From Tribonema minus (taxonomy: Eukaryota; Sar; Xanthophyceae; Tribonematales; Tribonemataceae), in assembly GCA_017506865.1 (NCBI GenBank), contig JAFCMP010000532.1, positions 434,001-498,000 on the forward strand: a stretch of DNA of 64,000 nucleotides, written 5' to 3'. The position numbers and the translations under genes are program-made. This document shows, piece after piece, positions 1 through 64,000 of the stretch; within the stretch, counting starts at the first letter, position 1, and each line of letters opens with the position of its first letter. A model generated the notes under the pieces. It worked only from the letters and a program-made list of their open reading frames with translations, did not search any database and had not been told where the DNA came from.

Positions 1-1
1 G

Positions 2-685
2 GGCGGCACCCTGCATGCACGGCTATTTCAAGCGCCACGCGTCAAGGCGCACGACACCATCGTCCACAATAGCGTCAAGAGGGCCACGCAGCGCATCCTG
101 CGGCAATACCTCAAAACGGGACTGGTGGACGAGGACTACACGCCGTTTCTGGGGTCCGCCGGGCCGCCGGGGAGTCGCAGGATGGACATCGTGCTGCCTG
201 CCGACGCCTTCCCGGTGACCGGCTACGACGACCCGACACGCCACCTACCGCTCATGGTGGACGTTACCTGCTTCGAGGCACAGGTGGCGTCGCGGGTAGG
301 GAAGACTGCAGCAGACCCCGAGCGATGCTGCCGCGACCAAGAGGCCGCCAAGACTACCCACTATTCTGGTCATTATGATCAGAATTGCTACAAACTTGCC
401 ACTTTGGCAATAGGGTCATTTGGCAGCATCGGGGAGCAGGGGCGGAAGCTGCTGGAGGCTGTGGCGACGGAGTATGCCAGCAGGATGTCAGTGCCCGGAG
501 GAGCGCGCCCTAAAGCTCTCAAGGGCATCGCCCTGGTGCGCTTACGCTCGGCACTGTCGGCAGCGCTCCACATGGCGTACTCTGGCCGTGTCATGACACA
601 CATGGCAGAATCCAGGGGGGGGGGGCACATGGAGGAAGACGTAGGGGAGGACCCCGAGATGCCATTTGGCGGCGGCGGCGTTTGA
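2..685 (+). CDS. LINE-type reverse transcriptase ORF, C-terminal fragment (partial at left edge)
   Basis: The frame is open from the window edge to a TGA at 683-685 (about 227 codons). Its end resembles the region after the reverse transcriptase in non-LTR retrotransposon ORFs: a basic stretch with HDTIVHNSVKRAT, then RRMDIVLPADAF, then LPLMVDVTCFEAQ, then a lysine/tyrosine-rich stretch and a helix around FGSIGEQGRKLLEAVA. The catalytic RT motifs would lie left of the window and are not visible. No in-frame ATG is needed because this is an internal start. The tail is Gly-rich with an acidic patch. About 70 bases after the stop comes a hairpin that recurs elsewhere in the window, which fits a LINE 3' untranslated region. 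It could be a 5'-truncated dead copy; the visible part is intact. The family assignment is by pattern only. Confidence 0.6.
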   Translation, partial: GGTLHARLFQAPRVKAHDTIVHNSVKRATQRILRQYLKTGLVDEDYTPFLGSAGPPGSRRMDIVLPADAFPVTGYDDPTRHLPLMVDVTCFEAQVASRVGKTAADPERCCRDQEAAKTTHYSGHYDQNCYKLATLAIGSFGSIGEQGRKLLEAVATEYASRMSVPGGARPKALKGIALVRLRSALSAALHMAYSGRVMTHMAESRGGGHMEEDVGEDPEMPFGGGGV

Positions 686-800
686 GTGGTTGTCGTTGCG
701 ACACTTTCAGACTGTCATACGACATGTAGATTCCTTACAGCTAGATGCCAATCATCTGGGCTTTTTCGCGCCCTGAACGAGAATTAATAACAAGTACTAG
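686..800 (+). mobile_element. LINE 3' tail with terminal hairpin, copy 1
   Basis: This lies directly after the LINE ORF stop. Bases 722-795 hold ACATGTAGATTC, about 25 bases of spacer, then CTGGGCTTTTTCGCGCCC, which folds as GGGC/GCCC around a T-rich loop, then an A-rich tail. The same arrangement recurs at 1920 and 22098. It is the likely 3' end recognised by the element's own reverse transcriptase. Confidence 0.55.
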
Positions 801-1124
801 GCAGCGTCCCAAGCTCGTTAACGCCGAAAGGCGTGGCAGCGAATGCGGCTGGTTTGGTGGGTGGGCTGGGCTGCAGGGCTTGCAGGAGCTAGCACCAGCG
901 GCCCCCAGGTGATGCCAGCGTGCGTAGCCCCTTCGAGAGAACTTCAAACGTGTGGTGGTGTCTCGGAAGCCCTGGCTGGCGTGCGGAGGAGGGACAGGGA
1001 GCGGCTTGGCGTGCTTGGAGAGCAAGCGGAGTCGGCTGCACGCCACGGCACCAACCACAAGTTACTCGCAGCGGTAAATGGCAATATCTTGTCAGGCTTG
1101 CAGCCTGCGGTGAGCCGTGACCTC

Positions 1125-1766
1125 GCTCATCAAGGAGGCGATGCTTTATTTAGTTATATAGCCTTTCTCTCTAGCGTCAGCGCCTGGCGCCCAGTGACTC
1201 CCTCTGCTTATCTCTATGATATCGGGGTTCACGTAGATAGCCACAATCTCCAGTTCAGGGCCCATCATGGTGACCTTGGCCTGCATGAAAACTTTGAGAT
1301 GGAGTCTGCGTGGAGCTGGGTGGCCCTTAGAAGGGTCTGTCTGTGGGGGGAGAGTCTTGCAGCTTTGTTTGGTATCCCTGCTAGTGTGTGGGGGACAGTC
1401 GCTTGCGGATGCTTTGTTGGGGGTGATATGGGAGGCCCGGTGAACCACCGTCCCGCTCATCAAGGAGGCGATGCTTTGCTTAGTTATATAGCCTTTCTTT
1501 CTAGCGTCAGCGCCTGGCGCCCAGTGACTCCCTCTGCTTATCTTTATGATATCGGGGTTCACGTAGATAGCCACAATCTCCAGTTCAGGGCCCATTATGG
1601 TGACCTTGGCCTGCATGAAAACTTTGAGATGGAGTCTGCGTGGAGCTGGGTGGCCCTAAGACGGGTCTGTCTGTGGGGGGAGAGTCTTGTAGCTTTGTTT
1701 GGTATCCCTGCTAGTATGTGGGGGACAGTCGCTTGCGGGTGCTTTGTTGGGGGTGATGTGGGGGGC
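1125..1766. repeat. Tandem repeat, two copies of a 330-base unit
   Basis: The first copy runs from 1125 to 1454 and the second from 1455 to about 1766, more than 95 percent identical by eye, each beginning GCTCATCAAGGAGGCGATGC. The period is a multiple of three, so long frames stay open on both strands across both copies. The minus-strand reading contains ELEIVAIYVNPDII, which faintly resembles a core strand of LINE endonuclease domains, but this is too short to name. It lies between two LINE-tail copies, so it may be part of the same element family. Confidence 0.7.
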
Positions 1767-1919
1767 GGGGTGTGGCGTGCAAGCTTTGCATGCTACATCC
1801 AAGAGTGAGAACAAGGCGACACACCTACAACATGGCATTTCCACAGCCACAAGTGGAATATAATAAAAGTACATGGCATACTTCGAAGTACTTAGGTGTT
1901 AAATAAGGACTAGCAAGGA

Positions 1920-1995
1920 CACATGTAGATTCAGGTTACAAGATGGACATTGACGCTCTGGGCTTTTTCGTGCCCCAAGCAAGAATAACATGTCA
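1920..1995 (+). mobile_element. LINE 3' tail with terminal hairpin, copy 2
   Basis: ACATGTAGATTC is followed by a variable spacer and CTGGGCTTTTTCGTGCCC (GGGC/GCCC stem), then AAGCAAGAATAACATG. This matches copy 1 in order and spacing. It lies about 150 bases after the 330-base tandem repeat, suggesting that the repeat belongs to the same element. Confidence 0.55.
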
Positions 1996-2799
1996 TCAAG
2001 CGCCAGACACAAGTGAAAATCTGTACGACCAGCAGCAGGTGCTTGAGCTCGTGCACGCAAAATCAAAGACTGCACAGGTCGCTCGTTTCTGAAAGGTTGC
2101 CAATGGCCTTCATCTGCAGATGCTGCTAAGCTTGGGGTTTCTTGCAGAGACGCTCCTGAAGTGGCCGAAATCACATGTTGACACCTGAAGGCAGTTGCAT
2201 GTGCAGCATTTGCTGGTGCAGGATATCAACATGCTTCTTCATCTCTTGCAGCAGTTCCCACGCAGTGGCGACGGCAATATCATCAGATGGTTATCAGCTC
2301 GTGCGTGGTCGTGCCTGAGCCTGATCGTACTCGGCTTGCAGGCTAGCAAGCCTGCTTGCCTGTAACATATCTGCATATAAGATGGCATGCGGGACGGCCG
2401 GCTGAGAACGTGGCGTTTTGGGTAAGTGCTGCTAAAAAACGCAGCTGACTGAAGCTGCCGGTAGGCGTGGTGCGCTATTTGGTGGCTTGCTGCTGACACT
2501 GAGGTGCTTTGCCGGATGGCATTAGTTTCCGTGCTGCCAGTGCCCTTGGCAATGGCATCAAATCCATGCCTGATCGCGCCCTTCTTTGTGTGAATATTCT
2601 TACTGACTTCGCCTTCCGCATTTATTCTGACTCTACATTTCAACACCAACTTGAAGATTTAGTTGAGAAAAAGGATCATTGCTGGCTCAGCAGTGGAAAA
2701 GCGGTCCAAAGATTCTACTGGTCTGACTGCAGCACTGCACGCGCAAGTCTAGCAGCAGTTAGCACAAGCCTCGGCTTGAGGTCTCTCCAGAGCTCAAAC
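1996..2799. other. Intergenic stretch upstream of TFIIA gene
   Basis: No convincing gene is seen. The sequence has ordinary composition with short open frames on both strands, and none has low-complexity or motif support. The reading frame of the downstream gene stays open for about 290 bases upstream of its chosen start, but that part does not resemble the family. Confidence 0.4.
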
Positions 2800-3192
2800 A
2801 TGGCTTATCTCGACACACGCGTGGGGGAGGCATTAGTGAAAGCGCTGGACGCCATGGTCCAGGAAGGGTCGGTCACCGCTCAAGCCGCTCGCGCCATTGT
2901 GGAGCTTTATGGTGAGGCCATGGCGCGGGAGCTGCAGCAGCTGAAGGTCTCCAAGGCCGCCTCCACATTGAGCGGCACCCTCGAAGCCGACGCAGACACC
3001 TACGCATGCATCAACGACTGCTGGAAAGTGGCTCTCAAGAATGCGGTACTGCGAACTGGCGATGGAGTCCCACTCACCACAAAGGCTCTAAGTCTGGAAG
3101 CGGTACCCGCAAAAGATGCACCCAGCAGTGCCCTGCAAGCCTCCGCTGGCATCAACGGCCCACGACGTAAGACAAGCCGGGAAAGCTTTTGA
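2800..3192 (+). CDS. Transcription initiation factor IIA small (gamma) subunit
   Basis: This intronless gene codes 130 residues. The protein matches the TFIIA gamma layout. A start MAYLDTRVGEALVKALDAMV takes the place of the family's N-terminal helices (tyrosine, then a leucine-rich helix, then 'LDEMV'). Next come GSVTAQAARAIVELYGEAM and a lysine-rich turn QLKVSKAASTLSGTL, then the hallmark YACINDCWKVALKNAVLRTG, which parallels the conserved 'YRFCDNVW' strand of the C-terminal beta-barrel. TFIIA binds TBP on the TATA box and stabilises the pre-initiation complex in the nucleus. The ATG at 2800 is chosen because similarity begins there, although the frame is open further upstream. After the usual end there are about 20 extra residues. 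It stands alone, with no visible operon-like partner. The large subunit is not in the window. Confidence 0.8.
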   Translation: MAYLDTRVGEALVKALDAMVQEGSVTAQAARAIVELYGEAMARELQQLKVSKAASTLSGTLEADADTYACINDCWKVALKNAVLRTGDGVPLTTKALSLEAVPAKDAPSSALQASAGINGPRRKTSRESF

Positions 3193-4706
3193 TCTGCCAG
3201 TGGGCAGCTACAAACATCACAAGCACTACTACAGCGCTGGCAGCGGCGTAAAAGAGCTTGCGCTGTTGCGCCCTGCCATGCAAACACCCATGTGCCGAGC
3301 TGAGATTACAACACGGGGAGCGCGCAACTGCAGTGCAGGGAGCCGGATCTCAAAGCAATGGCGGCAAAAGCAGCAAGCGCGATGGCATCGCAGCTGGCGC
3401 AGAGGTGAGAGGCACAGCAGGAGCGAGGCCCCGCGCATTGCAAGCATGCCTGCATCTGCAGAGCAAAGCCCTGCGAGTTGCCCAAGTCATAGTACTAGAC
3501 GCCCCCCCCCCCCGCGGGCTGTTGTGCTCATGCTAGCATCTGGGGGATATGGGATGCTGGCGAGACCACAATACACCTCCACTGCGCCACGACCCAACAC
3601 AGAAGCACGCAGCCGGCTGCTTCACAATCAACTCCAGTGGTGACGCTGCTGTCTGCTTTGTAGGACTTGCCAGCAGTGGTCTTGTCTGGAGACCTCTGAG
3701 CCATTGATGTTGCTTGACATGATGATATATCGGGGGACCTCTCTAGAATCTGAGGAGTGAAAATTGGTTCAATGCACTCACCTACTTCTATTGAAGCTTT
3801 TGTGAACTCTTGTGTTCTTCTTGTATTTCAATGGAGTAACTTCGAGGTGTACTGAGACAGACGTTGATCCCATGTGATGCGGCTCTCCAGCCTTGACACT
3901 GCAAGCTGTTTGTTCAATGGGTGTGATCAAGCGCACATGCCATGTAACTATCGGAAATCGTGCAATATTATTGGTCATAGCTCTACAGTCAGCGAGTGAC
4001 TTCAATGTGTGTGCGCGGTCGTGTACACACATTTGTGATTTGCCTTTCAACGGTTTTAGGAGCACGCAGTGGCTGCATGTTGGATGTCAGCAACTTTCTT
4101 GCTTGATGCGCCATAGAGCGTCGATTGACAGGGGCTGGCTGCTTCAATGCCCTGCAGTAAAGTGGACAAGTTTTCTGAGGCTGAAACTGGCTCCACATTG
4201 GCATGCAAGGCACACATGGATATGCGGTTCACGTAACTTGCTCTCCGGTCTTCAAGGTCAGGTCCAGACAACAATGGCTTCCGCATTTGTGACCACACAC
4301 GATCACGGGAGGTGGTTGAGTTTGCACATAGAAACAAGTCGTCAAAATAAGAGCAGGGTCCAGGTGCTGCCAGCGTTCACCGGACGTCTGGCTTGCACTC
4401 GGCTACTTATGCTGCCAGGCGGCTTAATAGCAACCACGGGCATGTTCTATTCACAGCGCACCGAAGCAGGCCTCAAGGTATCATTCAGGAACTTCAAGTC
4501 AAACTGAAAGTGAAAACAAGAAGCGCGTTAATAGGCGCTCAAGTTCAATTGTGAGCCTCCAAAATGCGAGAGGAGAAGCTGAGGCTGCCGTCCTCCTGAG
4601 ATCGTACGTCCCTTCTCAGTGTGGTGACTTTCGAAGCTCTCTTCTCTCTTTCTACAGTGTCTAGACACCCAGAGGAAGCCTGTTGAAAGAATTAGTGCAG
4701 GATACA
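3193..4706. other. Intergenic stretch, no supported gene
   Basis: An open frame at 3893-4507 (+) and several overlapping frames exist, but none shows a domain, codon bias like the neighbouring exons or a splice pattern. Only a short C tract near 3504 stands out. The promoter and 5' leader of the downstream FIP1 gene probably lie in the last few hundred bases, but I see no defined box. Confidence 0.4.
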
Positions 4707-7700
4707 ATGTCACAAGACGCTCTTGGCGATGGCGAAGTAGTTGCGGAAGCCGTGCTTGACGCCGGTATGAACCATGCGGCGGACACAACTGATTCTGCAT
4801 TAAAGCCACCACAGGCAGCTGCAGCTACAGATCAGGTCATTTCCAATGAAGATCCTTCCTCCGACGAAGCAGCACCTGCAGTGGCAATTGAACCTAAGGC
4901 ACTGAGTGCTGCAGCTCACGGAGCGGTCGATGCGGAGGCAACGGCTATAGCAGCAGCGGCTTCTCTGGCGGAGGAGCTGGCTGTTGGGCAGGCCGATGCC
5001 ACCGATGCCGCCGCTGCTGCCGTCGCCGCCGCTGCCGGCGCTGCTGCTGGTAACGCCGCCCTCGGAGCTGCTGCCGAGGAAGAGGCGGATGAGGGCGTGG
5101 CTGAGGATGAGGACAGTGCCTCCGAAGAGGTGAGCCACTGATGCAGCGTGCACCAAATTCGAACAGTGATGTGAACGCCGTCGATGCTTGTGTGTGACCA
5201 TGTGGCCACTGGAAGGTTTCTGGCATGCGGGGTCTCCGGCTGCACACGTGATGTGTCTGGCAGGCATCGCAAACAGTGCTGGCGACCGGCATCGGAGAAG
5301 AAGCGCAGGACTGCGCTCAATGTGTGCTGCAGCTCAAGCCTGTCCTGCAGACATGTGCGCTGATTCGCAGCAACGGTTCAGCTCACAACAATGGCCTCTT
5401 GTAAAGCTTTCCGGCACTTGGCGTGTGGCGCAAAGAACAACTTATACGTGTGAAAGCATGTATGGACTTGCTGTTTCTTGTTTGTATGACGCCTTCAGGT
5501 CCATCATGTTGGGCAACTAGCACCCACAGCTAGTGAACGCCAGAAGTACCGTAAACCTCCACCTCACAGGACCTTAATCAACTTGCCCCCCTTTGCTGAC
5601 CGTCCGTCTGCGACAACTGCTGTTCTGCTGCCTGCAGAGCGATATCGAGATCAACACCTCCTACACCCCATCCGGCAGCCTGGGAGTGCCGCAGCGGCGA
5701 TTTCTCACGGGCACCAACATATGGGTGCGCGCGCAACCGGAGGAAGCGGGTGCAGGCGAGCGGAGCGCTGCTGCTGGCGGTGCTGGCGGCGGCGGCAGCG
5801 CTGGAGGCGCGGCACAGAGTGCAGCGCAAACGGGGGGTGCGGCGGCGGCGGCGACCGCTGCGGGGCAGGGGGTGCCACGAGTCGCCACCAACGGGTAAGT
5901 GTTGCTGCAGCTTTCACGTTTGTTGCTGCCATTGCAGCATCGCACAGATATAGTGTGTACACTGCCTGCGAAAGGCAGTGCGCCATCTTCTTGCTGCTTT
6001 CTCGGTTTGACACAGACGGAGGCTGGTGGTAAAGCCAAACGCGATTATCTCTCACTGGAAGGTACAAGTGCTTCTGTTGTTCATGCTGATACACCGACTG
6101 CCGTTTGCCACTGCCACCTGAAGCGGCAACCGACTGCGGGGCTGCATAATGCGATATGAGCAAGCTGTTGTCAGAACAACACAGTTGATGGAACAATTGC
6201 TGTGCTGCGCATTCATGCCCAGGTCCCTCATAATGTATCAAGCAGCTCATCATGTGAAAAATGACACAGCCTGTCGTTCCAAGTGCTGTCATGCACAATC
6301 ACAGAGCCAGCGCGGCAATCTCCACGTGACACCCCGAGCAGTGCTGCATGGAGTCACGCGCTGCTGCGCCCTCAGCCATACTACCACAACCCCCTTGTTG
6401 TGAGACCTCGAGGTTCCCATCGGCGGCGCTTGCGCTCCGCGCTTCACTCAGCGCAGGTACCAGCCGCAGCTGCAGGAGAACGACGAGAACTACCTGCCCC
6501 ACGGTCACACAACCGCCCCCCCCTCTCTTTTCTTGTGAGACCTCAACGTTCAACTCATCGGCGGCCCATGCGCTCCCCGCTTCACTCCGCGCAGCTACCA
6601 GCCGCAGCTGCAGGAGAACGACGAGGACTACCCGCCGCTGGAGGAGCTCCAGCTGCGCTACGGCCGCAGCGCGTTTGGCGTGCGCATGGACGAGCTGGAG
6701 GACACGCCGTGGCGGCGCCCGGGCGTGGACCTGTCGGACTTCTTCAACTACGGCTTCACGGAGGGGACGTGGCGCGCGTACCTGCTCGCGCAGCTCCGGC
6801 TGCGCTACGACAAGGAGAAGTGAGTCAGTTTCAGTCAGTTGGTGTTTTCCGCATGAGTGAGTGCAGTGGAGTCAGTTCAGGCTGCGCTGTGACAAGGAGA
6901 AGTGAGTCGGTCCAGTCATTTTTTTGCGCATGTCATCACAGTCCCGAGTGAGCGACTCTCCTCTGCTCACGCTGTGGTACGACAAGGAGAAGTGAGTCGG
7001 CTCAGTTCAGTCGGTCATTCGCGCATGAGTGAGTGCAGTAAGTCAGCTCAGTCAGTCAGTCAGTCAGTCGTGCGTGTGATGACAGTCGCGCATAGTGAGT
7101 GACTCGCCCCTGCTCAGGCTGCGCTACGACAAGGAGAAGTGAGTCAGTCAGTCAGTCGCTCGCGCGTGTGATGACAATTGCGCATGAGTGAGTCAGTCAG
7201 CAAGTCTTTCGCGCATGAGTGAGTGACTCTCCCCTGCTCAGGCTGTGGTACTACAAGCAGAAGCGAGTGGGTTCAGTTCAGTCAGTCAGTCGTGCATGTG
7301 TGAAAGTCACGCTTGCGTGAGTGATTCTCCCCTGCTCACGGTCAGAAAGAGGCGGCGCACATTGCGCAGTAGTACCTCGTGTCAGCGCTCGTGATTTGGG
7401 GTACTGATATGTGTGCTTGGCTCCCGGCGATGCTCGTCGCATCAGCACGTTGATGAGTTTGTACACGTTGGTCACGGTGTGAAGAAAGCAGCCACTGCTG
7501 TGAAGCAGGAAAGTTTGCCAAGGCAGCAGTGTTGTTTCACCGCTGAGCATCCATGAGGGCTTCAAGGCTTGTTTGGGTGGAGCTAGGCACCTCTTGCATG
7601 CATGATACTGTTTGATGCCCCACCATACACGCATATACGTTCAAGTACGCAGTTGTTCATGGATGAGGTTTCACTCGTTGAACATTTTGTGTGCTGTTGA

Positions 7701-10231
7701 TGTTGAAGTTGGGGGATCCCCGAGGTTTTCACTCCAATGACATGGTGCAGATGAGCAGCAACATGTTTCAGGTGCTCATAATGTAGTAACACCACCCGTA
7801 AGGCCTGCCGGTTCAACAAGTTCAATGAGTGCTCATGTGTGAGCACCCAGTACCAGGATGGCTCGTTGGTTGCAGGCAGTCATTGGCGCGCTTGCGTTTC
7901 AATGCATGACTGACATGCGTGATGCCCCTTGTGCCCCCCCCCCCCTCTCTCCCCATCATCATCTCAGGAAAGCGCAGGCAGAGTTCCACGCAATGCACCA
8001 ACGCCAACAGCAGCAGCACCAGCAGCAGCACCATCAGCAGCAGCAGCACATGCCGCCTCTCCCCATGCACGTGCCCCCCCCCGTACAAGTCGCCCCCCCC
8101 ACATGGCACGGGGGCCACCAGTGCAACCCCCCAACCAGCCCTCACTCAGTCCGTCGATGCCTCCCGGCGCGCGTCCGATGCCTGGCGGCATGGACAGGTA
8201 TGTACTTCAAACTTGAAGTACGCACATTGTGCACTTAAGTACTGCAACCTCGGTGCCGTCAAGTCGGGTCAGCAGTGCTCAGTGTTTGCAGAATGCCGCC
8301 GACTGGCCAGCACCCGATGCCTGTCTGGCGTGGGGCTGTCGTTGCGCTGCCAAATGTCTGCAGCCGCGCAGTGTGGCGCGGATCTTTATGGTCCTGCGGA
8401 ATCTGAAAAAAAGTGCTGTTGGTTTGATGTTCGTGCATGACGCGCCAGCACTCCTGGACTGGCTATGATCATGTAGCATTTGCTTGTACATACTGAATGG
8501 CATGCGGCAGTAATCTTCACTGTTTTACGGAAGCGATTTGTCAACACAGGTGGCAGTAGTTTCGCTCCTTGGAAAGGGGCACGAACATGTGACATCTGGT
8601 GTCAGATGCGTATACCCTTCTGCAAAGGCTTGTAGTAGTTTGCTGATCCTACTTCCATGTACTTCTATATGCCAGCAGCAGCATTGAGCTGCTACCTTGA
8701 GCATACTTCTATACCACAAGTATGCTTCTGTTTGATACCTCTACTGTTGAATGAGCAACCGCATTAGTGCTGCGCCCTTTGTTTCATGGCTTCGTGCAGG
8801 TCTACTCGCCCAGCTGCTGGCCTCTACAGAAATTGACAACACATGTATCTGCAGCCTTGATACCCGATTCTGTTCCGCATCTCACAACAACTCACACTCA
8901 CACACACACGCTACCCCGGCGCGCTGACAAACAGGTTCATTGGCGATGGCCCCCGGGGACAACCCCCCAGAGGCCCCCCCGGCGGGGGCGGCCCTTGGCA
9001 AGGGGGCGCGCACGGAGGCCCCCACGGCCCCCCCATGGGCCCTCCCATGTGGGAACAGGAGCCAAACCACTATGGCATGGCAGGCCCGGGGGGCCCGCCC
9101 CCCCCCCAGATGCCCCCCCCTATGTACGACGAGCCCGACATGGGACCGCCACCCCCGGGGTGGCAGCGCGGCGGTGGCGAAGGCGACGACTGGGGGCGCG
9201 AGAGGGGCCCCTACGCGCAGCAGCGTGAGTGGCCGCCCGAGCCCGCGCCGTTCCCCATGCGCCGCGGACCGTTGCGCGCCGGCCCCGACGCTGCCGCAGA
9301 CTTGCCCGGCGAGGACGCGAACGGCCGCGGCGGCGGTGGCGGTGGCAGGTTTCCGCCGCGTGAGCGCGAGCCGCCGGCGATGCGCGGCGACGCGGAGGCG
9401 CCGCGCCGCCGCAGCCGCAGCAGGGAGTGGCGGCCACCGCCGGAGCAGGCGGCGGAGGGCGCGGCGGCGGCGGCGGCGGCGGCTGCGGCGCTCAGAGACA
9501 GCCGCGAGCGGGGGCCGGCAGCGGCGGCGCCGCCTGCTGCCGATGGCCGGCGCGGCGAGCGGCGCGGCGGCGACGGCGGCAGACCCGCGCCCGGCCGCGG
9601 CGATAGCAGGGACAGGCTGGCGGCGGGCGGCGAAGGCGGCAGAGGCGCGCCGCCCGCACGCGCTGACAGCAGAGAGCGGAAGGGCGGCGGCGGCGGTGGC
9701 GAGAGCCGCGGCGAGCAGCGGCGCGGCAGCGGCGGCGACGGCGGGCGCCCCCCCCTTGCCGCCGTCAAGCGCGACGACAGCCGGGAGAGGGGGGGCTGGG
9801 ACGAGGGGGGGGACAGGCGCGGGGGAGGGCGGGGGGAGGCGGCGTCGCAGCGGTCCAGTCGCGACGAGCGGGGCAGCGGGCCGCGGGATGAGGGCAGAGG
9901 GGGCGATGGTGGCGGCAGCGGTGGCCGGCGCAGCAGCCGTGAAGCGCCTGAGGAACACGGCAGGGGCAGGGACAGGCAGTCGGAGGTCGACGGCAGGAGG
10001 GACGACCGCGCTAGGGGGAGGGGGGACAGGGGGGGGTGGGGGGACGACGACAGGGGGGGGGGCGCGGGGCGGCGCGGCTCCGACAGGGGGGAGCGCTGGG
10101 AGAAGGAGAGCGCGTATCGGTCGGAGAGGGGGGATCGAGACAGGCGCGATGGGGCGTCCTCGCGCAGGGGCAAGCGGGAGCTGGAAGAGTCGCCGCCGCG
10201 AGAGCGCAGCACGCGAAGACGGCGAGACTGA
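4707..10231 (+). CDS. FIP1-like pre-mRNA 3'-end-processing (polyadenylation) factor
   Basis: Five exons are inferred: 4707-5129, 5638-5894, 6595-6819, 7968-8197 and 8935-10231 (about 810 residues). Exon 1 is Ala-rich and acidic. Exon 2 starts SDIEINTSYTPSGSLG. Exon 3 ends in the Fip1 signature PGVDLSDFFNYGFTEGTWRA (about residues 269-288) plus YLLAQLRLRYDKEK. Exon 4 is Gln/His- and Pro-rich. Exon 5 runs from FIGDGPRGQPPR through Gly/Pro-rich sequence into a long Arg/Asp/Glu/Ser tail, as in animal and plant FIP1. FIP1 is a subunit of the cleavage and polyadenylation specificity factor that tethers poly(A) polymerase and binds U-rich RNA in the nucleus. Junction phases agree: 0, then 2 at the next three. 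Exon 4 is read in one frame at its 5' end and another at its 3' end, implying one missing C in a C tract near 8093-8100. The first ATG of the exon-1 frame is used. It is convergent with NUP214. Confidence 0.82.
6400..6672 (+). repeat. Tandem duplication of an acceptor plus exon start (FIP1 exon 3)
   Basis: Bases 6400-6534 and 6535-6672 are diverged copies, both running from GTGAGACCTC through a CAG acceptor into TACCAGCCGCAGCTGCAGG. Only the second copy continues into the Fip1 exon. The first has no good donor and looks like a decaying pseudo-exon. Confidence 0.7.
6799..7345 (+). repeat. Array of duplicated splice-donor / micro-exon units in FIP1 intron 3
   Basis: A 21-base core (GCTGCGCTACGACAAGGAGA plus A) ends exon 3 at 6799-6819 and recurs at 6881-6901, 6971-6991, 7118-7138 and 7242-7262. 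Most copies are followed by GTGAGT; the last has GCGAGT. The copies at 6881, 7118 and 7242 are preceded by CAG. Runs of GTCAGTCAGTCA fill the spaces. Each unit with CAG and GTGAGT would be a phase 2-2 exon adding seven residues, LRYDKEK or LRCDKEK. A sixth, unrecognisable remnant of the leader lies near 7330. Confidence 0.75.
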
Positions 10232-11075
10232 TAGCCTGATGCAGTGTGTATTGTGTAGATGTTGCTGGTTTCTAGAGGTAGGGTTTGTGGAGCAGTGAAG
10301 TTGGAGTGTCACTGCATTGCTTTTCACACGCATGAATGGATCACTCTTGTATGGAGATCTGGTGGTGTGTGGTGCACTGCTGCTTGCACTGTTGCTTGCA
10401 CAGCGCAGTTCTGGTTGCCCAGAGACGGCTTGTTCCAACAGATGTCCTCCCAGGTGCTGCCTGTGATCACACGCGGCAGTACAGAGCACGTGCCGTTCTT
10501 CTCGGAAACAGCTTGAACCTCTTGAAGTTTGTGGAGTTGTTCTTGTTCCTGCGCATACCTACACACACACATGTGATCACATACTGTATATATATCTCTT
10601 GCAGGCTGTGGCAACTGACCCATGCCGTGGGCGCCACAAGAGTCCATGATGCTCAAGGAGCCAAACCAAAACGCCATCAGTTTTTGTTGTTGTAGCGGGA
10701 GCAGCCTACATGCGAGACGAGGTCACCCTGCACCAGTTAGTTTGTGTTTGTCGTTACGGCGCTGCACCCTGAAAGTGGCCTGGTGCACACGCGCATGATG
10801 AAATGTAATACGGACGATGACCGCTGACAGCTAGAAACAAACACTAACCCATTCCCTGTTGCTGCTGGTCTTTCGGTTTTGTGACAAAGCTTGATGAGCA
10901 CTGCGGCTCAGCACGGCCCTTGTTGCCACTACACTTGTGCGAGCACCAGCACGAAACCAAAAACAAAAACGGAACACACAAAGCAACACAGTTTGGTCAT
11001 GTTTGTGCCATTGGGGGGGGGGGGGGGGGCGTGAAGTGACCTCAGGACTGGTTTCGTCACCGTCGTGCGCCCAGT
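10232..11075. other. Region downstream of FIP1, no gene seen
   Basis: This should hold the FIP1 3' untranslated region and intergenic DNA. There are a CA-rich stretch near 10560-10575 and a G15-17 tract at about 11013-11029. I could not identify a polyadenylation signal; the TGTAA typical of volvocine algae is not evident just after the stop. Confidence 0.35.
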
Positions 11076-11550
11076 CCATCGCCAAGCCCGCGCGTGGTGG
11101 CGTTCCGGCACAGGGGGCAGGGTGGCAACTCCCAGTCAGAGGATGACCTCGACCAAGGCATGGACAAACATGAGGAAGAGTTCCGACAGCTCAAGAACAA
11201 CCCTTTCTCATCCGCTATGTAGTGCAGCAGGATCGGAAAGGTGTGAAAGACGACGTCGCGCGGGACCCACCACACCCACAACCGTTTGGGTTGTAACGTG
11301 AAGGTTTTTTCAAGGTTCAATCGCTGCACGTCGCCCATCGCCGCAAGGTCCCGCGCAATGTCGTCTTTGACGCCTTTCAAATCCTGCTGCACTACAGAGC
11401 GGATGCAAAAAAGGCCGTTTCTAAAAGGGTTGTTCTTGAGCTGTCGGAACTCTTGCTCGTGTCTGTCCATGCCTTTGTCAAGGTCACTCTCTGTCTGGGA
11501 GTCGCCACCCTGCCCCCCCTGCCGGCCACCACGCGCGGGCTTGGCGATGG
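11076..11550. repeat. Long inverted repeat with coding-derived arms
   Basis: The left arm (11076-11267) and right arm (11347-11550) are reverse complements at roughly 85-90 percent by eye, with a spacer of about 79 bases. Both arms read as the same peptide: left arm on the plus strand, GMDKHEEEFRQLKNNPF then RYVVQQDRKGVKDDVARD; right arm on the minus strand, GMDRHEQEFRQLKNNPF then RSVVQQDLKGVKDDIARD. The right arm has about 17 extra bases in the middle. This is an inverted duplication of a coding fragment whose parent gene is not in the window. A transcript across it would form a near-perfect hairpin. Confidence 0.75.
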
Positions 11551-12866
11551 CTGGCTGCATCATGCCGTGAACCACCATGGCCGCTATCTTTGCAAACCTC
11601 GGCATCGTCCGCCAGCGAGTCTGCCAGCGAGCGCTGTGGCGACTCCAATGACAACGACGCTGGAGTGTCGCCCGCGAGCTGAGGGAGGACTTGTGTGCTG
11701 GAGCTTCACTACAGAGAAGCAGGAGAGTTCCTGCCAACTGCCAGGGAGGCATGTGTGTAGTGGTAGCTGTAGTTGAAGGGGGACGAGATGCGCTTAGGCG
11801 CACCCTGTGTGCGCTTTGAGCCAGTCGCTAACAATATGGTTTCTATATTGCACATGCTCTAGATGAAACCAACACCATTCGCCTCAGCAACATCTCTGCT
11901 CTCCGGAGTCCGCACAAATCCCGGGTTGAGTCTGGGTTTCGGTCTGGGTCCTACGACCCAGGATTCCGGCAGCGCGCAGCTGCCTTGAAGTGCTTGTGAA
12001 AGGGGAACACGCCTTTCGAGTGTGAAGAGTCTGGGATAGGCAGAAGCATGTGCATTACTCCTTGCTTCGCACCCACCAGCCTAGGCACACACGTGTAGCT
12101 GTAGCAGAGTACTACTGGTAGGCTAGCAGAGCAGCGCAGCGACAAAACATTACTGCTACATGAGCTTTTGTGCCACTCTGCCTGCCGTTCCCTATCGTAG
12201 TAAGAGGAGGTTTTTGAGCCCTGTCAGAAACTACAGTCTGCTACAAGTCCAATCTGTTCGTGCAGATCTCCTCTACATCAAAAATGCCGCAAGCTTGGAC
12301 TGCAACTTGCCTTTCAAGTGAAGGATATGCAAATTAAGGCACAAGCGGTGTCACAACGGTACGTATGGACTTGTATTTATAAACGGTACTACTATTCAGC
12401 AAAGGCATGACATTGCTTGTTGATTTGCTTTGCTTCGCATCAAATGTGCTGTGCACACCACAAAACACTTCAAGACAAAAAATGTCCTGTCCTGTGCTCT
12501 GCAGACACATCATACACTAGGTACTCAAGCAACGCAAAGCATGCGAGAACAACGCACAACACACACACACGAGAAGCACAAGATGCCACCATGACACCCA
12601 CATACATGCACCGTGCATTACCACTCTATGCCGCCAAACGGACCTTCCACGCCGGGCACTCACGCCAACCAGCCCCCATGTACGCAACTTCATGCACACC
12701 GCGCATTGCAACCGCTCGCCCCCTCTTCCAAACTGCCATCCGCAATCACACTCATTCCGCGCTCATCGCCACCTCACACGCCGCTTGCCTCAACGCTGCT
12801 GCCCGAACCCCCCGCCCCCCCCAAACGGCGTGCCCGCGCTCATCGCCACCTCACACGCCGCTTGCC
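11551..12866. other. Intergenic / 3' flank of NUP214, no gene seen
   Basis: The part near 11,800-12,600 has lower GC than the flanks. No frame has motif support. The section from 12761 onward is a 77-base duplicate of the NUP214 C-terminal end (see the repeat entry). The 3' untranslated region of the minus-strand nucleoporin gene must lie here. Confidence 0.35.
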
Positions 12867-12917
12867 TCAACGCTGCTGCCCGAACCCCCCGCCCCCCCCA
12901 AACGGCGTGCCCGCGCC
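12761..12917 (-). repeat. 77-base tandem duplication across the NUP214 stop codon
   Basis: GCTCATCGCCACCTCACACG begins at 12761 and again at 12838, and the following bases through CCCCCAAACGGCGTGCCCGC are identical. On the minus strand this copies the last codons and stop of the nucleoporin into its 3' flank. Because 77 is not a multiple of three, readthrough would leave the frame. Confidence 0.8.
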
Positions 12918-15900
12918 CCCGAATGCGCTCCCCTGCTGCCCGCCGAACGCATTGGGCTGCGGCGCGCCGAAAGCGGCGGCGCCGAAGCCCCCCGCGCCCG
13001 GCGCCGCCGCCGCCGCGGCGAACCCCGCAAAGCCGCCGCTCGCGCCGCCGAATGGGCCGCCGCCCTGCTGCTGCTGCTGCTGCTGCTGCTGCCCGAATGC
13101 GCCGGCGCCGCCGAAGACGGGCGCGCCGCCGAGGCGCGACGGCATGCCGAAAGAGGGCGTCGCCGCGGGCGCCGCCGCCGCTGCCTGGCCGAAGCCGGCG
13201 CCGAAGGCGGGCGGGGCGGCGGCGGCCTGACCGCCGAAGGGCGTGAGCGGCGCCGCGGCGGCGGGGGCGGCGGCGGCGGGCAGGGTGAAGCCCTGCGGCG
13301 GCGGCACCTTGTACCTCTCGCACAGGGTCTTGACGACCTCCGCCTCGCGCCCCCTGTACTTCTCGATGAGCTTGGGGATGTTCTGGATCTTCTGGAGCTG
13401 GCCGGCCTGTGGCGCGCGGAGAGGGGATGTGTAGATAGAGGGTTTCGTTATACAAGGCGCGTCGAGCGGGACGTCAGCGCTCGCCAGCGGCGGCGGCAAC
13501 GGCGGTGCACGCGAACGCCTGCTGCTGCTGCCGTGAGCCTGGTAACATGCTTACTCATCTGGCTGACGGGCATCATCATGGCAGCGAATGCAAGCTGTGG
13601 TGTGTACAGTGCGGCAAAGCCGCCACATGGCGATGCTGCAAGGTGCCGGTACCCTTCCATGCAGCGGCGACGACATGTAGTGGAAGGAAGTGCAAGCACG
13701 CATACCAGGATCGCACTGTGGTGCGCCATTGGAGTTGAGCTGTGAGCAACCACGCAGTCTGTTTACAACATGTACTGTTGCAGACATGCTGCCAGAAACA
13801 TAATGTACAGACCCATGCACCAGGCGCGTACCACACTTCCATGTGGCAAGCATACCACACACGCGGTGGTCAAGACAAATCAGCACCGGCAAGTCTAATT
13901 GCCCACCTGAGTGTAAACCGCCCGCATCCACTCCTGCAGCACCGCAATGCCGCCCTGCTGCTGCTGCTGCTGCTGCTGCTGGCCAAACGGCGACGGCGAC
14001 GGCGCCGCCGCGCCTCCGTATGCGCCGCCGCCAAAGGGACTGGGTGTCGCGCCAAACCCCGGTGTTGACGTCCCAAAGCCCGACGCCTGCTGCGGCGTCT
14101 GCTGCGGCGTGCTGCCAAACGGCGACTGCTGCTGAGCGCCGCCAAACCCGCTGCCGAACGCCGGCGTGGCGGCGGCGGCGGGCGCCTTTGCAAAGGGACT
14201 CGGTGCCGCCGCGAATGGGCTCGGCGCCGCCGCCGCCGCGCCGCTGCCAAACGGCATGCCCGCTGCTGCGGCGGGGGCCTTAGCGAACGGGCTTGGAGAG
14301 GGCACCGCGCCCCACGTTCCGGAAAACGCGCTGGGCGCCGGCGCCGGCGTCGCGGGCGCCGCGCCGAAGGGCGAGGGCGTCACTGGCGCCGCCGACACGC
14401 CGAAAGGCAGAGCGCCGCTGCCAAGCACGCCGCCGCCGCCGCCGCCAGTGCCGGGCGTCGCGGGGGCGGGCGTCGCGGGGGCGGGGGCGCTGCCGCCCGG
14501 CGTCGCCGCCGCCGCCGCCGCCAGGCCGGCCACGTCCGTCACATTGTAGCGCTCGACGAGCTTCTGGACGAGCTGCGCCTCGCGGCCCTTATACTTGGCC
14601 AGGAACTCGCGCACGCTCGCCAGCTTGGCGGGGTTGTACTTGCTGTAGATGGCCTTGACGATCTGCTCATAGTCAGGACCCGCGGCGGCAGCGGCTGGCG
14701 CCGGCGCTTGCGCCGCCGCCGCCTGCGCGCCGAAGCCCGCCGCGGCGCCGCCGCTGCCGAAAAGACCGCCGGGAGCGGGGGCAGCAGCGGCGGCGCCGAA
14801 TGCGCCGCTGAAGAGCCCTGCGCCGCCGCCGCCACCAAACGGCGTAGCAGCCTTGGCGGGTGACGTCGGCGCCTTGAACGCTGCGAACGGCGAAGGCGCG
14901 GCGGCCGGCGCGGCGGGCGCCGCGGCCGCGGGCGCGCTCGCTTTGCTCGCGTCCGTCGCCGCCGCCGCCGCTAGCAGGTTGCTGATGTCAAACACCGGCA
15001 CGCTGTCCTTGCGCGTCAGCCCGCCCGACGCGGGCGCGGGCGCCGCTGCCGCCGCTGCCGCGGGCGCCGGCGCCGCGGCCGCCGCGAGGCCGAATGAGAA
15101 CGGCGGAGGCTGATCCTTCGCTGCTGCTGCGGGAGCGGGGGCGGACGCCTTCGCCTTTGCCTGCTGACTAAACGGCGTTGGCGCCCTGGACGACATGGGC
15201 GGGTAGCCTGCGTCCTTCTTGGGTGCGACGGCGGGCGGCTTGGCGGCAGCAGGGGTGGCGCTGGCGGCGGCGGCAGGCTTCGCTACTGCCTCCGCCGCGC
15301 CGCCGCCGCCACCCTTCTCGGCAGCCTTCTCGTCAGGCTTCTCGTCCGCCCTGGCCTCCGGCTTTGCCGCGACGGCCGCCACCACCTCTGCGGGCTTCCC
15401 CTCCGCCTTCGGCGGCACGCCGAACACGGACGGCGCCTTCGCGCTGAAGGGAGGGTACCCCCCGCCGCCGCCGGCCTTTGCAGCAGCCTGTTGCGAATCC
15501 GTCTCCCAGGGCACGGAGGTGATGGGCTTCGCCGCTGCCGGCGCTGGCTTGGCCGCAGCGGCGGCGGCAGCAGCGGGCTTCGCCTCGCCCCAAGGCGTCG
15601 GTGCCTTTGAGGGGAACGGGGGGTAGCCGCTGCTGCTGGGTTTCGCGGCCGGCTTGGGTGCCACCGCTGCCGCCGCTGCTGCGCCTGGCGCCGGCGCTGG
15701 CGCAGGGGATTTGAACACTGACGGCGCCTTGGCGCTCATCGGTGGGTAGCTGCTGCCGCTCGCCTTCCGCGCGCCGCCAGCGTCTGCGTCGGGATTCTTC
15801 GCAGGGGGCGCCGCTGCTGCTGCGGGCGCAGGCGCGGCGGCCGGTCCACCCCAAGACACGGACGCCGCGGGGAACGGCGACTGCTTGCGCGCCAGCGACT

Positions 15901-18900
15901 TCGTGCCGTCTTCGTCACGGTCGCCGCCCCCCACCGTTGCCGCTTCACCGAACGACTCCATCCTCAGCGACGAGCGCTTCGAGGGCGCCGGTTTACTGGG
16001 CTCCGGTGCCGCCACCCAGCCCTTGCCGCCTCCGAACCCGATTCCACCGCGGAAAGGCGCCGCTCCTGCCGGCGCCGCAGCCGCAGCCGCCGCCGCCGCC
16101 GCCGCTGCCGCCGCGCCGCCGTCGCCGCCTTCGCCGCCGTCGCGCTGCTGCTGCGCCTTGGACGCCGACACGCGGTCGCCGCGCACCAGCTTGCTGGGCG
16201 TGCGCAGCGGCGCGGCGGCCCTGGCGGGCGTCGACGCGGCGGCGGCGGGCGGCGCCGCGGCGCGCGCCACGGGGCGGAAGCCCGCCAGCTCGTGGCGCAG
16301 CTGCACGCACGCGGTGCGCGCGCGCCGCCGCCGCTCGCGCGCGTCGAGCTTGGCGTCCGTCGCGACGGTGGCGCTGGAGGCGGTCATGGGGGTCGCGCCG
16401 CTGCCGCCGCCGCAGCGCGCGCGCGACGCGGCCGCCGCGTCCGCGCGCGCCTGCTGCTCCTTGACGGCCGTCAGCTGCTTCTCGAGGGTCTCGGTGGCGG
16501 CCTGCGTGCGGCAATGGGGTGTGTGTGGGTGAAGGGCGTGTGTGGGGGCACATAACCATTGAGCAGGCTGGCAAAGATTAAATGTGAATTATGCAAAGCA
16601 AAGAGTGATGCTGCCGATACTGATGCACAGTGTGTATTGCAAGTGATGCTCTTTAATCGTAATTTCTTGTCGCGTGCACACAATGACCCCGTGCATCCTC
16701 CACATCAGTCCCCACCGCACCCACTTATGGCAACACACGGCCCCTCACCTGTGCCTGCTGCGCGCGCTTGAACTGCTCGCGAGCAACGCTCAGCAGGAAC
16801 GCCGCGTCAAACGGCGGCACCTGCGCCGCCGCCGCCGGCGACGGCGTCTGACCGAGGCGGCGCCGCGGCCGCCCCGTGGCGGCGCTCCGCTCGTGCTCCC
16901 GCTGGCGCCGTATCTCCTCCTTGGCGAGCTTCTCACGTACGCCGCGCCGCATGTCGAGTACGCTGGTGACCTCGCTCAGCATGGCGCCCGCCTGCGCAAT
17001 CTGGGGGTGGGGGGGGGGGGGGGCAGGCACGGAGGTCATCATTCAGCGCGCTGCAAGGGTGGGACCAAGCGCTGCTGCAACAATTACATGTGTGCAATCA
17101 AAGGCCCGCTTCCGACCTTGACAGCCGCTGCTGCCTCACTGCAGACCATTGCAATGACGACGATCACGTGAATCTGCGCCCATTGCGCCTCAGCACGCCA
17201 GAATGACTACTTAAAAAAGGAACGCACAAGTGCGACGCGCGACAGGCCCCCCCCCCCCCCCCCCCCCCCCCACGCCGCACCTACCCACCTTCTTCTCCAG
17301 GCCGGCGCGCTGCGCGGCGCTGCGCGCGTCGAGCGCCTGCGTGCGCATCATCAGCTGCACGTAGCCCGCGGCGCCGAACCCCCCCGGCGCGCGCCCCCCC
17401 TCGCCCCCGCGCCCCGTCAGCATGCGCGCCTCCGCCGCCTGCCAGCGCGCGTTGTGCTCCTGCGCGCGCAGCTCGCCGCACGCGCGCTTGGTGGCGGCGG
17501 CGGCGGCGTCCGCGGCGGCGTAGCGGTCGTGCAGGCCGCGCGTCGCGTCCGCGAGCGACGCGAGGCTCGCCTCGAAGCCGCGGTCCCACGCGGCGTCGCC
17601 GATCGACTTGACGAACTGCGATCGGCAGCGAGCGAGCAGGCGGCTCGATGCTGTCAGAGCGGGATTGATGGGTCTGGGGCGATGATTACAGGGCACAAGC
17701 CCCACTGGCAGTTGCGCAGGTCGTGCACTGCCGCCACCAGTGTTGTGTAGTAGTGCGAGTCATCTTGGATGAAGCCTACTTAGCATGCGCACATGCCACG
17801 TCATGTCATAACCTTCCTCTATCTTCTCCTTGCACATCAGCGGCAGTGTACAAACCATGCCGCATATCCCCTCCACAACTTTGAGAATCATGCTCTACGA
17901 CACGCAGGCGAGCATCAGGTGTGCAGTGACAAAGCACCAACATGATACAGCACCCCCATTGCTTCCTGCGGCGCTGCAACGAGCGCCACGCGCCCTGCAG
18001 CAGCGCTCAAACCCCCACTCACAACGAACACCAATGCAACTGCCACTGCCAGTTGGGCATGCCTACGTACCTGCTCTTGCGACTGCCGGAGGACGCCCGA
18101 GACGTGCACCATCAGCGCCCACAGGCGACCCTCGTAAGCGGTGTGCGGCGCCGCCCTCTCCGCGCTGTCGGGCGCGCCGCCGCCGCTGCCCGGCGCAGGC
18201 CTGCGCGGCAGCCGCGGCGGCTGCACGATCTGCACGGCCGGCGGCACCTCCACCTCTGCCTGCTGGCCCCGCTGCGCTTCCCGCTCCTTTTCATCCTTCT
18301 CCTTCACTGCGCCGTCTGCTGCGGCAGCCGCGCGCCCCTCCCGCTGCTCCTTGGACTGCGCGGGCTCAGGCGCGGGGGCTGCCTTGGCGGCACCGCCGCG
18401 CGGCGCCGCCGCTGGAGCGGCAGCAGCAGCGGCGGCGGCGGGCGCCGCAGCAGCCGCAGCCGCTGCGAATGGGGGAACGAAGATTGACGTGGCGGCATCG
18501 CCCTGTCCGCCTGGTGCCGCCGCGAACAGCGACTTCGACCCCGCTGGCAGCGCAAACGGCTTGGCGGGGCCGAGCAGCGGCGCGACGCCGGGCCCGAATG
18601 GGCTGGCGGCTCCAGCGCCGCCACCAAACTGGCCAAGTCCGGTCCCCCCACCCGCAGCTTGTCCGAACCCCCACGAGGGCTGCGTGGTGGGCGTCAGCCC
18701 GAACGGCGAAGGTGCCGCGGGCGCTGCTGCTGGCTGAGGCGCCGCTGCCGCCGTGGGCTTGGGCGCCGCAGCGCCGTTGAACACGGATGGCGCTTTGGCG
18801 CTCAAGGGCGGGTAACCGCCGCTGGTCGCCGCTGCTGCCTTGGGAGGCTCGCCGTACACAGATGGTGCCCTTGCGCTCATTGGCGGATATGCTCCTCCTC

Positions 18901-21420
18901 CTCCGCCGCCGCCGCCAGCGGCCTTGGCCGGCGGCGCAGCCGCGGCAGCGCCGGTTCCGGGCTTTTGCGGTCCGCCGAAAACCGACGGCGCGATTGCACT
19001 CATGGGCGGAAACGCCGCAGCCTCCCGCTTGGGCTCAGGGGCCGCTGCAGGGGCTGCTGCTGCGCCGCTGCCGCCGCCGCCGCCGTCGCCGAACATCGAG
19101 CGCGATCCGAGCTCCGACTTGCTGAACGAGAACGCGAGCGCGCCGCCGCCGCCGCCGCCCCCCGCCGCCGCGGGGAACCCGAGCGCCGGCGGCGGCGGCG
19201 GCGCCGCCGCCGCTGCGGGCGCTGCGGCGACGCGTCGGATGAGCATCTGCGCGTCGTGCGTCGGGCTCTGCGACGGCGGCGCCGTGACGACGGACTGGCC
19301 GCTGGGGCTCGGCGTGCGCGCCACCGTGCCGCCCTCGGACCCGCTCTCGCGCGCGCCGCCGTCGCTCTCGGAGGAGCCGACGCGCAGGTACGCGAGCGCG
19401 CCGCCGACGCCGCCGGGCGACGCCGGCTGCTGCGCCGCTGCGCCCCCCTCCCCCTCCTCCTCGGACTGCTCGTCGGAGCTCCGGCGCGCACCGTCGCTCT
19501 CCTCGTCGCTGCTGCTGCCGAGCGGAACCGTCGCCGCGTGCGCCGCCAGCGCCTCCAGCTTGCTCGCCGCCGCCGCTGGCGCCGCCGCCGCCGCCGCCTC
19601 CAGCGCCCGCGCCGCCCACGCGGGCCGCGCGTCCGGCAGCGGCCCCGCCCTGAAGAGCGCCGCCGCCGCGGCGTCGCCGGCGTGGCGCGCGTCGCGCAGC
19701 GCGTAGACGACGAGCGCGCCCGCGCTGCTGAGCGCGAGCAGCAGCGGCGCGGGCGGCGTCACCACGTCCTCGTCGTCAAAGGGCAGCGCGCGCGTCGCGT
19801 TGAGCGACGCGCACAGCGCGCGCGGGTACGCGTCGCCGCCGCCGCGCGCGCCGGGCAGCGCGAGGGACTTGCCGTCGGGGAGCTCGGCGATGGCCCAGCG
19901 GCCGTCGCCGTCCCTGCGCAGCATCGGGAACTTGGGCTCGAGGCTGCAGGTCACCGCGGCGATGCCCCACTCCGGTACCTGCGCGCGTGCGGGCGGGGGG
20001 TTTCCGTGTTGAGACCGGAGCAGGGGCTGAACGGCCAGCACGCGTTGGGGTACGTACGAGTGATGCACCCCCTGGTGACGTGACACGCACATGCAAGGTA
20101 TAGAACGTGCATGTTGTAGCTGTATCAAACACTGGCGGCTGTGTGCACCTCTGTGCGCACGTGCAGGACGACGCGACAGCCGAAGAAGCATCCTTGACAC
20201 GTCACACCTGCACTCCCAAGGTGAGCTGCCGTCATACAGGCAGTGGCTTACACTCCACGGGCCATGCCGCACCAGAGCGTCCACCCACAAAGCACACTTC
20301 AACTTAATAACAATAACAGCCCACAAGCGTACCTGAGCCATGTGCAGCGCGTACGTGCTCCCCGAATCGTGCAGCGGGTAGCAGATCCCATCGTCCGCCG
20401 CCTGCGCCTCCAGCCCCGCACCCCCCGCGTACACTCCCCACAGCACGCCCGCCGGCGCCTGCGGCGTGAATTGGCCCTCGTCCGGCGGCAGCGTGTACAC
20501 CGTGTAGATGGACGCGTCATCGAGCCATAGCAGCGTGGACATGCGCACACCCGTGTCAAAGCCCATTTCCGGTGGCGCCGGTGTTGAAGTTTGGAGCGTC
20601 GCCGCGCTGCCGTCATCGGTGCCGCTCGTGTAGATGCACAGCGCCGCGGAACTCGTGCCGACAGCGAACGCGCTCGGCAGGGACGGGCTCCAGTCGCCGC
20701 ACGTGTATGTGGCGCCATCGGCAGCGGCAGGCACAGAGACTGGAGAGTTTGGCTCCCTCGGTGAGAGCACCTGCGCTGCACCCGTGATGGCTATGACTAA
20801 GAGCTGGTCGGGGCCAGCCTTGGACCACCGAAGAGCAGCCACGCCGCCGGGCGTACGGGCTGTGGCGAAGGGATCCGGCGACTGCTTGAGCAGGTCGGCG
20901 GTGAAGTGCAGAGTGACCCTGTCTGCGAATGCCAAGGCTGTGACCTCGCCGCTCCTGCAGGCAGGGACACATGATACAACATGAAGTATTTGTAACATGA
21001 TTGCCATATGTGGTGATGGCGTGGGGATTCGCACAGCAGGTATCATACAGGAAATCATCAAATCAACATGGAGCCACTTGAAGAATTAAGGAAAGGGGCT
21101 GTGCCTGGCACTAACCTGGAGATTGCGACGTGTGTGGGCCTGTCAGCAAAGCTGACGCGAGTGTGAGGGGGCAGCTCCGCGAACACCTTCTGCTCAAGTC
21201 GCTCCGCAATCTTGATGGCCTGCTCCTCCAGTGCCGCAACTGGAATTAAAGCCAGCTGGCGATTTGCGCACACGGCCAGCAAGCCGCAAGCATCGCAGGT
21301 TGCAGCTAGCGTCCAGCCGTCGGACTGATCTGGAGCTGCCGCCTCTGGTATCGAAAACTGAGCTAATTTGTCCAACGACAGCTCATCGTGCAGGGAGCAA
21401 TCGATCGCGGCTAGCGACAT
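12867..21420 (-). CDS. NUP214-type FG nucleoporin (nuclear pore mRNA-export subunit)
   Basis: Seven exons on the minus strand: 21420-21116, 20954-20333, 19978-18071, 17615-17289, 17000-16749, 16501-13907 and 13406-12867. Together they form one uninterrupted frame of 2,182 residues. Order of parts: an N-terminal WD-like region (about residues 1-430; HVAISR, LVIAITGAAQVLSP, YTCGDWSPSLPSAFAVGT); an acidic Ser-rich linker; a first low-complexity block with repeats such as YPPMSARAPSVYG; predicted coiled coil in exons 4-6 (SIGDAAWDRGFEASLASLAD, MRRGVREKLAKEEIRRQREH); a second block with many PF/FG dipeptides; then two copies of a KY(K/R)GREA..V..L.ERY motif (AKYKGREAQLVQKLVERYNV and EKYRGREAEVVKTLCERYKV). 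NUP214/Nup159 sits on the cytoplasmic face of the pore and, in other eukaryotes, recruits the DEAD-box helicase DBP5 to remodel exported mRNPs. The ATG at 21420 opens the propeller region. It is convergent with FIP1. The propeller is divergent, so the NUP214 name rests on overall architecture. Confidence 0.75.
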
Positions 21421-22097
21421 GCTAGAGATCCTGGGATCTAGTCAAGCATCCAGCGTAGATCCTGGGTCGTTCAGTTGGGAAGCGCTTCCTCACAGAGGGA
21501 ATTAACACCCCTTTCTGCCTCAGATGTGTGTGTCGCTGCTTTGCTCCTGTGCTTCGACACACCTGCTCTAAGGGAAGTTAAGTTCAGTGTTGAAGTTCCC
21601 TCTTTTTTCTTTGCAGAGTTCTAGCTGCTCATCCATTGCAAGCCAAGTTTTGAGTAGACCATTGGAGGCTGGAAGACGTCTCAAGTGGTACAGGGAGATC
21701 ATTTGGTGATGGCATTTTTACAAAAGCGATCAGCGATCGTCATTGCACATTTTCAACAGTTGTCGCAAAACACACAGTCTATAGATCCTGGTAGCAAGCT
21801 TGACATCTGTCATCGCAGGGCTTTATGCGTCATATGCAAGACTGGTAGAATAAGACACAAAGGCAAGCCAGGCAATCCCAGGCTGGCTAGTGACCGAAAG
21901 AGGCATCAACTTCTTGAAGTTGGCAAAACAATGTCCACTTAACCCTACATATGTGTTGGTATGCTTGCAGTGGAAATGATGTAGAGTTCTGGTAGCAGCT
22001 GGACAACAGAAGTTGGCAAAACAATGTCCTGCTTAATCCTACACATGTGTTGGTATGCTTGCAGTGGAATTGATGTAAGTTCTGGTAGCAAGCTGGG
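21421..22097. repeat. Upstream flank of NUP214 and 93-base tandem repeat
   Basis: Two 93-base copies begin GAAGTTGGCAAAACAATGTC at 21916 and 22009. A related piece, CTGGTAGCAAGCT, lies at about 21788. The second copy runs straight into LINE-tail copy 3, so this is probably the 3' untranslated region of a LINE insertion. Bases 21421-21900 should hold the NUP214 promoter; I recognise no box. Confidence 0.6.
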
Positions 22098-22150
22098 CAT
22101 GCACCACCTGGGCTTTTTTGCACCCTAAGCAAGATTTCACATACAAACAT
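22098..22150 (+). mobile_element. LINE 3' tail with terminal hairpin, copy 3
   Basis: CACCTGGGCTTTTTTGCACCC followed by AAGCAAGATTTC matches copies 1 and 2, with a GGG/CCC stem around a T-rich loop. This marks the 3' end of a third, heavily truncated insertion. Confidence 0.5.
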
Positions 22151-22383
22151 ATATTCAGAGCACCGCTAGCACCGCAAATTCACAACCTCACTATATACTA
22201 TAGAATCGCCACCTGTGCTATCACGCTGGTGTCGCAGATCGGTTGCACACAAGTAGAGGCTGAGTGAATGTATGCCACTAGCCGTTGGGCACCGCAATTG
22301 CATGAACAACATGACATTGCATCGCATGCGCGCACCAGAACGAGAGTACAAGTCAGACCACGCAGAATACCACTCAGAACAGA

Positions 22384-22799
22384 CTACAGTAGTACCTTAT
22401 CTCGTATTATGATGCTGCCCGAACAGCGGCAGTTGAGTGCCCAGGCCACAGCTCTCTTCAGTCCTGTGACAACGTGGAGAAGCTGTCCGCCAGCCACCAT
22501 CGCTGGAAAACCAACTGCATGTTTGTGCTGCTGGCCACGCAGAGCTGGTGACAGTGCCGCGCGCAGCAAACCAGCGTCCATGCTGATGCACAGCCCCCCC
22601 TCATTTGCAGAAATACGCACCATGCGGTCGCTCCACTTTCAATTCGTTGTCGCCCGCTCCGCTGTGGCGCCGGTGGTGGCGGTGGCGCAGCGCGACTCAC
22701 CACCAGCGCGCTCTCCACAGTCGCCCACGACCCTGAACCTAGGTTGAACACCCGGCGAGCGACACAGCGCTCATCTGGAGTCCATGTTCTCATTCCCAT
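22384..22799 (-). CDS. Possible small two-exon gene, unrecognised
   Basis: On the minus strand an ATG at 22799 opens GMRTWTPDERCVARRVFNLG and continues to SWATVESALV, followed by a clean GTGAGT donor near 22700. A plausible second exon in compatible phase reads LCISMDAGLLRAALSPALRG, then HAVGFPAMVAGGQLLHVVTG and ends SGSIIIRDK before GTACTA. The acceptor (CAAATGAG before a G run) is poor and no family is recognised. It may continue to the left. It could equally be non-coding. Confidence 0.25.
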
Positions 22800-24200
22800 G
22801 CACAGTGCTGAGGGGACGGCGCCGGCGATGGGCTCAGGCTCAGAGGCGCAGGCTGGCTCCTCCTATTGTCACCTGATTTTGGCCAGGGGGTGGGCAGCGT
22901 CGCGAGTATGCTGTGCAGCATGCAGACCACGTTTCAGCTGGCTATACTGATGCATGCGCTTTCATCCACTGCAGTTGTGCGTTTGCCGCACATTGCAGCC
23001 ACCCCCGGGCATGCATTTACGATTGGACTCCACATGAGTATGCACCTGCATAGAACCTGAGTCTCCCTGGCTTGACAAAACCAAGCGCACCGCACAAGCA
23101 CTGCGTACTCTACCACCTGCAGATGAGAGCTTTCACTATGTTTGCCCACAGCTGATGGCAGCCATTGATACCTTTTCCCTGCTTGGCAGCTGTAACTTCA
23201 CATTGGCTTATTTTATGAGGAGTTTCACCTGACTGAATAAACCTTGAGGCTCCTCATCCGAGGAGATGCACCATGTCTTCACTTGAGTTGCATACATTAT
23301 TGGCCTTCGAGCAGGCATCCAGCAGCATACGACAACGTCAGCATTTTCAATCGCGACACCTGGAAAACAGCGGTTCCTCGTTTTTTCGCCCCTCTCCGGA
23401 ACCCCGGTCTCCCAGCTGTTGAGCTTGAGCTTGGCAGCTTGTTGGACATGGGGGGGGGGGGACGGCTGTGCGAGGGCGTGAAGAGGATGGCAAGCTCACG
23501 AGAGGAGCGGTGGCAGCAACGATGGCGGCCCAGGCGCGCTCCTGTGCGCCGCAGAGGCGAGGTGCCAAAAGTCAGGTCAGCAAATGCGCAACAACTCGTA
23601 CGTGTGCAGAGAGTTGAACCATGTACTTGCCATCCGAGCCTAGTCCGGGCCCCGCAGCTCCAGTTTCTGCCTCCCCTAGCCTTTCCAGCTCTTACGCTCC
23701 TCGCTGTGCCGACTAACACCAGCATGTGCAGTGCTGTGGAAGCCAGAGCATGTGTTCAACATGATCCGCCAGGCTGAGAAGCCTCGACGCTTCTTACATG
23801 GTGCGCGTCATGCAGACCTGGCAGTCCCACGCCCTAGGCTCCGCGCTCCACATCCTCATGGGACAGTAATGGTGTGTTGACAGCCTCCCAATTCGATTAC
23901 GCCGGGGGCAGCCAGAGGCTCGACCTGGATGATGGATTTGGATCGCTCCCGCCGCCCTCCCCCATCAGCCCCACCAGGCTCGAACCCTTGCAGCATGTGC
24001 CATGGCTCCATTGATGTGCATCACATCCTCATGCAAGTGTCTTACTATCAAGTGCTTTCAACCTTGACCTGACACGAAGAGAGAAAATGTCCGAGAAAAC
24101 TTCAACGAGCTGAGAAATGTGACCGAGATGAAAACAGGTCGTCGTTCACAGTCAGTTGGTACAGCAAGAGCAGCAACTACAGCACACAGTGACAGTAGCT
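22800..24200. other. Intergenic stretch, no supported gene
   Basis: The open frame at 23244-23777 (+) and those overlapping it lack motifs or consistent splice sites. A G10 run lies near 23452. The promoter of the membrane-protein gene that starts at 24201 presumably lies at the right end. Confidence 0.35.
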
Positions 24201-27200
24201 ATGGAGACCAGGTCGAGCTCTCTGCTCGACGGCGGTACCCCCGCGCGGCCTCGCGTGCCGGCGGGGGATCCGCGCGTGCGTGAAATCGGCGACCTCGGTG
24301 AGCTGTGTTTTCGAGGGTCTGGTGGTGTTGGAAAGAGCCCCTGTCGCCTCACACTGCCTGGCCCTGCCCTTGGGCAAGTGTTCTGACTCTAGCAAGCTCC
24401 GCAAATGTGTTCTTGAGCCTCGGCATCGCGTGCACAGAGCCCTGCCTGACAGACAGCAGTTTTTCGGCCAAATGCAGTCCTCAACAGCCCCTGCCAAGTG
24501 CTGCAGGAGCCCCCCTGATGCTGCTGACCTCATATGATTGCCATCAGACATGCCACTGACCCCTCCCTGTGTGGCACAGTGCTCATCTGCTCTCGACACT
24601 CGACATCACAGTTGTGAAAATGTCCAACTGCCAAATTGCATCACCATGTGTGTATTTGAGGTTCAACCAGCACCACTTCACGCAATGAGCTTGACAGCAC
24701 TGCAGATCACTTGCTGCTTCATTTGCAGTGCAGCATTGTCAACGATGGCAACGCATTTGTATCAACACTTGCGTGTGCAGACCCCCCCCTACCCCCTCCG
24801 TGCAGGTTGAAGGTGGCAACAACGCTCAGTCACTACTGACCCGCGTTTGCTACGCACTGACCTGATATCCGTTGAGTTGTTTCCCCCTCATGCAGCACAA
24901 CGCACATGCAGCAGGTGGCCTGGGCTGCAGTCTGGCATGACGCGCAGCACTGGCGCTGAGCGTTGCTGCGCTGAAGCAAGACCTTGCAAACGATGATCGC
25001 TCGTACCTACATGCGTCTATAGCCTCTTGCCGGCAGCACGTTGCGCGCAGCCGCACATGCTCCTCTTGTCGGCGCTACTGACTGGCCTTATGTCTCCCGT
25101 TTTTCCAGGAGACGACGTGCTGGCCATCATTCTGGCAGCATCCGAGAAGGACATTCTGCAGATCGATACGCCACACGCCGCCGAGGCGAAGGAGGTGGAC
25201 GGCGAGACGGAGAAAGTTGCGGAGACGCAGACGACTGGTCGTCTTGACGCTGAGGAGAAGGTGGTCGGCAGAGTAACATTTTTCGACATCGATATGACCA
25301 TGGAGACGCCGGAGGCGTGCGCTCCAAGGAGGCTGAGAGCGAGCGTGAAGGCGGAGGTTACGGATGGCGTCCCGGAGATCAAGATGGTGGACAGTGTCAA
25401 GGCAGGGCTGATTGCGGAGACGCAGACAACTGGTCGCCTTGACGCTGAGGAGAAGGTCGACAGAGTGACGTTTTTTGACATTGATGTGACTCCCCTGGAA
25501 GTCGGCGGAGGTGGTGCGGTGCCGACGATGCTGGACGTTGGGGGCTTTGGAGAGTCAAGAACGCTGCTTGTGCAGGGCTACCTGCGGGGCGCGCACGCTT
25601 GGGCTGCTGCTGCGTGCCTGCGTCCTTACAAGCTGGTGGCGCAAGGTGCGTTGGTGGTCGCCGCTCGCTCGTTTGACTTAGCGTCAATGACTGTTTGACA
25701 GCATACCGCAACTACCAGAGCGCCACGTTGAACCTCAGAGCTGACGGCATCTGCATCATATTTGCGTTCGCATTGGGGCGCAGTGCGTTTGTGCAGTTCA
25801 TCACAGCTCATTTTGAGCGCCGCGGCTGTGTCAGCGGCACCAATGATAACATAAACATTGCCGTATGGTGCACTCACACAGAGCTCTGCAACCCCTGTGT
25901 GCAGGTGTCGGCAAGCTGATGCCCACCCTCGTCAAGAACGGCGCGAATGGTGAGTCACCCGGTTGCAGTTTGCGAGCAGGCGGTCTAACTTCAACCTTGC
26001 CTGGTGAAGTCGCGCGCGCGTAAAGAAGCCACCTGGCAGCCCCATTCGTGCAGTGTTGTGTGTGCAGGTTGCTCCATGCGTTCACGCAGCGGCTCGAGGT
26101 ATCACACGTCGCGTGACGCCATTTCTTCATCGATGATCACGATGCAGCCCAAGCATGTGACTTGCAGTACATCCGGTCTGCTTCTGCGCGTGATTTCGAC
26201 TCGTTGTGGAAACTCATCAGGCTCGGGCGCGTGCAGTTCAATGCTTACTCCAAGCGATCAGAAACTGCACAGGCATGGTACGACTCTACATGGCTTAATG
26301 CTGCACGTGTCGCCGGTGGCCCAAATAGTCAAGGGCTAGCTAGGGTTATGCACCAAGTAGGGCTACGCTGTGCCTCAACAGCAGAAGTCACGGTTCAGCT
26401 GGACAATGTTGACCTCACTGCCACGTTTGCCTAGCAGTCACTGCGGAACTCATCCCTCTGTACAGCGGCACACGCGCTTGCTGAAGCTCACCATGACTTT
26501 GCGCATTTGCAGTCATTTGTCAGTCCTTGTCACCCCCATACTGCCCCTCATGCGCCGCGCGATTGCATATGCTGCTGCTGCTCTCGCTGTGTCTGCTGCT
26601 CAGGAGAAGAGGCAAACCTGGTACCTCTCGACCTTCGTGTGGCTCCGCCCCTGGCACCGCTGCCTGCCCCCCCCGACGGTGTGCGCCAGCAGCTGGCGGC
26701 GCTGTGGGCGCAACTGGTGGTGATGCTCCGCGTGGTGTCACTCTCCTGGATGCTGGTGAGCCTGATCACGAGGTTGTATGTTGCCCTAGGACAGTGCGTG
26801 CTACGTTTGTTGTGAGGGTTGTCATACAATGTTTGAGATTGTCTCGGCGACCGCGCTCTCCGATCGGGGGAGACGCAGGTGGTTGCTGTGCACTGCTGTG
26901 ATCAGGAATACTCCGGTCGGCCGCGCACCAGTGAACATGTGATATTTCTATTTGCGGCGTGTTGGCAACCACAGCAGATTTGCGTCTGATGAGTGCACAC
27001 AGGCGGTTGGACCTCGTACGCCAAACTTCAACATGATCATGAAGTACATAAAACCGGGGCTTCATGTCAGTACCAAGTGCCTGCTTGGACAACAAAAGCG
27101 CGTGGTCCTTCAGCATGGCCACGGAAATCACTCAACTTCCTGGATGTACTTCATTGTGTGGGACTGCTGGCTTTGCTCATGCGCGAATTAATTTCATCGA

Positions 27201-30200
27201 CATTGGCGGCACTCATGCTGTTGGCACTACCTAGGTGTCTGCTCTACTTCAACTTCAACTTGATACCTTCCACATTACCTGACCAACCTTAACTCTGCCC
27301 GCCATCACCACACGCTTTTGGTGATGCCGCTGCCGCTGCTGCAGATGCTCTACGCGCTGGTGGCATGCAACGTGGGCATGTGCATGGCGCCCGCCCTGCG
27401 CCTCTGCGGCGCTGTGCTGTTTACTCGCCCCGGCTGCGGCTGCGCCATGCTAGTGACCCTTGCGCTCTTCCTCTTCCTCGGCACCCCTTCCGGCATCGCG
27501 CGCGGTGAGTGCCTTCAGAGTACTTGAAGTTCGCTGTGAGATGGCATAGAAGTTTCGCCATGTGTTGTACATGGCCTGCAGGGTTACAGAAGAGTTCCAC
27601 TTCTGTGCGTGCAGCACCAGTGACCAACGTTGCAGATGCGTGGCCCGCTCGTTGATCAAGCTGTACACGAAAGACCAAGAAGTGTAGCTTCGTGTGCACT
27701 TGAAGTTTGTGTGAGTCCTCACGCTGCTTTGAGTGCGCTGTGATCACACAGCTCGTAGCACGACAGGCGTCACCATCCATGAAGTTGAAGAGCCTCGCGC
27801 TTGATCCCCACCTCTGTTAGATTGTGTTCGGTCATCACTAAGGTAAGGCATCACCAACAGTACTCTTGTCACCTCTTTTACAGCATGTAGTATTGTTGGG
27901 ATGAGGGTGAGTTGCTGCATGCTCAGGTGCCTGTGCATTCGACATAGTCCAGTGCAAGGGTGTGGCACACAGCGATCATCTCTGAGGTGCCACGTGACAC
28001 TCCTTTGCACAACTTCAACACAGCGTTGGGCTCCCAACAAGTACAAGTACAATGCAATTGCCTGCACCAAAACAAAACACATGTGAACACGCAGCTCTCA
28101 GGGCATCTTGCAGTTGTTGTTCTGTGTTGCTCATATGTTTTGCGCTGCTCTCCTCCTCTCCCGTTTGTCGTGTTGCAGTCAACACCATGAAGGCCGACCT
28201 CAAGGCGGACGCTGCGATGGTGCTCGCCAACGCCTGCGCGCTGCGAGAGCTGCTGCTAGCGCCGGCTGCCCACTACCTGCTCGTCAAGCCCGCCACCTTC
28301 CTCTTCAACCTGCTCAACGGACCCCTTCTGATGTGCCTGCGCGCATGCGCCCTCATCACCAGCCTGGCCTCAGTCACCACCACCTGGGCGAGCCAACCGG
28401 CAAGTCAACCTGCGTCTTTGATTTGCTGAGTGTAGCGTTGTACGGATCACTCATAGTCATGAAAATGTAGCACTCTTCTTGCTCGGCCTTGATGCGATGC
28501 TGAGATCCTGAGTACCCAGCACCCCCCTCAACTAGCATTTCAAACATGCCAGCACGTGTCTCTCCTTCTGCGTGCCAGCATCGCAGAAGGGCAAACCTGC
28601 GACAGCGACACTATCAGCACGGCTTACCGTTTGCTCGCTAGCATTGCTCTGCACATGGCACGACTGTCATTGTCAACCACGTCATGTCGCCCTGCTTATG
28701 CAAAACACTGCCTACAAGCCCTGACAAGTGCACTGATGCCCGTGTGGTTCATGCGCCACTGCCGTGTAGGTAGGATTACAATGCTCAAGCTCATTTCTCA
28801 ACATGTGCTTGGCTTCCCCCCTCCCCCCCCCCTTTGTCTCAACAGGCTCTTCCGCACGCGGCTCTCGACCACCTTTTCCACGCCTTCATCCAGTTCATCA
28901 CCGCCGGCGCGTGGCTGCTGCAGCTGCGCATTCCCATAGCCACTGCCGTCATCATCTCCGCGATGAGGGCGATGGTTACCAACACATGCACCGTGCTGAT
29001 CAACATGGCGAACCACATTTTCGACTCGGAGGTCGCCTTCAGCACAGTGCACAATGCGCTGGTGTTGCTCTTCCACGTGGCGCCCGTGCTGCACTTCTAC
29101 TGCGGCGCTCCGCCTAACCTCCTGATGAACTTCAACTTCCTGGTTGAGACGCTCCACGATGGTCTGCTGGTGTGCCTGCTGCTACTGCACCTTGGAGCCT
29201 TCCGCAGCAGTGCCACTGGCAAGGCGGTCCTGAACTACATCTCCACTGCCAACATCGGTCAAGGTCAGTGTGTGTGATGATGCAGCAGTTGACATCTTTG
29301 AGTGCTTCAGTGCATCGTTGAATGAATGCTCGTGATTCGAGACGGTGTCGTTAGTAGCTGTGCGGCGCAGGGAGGTCTCCAAGATGGACTGACCATACTT
29401 TAAGTGCGCTAATCCACAGGTGTTGTCTTCGTGTAAAACACAAGGAGCAGATTACCGACAGATGAGCTTTCACCTTGTTCTACAGTTTAGAGCGACTGCG
29501 TTGACAGTTACAAACACGACAGCACTGCTCAGCGCATCGCATTTAACGCCCTGTGTTGATCAAGGCTTCTTCAACTTGCACATAATGAAGTTGAACTTAC
29601 AACTTCAATAGACTGTCTGATGATCTATGCAGCGTCGATCGGACAAGTGCCAGACAAGTGCTGTCGCATTGCCACCGCTGCATGTACCGCTGCCACTCCA
29701 CTATGCATATACTTCATCACCGATCACCGCTGGTTCTGAGGTATGGCTACTGTAGCTTGGGAGCACCATCCCTTCTGAACGCTGCATTCTGACTCACTCC
29801 CCGATGCAGGTGGCTCACTCTTTTGTTTGCGTGTTTTTCCACCGCTGCAGTCCCCTGGCGCCCAGTGCTGCCGGCTGCCCGCACTATCCCCATCACCATC
29901 CTCGCGCACCTGTTCAACATGCCGATCCTACAGGTAAAGTCCCCCGCCGCACATTGGTTACTCGTTGACTTTGAAGTATGTGTAGCGCTTGACAGCAGTA
30001 CCGAACGCCAGGCTTTGAGCAGAACTTGATCGTGAGCGCTGCACGCCTGCTACTTCACCAACATGTACTTGCACTTCACAAAGTAGTAGGCTTCTGGCAT
30101 CAAGATGTTCCAGTCCTGCAGTGGTGCTGATGGAGAAATTCTTGTAGCCTATGAGCGATGCATCGTAGCCGTGCGTGGCTTTAGCTTGCATGTCATTAGC

Positions 30201-30900
30201 TGGTGTCTGAAGGCCACAGTCTGCGTCATCATGTACTGGCCACGATACAGTGTGTGGTCATTGCACAGAGCTTCATGTACTTCAACTGTTCACAGCGAAT
30301 CAGGTTTTCAACATATGATCGCGGCATTTGCCAGAGAGCGCAGATCAGGTTCCCACAGCATTGCACCAACTTCCGTAAACCTCAACTCTGTTGGCGTGAA
30401 TTTCAAGAGTCAATTAACGGCACTGCGCGCGCTTGGTCTCCTGTGCTCCCCCCAGCTGATGAACGCTGCTGCCCGCTGGACTGTGGACTGGACTGTGGAT
30501 TCCATCATGAACTACTTCCTTCACACCAGCAATGTGATGCGCATCGTCATGGCTGTCATCGCCGCCGTGCTTCTGGACACATGGCTCGCCCGCATCCATG
30601 CCGGTGCGTACCACTTGTTGTCATTGTCCGAACTTCAAGTTCATAAGGCATGAAGTCTACAATCTATCACCACCAAACGCTCATTCCTACCTGTAGAATA
30701 CCTATTCTTGTAGGTACTCAACAGACAACGGTGAATACACCGTTTTTCAAGACTGCCAATTCGGCGGCCCATGGACATCAGCTGGCGGCGTAGCCTGTGA
30801 TGGCGGCGGCGGCGTGGGTGGGCGTTGTTGGCGCGCCGCTGCCGCAGCACTGCTCAACAAGTTGAAATCTCAGCAGCGGTGCGTCTGGTTGGAGGCTTGA
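24201..30900 (+). CDS. Unrecognised multi-pass membrane protein
   Basis: Ten phase-consistent exons: 24201-24297, 25109-25645, 25905-25949, 26604-26755, 27345-27504, 28179-28399, 28846-29263, 29851-29933, 30456-30603 and 30782-30900 (659 residues). The first 240 or so residues are hydrophilic and contain a duplicated segment, AETQTTGRLDAEEKV plus RVTFFDID. From exon 4 the protein becomes strongly hydrophobic, with likely membrane spans around LVVMLRVVSLSWML, AMLVTLALFLFLGTP, GPLLMCLRACALITSLA, FIQFITAGAWLLQL, IATAVIISAM, NALVLLFHVAPVLHF, LLVCLLLLHLGAF and MRIVMAVIAAVLL. I recognise no transporter or channel signature. Exon 6 ends at a GC donor (CCG|GCAAGT). The last exon is the least certain: its acceptor is weak, and the phase of exon 9 would also fit the OTU exon at 33661, so the true 3' end could differ. 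The start is the ATG that gives a phase-compatible first exon. Confidence 0.5.
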
Positions 30901-33632
30901 CAGCATGTCATAGTGTAACTATACCCAAACTACTTCGTGATCTGTCCACCATGTGCGGAAGCTTCTAAAGTATGGCGGCAGGTAGTCAGGATTAGCAACA
31001 TCCGACTTGCACATCACTAGCATTTACGAACTGGCGGCCCTACAGTGGCAACAACCGGCGCCACACATAAAGCTACTCATATGAATGGTGAATGTGCAAT
31101 GAGAGACGTCTACATGTGCCCAGCAAGATGCAACATATCCCATGAAAGCCAATGGACCTACTGATTGAGGCACGACAGCACAACTCTTTGATGCAGTAAC
31201 CGTCACTCCATGCCATCTGCACACACACGTAACCACAGCAGACGCGTGCTCGTCGATAATTCGCAGCTGATGACCATAATTGTACTTCAATAATTGTGTA
31301 AAATAAAGTAGAAAGTGCACGCTCCACGCGCACACCAGCAACGGTGCTGCATTAAAGCGAGCGGATTGCACTGAATAGGACTATCTCTGACGGCCGGTAA
31401 TTCATTTGCGCGGAACGAGATTCCATTGACAGCGGCGCATGATGCACAACCAGTGTGCAAGTGCAGTACTTGTGCATGACAGTATTTGAATAGGACTCCA
31501 AGATTGTGCAAATAGCAGTGAATCCCAACTGTTCGTAACACAGCTTCAATGTTGATGTCAATGATGGAAATTTGAACCTCGCTGCCCGCCCTCCCAGATA
31601 ATCCGCATTGTACATGTGATACTACCTTGAGTGCTCAGTCAGTGGGCCAATATGCCGGGAATCTATGAAGACTTTAAATATTAACATGCCTCTTAATATG
31701 TTACTCTGCAGTACGGGGCACATCGTCTGATCTTCTCCTTTGAGGATTGTTCAAACAAATGAATTTCAACATCAACAAATCCACACGCCGTTAATTACAT
31801 GGCGGCCGCTAGCATCCTGTCTACGAGCACATGCACAACGCACATCCAGTGCCATATATTTATCCTGTACTCGTGTATTGGTTTGTTGGGGTCTTTCACG
31901 AGTATGTGCGCGCGCTCTTCCTGAGCGCTGCAGCTTGCAATTAACGGAGGTGTAGGCGGCGACATCGATGATGCTTGCTGCCACTCAAGCTGATGTAGTC
32001 TAGGCTTCTCACCCTTATATTTCAAAAGCAAATTAAAGTAACAGTTTGCATACGCATCCCTCAGTTGATATGCTGCAGTATGAGGCTAGTTTGTGTGTCC
32101 CTTTTGTGGGGGCACTTTCTTAATCAACAAGGCATGCATGAGTAGCGCATGCAGGTTCATTGTATGACATCTCGGTTGAGCCCAAGCATCAACATGAGGC
32201 TGCTATGTGTCATCGTAACCTGTAGAATGTAGCTTGCGAAGGCGATGTGACTTTGTGCCGTACATACAGTAATAGCGTTGTCCGGGTGCGTTTGATGATC
32301 CAACCGCGCTGCGCGAAGCAAATTACACGAAGCAAATCATGACGGCGGAGGCGGGTGTAGCATGGCCTTACCTCTTCGCATTCCACCAGCCTGCTGTGAA
32401 TGAAAGCGAGCACGGATGGCCTGTGTACTACATGTGTACTGGACCTGAACTAAACTTCCAGGGAAGGTTCCTTGAAGTTTGGTTTTGAAGTTGATGGAAA
32501 AAGGCAAAGTGAGGCGTGCTGCTGCTTTGTAGATAGCATGACGACGTCTGAATGACATCAGGCTGCTTCGACGGCGCAAGTGGCCCTAATGGGGTGTTTC
32601 TTCTGCACGTCAAAAGTGACATTTCACCGATAACTACAGAGACTAACCATGAGCTGAAGGCTCTGCGGCTGCAATAGCACGAGCTAAGAGCTCTGCAGCT
32701 GCAGTCTTCTGCGTTATGCGCGTTTTATTCAAGCAGCTGATGCTGTCATCCACGCGCTGTCCTCGGTAGCGACAATATCGCTGGCGCTGGTCGCGTTTTC
32801 ACGGAACTGACAACTTTAGTGGTTCGCGGATCACGTAAAACATGGGCATGTGATTCCTGCATTCACATCTCGTGTATCTGTTGAGACGTCGCATATGTAT
32901 TTCGACGAGATCAGTTGCAACTGCAAAAGAACAAAGCACCTCCAATGATCGAAATTCCTCGAGGCAATCAAGTGAATTCAGGCCCTGTTTTTGACCAGAA
33001 TGGCAACACTTGTTGTGCTACAGTAGGCGTCTGCGTTCAGCGAGAAAAGAAAGAGCTCATTTACCAAATTTTACCTGACCCCAACGTCCCACTTCTCTCA
33101 GATTGCCTGCCAGATCATTCAAGCTTTACCAAAATAACCCCAAACATAGCCAATCATGTTTAAAGTGTTCAGTGCATACGCAGTTGAGGCTTTGATCTGG
33201 TTACTAGAGCATCCAAGAACACCCCATGCCACGAGCTGGAATATGCTGGGAATAATGAGATGTGCAACTCAGCTGAACAGCTTCGCATACATACACGACA
33301 CGTTCACCGCTTGTGCTTTGAGGTGTGGTTATTTGGGAAGGTCCACCGCAATAACAGTAACGCTTGAATTCGCACATCATTCTGAGCAGTGCTGCTGAAG
33401 GCCACGTGACCTTGCTCACCGACATACACCTAGCCAACGTCGTGCATAGCCTCACCCTCCCCATTGCTGACCATGGCAACGACGAAGGGTCTGCAATCGA
33501 GGGGTGTGTTTTTGAGCAACCTCACCCACTGTATTGTTGAAACTTCCTGTCATTTTCAGTTGAAAGGGGCGACATCCTGAAGAAGTGTCCTCACGCACTG
33601 TGCCATTTGAAGTTCGTGTCATAACCTCATAC
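30901..33632. other. Long low-GC intergenic stretch
   Basis: This is about 2.7 kb with lower GC than the exonic regions and only short open frames on both strands, none with recognisable domains. It may hold the membrane gene's 3' end and the OTU gene's promoter. If the two neighbours were one gene it would be an unusually long intron. Confidence 0.4.
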
Positions 33633-36600
33633 ATGCCTACCCTGCCCCACCCCATCACAGCGCTCCACGCACGCGGCGGTGGCCAGAGGTACGGTGCGGA
33701 CAAGAAGACACCTGCGCAGCGCAGGCGCGAGAGGCGCCGCAGGGCGGCTGCCCTTGGGCGCCCCCCTGTGACTCTCCCCGCCGACTTCCTCCAGGCCATC
33801 CACGACTTCACGTCCCAGGACTACAACGGTGCGTGACTCTCGCAATGCGCGTGCATGTATGATGTTGCCGATGGTACTCAGCTGTTCGTGACTGGGAGAC
33901 TCATGTCGTGACCGCCCCCACTGTCAACACACGCAGAAAAGTCAGTAGCGCTGTGCACAGCAATTATGGCACAGCCCGTATGGCACGGGTAATGACACTT
34001 TTGTCTTGCACGCCCAACTCATCTGTACCGCATGCCTCGTCCCTTGTTGCCACGAACAGCAGACATTGGCAGCACGGACAGCGCGCGCACGCGCGGCAGC
34101 ATCCGCATGACGCGCAAGAGGATCGCCAGCCTCAAGCGCCTCAAGAGGAGGGCCAAGGCCAGGAGGGCCGCAGAGCGGCTGCGCGTCCCTCGCCACCAGC
34201 GCAACGCAGCGGATGCTCAGCGCAACTCGACGCCACCTCAGCCAGCGACGACAACCGGCGGACTCAGCTACCGTGCAATGAAGCATGCCGACTGCAGGCT
34301 CAGGAAGACCCTGGCCAAGCCGCAGCGCCGCTCCGCTCGCCCTACCGCGCCGACCCGCAGACCTGTTGTGATAGCGCCGACAGCTTCGAGAGTTGCTGTG
34401 CAGCAGCCGCTAATCCCCTCAGCTCACTCAACGATGGCGGCGGCACCGACCCCTCCTGGCCCCATAGCAGCACCCACCACACCGGCGCCATTCGCAGCGA
34501 CGCCAACCGCAGCGGCACCGGCAGCTATGCGCACACGCACGTCAACTTCAACGACACCTTCAACTTCAACACCGCGTGCCATCTCAACGCGCCGCCTGGC
34601 CGACAGCACGCGCGCACAGGACGCCGCCCCATTCGCGACAGTGCCGGACAACGCAGCTTCGATCATCCGCGCCCTGGCAATGGCTCTTCGCGACGCCCCT
34701 GCGAACCTCCCCCCAATACCGACCGACCCAGCACCCCAGCCAGCTGCCCCTACGCGCACTCGTAACGCCGCCTCCTCTGCAACGGCGCCGGTGAATGCAG
34801 CAGCGCTCATCCGCGCCCTCGCGCTTCTCTCCGAGTCCAACGCTGCTGCAAAACGTACCACCATACCTACCGCCCCAACGCCCCAGCCCGCTGCGCCCCA
34901 GCGCACTCCTCGCCACGCCGCCCATTCCGCAGCGGAGATGCCAGTGCGCACCGCATCGGACGACAACGCGCACGCACTTGTCCCCAAGCCCGACGCCGCT
35001 GTGGAGCGTACAACAACACCTACCGACTCGACACCCCACCCGGCACCTCAACGCACTCGCCACAGCACCCCCTCTGCAGCAGAGATGCCAGCGCGCACTG
35101 CATCTGACGACAACGCACTTGAACTGCCCACTCACAGCGCTGCTGCGAAGTGTAGCACAATACCTACCGACCCAGCGCCCCAGCCGGCACCTCAACACAC
35201 TGGTCTCGTCGCCCCTTCCGCAACGGAGATGCCACCGCGCACTACATCTGATGACAACGCGCATGCACGTATCCCCGAGCCCGATGCCGCTGCGGAGCGT
35301 ACCACGACACCCACCAACCCAACACCCCAGCCCGCTGCGCCCCAGTGCACTCCTCACCATGTCGCCCCCTCCGCAACCGAGATGCCAGCGCGCACTGCAT
35401 CGGACGTCAATGTGCTCGCAGTTCCGTCTCAGCCCGACGTTGCTGTGAAGCACACCACCATACCTACCGACGACCCGGCGCCCCAGCCAGCACCTCAGCA
35501 CACTCACCACGGCTCCCCTTCCATGACGGAGATGCCAGCACGCACCACATCTGCCGTCAACGAGCTCGACCTTCTCCCTGACCCCGATGCTATAGCTACC
35601 GCGGAAAGCTCCCCGTCGGCATTCGACGATGCAACGGCAGCGCTCTGCACCCTGTGGATCCTGGGCCGGTGCTGGACGCCGCAGACCTCCGCACTGTGGC
35701 AGCGCTTCGCGGCTCAGCAGCGGTTTCTCGCGACCGTCGCGCGCGGACGGCAGCTGCGGCTTCTAGAGAGCGTCGCGCGCAGACGGCAGCAGCAGCAGCC
35801 GCCGCTGGCGATCGAAGCAGCGGCGCCGCTCAACGACCCTCTCTACCGCCACGACCGCTACCTCGCCGGGCTGCGCGCGCGCGGCCTGACGGTGTTCAAG
35901 ATCAAAGGCGACGGCAACTGCCTGTTTGGCGCTGTCAGCCACCAGGTGTACGGGACGCCGGTGCACCACGATATTGTCCGCAACGCCTGCGTCAGCTACA
36001 TGCAAGAGAACGAGGAGAGGTTTGCGGCGTTTGAGGATGGGAGTGGCGGGTTTGTCGCGCGCGCCACGCTCATGCGACAGGTGAGCGCTGCCACGTGCAG
36101 TGAGTCAGGCTTTGCTGTGATCGGCAACTTGAAGTATGTGGCGCATTGGGCAAGGGACATCCTCGGTTACTTGTTGGAATATGAGTGTATATAATGTGCC
36201 CTAAGGTTGGCGGGTTTTAGGGGATGGCGAGTTTGTGGCGTCTGCCACTCATGCCGCGATGTACATGATGGAACCCTGGCCATCTGTACGCTTGGGGAGG
36301 TCATAGTGATCTTGACTGGCACTTTGTCGCTGCATCCAATGGCTCCTTTGATGTGCAAGTCAGCCTAAAGGCCCACTGGAAACCGTGTTGCGCTGACCTT
36401 GCGAAGCTACATTCTTGACAAGCATTTAAGCCCAGTATTTAATTGCTTTTCTTCATGACTGCTTGATACCACATCATTCTCCACTCACTTACACACGCGG
36501 CAGCTTCAAGCCATATTGCACACGCAGCAGCTCTGCGCGCCGCAGGCGCTGTCGAGCGCTGCTGTCACCCTCCTGTGCCCACATTCAGCAGCACGTACTA

Positions 36601-36965
36601 ACACCCCCCCCACCCCCCTCTGTTACCCCCCCTATGCGCTCGGTCGTCATCAGAACGGCGTCTGGGGCGACAACATGGAGCTCCAGGCGCTGTGCGACAT
36701 GTACGAGTGCCGAGCGGAGGTGTGGGTCTCCGACCCCGTGGACGGCGCGAGCATCAACCTCACCTTCCAGGAGGACGCCACCGCCGCCAGGGCCCTACGC
36801 GTGAGCTTCTACAGCGGCAACCACTACGACAGCGTGGTGCCGTGCGTGGGTCCTCCTGTCGCGCTGTACCCCGGCTGCGAGCCGGGCAAGGTGGAGATGC
36901 TGGCCATCTCGCGCCTCACCGCGCGCAGGGAGGCGGCGGCGGCAGCAGGTGGGGAGGCGTGCTGA
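33633..36965 (+). CDS. OTU-family cysteine deubiquitinase (OTUD5-like)
   Basis: Three exons: 33633-33828, 34063-36080 and 36654-36965 (841 residues). The N terminus is Arg/Lys-rich (KKTPAQRRRERRRR; KRIASLKRLKRRAKARRAAE). A long Pro/Thr/Ala-rich linker holds five repeats. The OTU domain sits at the C terminus: FKIKGDGNCLFGAVSHQVYG carries the catalytic Asp and Cys (Cys about 685), then HHDIVRNACVSYMQENEERF, then across the intron NGVWGDNMELQALCDMYECR, and finally YSGNHYDSVV with the catalytic His (about 795). OTU proteases remove ubiquitin, often K48/K63 chains. This spacing and the WGDN..LQA block most resemble OTUD5 and its plant relatives. All catalytic positions are present, so it is probably active. 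The ATG at 33633 is in frame just before a usable acceptor at 33660, so an upstream exon cannot be excluded. The last exon also holds a phase-1 GTGGGG donor at 36949, 14 bases before the stop (see findings). Confidence 0.8.
34800..35600 (+). repeat. Five in-frame linker repeats in the OTU protein
   Basis: The codons for EMP(A/V/P)RT(A/T)SD recur at about 34935, 35082, 35226, 35379 and 35529, spacing 144-153 bases. Each sits in a unit of about 49 residues also carrying P(Q/H)PAPQ.T and P(D/S)A followed by TTIPT or TTTPT. The repeats are Pro/Thr/Ala-rich and probably disordered. Confidence 0.75.
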
Positions 36966-37622
36966 AGTTGAAGTTGGTAATGGCGGTTGAAGTTTCTTGT
37001 GCGGCGGTTGAGGCGCGCGCGCACGTGTTTTTCGCGTGTTGAAGTAGCGAGGTGGAGGCGATTGAGCGCGGGCGGCTGCGGCTGCCTGGTAAGAACCGTC
37101 TGCTGTAGGTTAGGAAGTATGTACAATTGTGTGCCTTATGCTGGGCCCTACAGGCATCTCTCGAGCGGTGGCATTCAGCGAGTATGTGTTGATGCAGTAG
37201 TAAGTACCGGCACCACACCATACACTCATATCGTGTGTGCACTGCCGTGCTACATGAATCGCGTTCGTTGCATGCATGTTGAAGTTGTGGCGCTGAGCAG
37301 TGCCGTGCCGCATGAAGTTATGCATAGGCACCGGTTTTCCATATCTGCCAGGTGCCTGCATACAGTGGTGCACGGCAGCCCTCGCGACAATCTGCGCATC
37401 TCGGTAAGCTCAGCTGACTTACACTTGAACTTGCACTCTCAAAATGCGGCTGATGATCTCCGGTACCTCTCGAATTTGGAGAGTGCACGTCAAAATATTT
37501 GTGCACTTCGAAGTAGATGAGTTCGCTGCCTCGCTTCTCCTCCACTTGATCATTCAACGTCAGGTGCGGTACTGACTGCACCCTGCTTTTGTGCTCCGTG
37601 TCTCGTGCGTGCGCCCCTGCAG
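36966..37622. other. Gap between OTU and triple-RecA1 genes
   Basis: No clear first exon of the downstream gene is found here. The stretch is rich in GAAGTTG/CAACTTC words. A GTAAGT donor at about 37201 and a GTAAGC at about 37403 exist, but no ATG gives the phase-1 end needed by the exon at 37623. By size (657 bases) it would fit a normal intron. Confidence 0.4.
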
Positions 37623-40600
37623 AAGGCGGTGCCCCTGCTGCCCCTGACGTCAACATTCCTGACGCCAACATTCCTGTCATCAGCGCTCAGGAGCACCATG
37701 CGTCTGAACCACCAGCACCCGCGCCCCTCGACGCGTCAGCAAACTTCAACTTCAACTCAAGCCCCGCAGCAGACGTGCCAGCAACAGCGGCGTCACCGGC
37801 AGCAGCGCCTGCAACGCCCCCCACCGTTGCTGCGGCGGCGCCGGAGCAGCAGGAGCCATCGGCCAGCTACGACCCGTCAGCAACAGATGGTGAGCTTGCG
37901 GCGGCATCAGAAAGCGATGCGTCATCTGCGGCGGCTGATGACGACACGGGCTCAGCGGCGGCGGTGCCTGATTGTGATGAGATCGCCTCGGCTACATTGG
38001 CAACAGCGGAGGACGTCGAGGCAGCGGAGACGCCAGCTGACGATAGGGCAGCACCGGCGCCAGAGGTGGCGGCTGTGGGAGCAGAGGAGGAGCGCAGAGA
38101 CGCCACGGCAGCAGCGACTTCCGCGCAGCCAACTAGCGAGGCGGCAGATGCAGCAGTTGAGCTTGGCCCAGCGGCGGCCGCGGCGGCGTCAGTTGGCGCA
38201 AAGGCTTCCGCGCAGGCGGGCGAGATTGCGGCACCAGATGTTGAAGAGGCCTGTCCAGCGGAGCAAGGCGAGATGGCGGCGGCGGAGCCAGGCCTGTCTG
38301 ACTCTGCGCCTGCGGCGATTGATGACGCGGAGACAGTGGAAGTTGACAAAGGCAAGACAGATAATCAAGGCGAGGTGGCGGCAACAACAACTGCAGCGGC
38401 GGCGGCGGCGGCGACGACGACGATGGCCGGGGAGAGTGAGTCAGTAGAGCAAGAGGACGTGACAGCGGCGGCGGGCGCGGCAGCGGCAGCTGCAGCTGCG
38501 GCGGTGGTGGAGCAGGGTGACGCGGCGGCGGCGGCGGGCGCGGCAGCGGCAGCGGCAGCTGCGGCGGTGATGGAGCAGGGTGACACGGCAGCGCCAACTA
38601 GCGATGGTATGGCTGCGGCGTCGGCTACTGCTGACGCTGCTGTGGTGGTAGCAGCGCCAGCGGCGGCAACACCAGCAGCTCATGTTGTCGCGGCGGCGGC
38701 GGAAGCGGCCCCAGCAGCGCATGATGGGTCGACGTCAGACAATCAGTGCGCGGCAGCGGCGGCAGCAGCAGCTGCAGCCATCAACTTCCTGGCGGCGGCG
38801 GCAGCTACCAGAGACGCGGCAGCAGCAGCGTCAAGCGAGGCCGGGACGACGCCAGCACTGGACCCTGCTGACTGCGCCCGTGACCCTGCGCTCGACTCCA
38901 AGGCGGCAGCGCAGGCAGCGAGCGACGCACCGCGCATGCGGTACACGCTGCGCGTGAACAGTCCGTGGTGGCGCGTTGCGGCCAGTAAACGGCTGGAGCA
39001 CCTTGACGTCGCCAAGCGGCTGCCGTCGCGGTGCGAGCGCGACTTGACGTGGCATGCCGAGTGCGAGCACTTCAACACGCTGTTGAAGTCGCGGAACATG
39101 CTCGACCGCACGCACCCAAGCCTGTGGAAGTTCCATCACGGGTACGTCCCCTGTTGGAGCACCGCATTGCGCTGGCACCATGATTGAGGTCTTTTGGAAG
39201 CTATTTGATGTGACAGAACTGACAGGATGCATACAGTATGTCCATTGCATGTTTGACCTTGCCTTGTCGCTCTGGTGATAGCACACCTCTTAGCTGAATG
39301 ATCGCGATCATAGTTCGCCTTCTGCAACTGCGTGTTGTGAGCACGCTCTGCCAATAGTCGCAAATATGACGCCGGCTTCACCGCATTGACTCCATGCATG
39401 TACCCCCTCTGTATCTCTCACCGCTGTGTGTTGTGTGCGCTGACCTCAACTTTAACTTCAATGCGCCGCCGCTGCGCAGCTTCGAAGCCGGCGCCGCCTG
39501 CATGGTCCTGCAACATCCCAACAAGCACATCGTCAAGCGCGACGACCCCACCTCCGTCCGTGACGTCATGGCGGTGTGCGCGGCAGTGCTGCACGAATTC
39601 GATCCCTCCCGGCGCCCGTGGTCCAGGAAGTTTGAGCCCCAGGTCGTGGTGCTGACGACGCAACTGCTGGCGCCCGGTCTCAAGGCCGCGCTGCTGTCCG
39701 TCATGCTGGAGGACTTGCACAATGTGGTGAGTCTTCTTCAATGGAAACGAAGCAGAAGATCGTAGAGCTCTAGGTGAAAAATGATGGTTAGCCGCAAGTG
39801 CCTTCCACCAATAACCGTGGTCGCCGCTGCTGCAGTCATTGGCCACGAGTCAAACAGTGCCATCACATCCACAGGTCAAAAGACTTCTGTGTGTGAGCTT
39901 TTTAGCGTTCGAGGGCAGGGATGTTCAGTATGGAAAGGTCTCACGTGTTCGGTAGGCCAGCTCAATATTGCAGTTGGCTCGGTCGGCAGGAGAGGTGGTG
40001 TGTGCAGGATTAGGAGTACTGAAAGCGATCGGTGCCTGCGTGTTCAATGCCCAGCCTGATGGTGGTGGTGCTCGCAGTGCAGTACCCTGGGGAGTGCATC
40101 TTTGTCAAATGGTGGTGAAGCGCGAGCATTGCAGCATTTACTAAAGCCACCACCGGGTTTTCACAATGCATGCGTTGGAAGGCAACAGCACCATCACAGC
40201 TGCATGGTCCTGCCCCATTCACGGCACTCGTGCATGTGACAGTGCTCCCCCATGCGTCAGCTCCATGCTTTCAGCGCCGACAAGGGGCTTTCTTATGCTC
40301 ACGCTGACCAAGCGAGCGCTACAGTGTCATAGGACAAAGTTCACATCTTGACAAGTTAAAGTAGAGATGTGCCGTTGCCGCTACATTCAGCAGACTGGGC
40401 GCTGACAAACGGTTCACGCGCCTGTGCTCTCTCTTGCAGGTAGACATTATGCATTACCGCGATCTGTGCAACGCCAAGGCTTCAACCAAGATCCTCATCA
40501 CGACGCCCCACGTGGTGAGTACGCTAGCAGCACCATTGATCCGCTGCAGCAGCGGTGCACGAACATGATCACACTGCTTGCATGCCCTGCCTTTCACATG

Positions 40601-43600
40601 ATAGTGAGGGCGCGCTTGACATTGGTCATGCAGGTACTCGGTGCAAAGCTGCGGTAAGCACGGTATCGACATCAGTGCTCCGCTGCTGCAGCCGTGCACG
40701 CATATGATCACACCGCATACATGCCCTGCGTCACGCGTGGTAAAAGCGTGTCAGGCTTGACATAGTCATGCAGGTGCTTAATGTCGTGCATGGCGCTGCC
40801 TGCTGCCCTATGTGCTGCTGGTGTGAGCGGCAGCTGATTGGCTATGACTTGGTCCTAGTTTCCTACGCAATGCGCATATGGGAAAGCAGCATCAACACGA
40901 TGAATCTGGAGGCACCACAACCTAGTGGTGTGCTGGTCTGGTTGCTGGCAATGATGTACACACATTACGCTACATTTGCTTTTACGTTACGAAAAAAAAT
41001 GCCGGTCGAGTGCACAACGGCTCTCTCACATACATCTCAAAAGCGTACTGCCTGTCTGAGGATTCCACTGACTGGCGTGGATCCTGCTCAATTGCTGTGA
41101 TGCACTCACTACTGTGCTGCTGCCTCACAGTGGCAGCTGAGTGGTACCAGTCCTGCACTGGGCATACACATGCAGGCCCTGCCGCATGGCGTAACTTCAT
41201 CTGTAGCAGCAAGCACTGCACGATTTATGTGCTGCGCCATGTCAGCCGCAATTGCTCGCTGTGCACAGGTCCAGACATGCACCAGGCCTGGCTGCTCTGG
41301 ACAGTTTCTATCGTGCTTACATACCACCAAGTGTGTTGGGGAACTGCTGCTAACCCTACTAACCCTACTAGTTTGTCTCCTGCGGCGCTGACTCTCACGC
41401 ACGGTGACATCTTCTGCTCATGTTGTCGCGCATCTCACCGATTGGCTGACTGCCCCTGTGCACGTGCGCCCTTCGTACTGCTCTCTCGCAGCTGACACAG
41501 CTGCTGATCAACTTCTACCACGAAGGCGCATTCTCGTACATCAGCGCCCTGGTGATTCACGCGGCCGACCATTTGGAGGCCATGCCGTTCGACCTCCACC
41601 GCCACCTCTGCTGGCGGATTCGAAGGCCCATCGATATGTATGATGCCAGCGGGTACAGGCGCATCGGCTCGGAGTTCGCCTTCGCCAAGCGCGTCGTGCT
41701 GTCGTACTGCGTGCCTGACGACGACAAGTTCCGCGCTCACGTGCGCGTGCGCGACTTCATCGACGCCGTGGTCACCGTCAAGGACCATCCCAATTTGCCG
41801 GAGAAGGACGTCGACCTGACGCAGAAGCTCGTCGTGGTGTGCGACGAGGACGCGGTGAGTCACTGACTTGAAGTTAGTGGTCAACTTGCAGTTTGTAGTA
41901 CGGTTTGTGCATCGTCCGCTGACAAGTGCTCTTGACAGACGGGGCATTTGCGCGGGGCGTGAGCTTACTTCAAGTAGTATAACTTGAAGTTGTGTACGTG
42001 GTCAATCCTGCCCACACAACAACGGCGTCACAGCTTTCCTGTCCACTGCCCTTATGTGATTTGGGGGGGGGGGGGCATCACTATCACTGACTCACGTGGG
42101 ACTAGGATTTGAGGTTAGCGTTGGGGTCTGACTAGGGTTGACTTTGACACTGAGGCGTTGACACTCACAGTTGGAGTCCTGTGCTGCACCGGGCTGAGAT
42201 GCGATTGACCTAGAGGTAGCCTTCGCATTGCCTCAGGGCTAGAGCTAAATCTACATGAGAGTTGAGTCAAACTGCAAAAGCACTAAGTGATGATTCGGGG
42301 TTTGAAGTTTGGGTTGGTCAATTGCTTTGTTGTTCAAATCGCCAATGTCGCTCTATCTACAGTGGAGTGCGTCTCCATCAGACTGCTATGCTGCTCGCAC
42401 GCGCCAGTGTTGCTACTGCTCGCGCTCCATATCACCACAGCGCGGATGCCTTGTTTCCCAAGAAGCAGCACCAGCAGATGTAGCTACCAGGTAGCACACC
42501 AGCATCGTCTCACTGCACTCATCATTCAGCTCCACAGGCTGTGGTAACTCCAGAGTCTGGCCTGCGCGCTCTTCAGGCACCGCCCTCATGCTTGCACACG
42601 TCACCAGTAACTAAGTAGTAACGATGCTCACCACTCACCGCCGCCCCCCCCCCCCCCCCCCTCCCCCCTGACCAATCGCTGCCCCCCTCGCCGCCGCCCC
42701 GCCCCCCCCCCCCCTCCTTCTCAGGCGCAAACCGCCGCAATGTCTGCAGCATTAGCACGAGCCGCCGCCGCCGCTGACGACGATGCCGCCGACCGCGACG
42801 CTTGCGAGGACTTTGGCCGCGTGCGCCTCGAGGCGAGCGCGCTGTCGGACTCTGCCAAGGTCTGCAGGTGCGACGACGCTCACGCGCGCGCATGCGAGGG
42901 CGTGGTCGCCATGCTGGAGTCGCTCTACAGGGCCGTGTGCTTGCGCGGCGACGTGGCGTCGCCGGCGTACGACGCGTACCGCGTGGACCCGCGCTTCAGC
43001 CGCGGCTTCAAGGACTTCATGGCGGACGCGCACAACCACTGGCGCTGGGGCACCTTCCGCATGGCGCCGGCGCCCAACAGGAAGCTCGGCCACAACACGG
43101 CACCCGCCTGGGATGTGGACCTGCTGAGGGGGGTTGAAGATGCGGCAGCGCTCGGCCGGACAATGCAGCGCTACGTGGGCATCGACGTGGATGGCATCCA
43201 CAGCGCGCTGAACATACGGTGCGTGTGCGGTATGTGTGGTTGGCCCATCTCTGGTGGCTGCAAGCTGCTGCTGCTGCCGGTTTTTGTGCAGTGGTCGGTG
43301 GTGTGGTGTTTACGCTGCGTGGTTCAAATGTCATTGTGGCTTAGCTCCATGTTAGGGCTGGCTGCAACTTCAATAGTGACGGTGCTGACAGTGCTGCGCA
43401 GCTGAAGCTTATAGGTAGTATGCAAACAACATGAGGCTTGCTGGGGTGCTATGCTACGCAGTTTCTTGTGGTTTGCCTCGCCATGCATGAAGTTGCAGCT
43501 CACTGTTGCCCTCAAGCAATCTCGTCACTCACCACGTTCTCATCCCTCTGCTCACTCTGGGACTGCTGCAGCCATCTCGCTGACTCCGACTGCGACCAAC

Positions 43601-46600
43601 ACTGTCCCAGCTGTTCACAAGATGCAGACTCATTGCTGAACGCTCTCCCCGCTGTTTTGCGCAGGCGCGACTTCACGCTCGCGTGGTTGGCCGAGCAGAC
43701 CCGGCTGCAGGAGAATCTGGTGATACTGGGCGGAGACGCCGCCGTTGCGGCCGCAGCCGTCTGCACGGAGCTCATCGACAACAGCGACAGCGCGTCGCCA
43801 GTGCAGCACATCATACTGGTGGGATCGGTGGAACTAGCTAAGCAGCTGGCGGCTGAGCTGCTGACGCCGCTGTCCGGTGATCGATTTCCGCTCAAGGTGC
43901 GTAATGACAGTTACGACAGTTACATTTGTTGATCAATCGTGAAGCCCAGTGTGTTTACTGTCGTGGGAGCCGTTGCGGTGCTGGCTGCTAGCCCTGTATC
44001 GCGTGCGTTGTGCTGCATGCTGCAACCCCAGAGACAGTACAGCATGCCGGTATGTGAGGCCATAGCATGTGCGCGCGCGCTCGGAGTTGAAGTTGAGCCA
44101 CGCTAGCCGAACCAGCTACACGCACGCAACCTTGTGATGCCGCACCAGTTTGCGAAAGCACGCCGTTGCCGCGTGAAGTTCCTCAATCCTCAAGTTCAAC
44201 CTATACTTACAGTTTCAAATCACAAAGGGGTTCATGGACATGGAAGTGAGTAGTAGCAGCAGCGCTCGGCAGTAGTAGTGGCTGCGTCTGTCTTGTGCCA
44301 CTGCACAATCTTTGGGGTCTGTCCATGGACCACTCCTGCAGATTGGCGCACAGCACAAGTGCCTTGCTCGACCTCATTGTCTTCTACTTGCATGTTTTGT
44401 GCGTCTCTCACTGTTTCAGTCCCTCAACAAAACATCACTCGACCCTGCATAAACCCTGCATGATCAAACAGACATCCAACAATCTTACCATGCGCACTCC
44501 TGTCTGTGCCAACTGCTTTGCAGGTTGGAGTCGTGGATGCTATTTGCTACGATGAACTGGCCTTGGCCAATGACGTGCTGGCTTTCAAGTTTCACATCCT
44601 TGTGGGCACGCCCGAGCAGGTATGCAAACACTACATGAGCCTCGGCGATGGTGTTCTGTCAGCGCTGCTCGTGGATCTACGCTGCGCGTGCGCTGTGCTA
44701 GTAGACTTCAATGCGCCACTACCCTTGGCGTACACAGGGAGCGAAGCATTGCAACAATATTTCACATGCCTGATGCGAAGGTCAACATCGTGCGCACACA
44801 TTTTTATCGGCCCGGAGTTCGATGATTGACTGGCAACATACGATTTGAAAAGCTCCCTTCCGCCCGAGCAACTCTCAAATGCACATGCCCTCGGCATCAA
44901 GGGAGCAGCTGGCTGCGGTCGCGTGACACTGCAACTGGTGTATCCGCTCATGATTAATGAAAAATGAATCAAAAGATTGTAGAGCTCTAGGTGACAAGGG
45001 ATGGTTAGCCGCAAGTGCCTTCCACCAATAACCGTGGTCGCCGCTGCTGCAGCCATTTGCCACGAGTCAAACAGTGCCACCATGAATAATCTAATTGAAC
45101 TCTCTGGCCTTGAATCCTGAATGTGCAGACGTACGAGTGCGTGCGCCGTGGGTACCTGAGCACTGATGCCTGGTCCCTCGTGCTACTTGGAGTGGACACC
45201 TGGGAGCTCCTGCCGTCCTTCCAACACCGCGTCGCCTGCTGCCTGGCGCTACGTGACTGGTTGCAGTGAGTGGATGGGCAACGACTGAGACTCGAGTGCT
45301 GTGAAGCTCATGGATGAGAGTATCAGCCTGACCTCTGGCTGTTTTGAAGTTGAAGTTGAAGTACAACGGCAGGTGCCAGTTCCGCACCACCAGTTTACGC
45401 CCAAGCACCGCAATGGAATTCGATTATGGTCTGTCCCGTGCTGGTCCAGCCTGTCAATGAGGAAGTCCACGTGCGTATATCAGAGTTGCGATGAGACCAG
45501 AGTTGCAATTTGATCTGCGTACGGTTGAAGTTCACCAAAGTAATTCAAGAATGGCTTGTGCCGTTGAGGCTGGAACATGGATGAGAGTCAGGGTCAGCGT
45601 CAATCCTTGTCAGATGTATGCATCTACTTCTATATGCCAAATGGGAAAGAGGCAACGTCATACACATGCATCACTCGCGCATACGTGTTGCCGATGACAT
45701 GGCTGATGTGCATGCTTCCTGCACACCCTTGCCTGCACGCCGCAGCCCAAAACACTTTCGAACGGTTATCACCGCTCAGAAGCCTTCTGCCGATGTCCGC
45801 GAGTTCATCTACAAGATGACGCCAGGGCCCCAGGCAACCCTCTTCCTGGACTGCCAGGAGGAGCGGAATGTGAGTCATGGTGCACTTGTTAGCGGGGGCT
45901 GCATCAAATGTCCTAAGGGGGGGGGGGGGGGGGGGGGGAGCTTACAAGTTGCATTTCGGGAGCAGGCCTTGCAGGTTTCTTGGTGGCGTTATCATCGCGT
46001 GTTTTGAGACCAGCAAGTGAGTTCTTTCCACAGTGCTCGTCGTAAGATCGCCAGCTTGCACGTCAGATGTGATTTTGTGCCACACACCGCTCTAGCGCAC
46101 TTAGGGCTGGTGCCTCGCTGCTGTCCTGCGGCATCTCACTCGTTGCGCACGACAGGCCTGTAGCCGATTCCCAGTGTCACCGCTCGACAACTGGTCAAGC
46201 CCAAGCTTCTCTATCTAAGTTTGTGTCGGTATGCGCGAGACAGCACACAAATCAACAAGAACAAAGGCACCGTGGCGCTCCGCCCGTTGCGCAGACATCA
46301 CCTCACCGTATGTATGCCTTGCACTGCGCGCCATGCTCGCAGGCCGCGCCGCGAGCGGACGTGGAGGTGCTGAGCGTACCGCTGCGTGGGCGCCGCCTCA
46401 ACGCAGCAGACTTCAACTGTGGTAACGGCACTTTGGTGACGTTCCCTAACGAGACTGAGTACTTGCACGAACCCCAGCTGCTCGACATGTGCACCGACCG
46501 TCAGTGGGATGTGCCGACCAGGTGCGTTGCTTTTAAAAACACACACACACAGAAACAGTGCCTTTCTGGGATGCTTATTTGATGTGCGTTCAGGGGGCTG

Positions 46601-49600
46601 CGGTAGGGTGCGAGCATAGTCTGCGGAGTGGAGTGCCGCAACTCGTAGCAGCACATCAAGCAAGTGACGCTCCTCACTCAGTCTCGCGCACCAGATATAC
46701 ACCGCATCGCGCGATGTGACAGAGTGTGCACCTGCACCGCCAATGCAAGGCAGCTGCAAACAGGTACACAGCAGCACAGGTCAAGCGGCACGTCGATCTT
46801 TCGTGTGGGCTGCATTGATCTGAGAGTAGACTCTGAGGACGAGCGTGGGAGACTGTGTATGCGCAAGTTCATACTTCTTTTGAGCAAGTTGATTGATTAT
46901 CATGAATGAATGCGTGCAACTGGCGAGTGCCCCAAACAGCCATATCTACCTTTCGCAGGATCACGACTGTGTCTGTCGCTCGCATCTATGGCCTCCACTG
47001 TAGCGCCTACACAATACACATGCTCCACCGCTCCCTCAACCTCAACTTTAAACCTCCACTCCAAACCTCAACTTCAAACCTCAACTTCAAACCTCAACTT
47101 CATGAAGTTCAAGAATGAAATTTAATGAACCTCAACTATTGACACCGCTCTTCACTCGCACAGGTGTGAGGCGACGGCACTGCGTGCCGTGCTGGGACGA
47201 TTCAACATTGATCCCATGCCGTACGACGGCGACAGGCTGGCCTCCGTAGTGCTCGTCCACGATGACCCCGCCGTGTGCGCGCGCCCCCTCTGCGCTGCCG
47301 CGCTGCACACGGCAAGAATGGGTCTTGGGGACGGGTGGAAGATGACGCATTGCCAGGCGTACACGCCGCAGGTTGTCGTGCTGGCGCACAGGGACTTGTG
47401 CGCCGACTTTGCGTTCGCGCTGCTTCCGCGGTTTTCGCCGGAGTGGCAGACCAAGGTGAGAGTTGCTGCGGGTGTGATAAGGGGGTGGCGACGTCATTTG
47501 GCGCAACTGTGACGGACTTGCTGCGCACGTCGTTCATGGCCAACCGCAAATGCACATAGTGTTGCGGTTTAAACTGCGACAGGCGGTGGTGGTCTCGTGG
47601 TAGGTGCATTGGCCTGCACGAGTACACCAACTTGAAGTTTACAGCTGGCGCACAACGCACAGGCTCGATGGATGTGTGATGAAGCTGTGTTCCGCTGTGG
47701 TCACCAGCTCTCTCATGCCTGCATTGACGGTTTCCAGTACCCATTTTGCCAGGGTCAACGCTGGCACAACTTCAAATTGAGACTTTCTGTTGTCGGTCAA
47801 GTGTATTGTGGTTCTCAATGCAAATTTATTGCTGTTGCCCCGTTGGGGCCTGCCAGGTTGAGGCAGCATCGGAGCGGGCCGAGTGCACCACATATGGTTT
47901 CTTCATGTCATTGACGCCCAGCGTCTTGCTCGCCACACCGCTCGAGGTCAGTGCCACCATGCTCAGCCGAACTACGGTTGCAGCTGCTCGTTGAAGTAGT
48001 TGAAGTGTGGGCTGAGCTGTGTGACGTGCATTTCGATGCCACCCTTTCAACTGCCACTTACTGTGGTTCAGTCACTTGATCGTGTAGCGCGGCGGTGTTT
48101 GACCTTGGATTGCGTGCTGTTCGGTGCATTGCTTTCATGATGGAACAATGCCGGCGCTTGTTGGAAGTGGGATCAGCAGGTGGTCATGAGGTTTGCAGCG
48201 TTTTGGCGCTGCTATGCGCGCGTATCACGCAATCAAGAGCATGCATCGATAGTGCAAAGCGTTGACAGCGCGTGTGTGCGTGCTTTTCTGCTGCAGTGTG
48301 TGCATGTAGGGTTTGGGTCAGGGTTAGGGTTAGGTCACCTCCAGCGCCCCTTCTACCCTGCTCACTCCCCTGCGCGCTGCATGTGTCTGTGTTGAACGCG
48401 TGCAGGCCTTGAAGCACTTGCAGGCGCGCAGGAGTCCCTTTATGCACACCGTAGTGCTTCATGGCGTCGACAGAATCGTTGAGGCAGGGCTCAGCCAAGC
48501 ATGTGCTGACGTCATTCAGATTATACGGTGAGAGTCGGTGGCAAGCGCTTGCAGTCCAGTCCTCAGGGCACAGCGACCAGAGATGCGTGTTGAGTACCAT
48601 TGTGAAGTGTAATTGTAAACTTGAAGATGTGATGTAGGTCATTCCCCCCCCCCCCCCCCCCCCCCCCCCAACCCACACACACACAGTGTGTTCTCGTCAG
48701 GTGCTGCGCGCCGCTGTTTGAAGCTGCAGCAGAACATCACATTGTGACGAGCTTCTCATGTGCGCACTGTACTACTCGTACCTGCTGGCATTTGATGAGC
48801 GCTGTTGTGCACATAGAGGAGAATAAACTCAAACAGAAGTACCATATATGATGGCGATTAAGACCCCCCCGTCTAGCACTTTTGGGGCTGAATGCGTCGC
48901 ATAATGCTAGGGGAGCCCGTCTTATACCATGTACCCCCCGGCTTCGCATCTACGGCACGACGAGATGCGTCTCATGCGCTGGGTCATGGGCATTAAGCCG
49001 GGGCCCAACACGCAAGGCACCAAAGGTTTACGCCAGACGATGGCTAATTCAAGTTGTGGCAGAAAAACGACAGAACTGATCCGTCTGTGCACGCTAACGC
49101 ATGGAGTGCGCGAATGTTCTCCTGCGGTTTGCTCTTCATTCTTACTGTTCATACTGCAAGCCTGCACAGTCGATGTACAGCAGTGACATATACAGTGCAA
49201 GAAGCCCGCGCATATCGTGAGCAGTAGCAGTGCCACCTCCATGATGCCTCTCGCTATGCCTCTCTCTGACCCAGACTGCACACCCCACAAAAACTTTCAG
49301 AAACTTTGAACTTCAACGGTTACTTGAAGTAGAACCTCGATGCACACAGACAGATATGGGTGTATCGAGGACCTAGTCGAGGTGCCTGGACTTAAATTGC
49401 AATGCCACTCAGCTTGTTTTCGCATGAAACATGGTCCACGGGCGTCTCACTCGGTTTGAGTGAGGCTTGATGGGCACTGTGCGCATGTTTACACATGGGG
49501 GGGGGGGGGTCTTATTCCATGTACCCCCCGTCTAAGCGTTTGTTTCCTTCCCAATGCCTTTGACATGGCCTTTAACCCCTCCCTTCCCTTAATCACCGTC

Positions 49601-52600
49601 CCCTACCCTAAACCATGTGGGGGTCTTAATCGCCATCATATACGGTACAGACGCCACGCCATGTGCCGCCCTCTCAACAAGTCCTCAGCTCTCCTCATGC
49701 GTATTCAATCACCGGACGTTTTTTTCCCTTGCATTGCAGACGTTCGGCGGCAAAGACCCTGGGCCTGCGGCTGCTGTCCTCGTGCAGCACTGTGACGGCA
49801 GACGTGGCCAGCTTCATAGACGTCCAGGTTCCAACCAAGGCGCGGATCGTCGTCTGCGACCAGGCCAATGACGCGGTGAGTTGCTCGTTCAGTAGTGTGG
49901 CGATGTACGCCAAAGTACTTTTGAAGTATGACTGCGTGCATCGGCCTGTAGTTGGCGCCGCCACTTACTCACTCACTTTGACGAATCGCTGAACCCAAGT
50001 CGCACGAATCGAGGCTCGCACTGCAGAGCGGTGGAAGTGCGACGAATATCACTGCCCCACGGGGATGATGTGTGCTACCTAAAGGCCTGTGCATCTGAAA
50101 GCAGTGGTGAACACGTACGCATCCAGGCTAGGGTTAGGGTTAGCATGAGATTTCAGGGGTTGGAGCATCAGTAGTACCTGCTAGGGTTAGGGTTGTGCGC
50201 GTGCGGCTTAGTAGGATTAGGGTTAGGGTCGGGGAGCGCGGATTAGGTTTAGGTTAGGGGGTTAGGGTTAGGTTAGGGGTAGGGGTAGGGGCATCAGGGT
50301 GAGGGTTAGGGTTGGGGATCAGGGTTAGGGTTGAGGGCAGGGGTTAGGGGTTAGGGTTTGGATTAGGGTTAGAGTTAGGGTTGCGCAAGTAGGGTTAGGT
50401 CAGAAATTGGGTTAGGGTCAGGGGCATCAAGGTGAGGGGTAGGATTAGGGTTAGCGGTTAGGGCCAGAATTAGGTTAGGGCTAGGGCTAGCATTGGGGAT
50501 TAGGGTTGAGAGTAGGGTTAGGGCTGGGGCTTTGGGTAAGGGTAGGGTTAGGGTTAGATTGCTGCAATTTTAGACAGAAGAGCGTGTTGGTTGCAAGCTG
50601 ACATGTCTGCTGCGTGTCTGTCGCTGTTGTTTGTGTCCTGCAGGATGTCGATGAGCCCGAGCCGGAGGAAGGGCCTGCCCCCTGCAAGCCTTCGCCTGCG
50701 CTTCCCAGCAAGGCCAACACGGCGCGCCACTGCGCTGATGCTTGTGCTGCCCCCAGCCACACCATTGAGGACGCCAAGGCTCAGGCTGACACTGGCAAGC
50801 TGCCTCAGGTAATTGCCTTGGCATTGAGAAATGGCTTGCGTGCGTGCAGAGTTGCTGCAGCTGAGTACCTACTGTGGTATAACGCAGTGAGAATCGGTTC
50901 AGCTGCTCTGCAGGGGAGTGGCATGTTGACTTATGCATGCGCGTTGGGGTTAGGATTAGGGTTAGGGTTAGGGTTAGCAAGGCAAATGGTGCATGTTCCT
51001 GACAGGTACTTTGGCATGCTTGAACTACATGGAGAAGATTCATGATCATGCATGCAGTGATGGTGAGCAACAGTGGCTGCTGTTGAACTGGTTGCTCAGT
51101 CCCCGGCGCGATGTGAACTGGGGACTGATTTTTTAAGAGAGGACATTAAACCATATGAACTTTTAGGCATAAACTGCAAGTAATATCATTGTTATGGCCA
51201 GCAATCAATAACATAATGAAGCAGAAGTAGCTTGAAGTCACTTTTGTGTTGCGCGCAGGGTCTTCGCCTGAATCACACATTGAACTTTGACTTCAGCATC
51301 ATCTTCAAATTTGAAGTTGGTGCAAGTTCAGTTGTGAACCTGCTGTGTGCTTATCGGCTAATCTTAAACGTCTTGAACACCGGTGCGTCACTTCTTGACC
51401 TCAACATCATGCTGGAATGCAGCAGCGTACGCCGGCGGGGTTCATACAGATTGGCCAAAGTGGTTCACCTTCCAAACAGCTGGGTCGTTTTCTTGTTGCG
51501 GTTCAGGTCCGGTACCTTGCGTTCCAATACGATGCGATCCGTTTGTATGACCTTTCCGCGACACTCATCCGCAAGCATACTTTTGCTGCCGCCTTGAAGC
51601 AGGAGGGCAAGGACGAGATCGACAACCAGCAGCCTGCCCCCTGCCACGCCATTCCGTGCCAAGCACCTACAATGATTGTGAGACAGCGCGAGCGCGCGCC
51701 TGTTCCAAAGGCACCTGCACCTGTGGAACAGTCGGCTGAAACAACTGCGAGCCAGTGTTCTCCGCCTGTGCCACCCGCGATGGACGTGGGTCAGCACAAA
51801 CCGGTCGTGGCTGCTGCAGAGCTCGCACACCAGCAGGAGCAGCAGGCAGTGTCGCCTGCATCGGCTACGGAACCTGCCAGCAATGTCGCTCAGGTGGCAA
51901 CAGTTGCACCGGCACCTGCACAGGCTGGTCAGCAGGCGGATGCGGAGGTCGTTCAGCAAACGCCTTCTCCGGGTCAGTGCAGCCCCCCCACACCACCTGC
52001 AGAGGAAGTGGGTCAGCACGAGCCAGCAACACCTTCTGTCGAGCTCACGCACACGGAGGCAGTGGTAGTGGCTGCGGAACCTGCAGGCAACGTTGCTCAT
52101 ATGACACCTGAACGCGCCTTCACACCAGCTGCCACAGTGCCGGAGACCACAAAGCTGGAGCCAGTGACACTGGAGTCCGCGGCAGAGATATCTCAGCGTC
52201 GCTCGACGGCTGATATTGCCGCCATTGATGGCACGTCAGCAGGTGATGATGCTCAGGTGCAGGACGCTCTCGCCGCGACTGCTCCGCGTGCTCCCAGCAG
52301 CACTGCTCAGCCGGCCAGCACCATGCCGACTGCAGCAGCGGACGATACCGACACCAGCAGCGCAACCGGCATTGTGCCACTGGGCGATGCAGCCGGCGCA
52401 GAGGCAGCGCCAGAGACGGCAACAGCACCGGCGCCAGTGGCGGCGGCAATGCCCGCAGCAGCAGCGCCCAGCGACGGGCAGCAGCAGGTGCGCAGAGAGC
52501 GGCGTTGGTCGTTTGATGACATTGCCGTCGTGGATGAGCAACTGGACGCCTTCGCGCCGCCGGACGACGCAGCGACACTCGACGCCAGCGACGATATCGA

Positions 52601-55600
52601 GTTGGACCTGCTGATGGCCCTCATGGATCTCGGCGTCGACTTAATGTCGACTGACACCGACTCTAGCGCGCCGCTTTGCGTTGACAACACGGCAACGCCT
52701 CACGTGAGCGACAAAGCGGCGACGTCGGGTCGGAGCGATGCTGCCACTGGCAACGCTCAGCTGCCTGTACTACCGCTGCTCGAGGCTCTTCCTTCCTGGG
52801 ACAGCCAGGGCGAAGACTGGTCGGGCCTGCAGCTGCCAACAGACAGCACCGGCGTTGGCTCCTTCACGGCAATGCTTGCTGATGCCTCAGCGGCGTCGAC
52901 TCCTGAGGAGACTGGCTTTGCGGGCGCTGCGGCAGCTGCATCGCAGCACTCTTGTCAGGTGCGTGCCGTGACGCGCTCGAATACATACTTGCATGTGCTC
53001 AGAGCAAGTTCGACTTTGACTGCATCCACAGTGCTCAACGTGCCTCTGTACATAGAAGTATAGTTCAGAGCACGTCTGTCACATCGTATCCGGCACTGTG
53101 CTCTCTGCATCCAGGCATTGCTTCACGGCATCTCACAATGTGCGAGCACCTTGTTGCTTTGACATACTTCGCAAAGTATCATGCTCAGGAACAAGGGATA
53201 AAGCCATATACAGCGCTATGGACAATACCAGTGCACTCGCTCACACAAATATAGCCCCCCCCCCCCCCCCCCCCCCCCCCCCTGCTCTGTTGAAAATTAC
53301 ATCTATACCTGGCTGTTGCATCAGCACATTACGGCTGACCGGTGCACCTCAACTCACAGCGCTTTTGGCTCCGCTGCACTGTCTGCCTTCCATGCTTTCT
53401 GCACACGCAATGCACGACGCTCAATGTGGTACATGATGTGCAGAGCGCTGTCGTGCTGCGTAGAGCCTCACTGCGCTAATCAGCTCACAATTCACTTGAG
53501 CATTTACCATCCCAAGAAACTCAGCGCTCTTTCCTTTCGATGCATCTATGTTCTTGCTCATGCAGGCCTCGACAGACAACACGCTACCTCTGCAAGCCGC
53601 CGCAGCGCCTGCCGCGGAAACTTCAACGGCCACTGACACGAAATCGCCGGCCTTCGTGGTGGCGGCACCGGAGTCTGCGTCGACAACATGCATCATCTGC
53701 AGCGGCCCTGGCTCCATCCCTGCTGGAGCTGGTGTTGGCGCACCACTGCACGATACCACACCTGCGCCAGCTGCTGTGCCGGCTCCCCTAATTCCCTCTG
53801 CAACGGTGGGCGAGGCTGCTGGCGTACTTGCAGTACCTGCTGGAGCGCTGGCGCTGCACGCGACGCCTTCCGCCCCGCTCCCCTCCACTGCTCAGCCTAC
53901 TTCAGCGGCACTGCCGATTGGCGCAGCAGTTAAGCGACCTACGGCAATGCCCAGCAAGGGCGCCAGCGGCACCGCGGCGGCAGTAGGCAACGCGGCAGCA
54001 CTGGCTGGTCGCAAAATTCTGAAACCCAAGAGGCCAGGTGCACGTGCCGCAAAGAAGCAGCTGACCGCTGCGGCACCATCTACCACACAGTATGTGCCTG
54101 CACTAGCCAGCGGGTCACTGTCAGCCGTCGCAGCGACAACCACCGGCACAACGACAGGAGGAGTGTCGCAGCCAGTAGCGGTGCCAGCGGTGGCAGGTTT
54201 GCAAGGCCCAGCATTCATGCTCGGCGGTGCCATGGACAGCTGCAGCGCTCGTCAGCCTGCAGCGCCTGCGGCATTCGGCGAGACGTCAGCTGCAAATGCG
54301 GCTTCTTCAACATCACCAGAGGGTTTCCTTGCGCTTCTTGCTGGTACAGCGGCCGCGCGCCCTGCAGCAGCGAACGCATGTGATGGCGCGCCAGCAAGTG
54401 ATGACGGTCAGGCACAGGACGATCTCGTCGCTAGTGTTCCGCGTGACTCCAGCAGCACTGCTCAGCCGCGCAGCATCGCGCCGGCTGCGGCAGTGGACGG
54501 CAGCGACGCCAGCAGCACAGCCGGCGCTGTGCCACCGGGCGATGCAGCGGATGCAGAGGCAGCACCAGCGACAGCGGCGGTGGCGGCAGTACCAGAAGCA
54601 GCAGCGCCCAGTGACGGCCAGCAGCAGATTCGCAGAGAACGGCGCGGGTCGTTCGACGCAATCGCCGTTGTAGATGAGCAACTGGATTCCATCGCACCGC
54701 CGGACAACGCAGCAAGCCTCGGCGACAGCAGCGAGTTGGACGCGCTGCTGTTTGCCCTCTTAGACATGGGCGTCGACATGCTGCCCACCAACACCGACCC
54801 GAACGCGCCGCCTTGCGTTGACAACACGGCAACGCCTCATGTTAGCGACGATGCGGCAGCCTTTAGTCGGAGCGATGCTGCCGCTGGCAACGCTCAGCTG
54901 CCTGTACTACCGCTGCTCGAGGCTCTTCCGTCGTGGGACAGCCAGGGCGAAGACTGGTCGGGCCTGCAGCTGCTAACAGACAGCACCGGCATTGGCTCCT
55001 TCACGGCAATGCTTGCTGATGCCTCAGCGGCGTCGACTCCTGAGGAGCCTGGCTTTGCGGGCGCTGCGGCAGCTGCACCGCAGCCCTCTTGTCAGGTGCG
55101 TACTGTGAAGCGCTGTGATACGTTATAGAAGTATGTGAATAAGCTCGACTTTTTAAAAGTATTACCACAGTGCTCAACATGCCTCTGTAGGTAGAACTAT
55201 AGTATAGCTCACAAGTGTCACATCAGCGCTTTGTACAATGCCAGTGCTTTGCGCTCGCACAAATGTATCCCCCCCCGTCCCCCCCCCCCCCCCCCCCCTC
55301 ATGTTTTTCTGTTAGATATTCATTTATGCCTGGCCATTGCGTCAGCACATCATCCTTGACCGGTACATTTCAACTCGCAGAGCTTTCGGCTGCGCCTGCA
55401 CTGTCTGCCTTCCACACGTTGTGCACACACACACCACAACGCTAAACCTGATACATTGTGCGCAGAGCACTTTTGTCCATTTTTAGAGCCTTGGCGCAGA
55501 GCACTTTTGTCCATTGTTAGAGCCTTGCTGCGCTGATCAGCTCACAACTCACTGACGCATGACCATGCCAATAAACTCAACGCTCTTTCCTGCGGTGCAT

Positions 55601-58600
55601 CTCTGTTCTTGCTGATTCAGGCCACTACGGACATCACGCCAACAGTGCAAGCCGCCCCTGTGCCTGCTGCGGAAACCTCAACGGCCACTGACGCGCAATC
55701 GCCGGCCTTGGTGGCGCCGGCACCGGGGTCTGCATCGACAACATGCATCATCTGCAGCGGCCCTGGCTCCCTCCAAGCTGGCGCTGGTATTAGCGCGCCG
55801 CTGCACAACACTGCAGCTGCGCCAGCTGCTGTGTCGGCTCCCCGTAATTTCCTCTGCAACGGTGGGCGAGGCTGCTGGCGTACTTGCAGTGCCTGCTGGA
55901 GCGCTGGCGCTGCACGCGACGCCTTCCGCCCCGCTCCCGTCCACTGCTCAGCCTACTTCGGCGGCACTGCCGATCGGCACAGCAGGTAAGCGACCTACGG
56001 CAATGCCCAGCAAGGGCGCCGGCGGCACCGCGGCGGCAGTAGGCAACGCGGCAGCACTGGCTGGTCGCAAGATTCTGAAATCCAAGAGGCCAGGTGCTCG
56101 TGCTGCAAATAAGAAGCTGACACCTGCTGCACCATCAGCTCCCACCGCGTCTGCAACTGATGCTGCTACCTACCAGTATGTGCCTGCGCTAGCCAGCGGG
56201 TCACAGTCAGCCGTCGCAGCGTCTGCAACGCCTACTGCTGCCACTACCTACCAGTATGTGCCTGCGCTAGCCGGTGGGTGGCAGTCAGCCGTTGCATCGA
56301 CAGCCAGCGGCACGACGACAGCAGGACCGTCACACCCGGTAGTGGTGCCGGCGCTGGCAGAATCGCAACGCCCAGCATTCGTGATCGGCGGCGCCATGGA
56401 CAGCAGCAGCGCTCATCAGCCCGCAGCGCCTGCGGCATTCTGCGAGACGTCAGCTGCACATGCGGCTTCTTCAACATCACCAGGGGGGTTCCTTGCACTG
56501 CTCGCTGGCACAGCGGCCGCGCAATCTCCAGCAACTACTGACATGGACATTGACGCGGTGATGGGACTGCCCGACGCAACTGGCGCAGTGGCGACTGAGC
56601 AACCGACGAAGCAGCAGCAGGCAGCTTGTGCTGAGCCATCAGCTGGCATGGTATTGGAGGCCCACACGCTGCTGCCGTCAATTACTGGCACCCCTCAGGC
56701 GAATGATTCTGGTATGGTCATTGACAGCATCACACCGCCACTGGCATCAACCTCCCCTCCTGCACCTGCAGGCACGCTGAACGGCTGGGTCGCCGTTCCA
56801 CAGCAGCCTCCGCAGCAGCTTATCTACAATGCACCACCACTAGCTTCAGCCTCGCCCGCTGCAGATGCGGCAGCGCCGAACGGATGGGTGTCCGCTCCGC
56901 AGCAGCCGCCGCTGCAACAGGGATCCCTCGCCGGAACGCCGTCCTTTGCGAGGACAACCATCAAGCCCAGGAGGCCTCGAGCATCCTCAGCTGCGGCAGC
57001 AACAGCGCCCACGACAGCACCGCTTCCTGCTCCTCCACTGACTTCCGGCTCGCCCGCTGCAGTTGCGGCAGCGCCAAACGGATGGGTATCCGTTCCGCAG
57101 CAGCCGCCGCCGCACCAGGGTTCCTTCGCCGGAACGCCGTCTTGTGCCAGAAAGATAATCAAGCCGAGGAGGCCTCGAGCATCGGCAACTGCGGCAGCAA
57201 CAGCGCCTGCAGCAGCACCGCTTCCTGCACCTCCACTGGCGTCGGGCTCGCCCGCTGCAGTTGCGGCAGCGCCAAACGGATGGGTATCCGTTCCGCAGCA
57301 GCCGCCGCCGCAGCAAGGTTCCGCCGCTGCAATGCCGTCCTTCAGCATGACGTTGATCAAGCCCAGAAGGCCTTGAGCGTCTGCGACAGCGGCAGCAACA
57401 GCGCCCGCGGCAGCACCGCTTCCTGCTCCGGCACCGGTTCTCGCGGCTGCGCCACGTCCCGCACCTGTGCCACAGCCTGCCGCACCTCCACTGTCTGCAC
57501 CAGCGCCTGCACCAGTGCCCAGCGCTCAAAGCCCCCTTGGCAGGTATGAAATCACGACGTTGTAGTACACTTTGGTATAGGAAATCAAGTGCAACAGCTG
57601 GACATGCGCTCTCTGTAAAATTTGTACTGTACAAACCCCGCCATCATCACCCACCCTGCATCACCATGCCCTCCTTGCAGGCGCTGCCACGTAATGTGAC
57701 ATCCGCCCATAGATGGTGGGCACTCTGTCACCTTGTCAACACCGTAGAATTGTCAGCGGCAGCACAAGTAAATAACGGCGTTAAGTTCTTAATTGTACTT
57801 GTGTTTTTCTCTTTGTCAAGCAGGAGTTGTCCGCTCCGCGTCGTGCTCATGAGCAGCGCGCCCGATGAGAGCGGCATTGACCAGGAGCTGGAGAATCCAG
57901 CGGTTCTTGTGCCAGAGGTTCAACAAGACGAAAAGGTGAGCTGAGCAAGAAGACGTGCTGGAGGGGTGATTTTGAGTTATGCAACGAGCTGGTTGTTCTG
58001 ACTAGTTGTGTACGTACATTGACAAAATAGCAGTCGCAGGTGTTGCCTGCGTCAAGAATTCGCTGCTGGTGGCAGATGGGCAGACAACTTGTAGTATATC
58101 AGAAGTATGGACTGACCTACGTACACATTTGTGAGGCGCATCAAGGTAGCCAACTGATAGTCAGTCGTGTACTGCCAAAAGGCATGGAGGAGCTCGACAA
58201 AGCAGTCTCGCTGCTGCTTTTCATTTTTGAAATGCTGGTATTTTGTATGCTGTCGTTCTATATGCTGGCGCGTGCACAAACTGCTTCAAAACCAGCATTC
58301 AGCTGCGACTGCCTCGGCTCAAAGACCTCTGTTTCAGTAGCATCTGTGACTTTGTGCAGTGATACTTGCACGCCCCCCTGCGTGCTGTCTAATGATGCGC
58401 ACGCAAAAGAGTCTTCCCCAGCATGCGTGCCGATGAAGCCTCTGCGGTGATCGATGCACTTCAACTGTGACGTGTCATTGCACTTCAACTGAGACATCCT
58501 TGCTGCCCTCCCTACCTTTTCAGGAAATGCCAACGCCGCCCGCGCCGACCTCACCATCCTCTGGGAACCCCCGCAAGCGCGCTAACAATGGCGCGCAGGG

Positions 58601-58655
58601 TGCCACTGCCCATGGGGCGGCAGGGGCGCCTGCGGGGGCTCCCCCTCCCCGCTGA
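37623..58655 (+). CDS. Giant protein with three degenerate DEAD-box RecA1 domains (5' end unresolved)
   Basis: Exons: 37623-39141, 39480-39726, 40440-40514, 41492-41854, 42725-43218, 43665-43896, 44524-44619, 45129-45265, 45746-45869, 46343-46521, 47164-47455, 47857-47946, 48406-48527, 49740-49875, 50644-50808, 51423-52958, 53566-55095, 55621-57543, 57824-57935, 58524-58655. Every junction is phase-compatible; total about 3,170 residues. An acidic, poly-Ala first exon is followed by three DEAD-box-like RecA1 domains and a disordered Pro/Ala/Gln-rich tail ending GNPRKRANNG. Motif I (GSGKT-type) and DEAD are lost in all three domains, so ATP hydrolysis is unlikely; a scaffold or RNA/protein-binding role is an inference. 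No RecA2 domain is seen. The 5' exon has an open phase-1 start, so an upstream exon is missing. Exon 18 shows a one-base frameshift near 55843 and an in-frame TGA at 57374-57376. I know of no family with this architecture. It might be two genes divided near 50,800-51,420. Confidence 0.6.
38450..38600 (+). repeat. Poly-alanine minisatellite in exon 1
   Basis: Two 60-base units each read VEQGD or QEDV followed by AAAAAGAAAAAAAAA-type stretches and a closing V(V/M)EQGD. It is GCG/GCA-rich and in frame, and is a likely source of length polymorphism. Confidence 0.6.
39100..41854 (+). other. Degenerate RecA1 domain A (coding region)
   Basis: Spliced residues about 495-734 of the giant protein. The lead-in HPSLWKFHHGFEAGAACMVL sits where the Q-motif helix would be. 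The motif I place reads VKRDDPTSVRD (no GKT), Ia FEPQVVVLTTQLLAPGLKAA, Ib TKILITTPHV, II SALVIHAADHLEAM (HAAD for DEAD), III KRVVLSYCVPDD (SYC for SAT). The domain closes with VDLTQKLVVVCDEDA, which parallels the strand leading into RecA2 of real helicases. Motifs II and III share one exon here, unlike domains B and C, so one intron appears to have been lost (or gained in the others). Confidence 0.65.
39757..39863. repeat. Intronic 110-base dispersed repeat, copy 1
   Basis: AGAGCTCTAGGTGA, then GATGGTTAGCCGCAAGTGCC, then CCACGAGTCAAACAGTGCCA. It is about 93 percent identical by eye to bases 44974-45081. The minus strand reads CSSGDHGYWWKALAANH in both copies. Confidence 0.8.
43600..45869 (+). 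other. Degenerate RecA1 domain B (coding region)
   Basis: Spliced residues about 899-1095. RDFTLAWLAEQTRLQENLVI leads in, motif I reads LGGDAAVAAAA, Ia HIILVGSVELAKQLAAELL, Ib FHILVGTPEQ, then CVRRGYLSTDAWSLVLLGVD with GVDTW for DEAD, and QATLFLDCQEE for SAT. The run from GTPEQ through YLSTDAW to the motif III strand can be aligned by eye with eIF4A-type helicases at almost constant spacing. This is the clearest of the three domains. Confidence 0.7.
44974..45081. repeat. Intronic 110-base dispersed repeat, copy 2
   Basis: Second copy of the element at 39757, same orientation, in a different intron of the same gene (between the Ib and II exons of domain B). It could be a short non-autonomous element or a by-product of the domain duplication. 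Confidence 0.8.
45917..45940 (+). repeat. Poly(G) tract
   Basis: An uninterrupted run of more than 20 G in an intron. It is likely prone to replication slippage and sequencing error. Confidence 0.9.
48641..48669 (+). repeat. Poly(C) tract
   Basis: About 27 consecutive C within an intron of the giant gene. Similar tracts lie at 17243-17272, 42643-42660, 53253-53282 and 55284-55299. Confidence 0.9.
48839..49648. mobile_element. MITE-like non-autonomous DNA transposon
   Basis: Thirty-base terminal inverted repeats: left 48839-48868 begins GTACCATATATGATGGCGAT and continues TAAGACCCCC; right 49619-49648 is its reverse complement with one mismatch. Total length is about 810 bases, without a plausible transposase. 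If the outermost TA is the target duplication, this would fit a Tc1/mariner-type element. A second motif, CATGTACCCCCCG, occurs inside each half (48929 and 49518). It sits in the intron between the motif II and motif III exons of domain C. Confidence 0.65.
50130..50565 (+). repeat. Degenerate interstitial telomere-type repeat (TTAGGG)n
   Basis: Dozens of TTAGGG/TTAGGGG/GTAGGG units on the plus strand, mixed with GCATCAGGGTGAGG-type spacers, in the intron before the exon at 50644. Smaller tracts lie at 48309-48336, 50946-50978, 61030-61068 (CCCTAA orientation) and 62588-62650 (GGGGTAGGGGGTAG). Confidence 0.85.
52230..56520 (+). repeat. 2.1-kb tandem duplication spanning exon halves and an intron
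   Basis: Unit 1 is about 52230-54365 and unit 2 about 54388-56520. Each unit holds the 3' half of one exon (VVDEQLDAFAPPDDAA / VVDEQLDSIAPPDNAA; LPVLPLLEALPSWDSQGEDW in both; ending CQ|GTGCGT), a C-tract intron, and the 5' half of the next exon (ETSTATD, STTCIICSGPGS, GRKILKPKRPGARAA / GRKILKSKRPGARAA). The middle exon, 53566-55095, is therefore a hybrid. Confidence 0.85.
56800..57470 (+). repeat. Roughly 180-base in-frame repeats near the 3' end of exon 18
   Basis: Units reading (L/V)(A/T)SGSPAA.AAAPNGWVS, VPQQPPPQQGS and IIKPRRPRAS begin near 56840, 57040 and 57235. A shorter first unit (APAGTLNGWVAVPQQPPQQ) lies near 56770. In the last unit the codon after KPRRP is TGA instead of CGA. Confidence 0.75.
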
Positions 58656-61600
58656 ACGCCGGGCCCTGCCCCCTCCCTTGGGGTTTGGGGGGGGGCGGGG
58701 CCTGGCGTGGGGGGGGGAGGGGGGGGGGGGGGGGAAGGGGGGTCAGTACTGTCATGGGAGGGTTTTGTTGTGACCAGGAGTAGGCGGCTGCAAGGTGGGA
58801 GATTGCTGCAGTTTGAGGAGGGGAACGGGTCGCCTATATAGGTGGACCCACTGGGTAGAGGGGGGCCGATTGTGGTTTGGAGACTGCTGCAACGGCTCCA
58901 TGTGTTGCAACAATCCCAACCAGCGGCAGTCGAGCGGAGGGCAACAGCGGCTTACGGTGAAAGCTGCAGTCATTGGGCACCACGGCCCGATGGCAGACTG
59001 GAGAGAGCAACAGTACAGACGATCAGGTTCTTGTCAAGGACCAGGCAGGCAATCAGAGGGGGAATGCGGATGGATGGTCAAGTCATCACCAGCCAGTCGA
59101 TGAATCAGAACAGGGGACGCGGATTGCCAGGTACAGACAGGCACCGCTGAGGGCAATTTGCAGGCTTGTGCAGCAGCGATCCTTGGCAACTCATTTGCTG
59201 ATAATGGGGGGAGCACTGCCACAATGGACAGACGACAACAGCGCCACTTTACTGAGCACTGATATACCAGACAGTTTGGGGTAAACAACAGGTCCTGGCC
59301 GCGCACAGAATGGCTGCAGCACTAGTACGTGGCTGTTGATGGGGGAGGCTGTGACAGCTGCCGAGGGGCACATTCGCACGGATGGGTAAGAGGGGGGGCA
59401 GTTGCGGCGCGCGAGACTGCTGCAGCTGCTCCGCGTGCTTGCAGCCGTCTGTGCAACGGCACTGCAGGCGGTAATTTCAAGGCCGGCATCGGTGCGGTGT
59501 CGGCTTTACCGAGATGATCAACGAGCTTTCTAGAAAGGAACGGGGGATTCGCAAGAGTGGCGCATTGTCGCTGCTTGGGACTGGGATTGTTGCGGGAAAG
59601 ACACCAGCAGCAGCGACTACTTCTGGTGTCGTTTCAGATCCGACATAGTTTCAACAGTCTCATCAGCAAGGAGATCAATCATGAATAGTATGAAAGCCAA
59701 GCGGGGGTTAACACTTGAAGTAGCTGAGTGAGCTGTGACATCGGCCGGACCACTGTTTCTGGACCCCTCGCATGTCGGCAACAGCTTCAGCAGGACGGCT
59801 TCTCGGCACTGGTCAGCAATCACTGGGAAGAAACTGGACAAATGAGCAGAATGCGGCGGCGCCACAACTTCCAGATGGCACTTCGGTTACAGACTCAAGT
59901 GGGTACGGCATTAAGCGCTGCCGTGCCGGTAGTGGGGGGATCGCCAGACGACAATACGAACGGACGAGCAACAGGGGAGGCAGGGGTCGCGCTTCAGCTG
60001 ATTGTTGACAGGGGTGGTGATGGAGCTGGCGGAGCTCTGTCTGCACCAACGGTATCACTGCGCATTCAGGCTTGCAGTGGCGCAGGGCTGCAGCGGCACA
60101 CGGCACAACCACACAAGTGCTCAGCAAGCAGTGCCACAGATTTGAAAAACATGAGCAGGGGGAACGGGCATTGTTGGCGGCTTATATTCAGGCGCAGAAA
60201 CGGATTGCGCTGCAGAGGGAACCAGCGCTGAGCGCTGCTGCATGTGCTCTGGTGCCAGGCAGCAGCAGCGATGGTGCTGGAGACCGCGGCCATGCTGCAC
60301 GGTGTGCGGTGGGGGTGGTCATGTATGGCTGGCGCCAGTCGGCAATTGCGGCGGAGGGGCGGTACAGGTGGCGGCGGAAGTTGACGTGCCAGTGACGGGG
60401 GACGGTCAGCCATACAGCAATCAAGTCAGGGGCGGAGGCACAATAGTGAGGGCGGTGGCAAGCAGGCAGCAGCGGCGGTGGTCAAGGCGGCAGGCGGCTA
60501 GTTCTGTTCGCCGGCAAATGGTGGTGGTGGTGGTGGTGGCGACGGGGGGTGCGCAAAAGCAGCAGCCTCCGAGCAATGGTGACAGCGCGTATCGATCGTT
60601 GAAGCATCAGCGTGTGCCAGGGTCAGCGGTGTCAGCAGGTGTCGTGGCGGCGGCGGGAATAGCTAGTACAGGGACGTGCTTGGGGTGAGTCAGTGTGTTC
60701 ATGTGAAGCATGTGAAGCGAAAGATAGTTATGCCAGCTGCGCGTACGGGTCTTCATGTGATGTAGGGCTATGTGCCACGGGCATGCTTGGCGGTAGTGCT
60801 GAATGTGCACATGACTGTGACTCTACTTGCACCAATGCTTGCTAACGCTGTTTGTTGGCATTTACAGGGCGATGGCGCAGCGCTTTCGTCACAAAACTTT
60901 GTGCTAGACTGTCGCATAGGTTGCCATTGATTTTCTTGAGATTTGTTCACGCGTGCCACATATGCAAAGCAGCGACATAATGTACAGCATTGCGCACCAG
61001 TGTAGGAACCTTCACAACAGGGCTTTCTTAACCCTAGGGCTAACCCTAGGCCTCACCCTAACCCTAGCCCTGCATGCGCTTCATCACCACTGTATTTGAC
61101 AAGGCCACCACACATTTTGATCCCTTCTGACTTGTGGTGAAGGCTGTTGGCATCACAACTACACTCGCATCATCATTCTGCCTCAAACACACTGTTCTGG
61201 GTGTTGTGACCATGACACTCACTCGCGCGTGCATATTTCATATGCTCTTGCAGTGGGTCGGGAGGGATGTATATGGGGCGAATTGGCGGCGAAGGGCCCC
61301 TGGGTGTAGGTAAAATGCGCGTGTGCCATGAGTGCAGCAGTGGCCCCCCAAAACGCCCCAGCCCGTGTGAATCCTCAGCCAAAGTAGAGAAGAGGCCCAG
61401 TGCTGCAGTGCTAATAGACCCACAGGGCTCGCTCTTGTGCCCATCGTGACATTGCTTGCACTGATATACTGTAGCATAGACAGCATGAACATTATTCGGC
61501 ACTGATATACTGTAGCACAGACAGCATGAACATTATTTGGCCTTCTTATAATTATGCATTGCTTGCACTGATCTACTGTAGCATAGGGAGCACGGGCGCA

Positions 61601-61832
61601 GTTTGGCGTCATGCAATGCGTGCAATGACATACTGTAGCATAGATAGCGTTGACACTTTGAAGTACATGGTGATCTGCTGTTGAGTGGCGTAGAGAGCAT
61701 GTAGTCTAGCTTGTGCAGTACCATCGGCTGCAAGTAGCTCAGGCTTGACTGTGGTCAGATTCCACAGCTCTCTCTGCGTTTTTCCTCTTGTCTGGAGACG
61801 CAGTATACAGACAGATGGACGTGCTTGCGTAA
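58656..61832. other. Downstream region with decayed, possibly element-derived DNA
   Basis: A G-rich tract (58690-58741) follows the stop codon. The stretch 58,900-60,700 has many overlapping plus-strand frames, for example QVLSKQCHRFEKHEQGERAL near 60090 and MINELSRKERGIRKSGALSL near 59515. They are broken by stops and shifts, suggesting a decayed coding sequence or element; I cannot name it. At about 61030-61068 there is a CCCTAA tract. Confidence 0.35.
61453..61645. repeat. Four short repeats around ACTGATATACTGTAGCATAG
   Basis: Copies lie at about 61459, 61500, 61566 and 61624, separated by 40-66 bases, several followed by CAGCATGAACATTATT. They are AT-richer than the surroundings. No function is recognised. 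Confidence 0.7.
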
Positions 61833-64000
61833 ATGTCATACAGCCACTGCAGAGAGCCCTGTAGAATTATGAATTTCTTGTTCCTCGAGTGCGGTTCAGA
61901 GTCATGCTGTAGCAGGGTAGCTTCCTCAGCGGTCAAGCGGCTTCACACTGTACCGGAGCCAAGGAGTAGTGGAAATTGTTCACAGCTATGTAGACAGAGT
62001 TGTCACTTGGTTGTAGTATCTCAGCAGAGCGGTACGGATAGCGTAGAGATTACAGCGCAGGCGCCGAAGGAGCCTAGCATATCAGCTACTGGAGGATCAG
62101 GTGAGCCAAATCAGTGAGTAATTGAGTCACTTGCTGCACACACCAGCGATGTACTTGCATGCGTAGACGCGTATAGCCGAACCGTTTTTGTAGCCGAACG
62201 GTAGTAGAGTAGAGTAGAACGGATACGGATAGCGTAGGTATTGAAGCGGAGGCGGCGATGGAGCCTAGCATATCAGCTACTGGAGGATCAGGTGAGTCAA
62301 ATCAGTGTAGCCGAACCGTAGTAGAGTAGAGTAGAACGGCACAAGAGCATGGTCAGCGGCGGCGGTGAGCAGCACTACTTGCTGCTTCATCGTTCGTACG
62401 CTGCAAACGCAGTCAGAGGCAGTAGAAAAAAGGGCTGGGGCACACGGTGACTGGGGCGGGTGGGAAGTAAGGGCAAAGGGGGGGTTCCGTGTGCATGCGC
62501 GTGCATGTACATGTTCGTATGCATCCGATTCCGCAAGGAGGAGGGTGCATGCGCGCTGCTGCCAGGTGGTGCACGTGCGCCTGCATCTGGGGGTTAGGGG
62601 AGGGGTGGGTAGGGGTAGGGGGTAGTAGGGGTAGGGGGTAGGGGTAGGGGGTAGTGATAGACACGGTCAAGGCGGAGCGACACGCGACACGCAAGACACC
62701 ACGACACCTGCTGCAGCAATGAACAAGGACCCTGGCACATGGCTTCCACGAGCGCTAAAGCACAAGCATCTCCAGAGCATGGTGAGTCACAGTCTGGCAT
62801 CAAGCCATGTAACGCACAGCTTGAGGGTTGCAGCTGCGCTTAGGCATGCCCCTTGCAACACGACAATGCGTACAGCATGCTTGTTAGCGTCACTTGAAGT
62901 TCAGCAGATCAACTTATGTTTTAGCGTAATAAGTAGTATCTTTCTCCAAATATACTTGACTTTGTGCCCTCAAGTCGTGGTCTGCTGCTCTGCAACCAGC
63001 AGTACTGTGCAACGTGGTCTGCTGCTCTGCAACCAGCAGTACTGTGCAACTCAACCTTAACGCCTCTTATTCCACGTTGCTGTGCAGGCATTATCATGCT
63101 CGAGGGGGGCAAGAGGACTGACATGGTCCTCACTTACCAGCACGCAAACAGCACACATCAACTTCAAGTACCACCATCACTGGCACCAAATTTCAATTGT
63201 CACCACCACTGGCCACCACCACAAGAGAGCAGAAGAGCCAACTTCAAGAACTGCCTATCACCACGCCGTCCTGCTGGCAACACCACCAAACGCAACAAAT
63301 GTGAGGAGAGTCAACTACAGGAGCCATCCGGCACTGTACCGTCTTGAGGCTCCGAAGAGGAACGCCACCTACAGGACCTACGCCCTAGCACACCGCATTG
63401 CAGCACGGAGAACGGCAGCAGCTGTGTGCAAGATTCAAGGCAAGTGATACTGTCAATCAACATGCCAAGCCGTCTGAGCACAATGGTGTAGTGCACTGCG
63501 CAGGCGTGCGTCGCTTGAGCATCATCTTGTGGGACTGGTGACCACTGAGTTGATTTGCAAGTGATCGCACGTGTTGTGTGATGATGTTGTTCCTTAGGAA
63601 AGTTCCCTGTTTTTGTAGTTGTACGTTTCATCTTCACACCCAACCATCGGGTGTGCGAAGAAACTTAACATGTATTGTTCTTTGGTGTTTCATGCACCAA
63701 CAGGAACGTCCGCGTACAAACTTGAGGTTTGAGGTTATGTATTCAATGCTCGTCACTCCAACATCCGCACTACACGGTTTGATTGCCAGATCTGCATTCA
63801 TATGCCTGATGCAGCTTTGTTCTGTCATGTCCGCGCGCAGTGCAGGTGTCGACATCGTCACCGCATCAACAAGTGGACGCCAACAGTCAACTCCGTCTTG
63901 GCCGTTTGCTGCACAAGCACGGAGACGACCACCACCAGAACGCCCATCCACGCGTCAAAGTCAGCGCCCTTCATCATGCAGAGAGCACCACTGGACATCT
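61833..64000 (+). CDS. Putative gene with duplicated exon, partial at right edge, unrecognised
   Basis: Candidate exons: one ending at about 62101 (reads TDSVEITAQAPKEPSISATG, then GTGAGC); a near-copy at about 62217-62291 (DSVGIEAEAAMEPSISATG, then GTGAGT); 62717-62781 (AMNKDPGTWLPRALKHKHLQ, then GTGAGT); 63088 to about 63441 (NVRRVNYRSHPALYRLEAPK, ending at CAAG|GCAAGT); and a last exon from about 63841 to the window edge (SPHQQVDANSQLRLGRLLHK). Phases agree for this chain. The proposed start ATG at 61833 is weak, and the 63088 exon has a competing frame (GIIMLEGGKRTDMVLTYQH). No family is recognised. This could be a real gene or a mosaic of repeats. Confidence 0.3.
62977..63050 (+). repeat. 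37-base tandem duplication
   Basis: GTGGTCTGCTGCTCTGCAAC followed by CAGCAGTACTGTGCAAC occurs at 62977 and again at 63014, identical by eye. Confidence 0.85.

Follow-up and report, generated by a model that had tools for sequence, protein, structure and literature searches.

The locus studied here lies on the forward strand of a 64,000-nucleotide window (the whole stretch of DNA analysed) from Tribonema minus, and it raises the question of what is encoded by a long series of exons that repeats the motif order of a helicase lobe three times without its catalytic residues. The best explanation, in which we place somewhat more confidence than doubt, is that the product of a long, intron-rich gene is a pseudo-helicase consisting of three tandem copies of the DEAD-box RecA1 lobe.

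Exon chain and motif content of the three units

Sixteen exons could be joined from 38,891 to 52,958 (+ strand) without a stop, giving 1,485 open codons, and the splice sites of this chain are regular, with CAG at all 15 internal acceptors and GT at all 16 donors. The earlier note had assigned three lobes to one protein, and the three units do fall within this single open chain; the length of approximately 3,170 residues that it gave is provisional. The start of the model at 38,891 is arbitrary; the frame of the first exon, A0, is open back to 37,550, with a CAG at 37,620-37,622. The 3' part of A0 that is included in the model (38,891-39,141) comprises an Ala-rich tail followed by MRYTLRVNSPWWRVAASKRL... 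and a phase-2 donor.

Three degenerate RecA1-like units follow, all on the + strand. Unit A (39,480-41,854; exons 39,480-39,726, 40,440-40,514 and 41,492-41,854) reads TTQLLA at motif Ia, TTPHV at Ib, VIHAAD at II and VLSYC at III. After the linker exon B0 (42,725-43,218, approximately 164 residues), unit B (43,665-45,869; exons 43,665-43,896, 44,524-44,619, 45,129-45,265 and 45,746-45,869) reads VGSVELAKQL, VGTPEQ, LVLLGVD and VITAQ at the same four motifs. A second linker exon, C0 (46,343-46,521, approximately 59 residues), precedes unit C (47,164-49,875; exons 47,164-47,455, 47,857-47,946, 48,406-48,527 and 49,740-49,875), which reads AHRDLCADF, LATPLE, VVLHGVD and LLSSC. The open chain continues through D1 (50,644-50,808, +) into the C-terminal Pro/Ala/Thr-rich exon D2 (51,507-52,958, +), which has duplicated stretches in common with a further exon of the same composition, D3 (53,566-55,095, +).

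The same element order with a TP in each segment (ITTPHV, VGTPEQ, LATPLE), as had been read from the letters, was confirmed, and the GKT P-loop (motif I, Walker A, GxGKT) is absent from A, B and C. Of motif Ib (TPGR), the TP is retained in 3/3 units and the G and R in 0/3, while motif III still has an S/T and the hydrophobic strands of the core persist in all three copies. A hydrophobic strand was also claimed at the position of DEAD, and it is present in every unit (LVI-HAAD in A, LVL-LGVD in B, VVL-HGVD in C), with B read as GVDT or, by a one-residue shift, as LGVD; the catalytic D-E of motif II is missing under each of these readings. The last D of motif II may be kept in all three units, although in B this needs the one-residue shift, as the gapless phmmer alignment sets G-V on D-E. 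The strand corresponding to SAT held for A (VLSYC) and C (LLSSC), but in B it is the TAQ of RTVITAQKP and not LDC, as had been proposed; LDC belongs to the end strand, where it matches VVVCDEDA in A and IVVCDQANDA in C.

The GC3 of the exons in frame is 0.62-0.88, compared with an intron GC of 0.47-0.57, which is a sign of coding. The reading frame has the highest GC3 of the three frames in 11/16 exons, is not the highest in 4/16 and is tied in 1/16, and the values lie well under that of true DEAD-box exons (0.955). An Rfam scan of the window returned 0 matches.

Descent of the units and the linkers between them

A profile built from the three units was compared with the PDB and matched 13 distinct sequences at E<=10 (best E 0.001), all 13 of which were counted as DEAD-box proteins (DbpA, DeaD, MSS116 five times, CshA twice, SPB4, DDX47 and HAS1 twice), the family label being presumed for some of them; the reversed profile gave 0 PDB matches. 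Similarly, hhalign of the units against five DEAD-box RecA1 lobes taken from this genome reached a probability of 43 (E 2.5e-4) over 118 columns in register, spanning Ia, Ib and II, compared with a probability of 0.06 (E 0.74) for the reversed control. Taken singly against the PDB, unit B ranked eIF4A-III first (E 0.05), with ABL kinases next in the list (from E 0.12), and unit C ranked DbpA first (E 0.0095), while unit A retrieved only a Der1 row (E 0.63). In NCBIfam, DbpA (E 0.0035) and CshA (E 0.056) were each matched by one of the three units. The only Pfam match of unit A was PF00270 (E 0.19), with 11.9 bits under a cut-off of 26; B and C, scanned together with their linkers, matched no Pfam family at E<=5, and at E<=0.5 the 1,001-residue core had none either.

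Among 12 comparisons of a unit with a true DEAD-box lobe of the same genome, two were equalled by 0/1000 shuffles, B with lobe L013 and C with lobe L014, both alignments placing TP on TP; in the remaining 10/12, at least 17/1000 shuffles were as good. By eye, L013 is eIF4A-III-like. A profile of the five true lobes scored B and C above all 900 shuffles, whereas A obtained 2.3 bits and was beaten by 4/900, yet remained above its own 300. In the reverse test, the unit profile placed 2/5 true lobes above all 1000 shuffles. B and C have no direct pairwise similarity to each other (513/1000 shuffles as good). Descent from a RecA1 lobe of DEAD-box type, as suggested in the earlier note, is thus supported for the units jointly, by profile, hhalign, and B and C alone, with A alone not significant. 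Structure prediction on single exons yielded no usable fold model (pLDDT 44.5 for A3). Searches of databases for homologous proteins met no relative among approximately 8,000 scored candidates per search; in viral contigs, 57 stretches matched the pattern of the three-unit alignment and 0 were confirmed, and phage tblastn with unit B gave nothing useful.

By eye, KVCRCDDAHARACEGV resembled motif V, and this prompted the idea that the linkers contain RecA2. Pfam, hhalign (against a two-sequence RecA2 alignment), shuffles and the PDB, run without a positive control, detected no RecA2 in the linkers, and since all four came back empty (hhalign E 0.15 over 12 and 0.086 over 10 columns), the reading of B0 and C0 as a worn RecA2 was dropped; a very worn lobe may escape such detection. 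This outcome agrees with the claim of three RecA1 copies and no RecA2. The best of the eight PDB rows for B0 was lysine-tRNA ligase (E 0.061), and its predicted structure is all-helical at low confidence (single-exon prediction, pLDDT 54.3). For C0, the best of five rows was LIC10831 (E 0.00085, no stretch passing alone), which we take to be a leucine-rich-repeat protein of Leptospira; chance E values near 1e-3 do occur here. A0, B0 and C0 were also considered as repeats of one another, and this was rejected, 636, 901 and 466 of 1000 shuffles being as good.

Intron phases, an intronless copy and rival readings

A splice junction lies exactly 12 nt past the T of TP in 3/3 units. Moreover, a phase-2 junction precedes each unit, a phase-0 junction separates Ia from Ib and another phase-0 junction marks the unit end, and in B and C a phase-2 junction lies ahead of motif III. 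The junction past TP together with these further common phases supports the triplication of one RecA1-derived multi-exon unit, as judged from the exon structure.

A broken, frameshifted intronless copy in the genomic sequence was compared with exons A0 to D2 and is identical to them in 711/1023 columns. The copy crosses five junctions (B1-B2-B3-B4-C0-C1), that is, all three internal junctions of unit B and both junctions of C0, and it carries A0 (cds 46-92) beside B0, with unit A absent. The gap around A starts inside exon A0 and ends inside exon B0, and a second gap runs from within B0 to within B1. Because five junctions are crossed and A0 is present, the copy supports the view that A0, B and C once sat on one spliced mRNA. 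The possibility that the exons belong to separate transcripts, raised in the earlier note, was contradicted for A0, B and C by this joined copy; for A it was not, as the copy does not contain it. Differences between the exons and the copy fall on 104/322 third positions and 151/644 first and second positions (Fisher p 0.004), a pattern that points to constraint.

The absence of A from the copy could mean that B and C make up one gene with their neighbours, with A a separate gene or spliced out. We regard this as unlikely, as A0, which lies upstream of A, stands next to B0 in the copy, the gap edges inside A0 and B0 are deletion-like and have a counterpart in the B0-B1 gap, and A shares its junction phases with the other units and is in frame with both A0 and B0. 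A decaying gene, in which a triplicated helicase remnant drifts without function, is given similarly little weight. It would account for the low similarity to every helicase, the lack of relatives in the protein searches, the GC3 below that of true DEAD-box exons and an apparent frameshift, by eye, near 55,84x, where the final tail repeat departs from its duplicate at 53,785; however, 1,485 codons stay open over 16 exons with clean splice sites, GC3 exceeds intron GC, and differences from the processed copy are in excess at third positions. Least probable of all, in our estimation, is that the units have another P-loop or Rossmann-type fold that only resembles DEAD-box RecA1. Such a fold would be in keeping with the failure of A alone to find a significant match, the empty Pfam results for B and C and the lack of a fold model, but all of the profile matches are DEAD-box proteins and stay in register across motifs Ia, Ib and II, the reversed controls are clean, and B and C alone each rank a DEAD-box protein first.

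Known systems and a possible role

The units share with DEAD-box helicases of SF2, such as eIF4A-III and DbpA, the RecA1 lobe order Ia-Ib-II-III. Unlike them, they have no P-loop, no catalytic D-E and no detectable RecA2, and RecA1 occurs three times. According to the report on Utp25/Def, this pseudo-helicase is DEAD-box-related, lacks most motifs, has a repetitive disordered N-terminal region and keeps both RecA-like domain 1 and domain 2 (PMC9539457). The present protein resembles Utp25 in being DEAD-box-related without most motifs and in such an N-terminal region, and differs in having RecA1 only, three times; Pfam scans found no Utp25 family in the units or core. At the sequence level, the units fit a helicase-derived domain without catalytic motifs, and their RecA fold is putative. 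The Ski2-like helicases Brr2 and ASCC3 also carry tandem helicase cassettes in one chain, and Brr2 is reported to have two complete RecA1-RecA2 cassettes, the N-terminal active and the C-terminal inactive; here the three lobes are DEAD-box-like, RecA2 was not found, and none has a P-loop. In the literature searches made on DEAD-box pseudo-helicases, Utp25 was the only one met (an EcoP15I paper also uses the word), and an arrangement of three RecA1 lobes, all inactive, was not seen there.

Under the pseudo-helicase explanation, and with support from the sequence, a RecA1-derived multi-exon unit was triplicated and every copy lost the P-loop and the catalytic D-E of motif II. The lobes would probably still fold but be incapable of the ATP binding and hydrolysis typical of DEAD-box proteins, as they have neither a P-loop nor a RecA2 to close against. 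Flanked by long low-complexity tails, they may serve as docking surfaces in a fixed array, which would keep RNA or DEAD-box partners assembled without an ATP cycle. Such a scaffold or decoy role is a tentative proposal, which we regard as less likely than not. If the RecA1-only array is real, a RecA1 lobe could exist as a stand-alone binding module multiplied like repeat scaffolds, its binding could be tested directly with ATP and RecA2 removed, and the common intron phases would record how the triple array arose.

Directly upstream, exons of an OTU-type cysteine protease (35,640-36,965, +; PF02338, E 1e-14) hold GDGNCLF and NHYDSV, presumably the active-site residues of OTU. As an extension of the pseudo-helicase explanation, these exons might belong to the same gene, so that the three lobes would choose the substrate or complex of a deubiquitinase. 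We consider this fusion doubtful, and equally so the combined proposal that the RecA1-only array from a triplicated intron-bearing lobe works without ATP as an RNP scaffold or as a sponge for partners, possibly fused to a targeted OTU deubiquitinase. The OTU frame has its own TGA at 36,963-36,965, and the donor required would be the weak GTGGGG (GT at 36,949-36,950). On the other hand, approximately the first 215 residues of A0 have no Met, and that donor, in the last OTU codons, is phase-compatible with the CAG at 37,620-37,622. TGTAA, a green-algal poly(A) signal that may not be that of this organism, occurs between 31,298 and 57,613 only twice on the + strand and 11 times on the - strand, which likewise favours a single gene.

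Exon anatomy and motifs of the three-unit gene

The gene is real and unusual. Its anatomy, as read from the sequence, would consist of a single plus-strand exon chain carrying three units related to the first helicase lobe (RecA1). Exon A0 (38,891-39,141), whose 5' limit is arbitrary and lies inside an open frame, precedes unit A, formed by A1 (39,480-39,726), A2 (40,440-40,514) and A3 (41,492-41,854). The linker exon B0 (42,725-43,218) leads to unit B, with B1 (43,665-43,896), B2 (44,524-44,619), B3 (45,129-45,265) and B4 (45,746-45,869), and the linker C0 (46,343-46,521) to unit C, with C1 (47,164-47,455), C2 (47,857-47,946), C3 (48,406-48,527) and C4 (49,740-49,875); D1 (50,644-50,808), D2 (51,507-52,958) and D3 (53,566-55,095), the last joined in frame to D2, follow. 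From A0 to D2, every one of the 15 internal acceptors is CAG and every one of the 16 donors GT; once joined, the exons stay free of stops for 1,485 codons, counted from the arbitrary A0 start. The total of about 3,170 residues given in the earlier note was not confirmed. GC3 in the used frame was 0.62-0.88, compared with an intron GC of 0.47-0.57 and with the higher 0.955 of the true DEAD-box exons of this genome; of the 16 exons, the used frame had the highest GC3 of the three frames in 11, was equalled in one and exceeded in four.

The junctions recur in register, as would follow from triplication of one multi-exon unit. In all three units, a phase-2 junction stands ahead of the unit, a phase-0 junction closes it, and another phase-0 junction falls exactly 12 nt past the T of TP; if placement is taken as uniform, B and C would both match A to the base with a probability of about 2e-5. 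A further phase-0 junction lies between motifs Ia and Ib in each (63, 84 and 78 nt before TP in A, B and C, respectively), and a phase-2 junction ahead of motif III is found in B (149 nt past TP) and C (134 nt) and is lacking in A. Sequence similarity to A in the multiple alignment is modest (B, 26%; C, 29%), and shuffled sequences aligned as well in 5/1000 trials for A-B, 1/1000 for A-C and 513/1000 for B-C.

As the earlier note had stated, TP is kept at motif Ib in every unit and none retains a GKT P-loop; the G and R of TPGR have been lost from all three. After the motif II strand, unit A reads HAAD, B LGVD (GVDT if B is read without gaps) and C HGVD, and motif III reads LSYC, ITAQ and LSSC, respectively. 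The LDC previously assigned to the SAT position of B is instead its end strand. In linkers B0 and C0, comparisons by Pfam, hhalign, shuffles and PDB, run without a positive control, did not find the second lobe, RecA2; the prediction for B0 on its own was all-helical (pLDDT 54.3), which is weak evidence.

Evidence for DEAD-box ancestry

Each unit was searched singly. Among the best 60 of 67 PDB sequences at E<=10 for unit B, eIF4A-III led (best E 0.05), with ABL kinase from 0.12; unit C returned four PDB entries, DbpA (E 0.0095), another RNA helicase (0.074) and two cytochrome P450 entries with E above 1. For unit A, PF00270 was the sole Pfam family (E 0.19, under the cut-off) and Der1 the only PDB match (E 0.63). 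No Pfam family was found at E<=5 for B or C, each with its linker, or at E<=0.5 for the whole core. In NCBIfam, one unit matched DbpA (E 0.0035) and one CshA (E 0.056), with none for unit A. LIC10831 came up for the C0 linker at E 0.00085, although no stretch passes, and thus single E-values near 1e-3 should not be relied on. The argument for a DEAD-box origin rests on consistency of the match lists, register and controls.

A profile of the three units obtained 13 PDB matches at E<=10 (best 0.001), all of which we take to be DEAD-box proteins, and its reversed control obtained none. Aligned by hhalign with five true DEAD-box lobes of the genome, the units gave E 2.5e-4 and a probability of 43 over 118 columns, against 0.06 for the reversed control. 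In 12 comparisons of the units with four of these lobes, no shuffle in 1000 equalled B with L013 (eIF4A-III-like by eye) or C with L014, while 17/1000 equalled A and 40/1000 equalled C with L010; the other eight pairs gave at least 114/1000. Against the five-lobe profile, C and B scored above all 900 shuffles, and unit A was outranked by four of the 900, none derived from A itself; when the unit profile was instead run on the true lobes, two of five exceeded all 1000 shuffles. Ordinary DEAD-box exons of the genome gave at least 36 matches, all above the cut-off, among the 35 of 139 candidates that were scored. Three DEAD-box-derived lobes are well supported, as is a shared transcript for A0, B and C; unit A has moderate support.

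A processed copy on contig 526

In a search of the 158-Mb, 554-contig assembly, which its introns mark as eukaryotic, the 142-residue unit B query found one locus besides the window, on contig 526. There, stretch L007 (G000:C526:145000-154900) carries on its minus strand, at 5957-7085, an intronless broken copy of the gene, with 711 of 1,023 columns (70%) identical to the joined exons. The B1-B2, B2-B3, B3-B4, B4-C0 and C0-C1 junctions are crossed without an intron, and A0 (cds 46-92) and B0 (1036-1099) are each represented by a short match just ahead of the main copy, in the same order. Stops and numerous gaps whose lengths do not divide by three mark the copy as a broken retrocopy. Unit A and the B0-to-B1 stretch are absent, the ends of both gaps falling inside exons. 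The copy supports A0, B and C having been carried on one spliced mRNA, and bears on neither unit A nor the junctions past C1.

Differences between gene and copy number 75/321, 76/323 and 104/322 at codon positions 1, 2 and 3 (third versus other positions, Fisher p 0.004), a pattern as expected if the gene was kept under constraint after copying. The copy is also evidence of retroposition in this genome.

Possible role and neighboring elements

Utp25 is described as a pseudo-helicase that has two RecA-like domains and can dispense with its DEAD-box motifs (PMC9539457). In Brr2, the N-terminal cassette is active and the C-terminal one inactive (PMC8220420). No RecA1-only array was found in the literature searched on DEAD-box pseudo-helicases and tandem or degenerate RecA lobes, and no relative in the protein database searched, whatever its coverage of algae may be. 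The ATP-driven open-closed cycle of DEAD-box proteins is not expected without the P-loop, catalytic residues and RecA2; with none of these found here, we favor a fixed array of docking surfaces derived from RecA1, which would be flanked by long low-complexity tails. Such an array might, more tentatively and with the balance somewhat against it, serve as a scaffold or decoy holding RNA or DEAD-box partner proteins.

Directly upstream of the exon chain lies an OTU-type cysteine protease (35640-36965; PF02338, E 1e-14) with GDGNCLF and NHYDSV, itself preceded by 153- and 291-nt tandem repeats (34,840-35,562). On the minus strand, long open frames at 13551-21441, of which two scanned pieces had no Pfam match at E<=0.01, contain many FG-like and YPPMSAKAPSVF repeats and appear nucleoporin-like by eye. 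In the C-terminal tail (52226-57434), duplicated stretches, intron sequence included, stand about 2.1 kb from each other (ungapped pairs 76-94% alike), and three 198-nt repeats follow; in the last copy, a frameshift relative to its duplicate seems, by eye, to lie near 55,84x.

A degenerate TTAGGG array (50130-50557) lies within intron C4-D1. Exact (TTAGGG)x5 occurs 2,303 + 3,123 times in the genome, overlaps counted, and many listed occurrences are internal to contigs; arrays are found throughout the assembly, one covering the opening 450 bases or so of contig 2 in telomere-like fashion, and (TTTAGGG)x4 had no match in a search that may skip simple repeats. Intron C3-C4 contains an apparent inverted-end element (48845-49640), with atatgatggcgattaagaccccc near 48,847 matched by its reverse complement near 49,615, as judged by eye. 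A 121-nt element, perhaps a small mobile element, occurs in two copies 92% alike, in introns A1-A2 (39745-39865) and B2-B3 (44962-45082).
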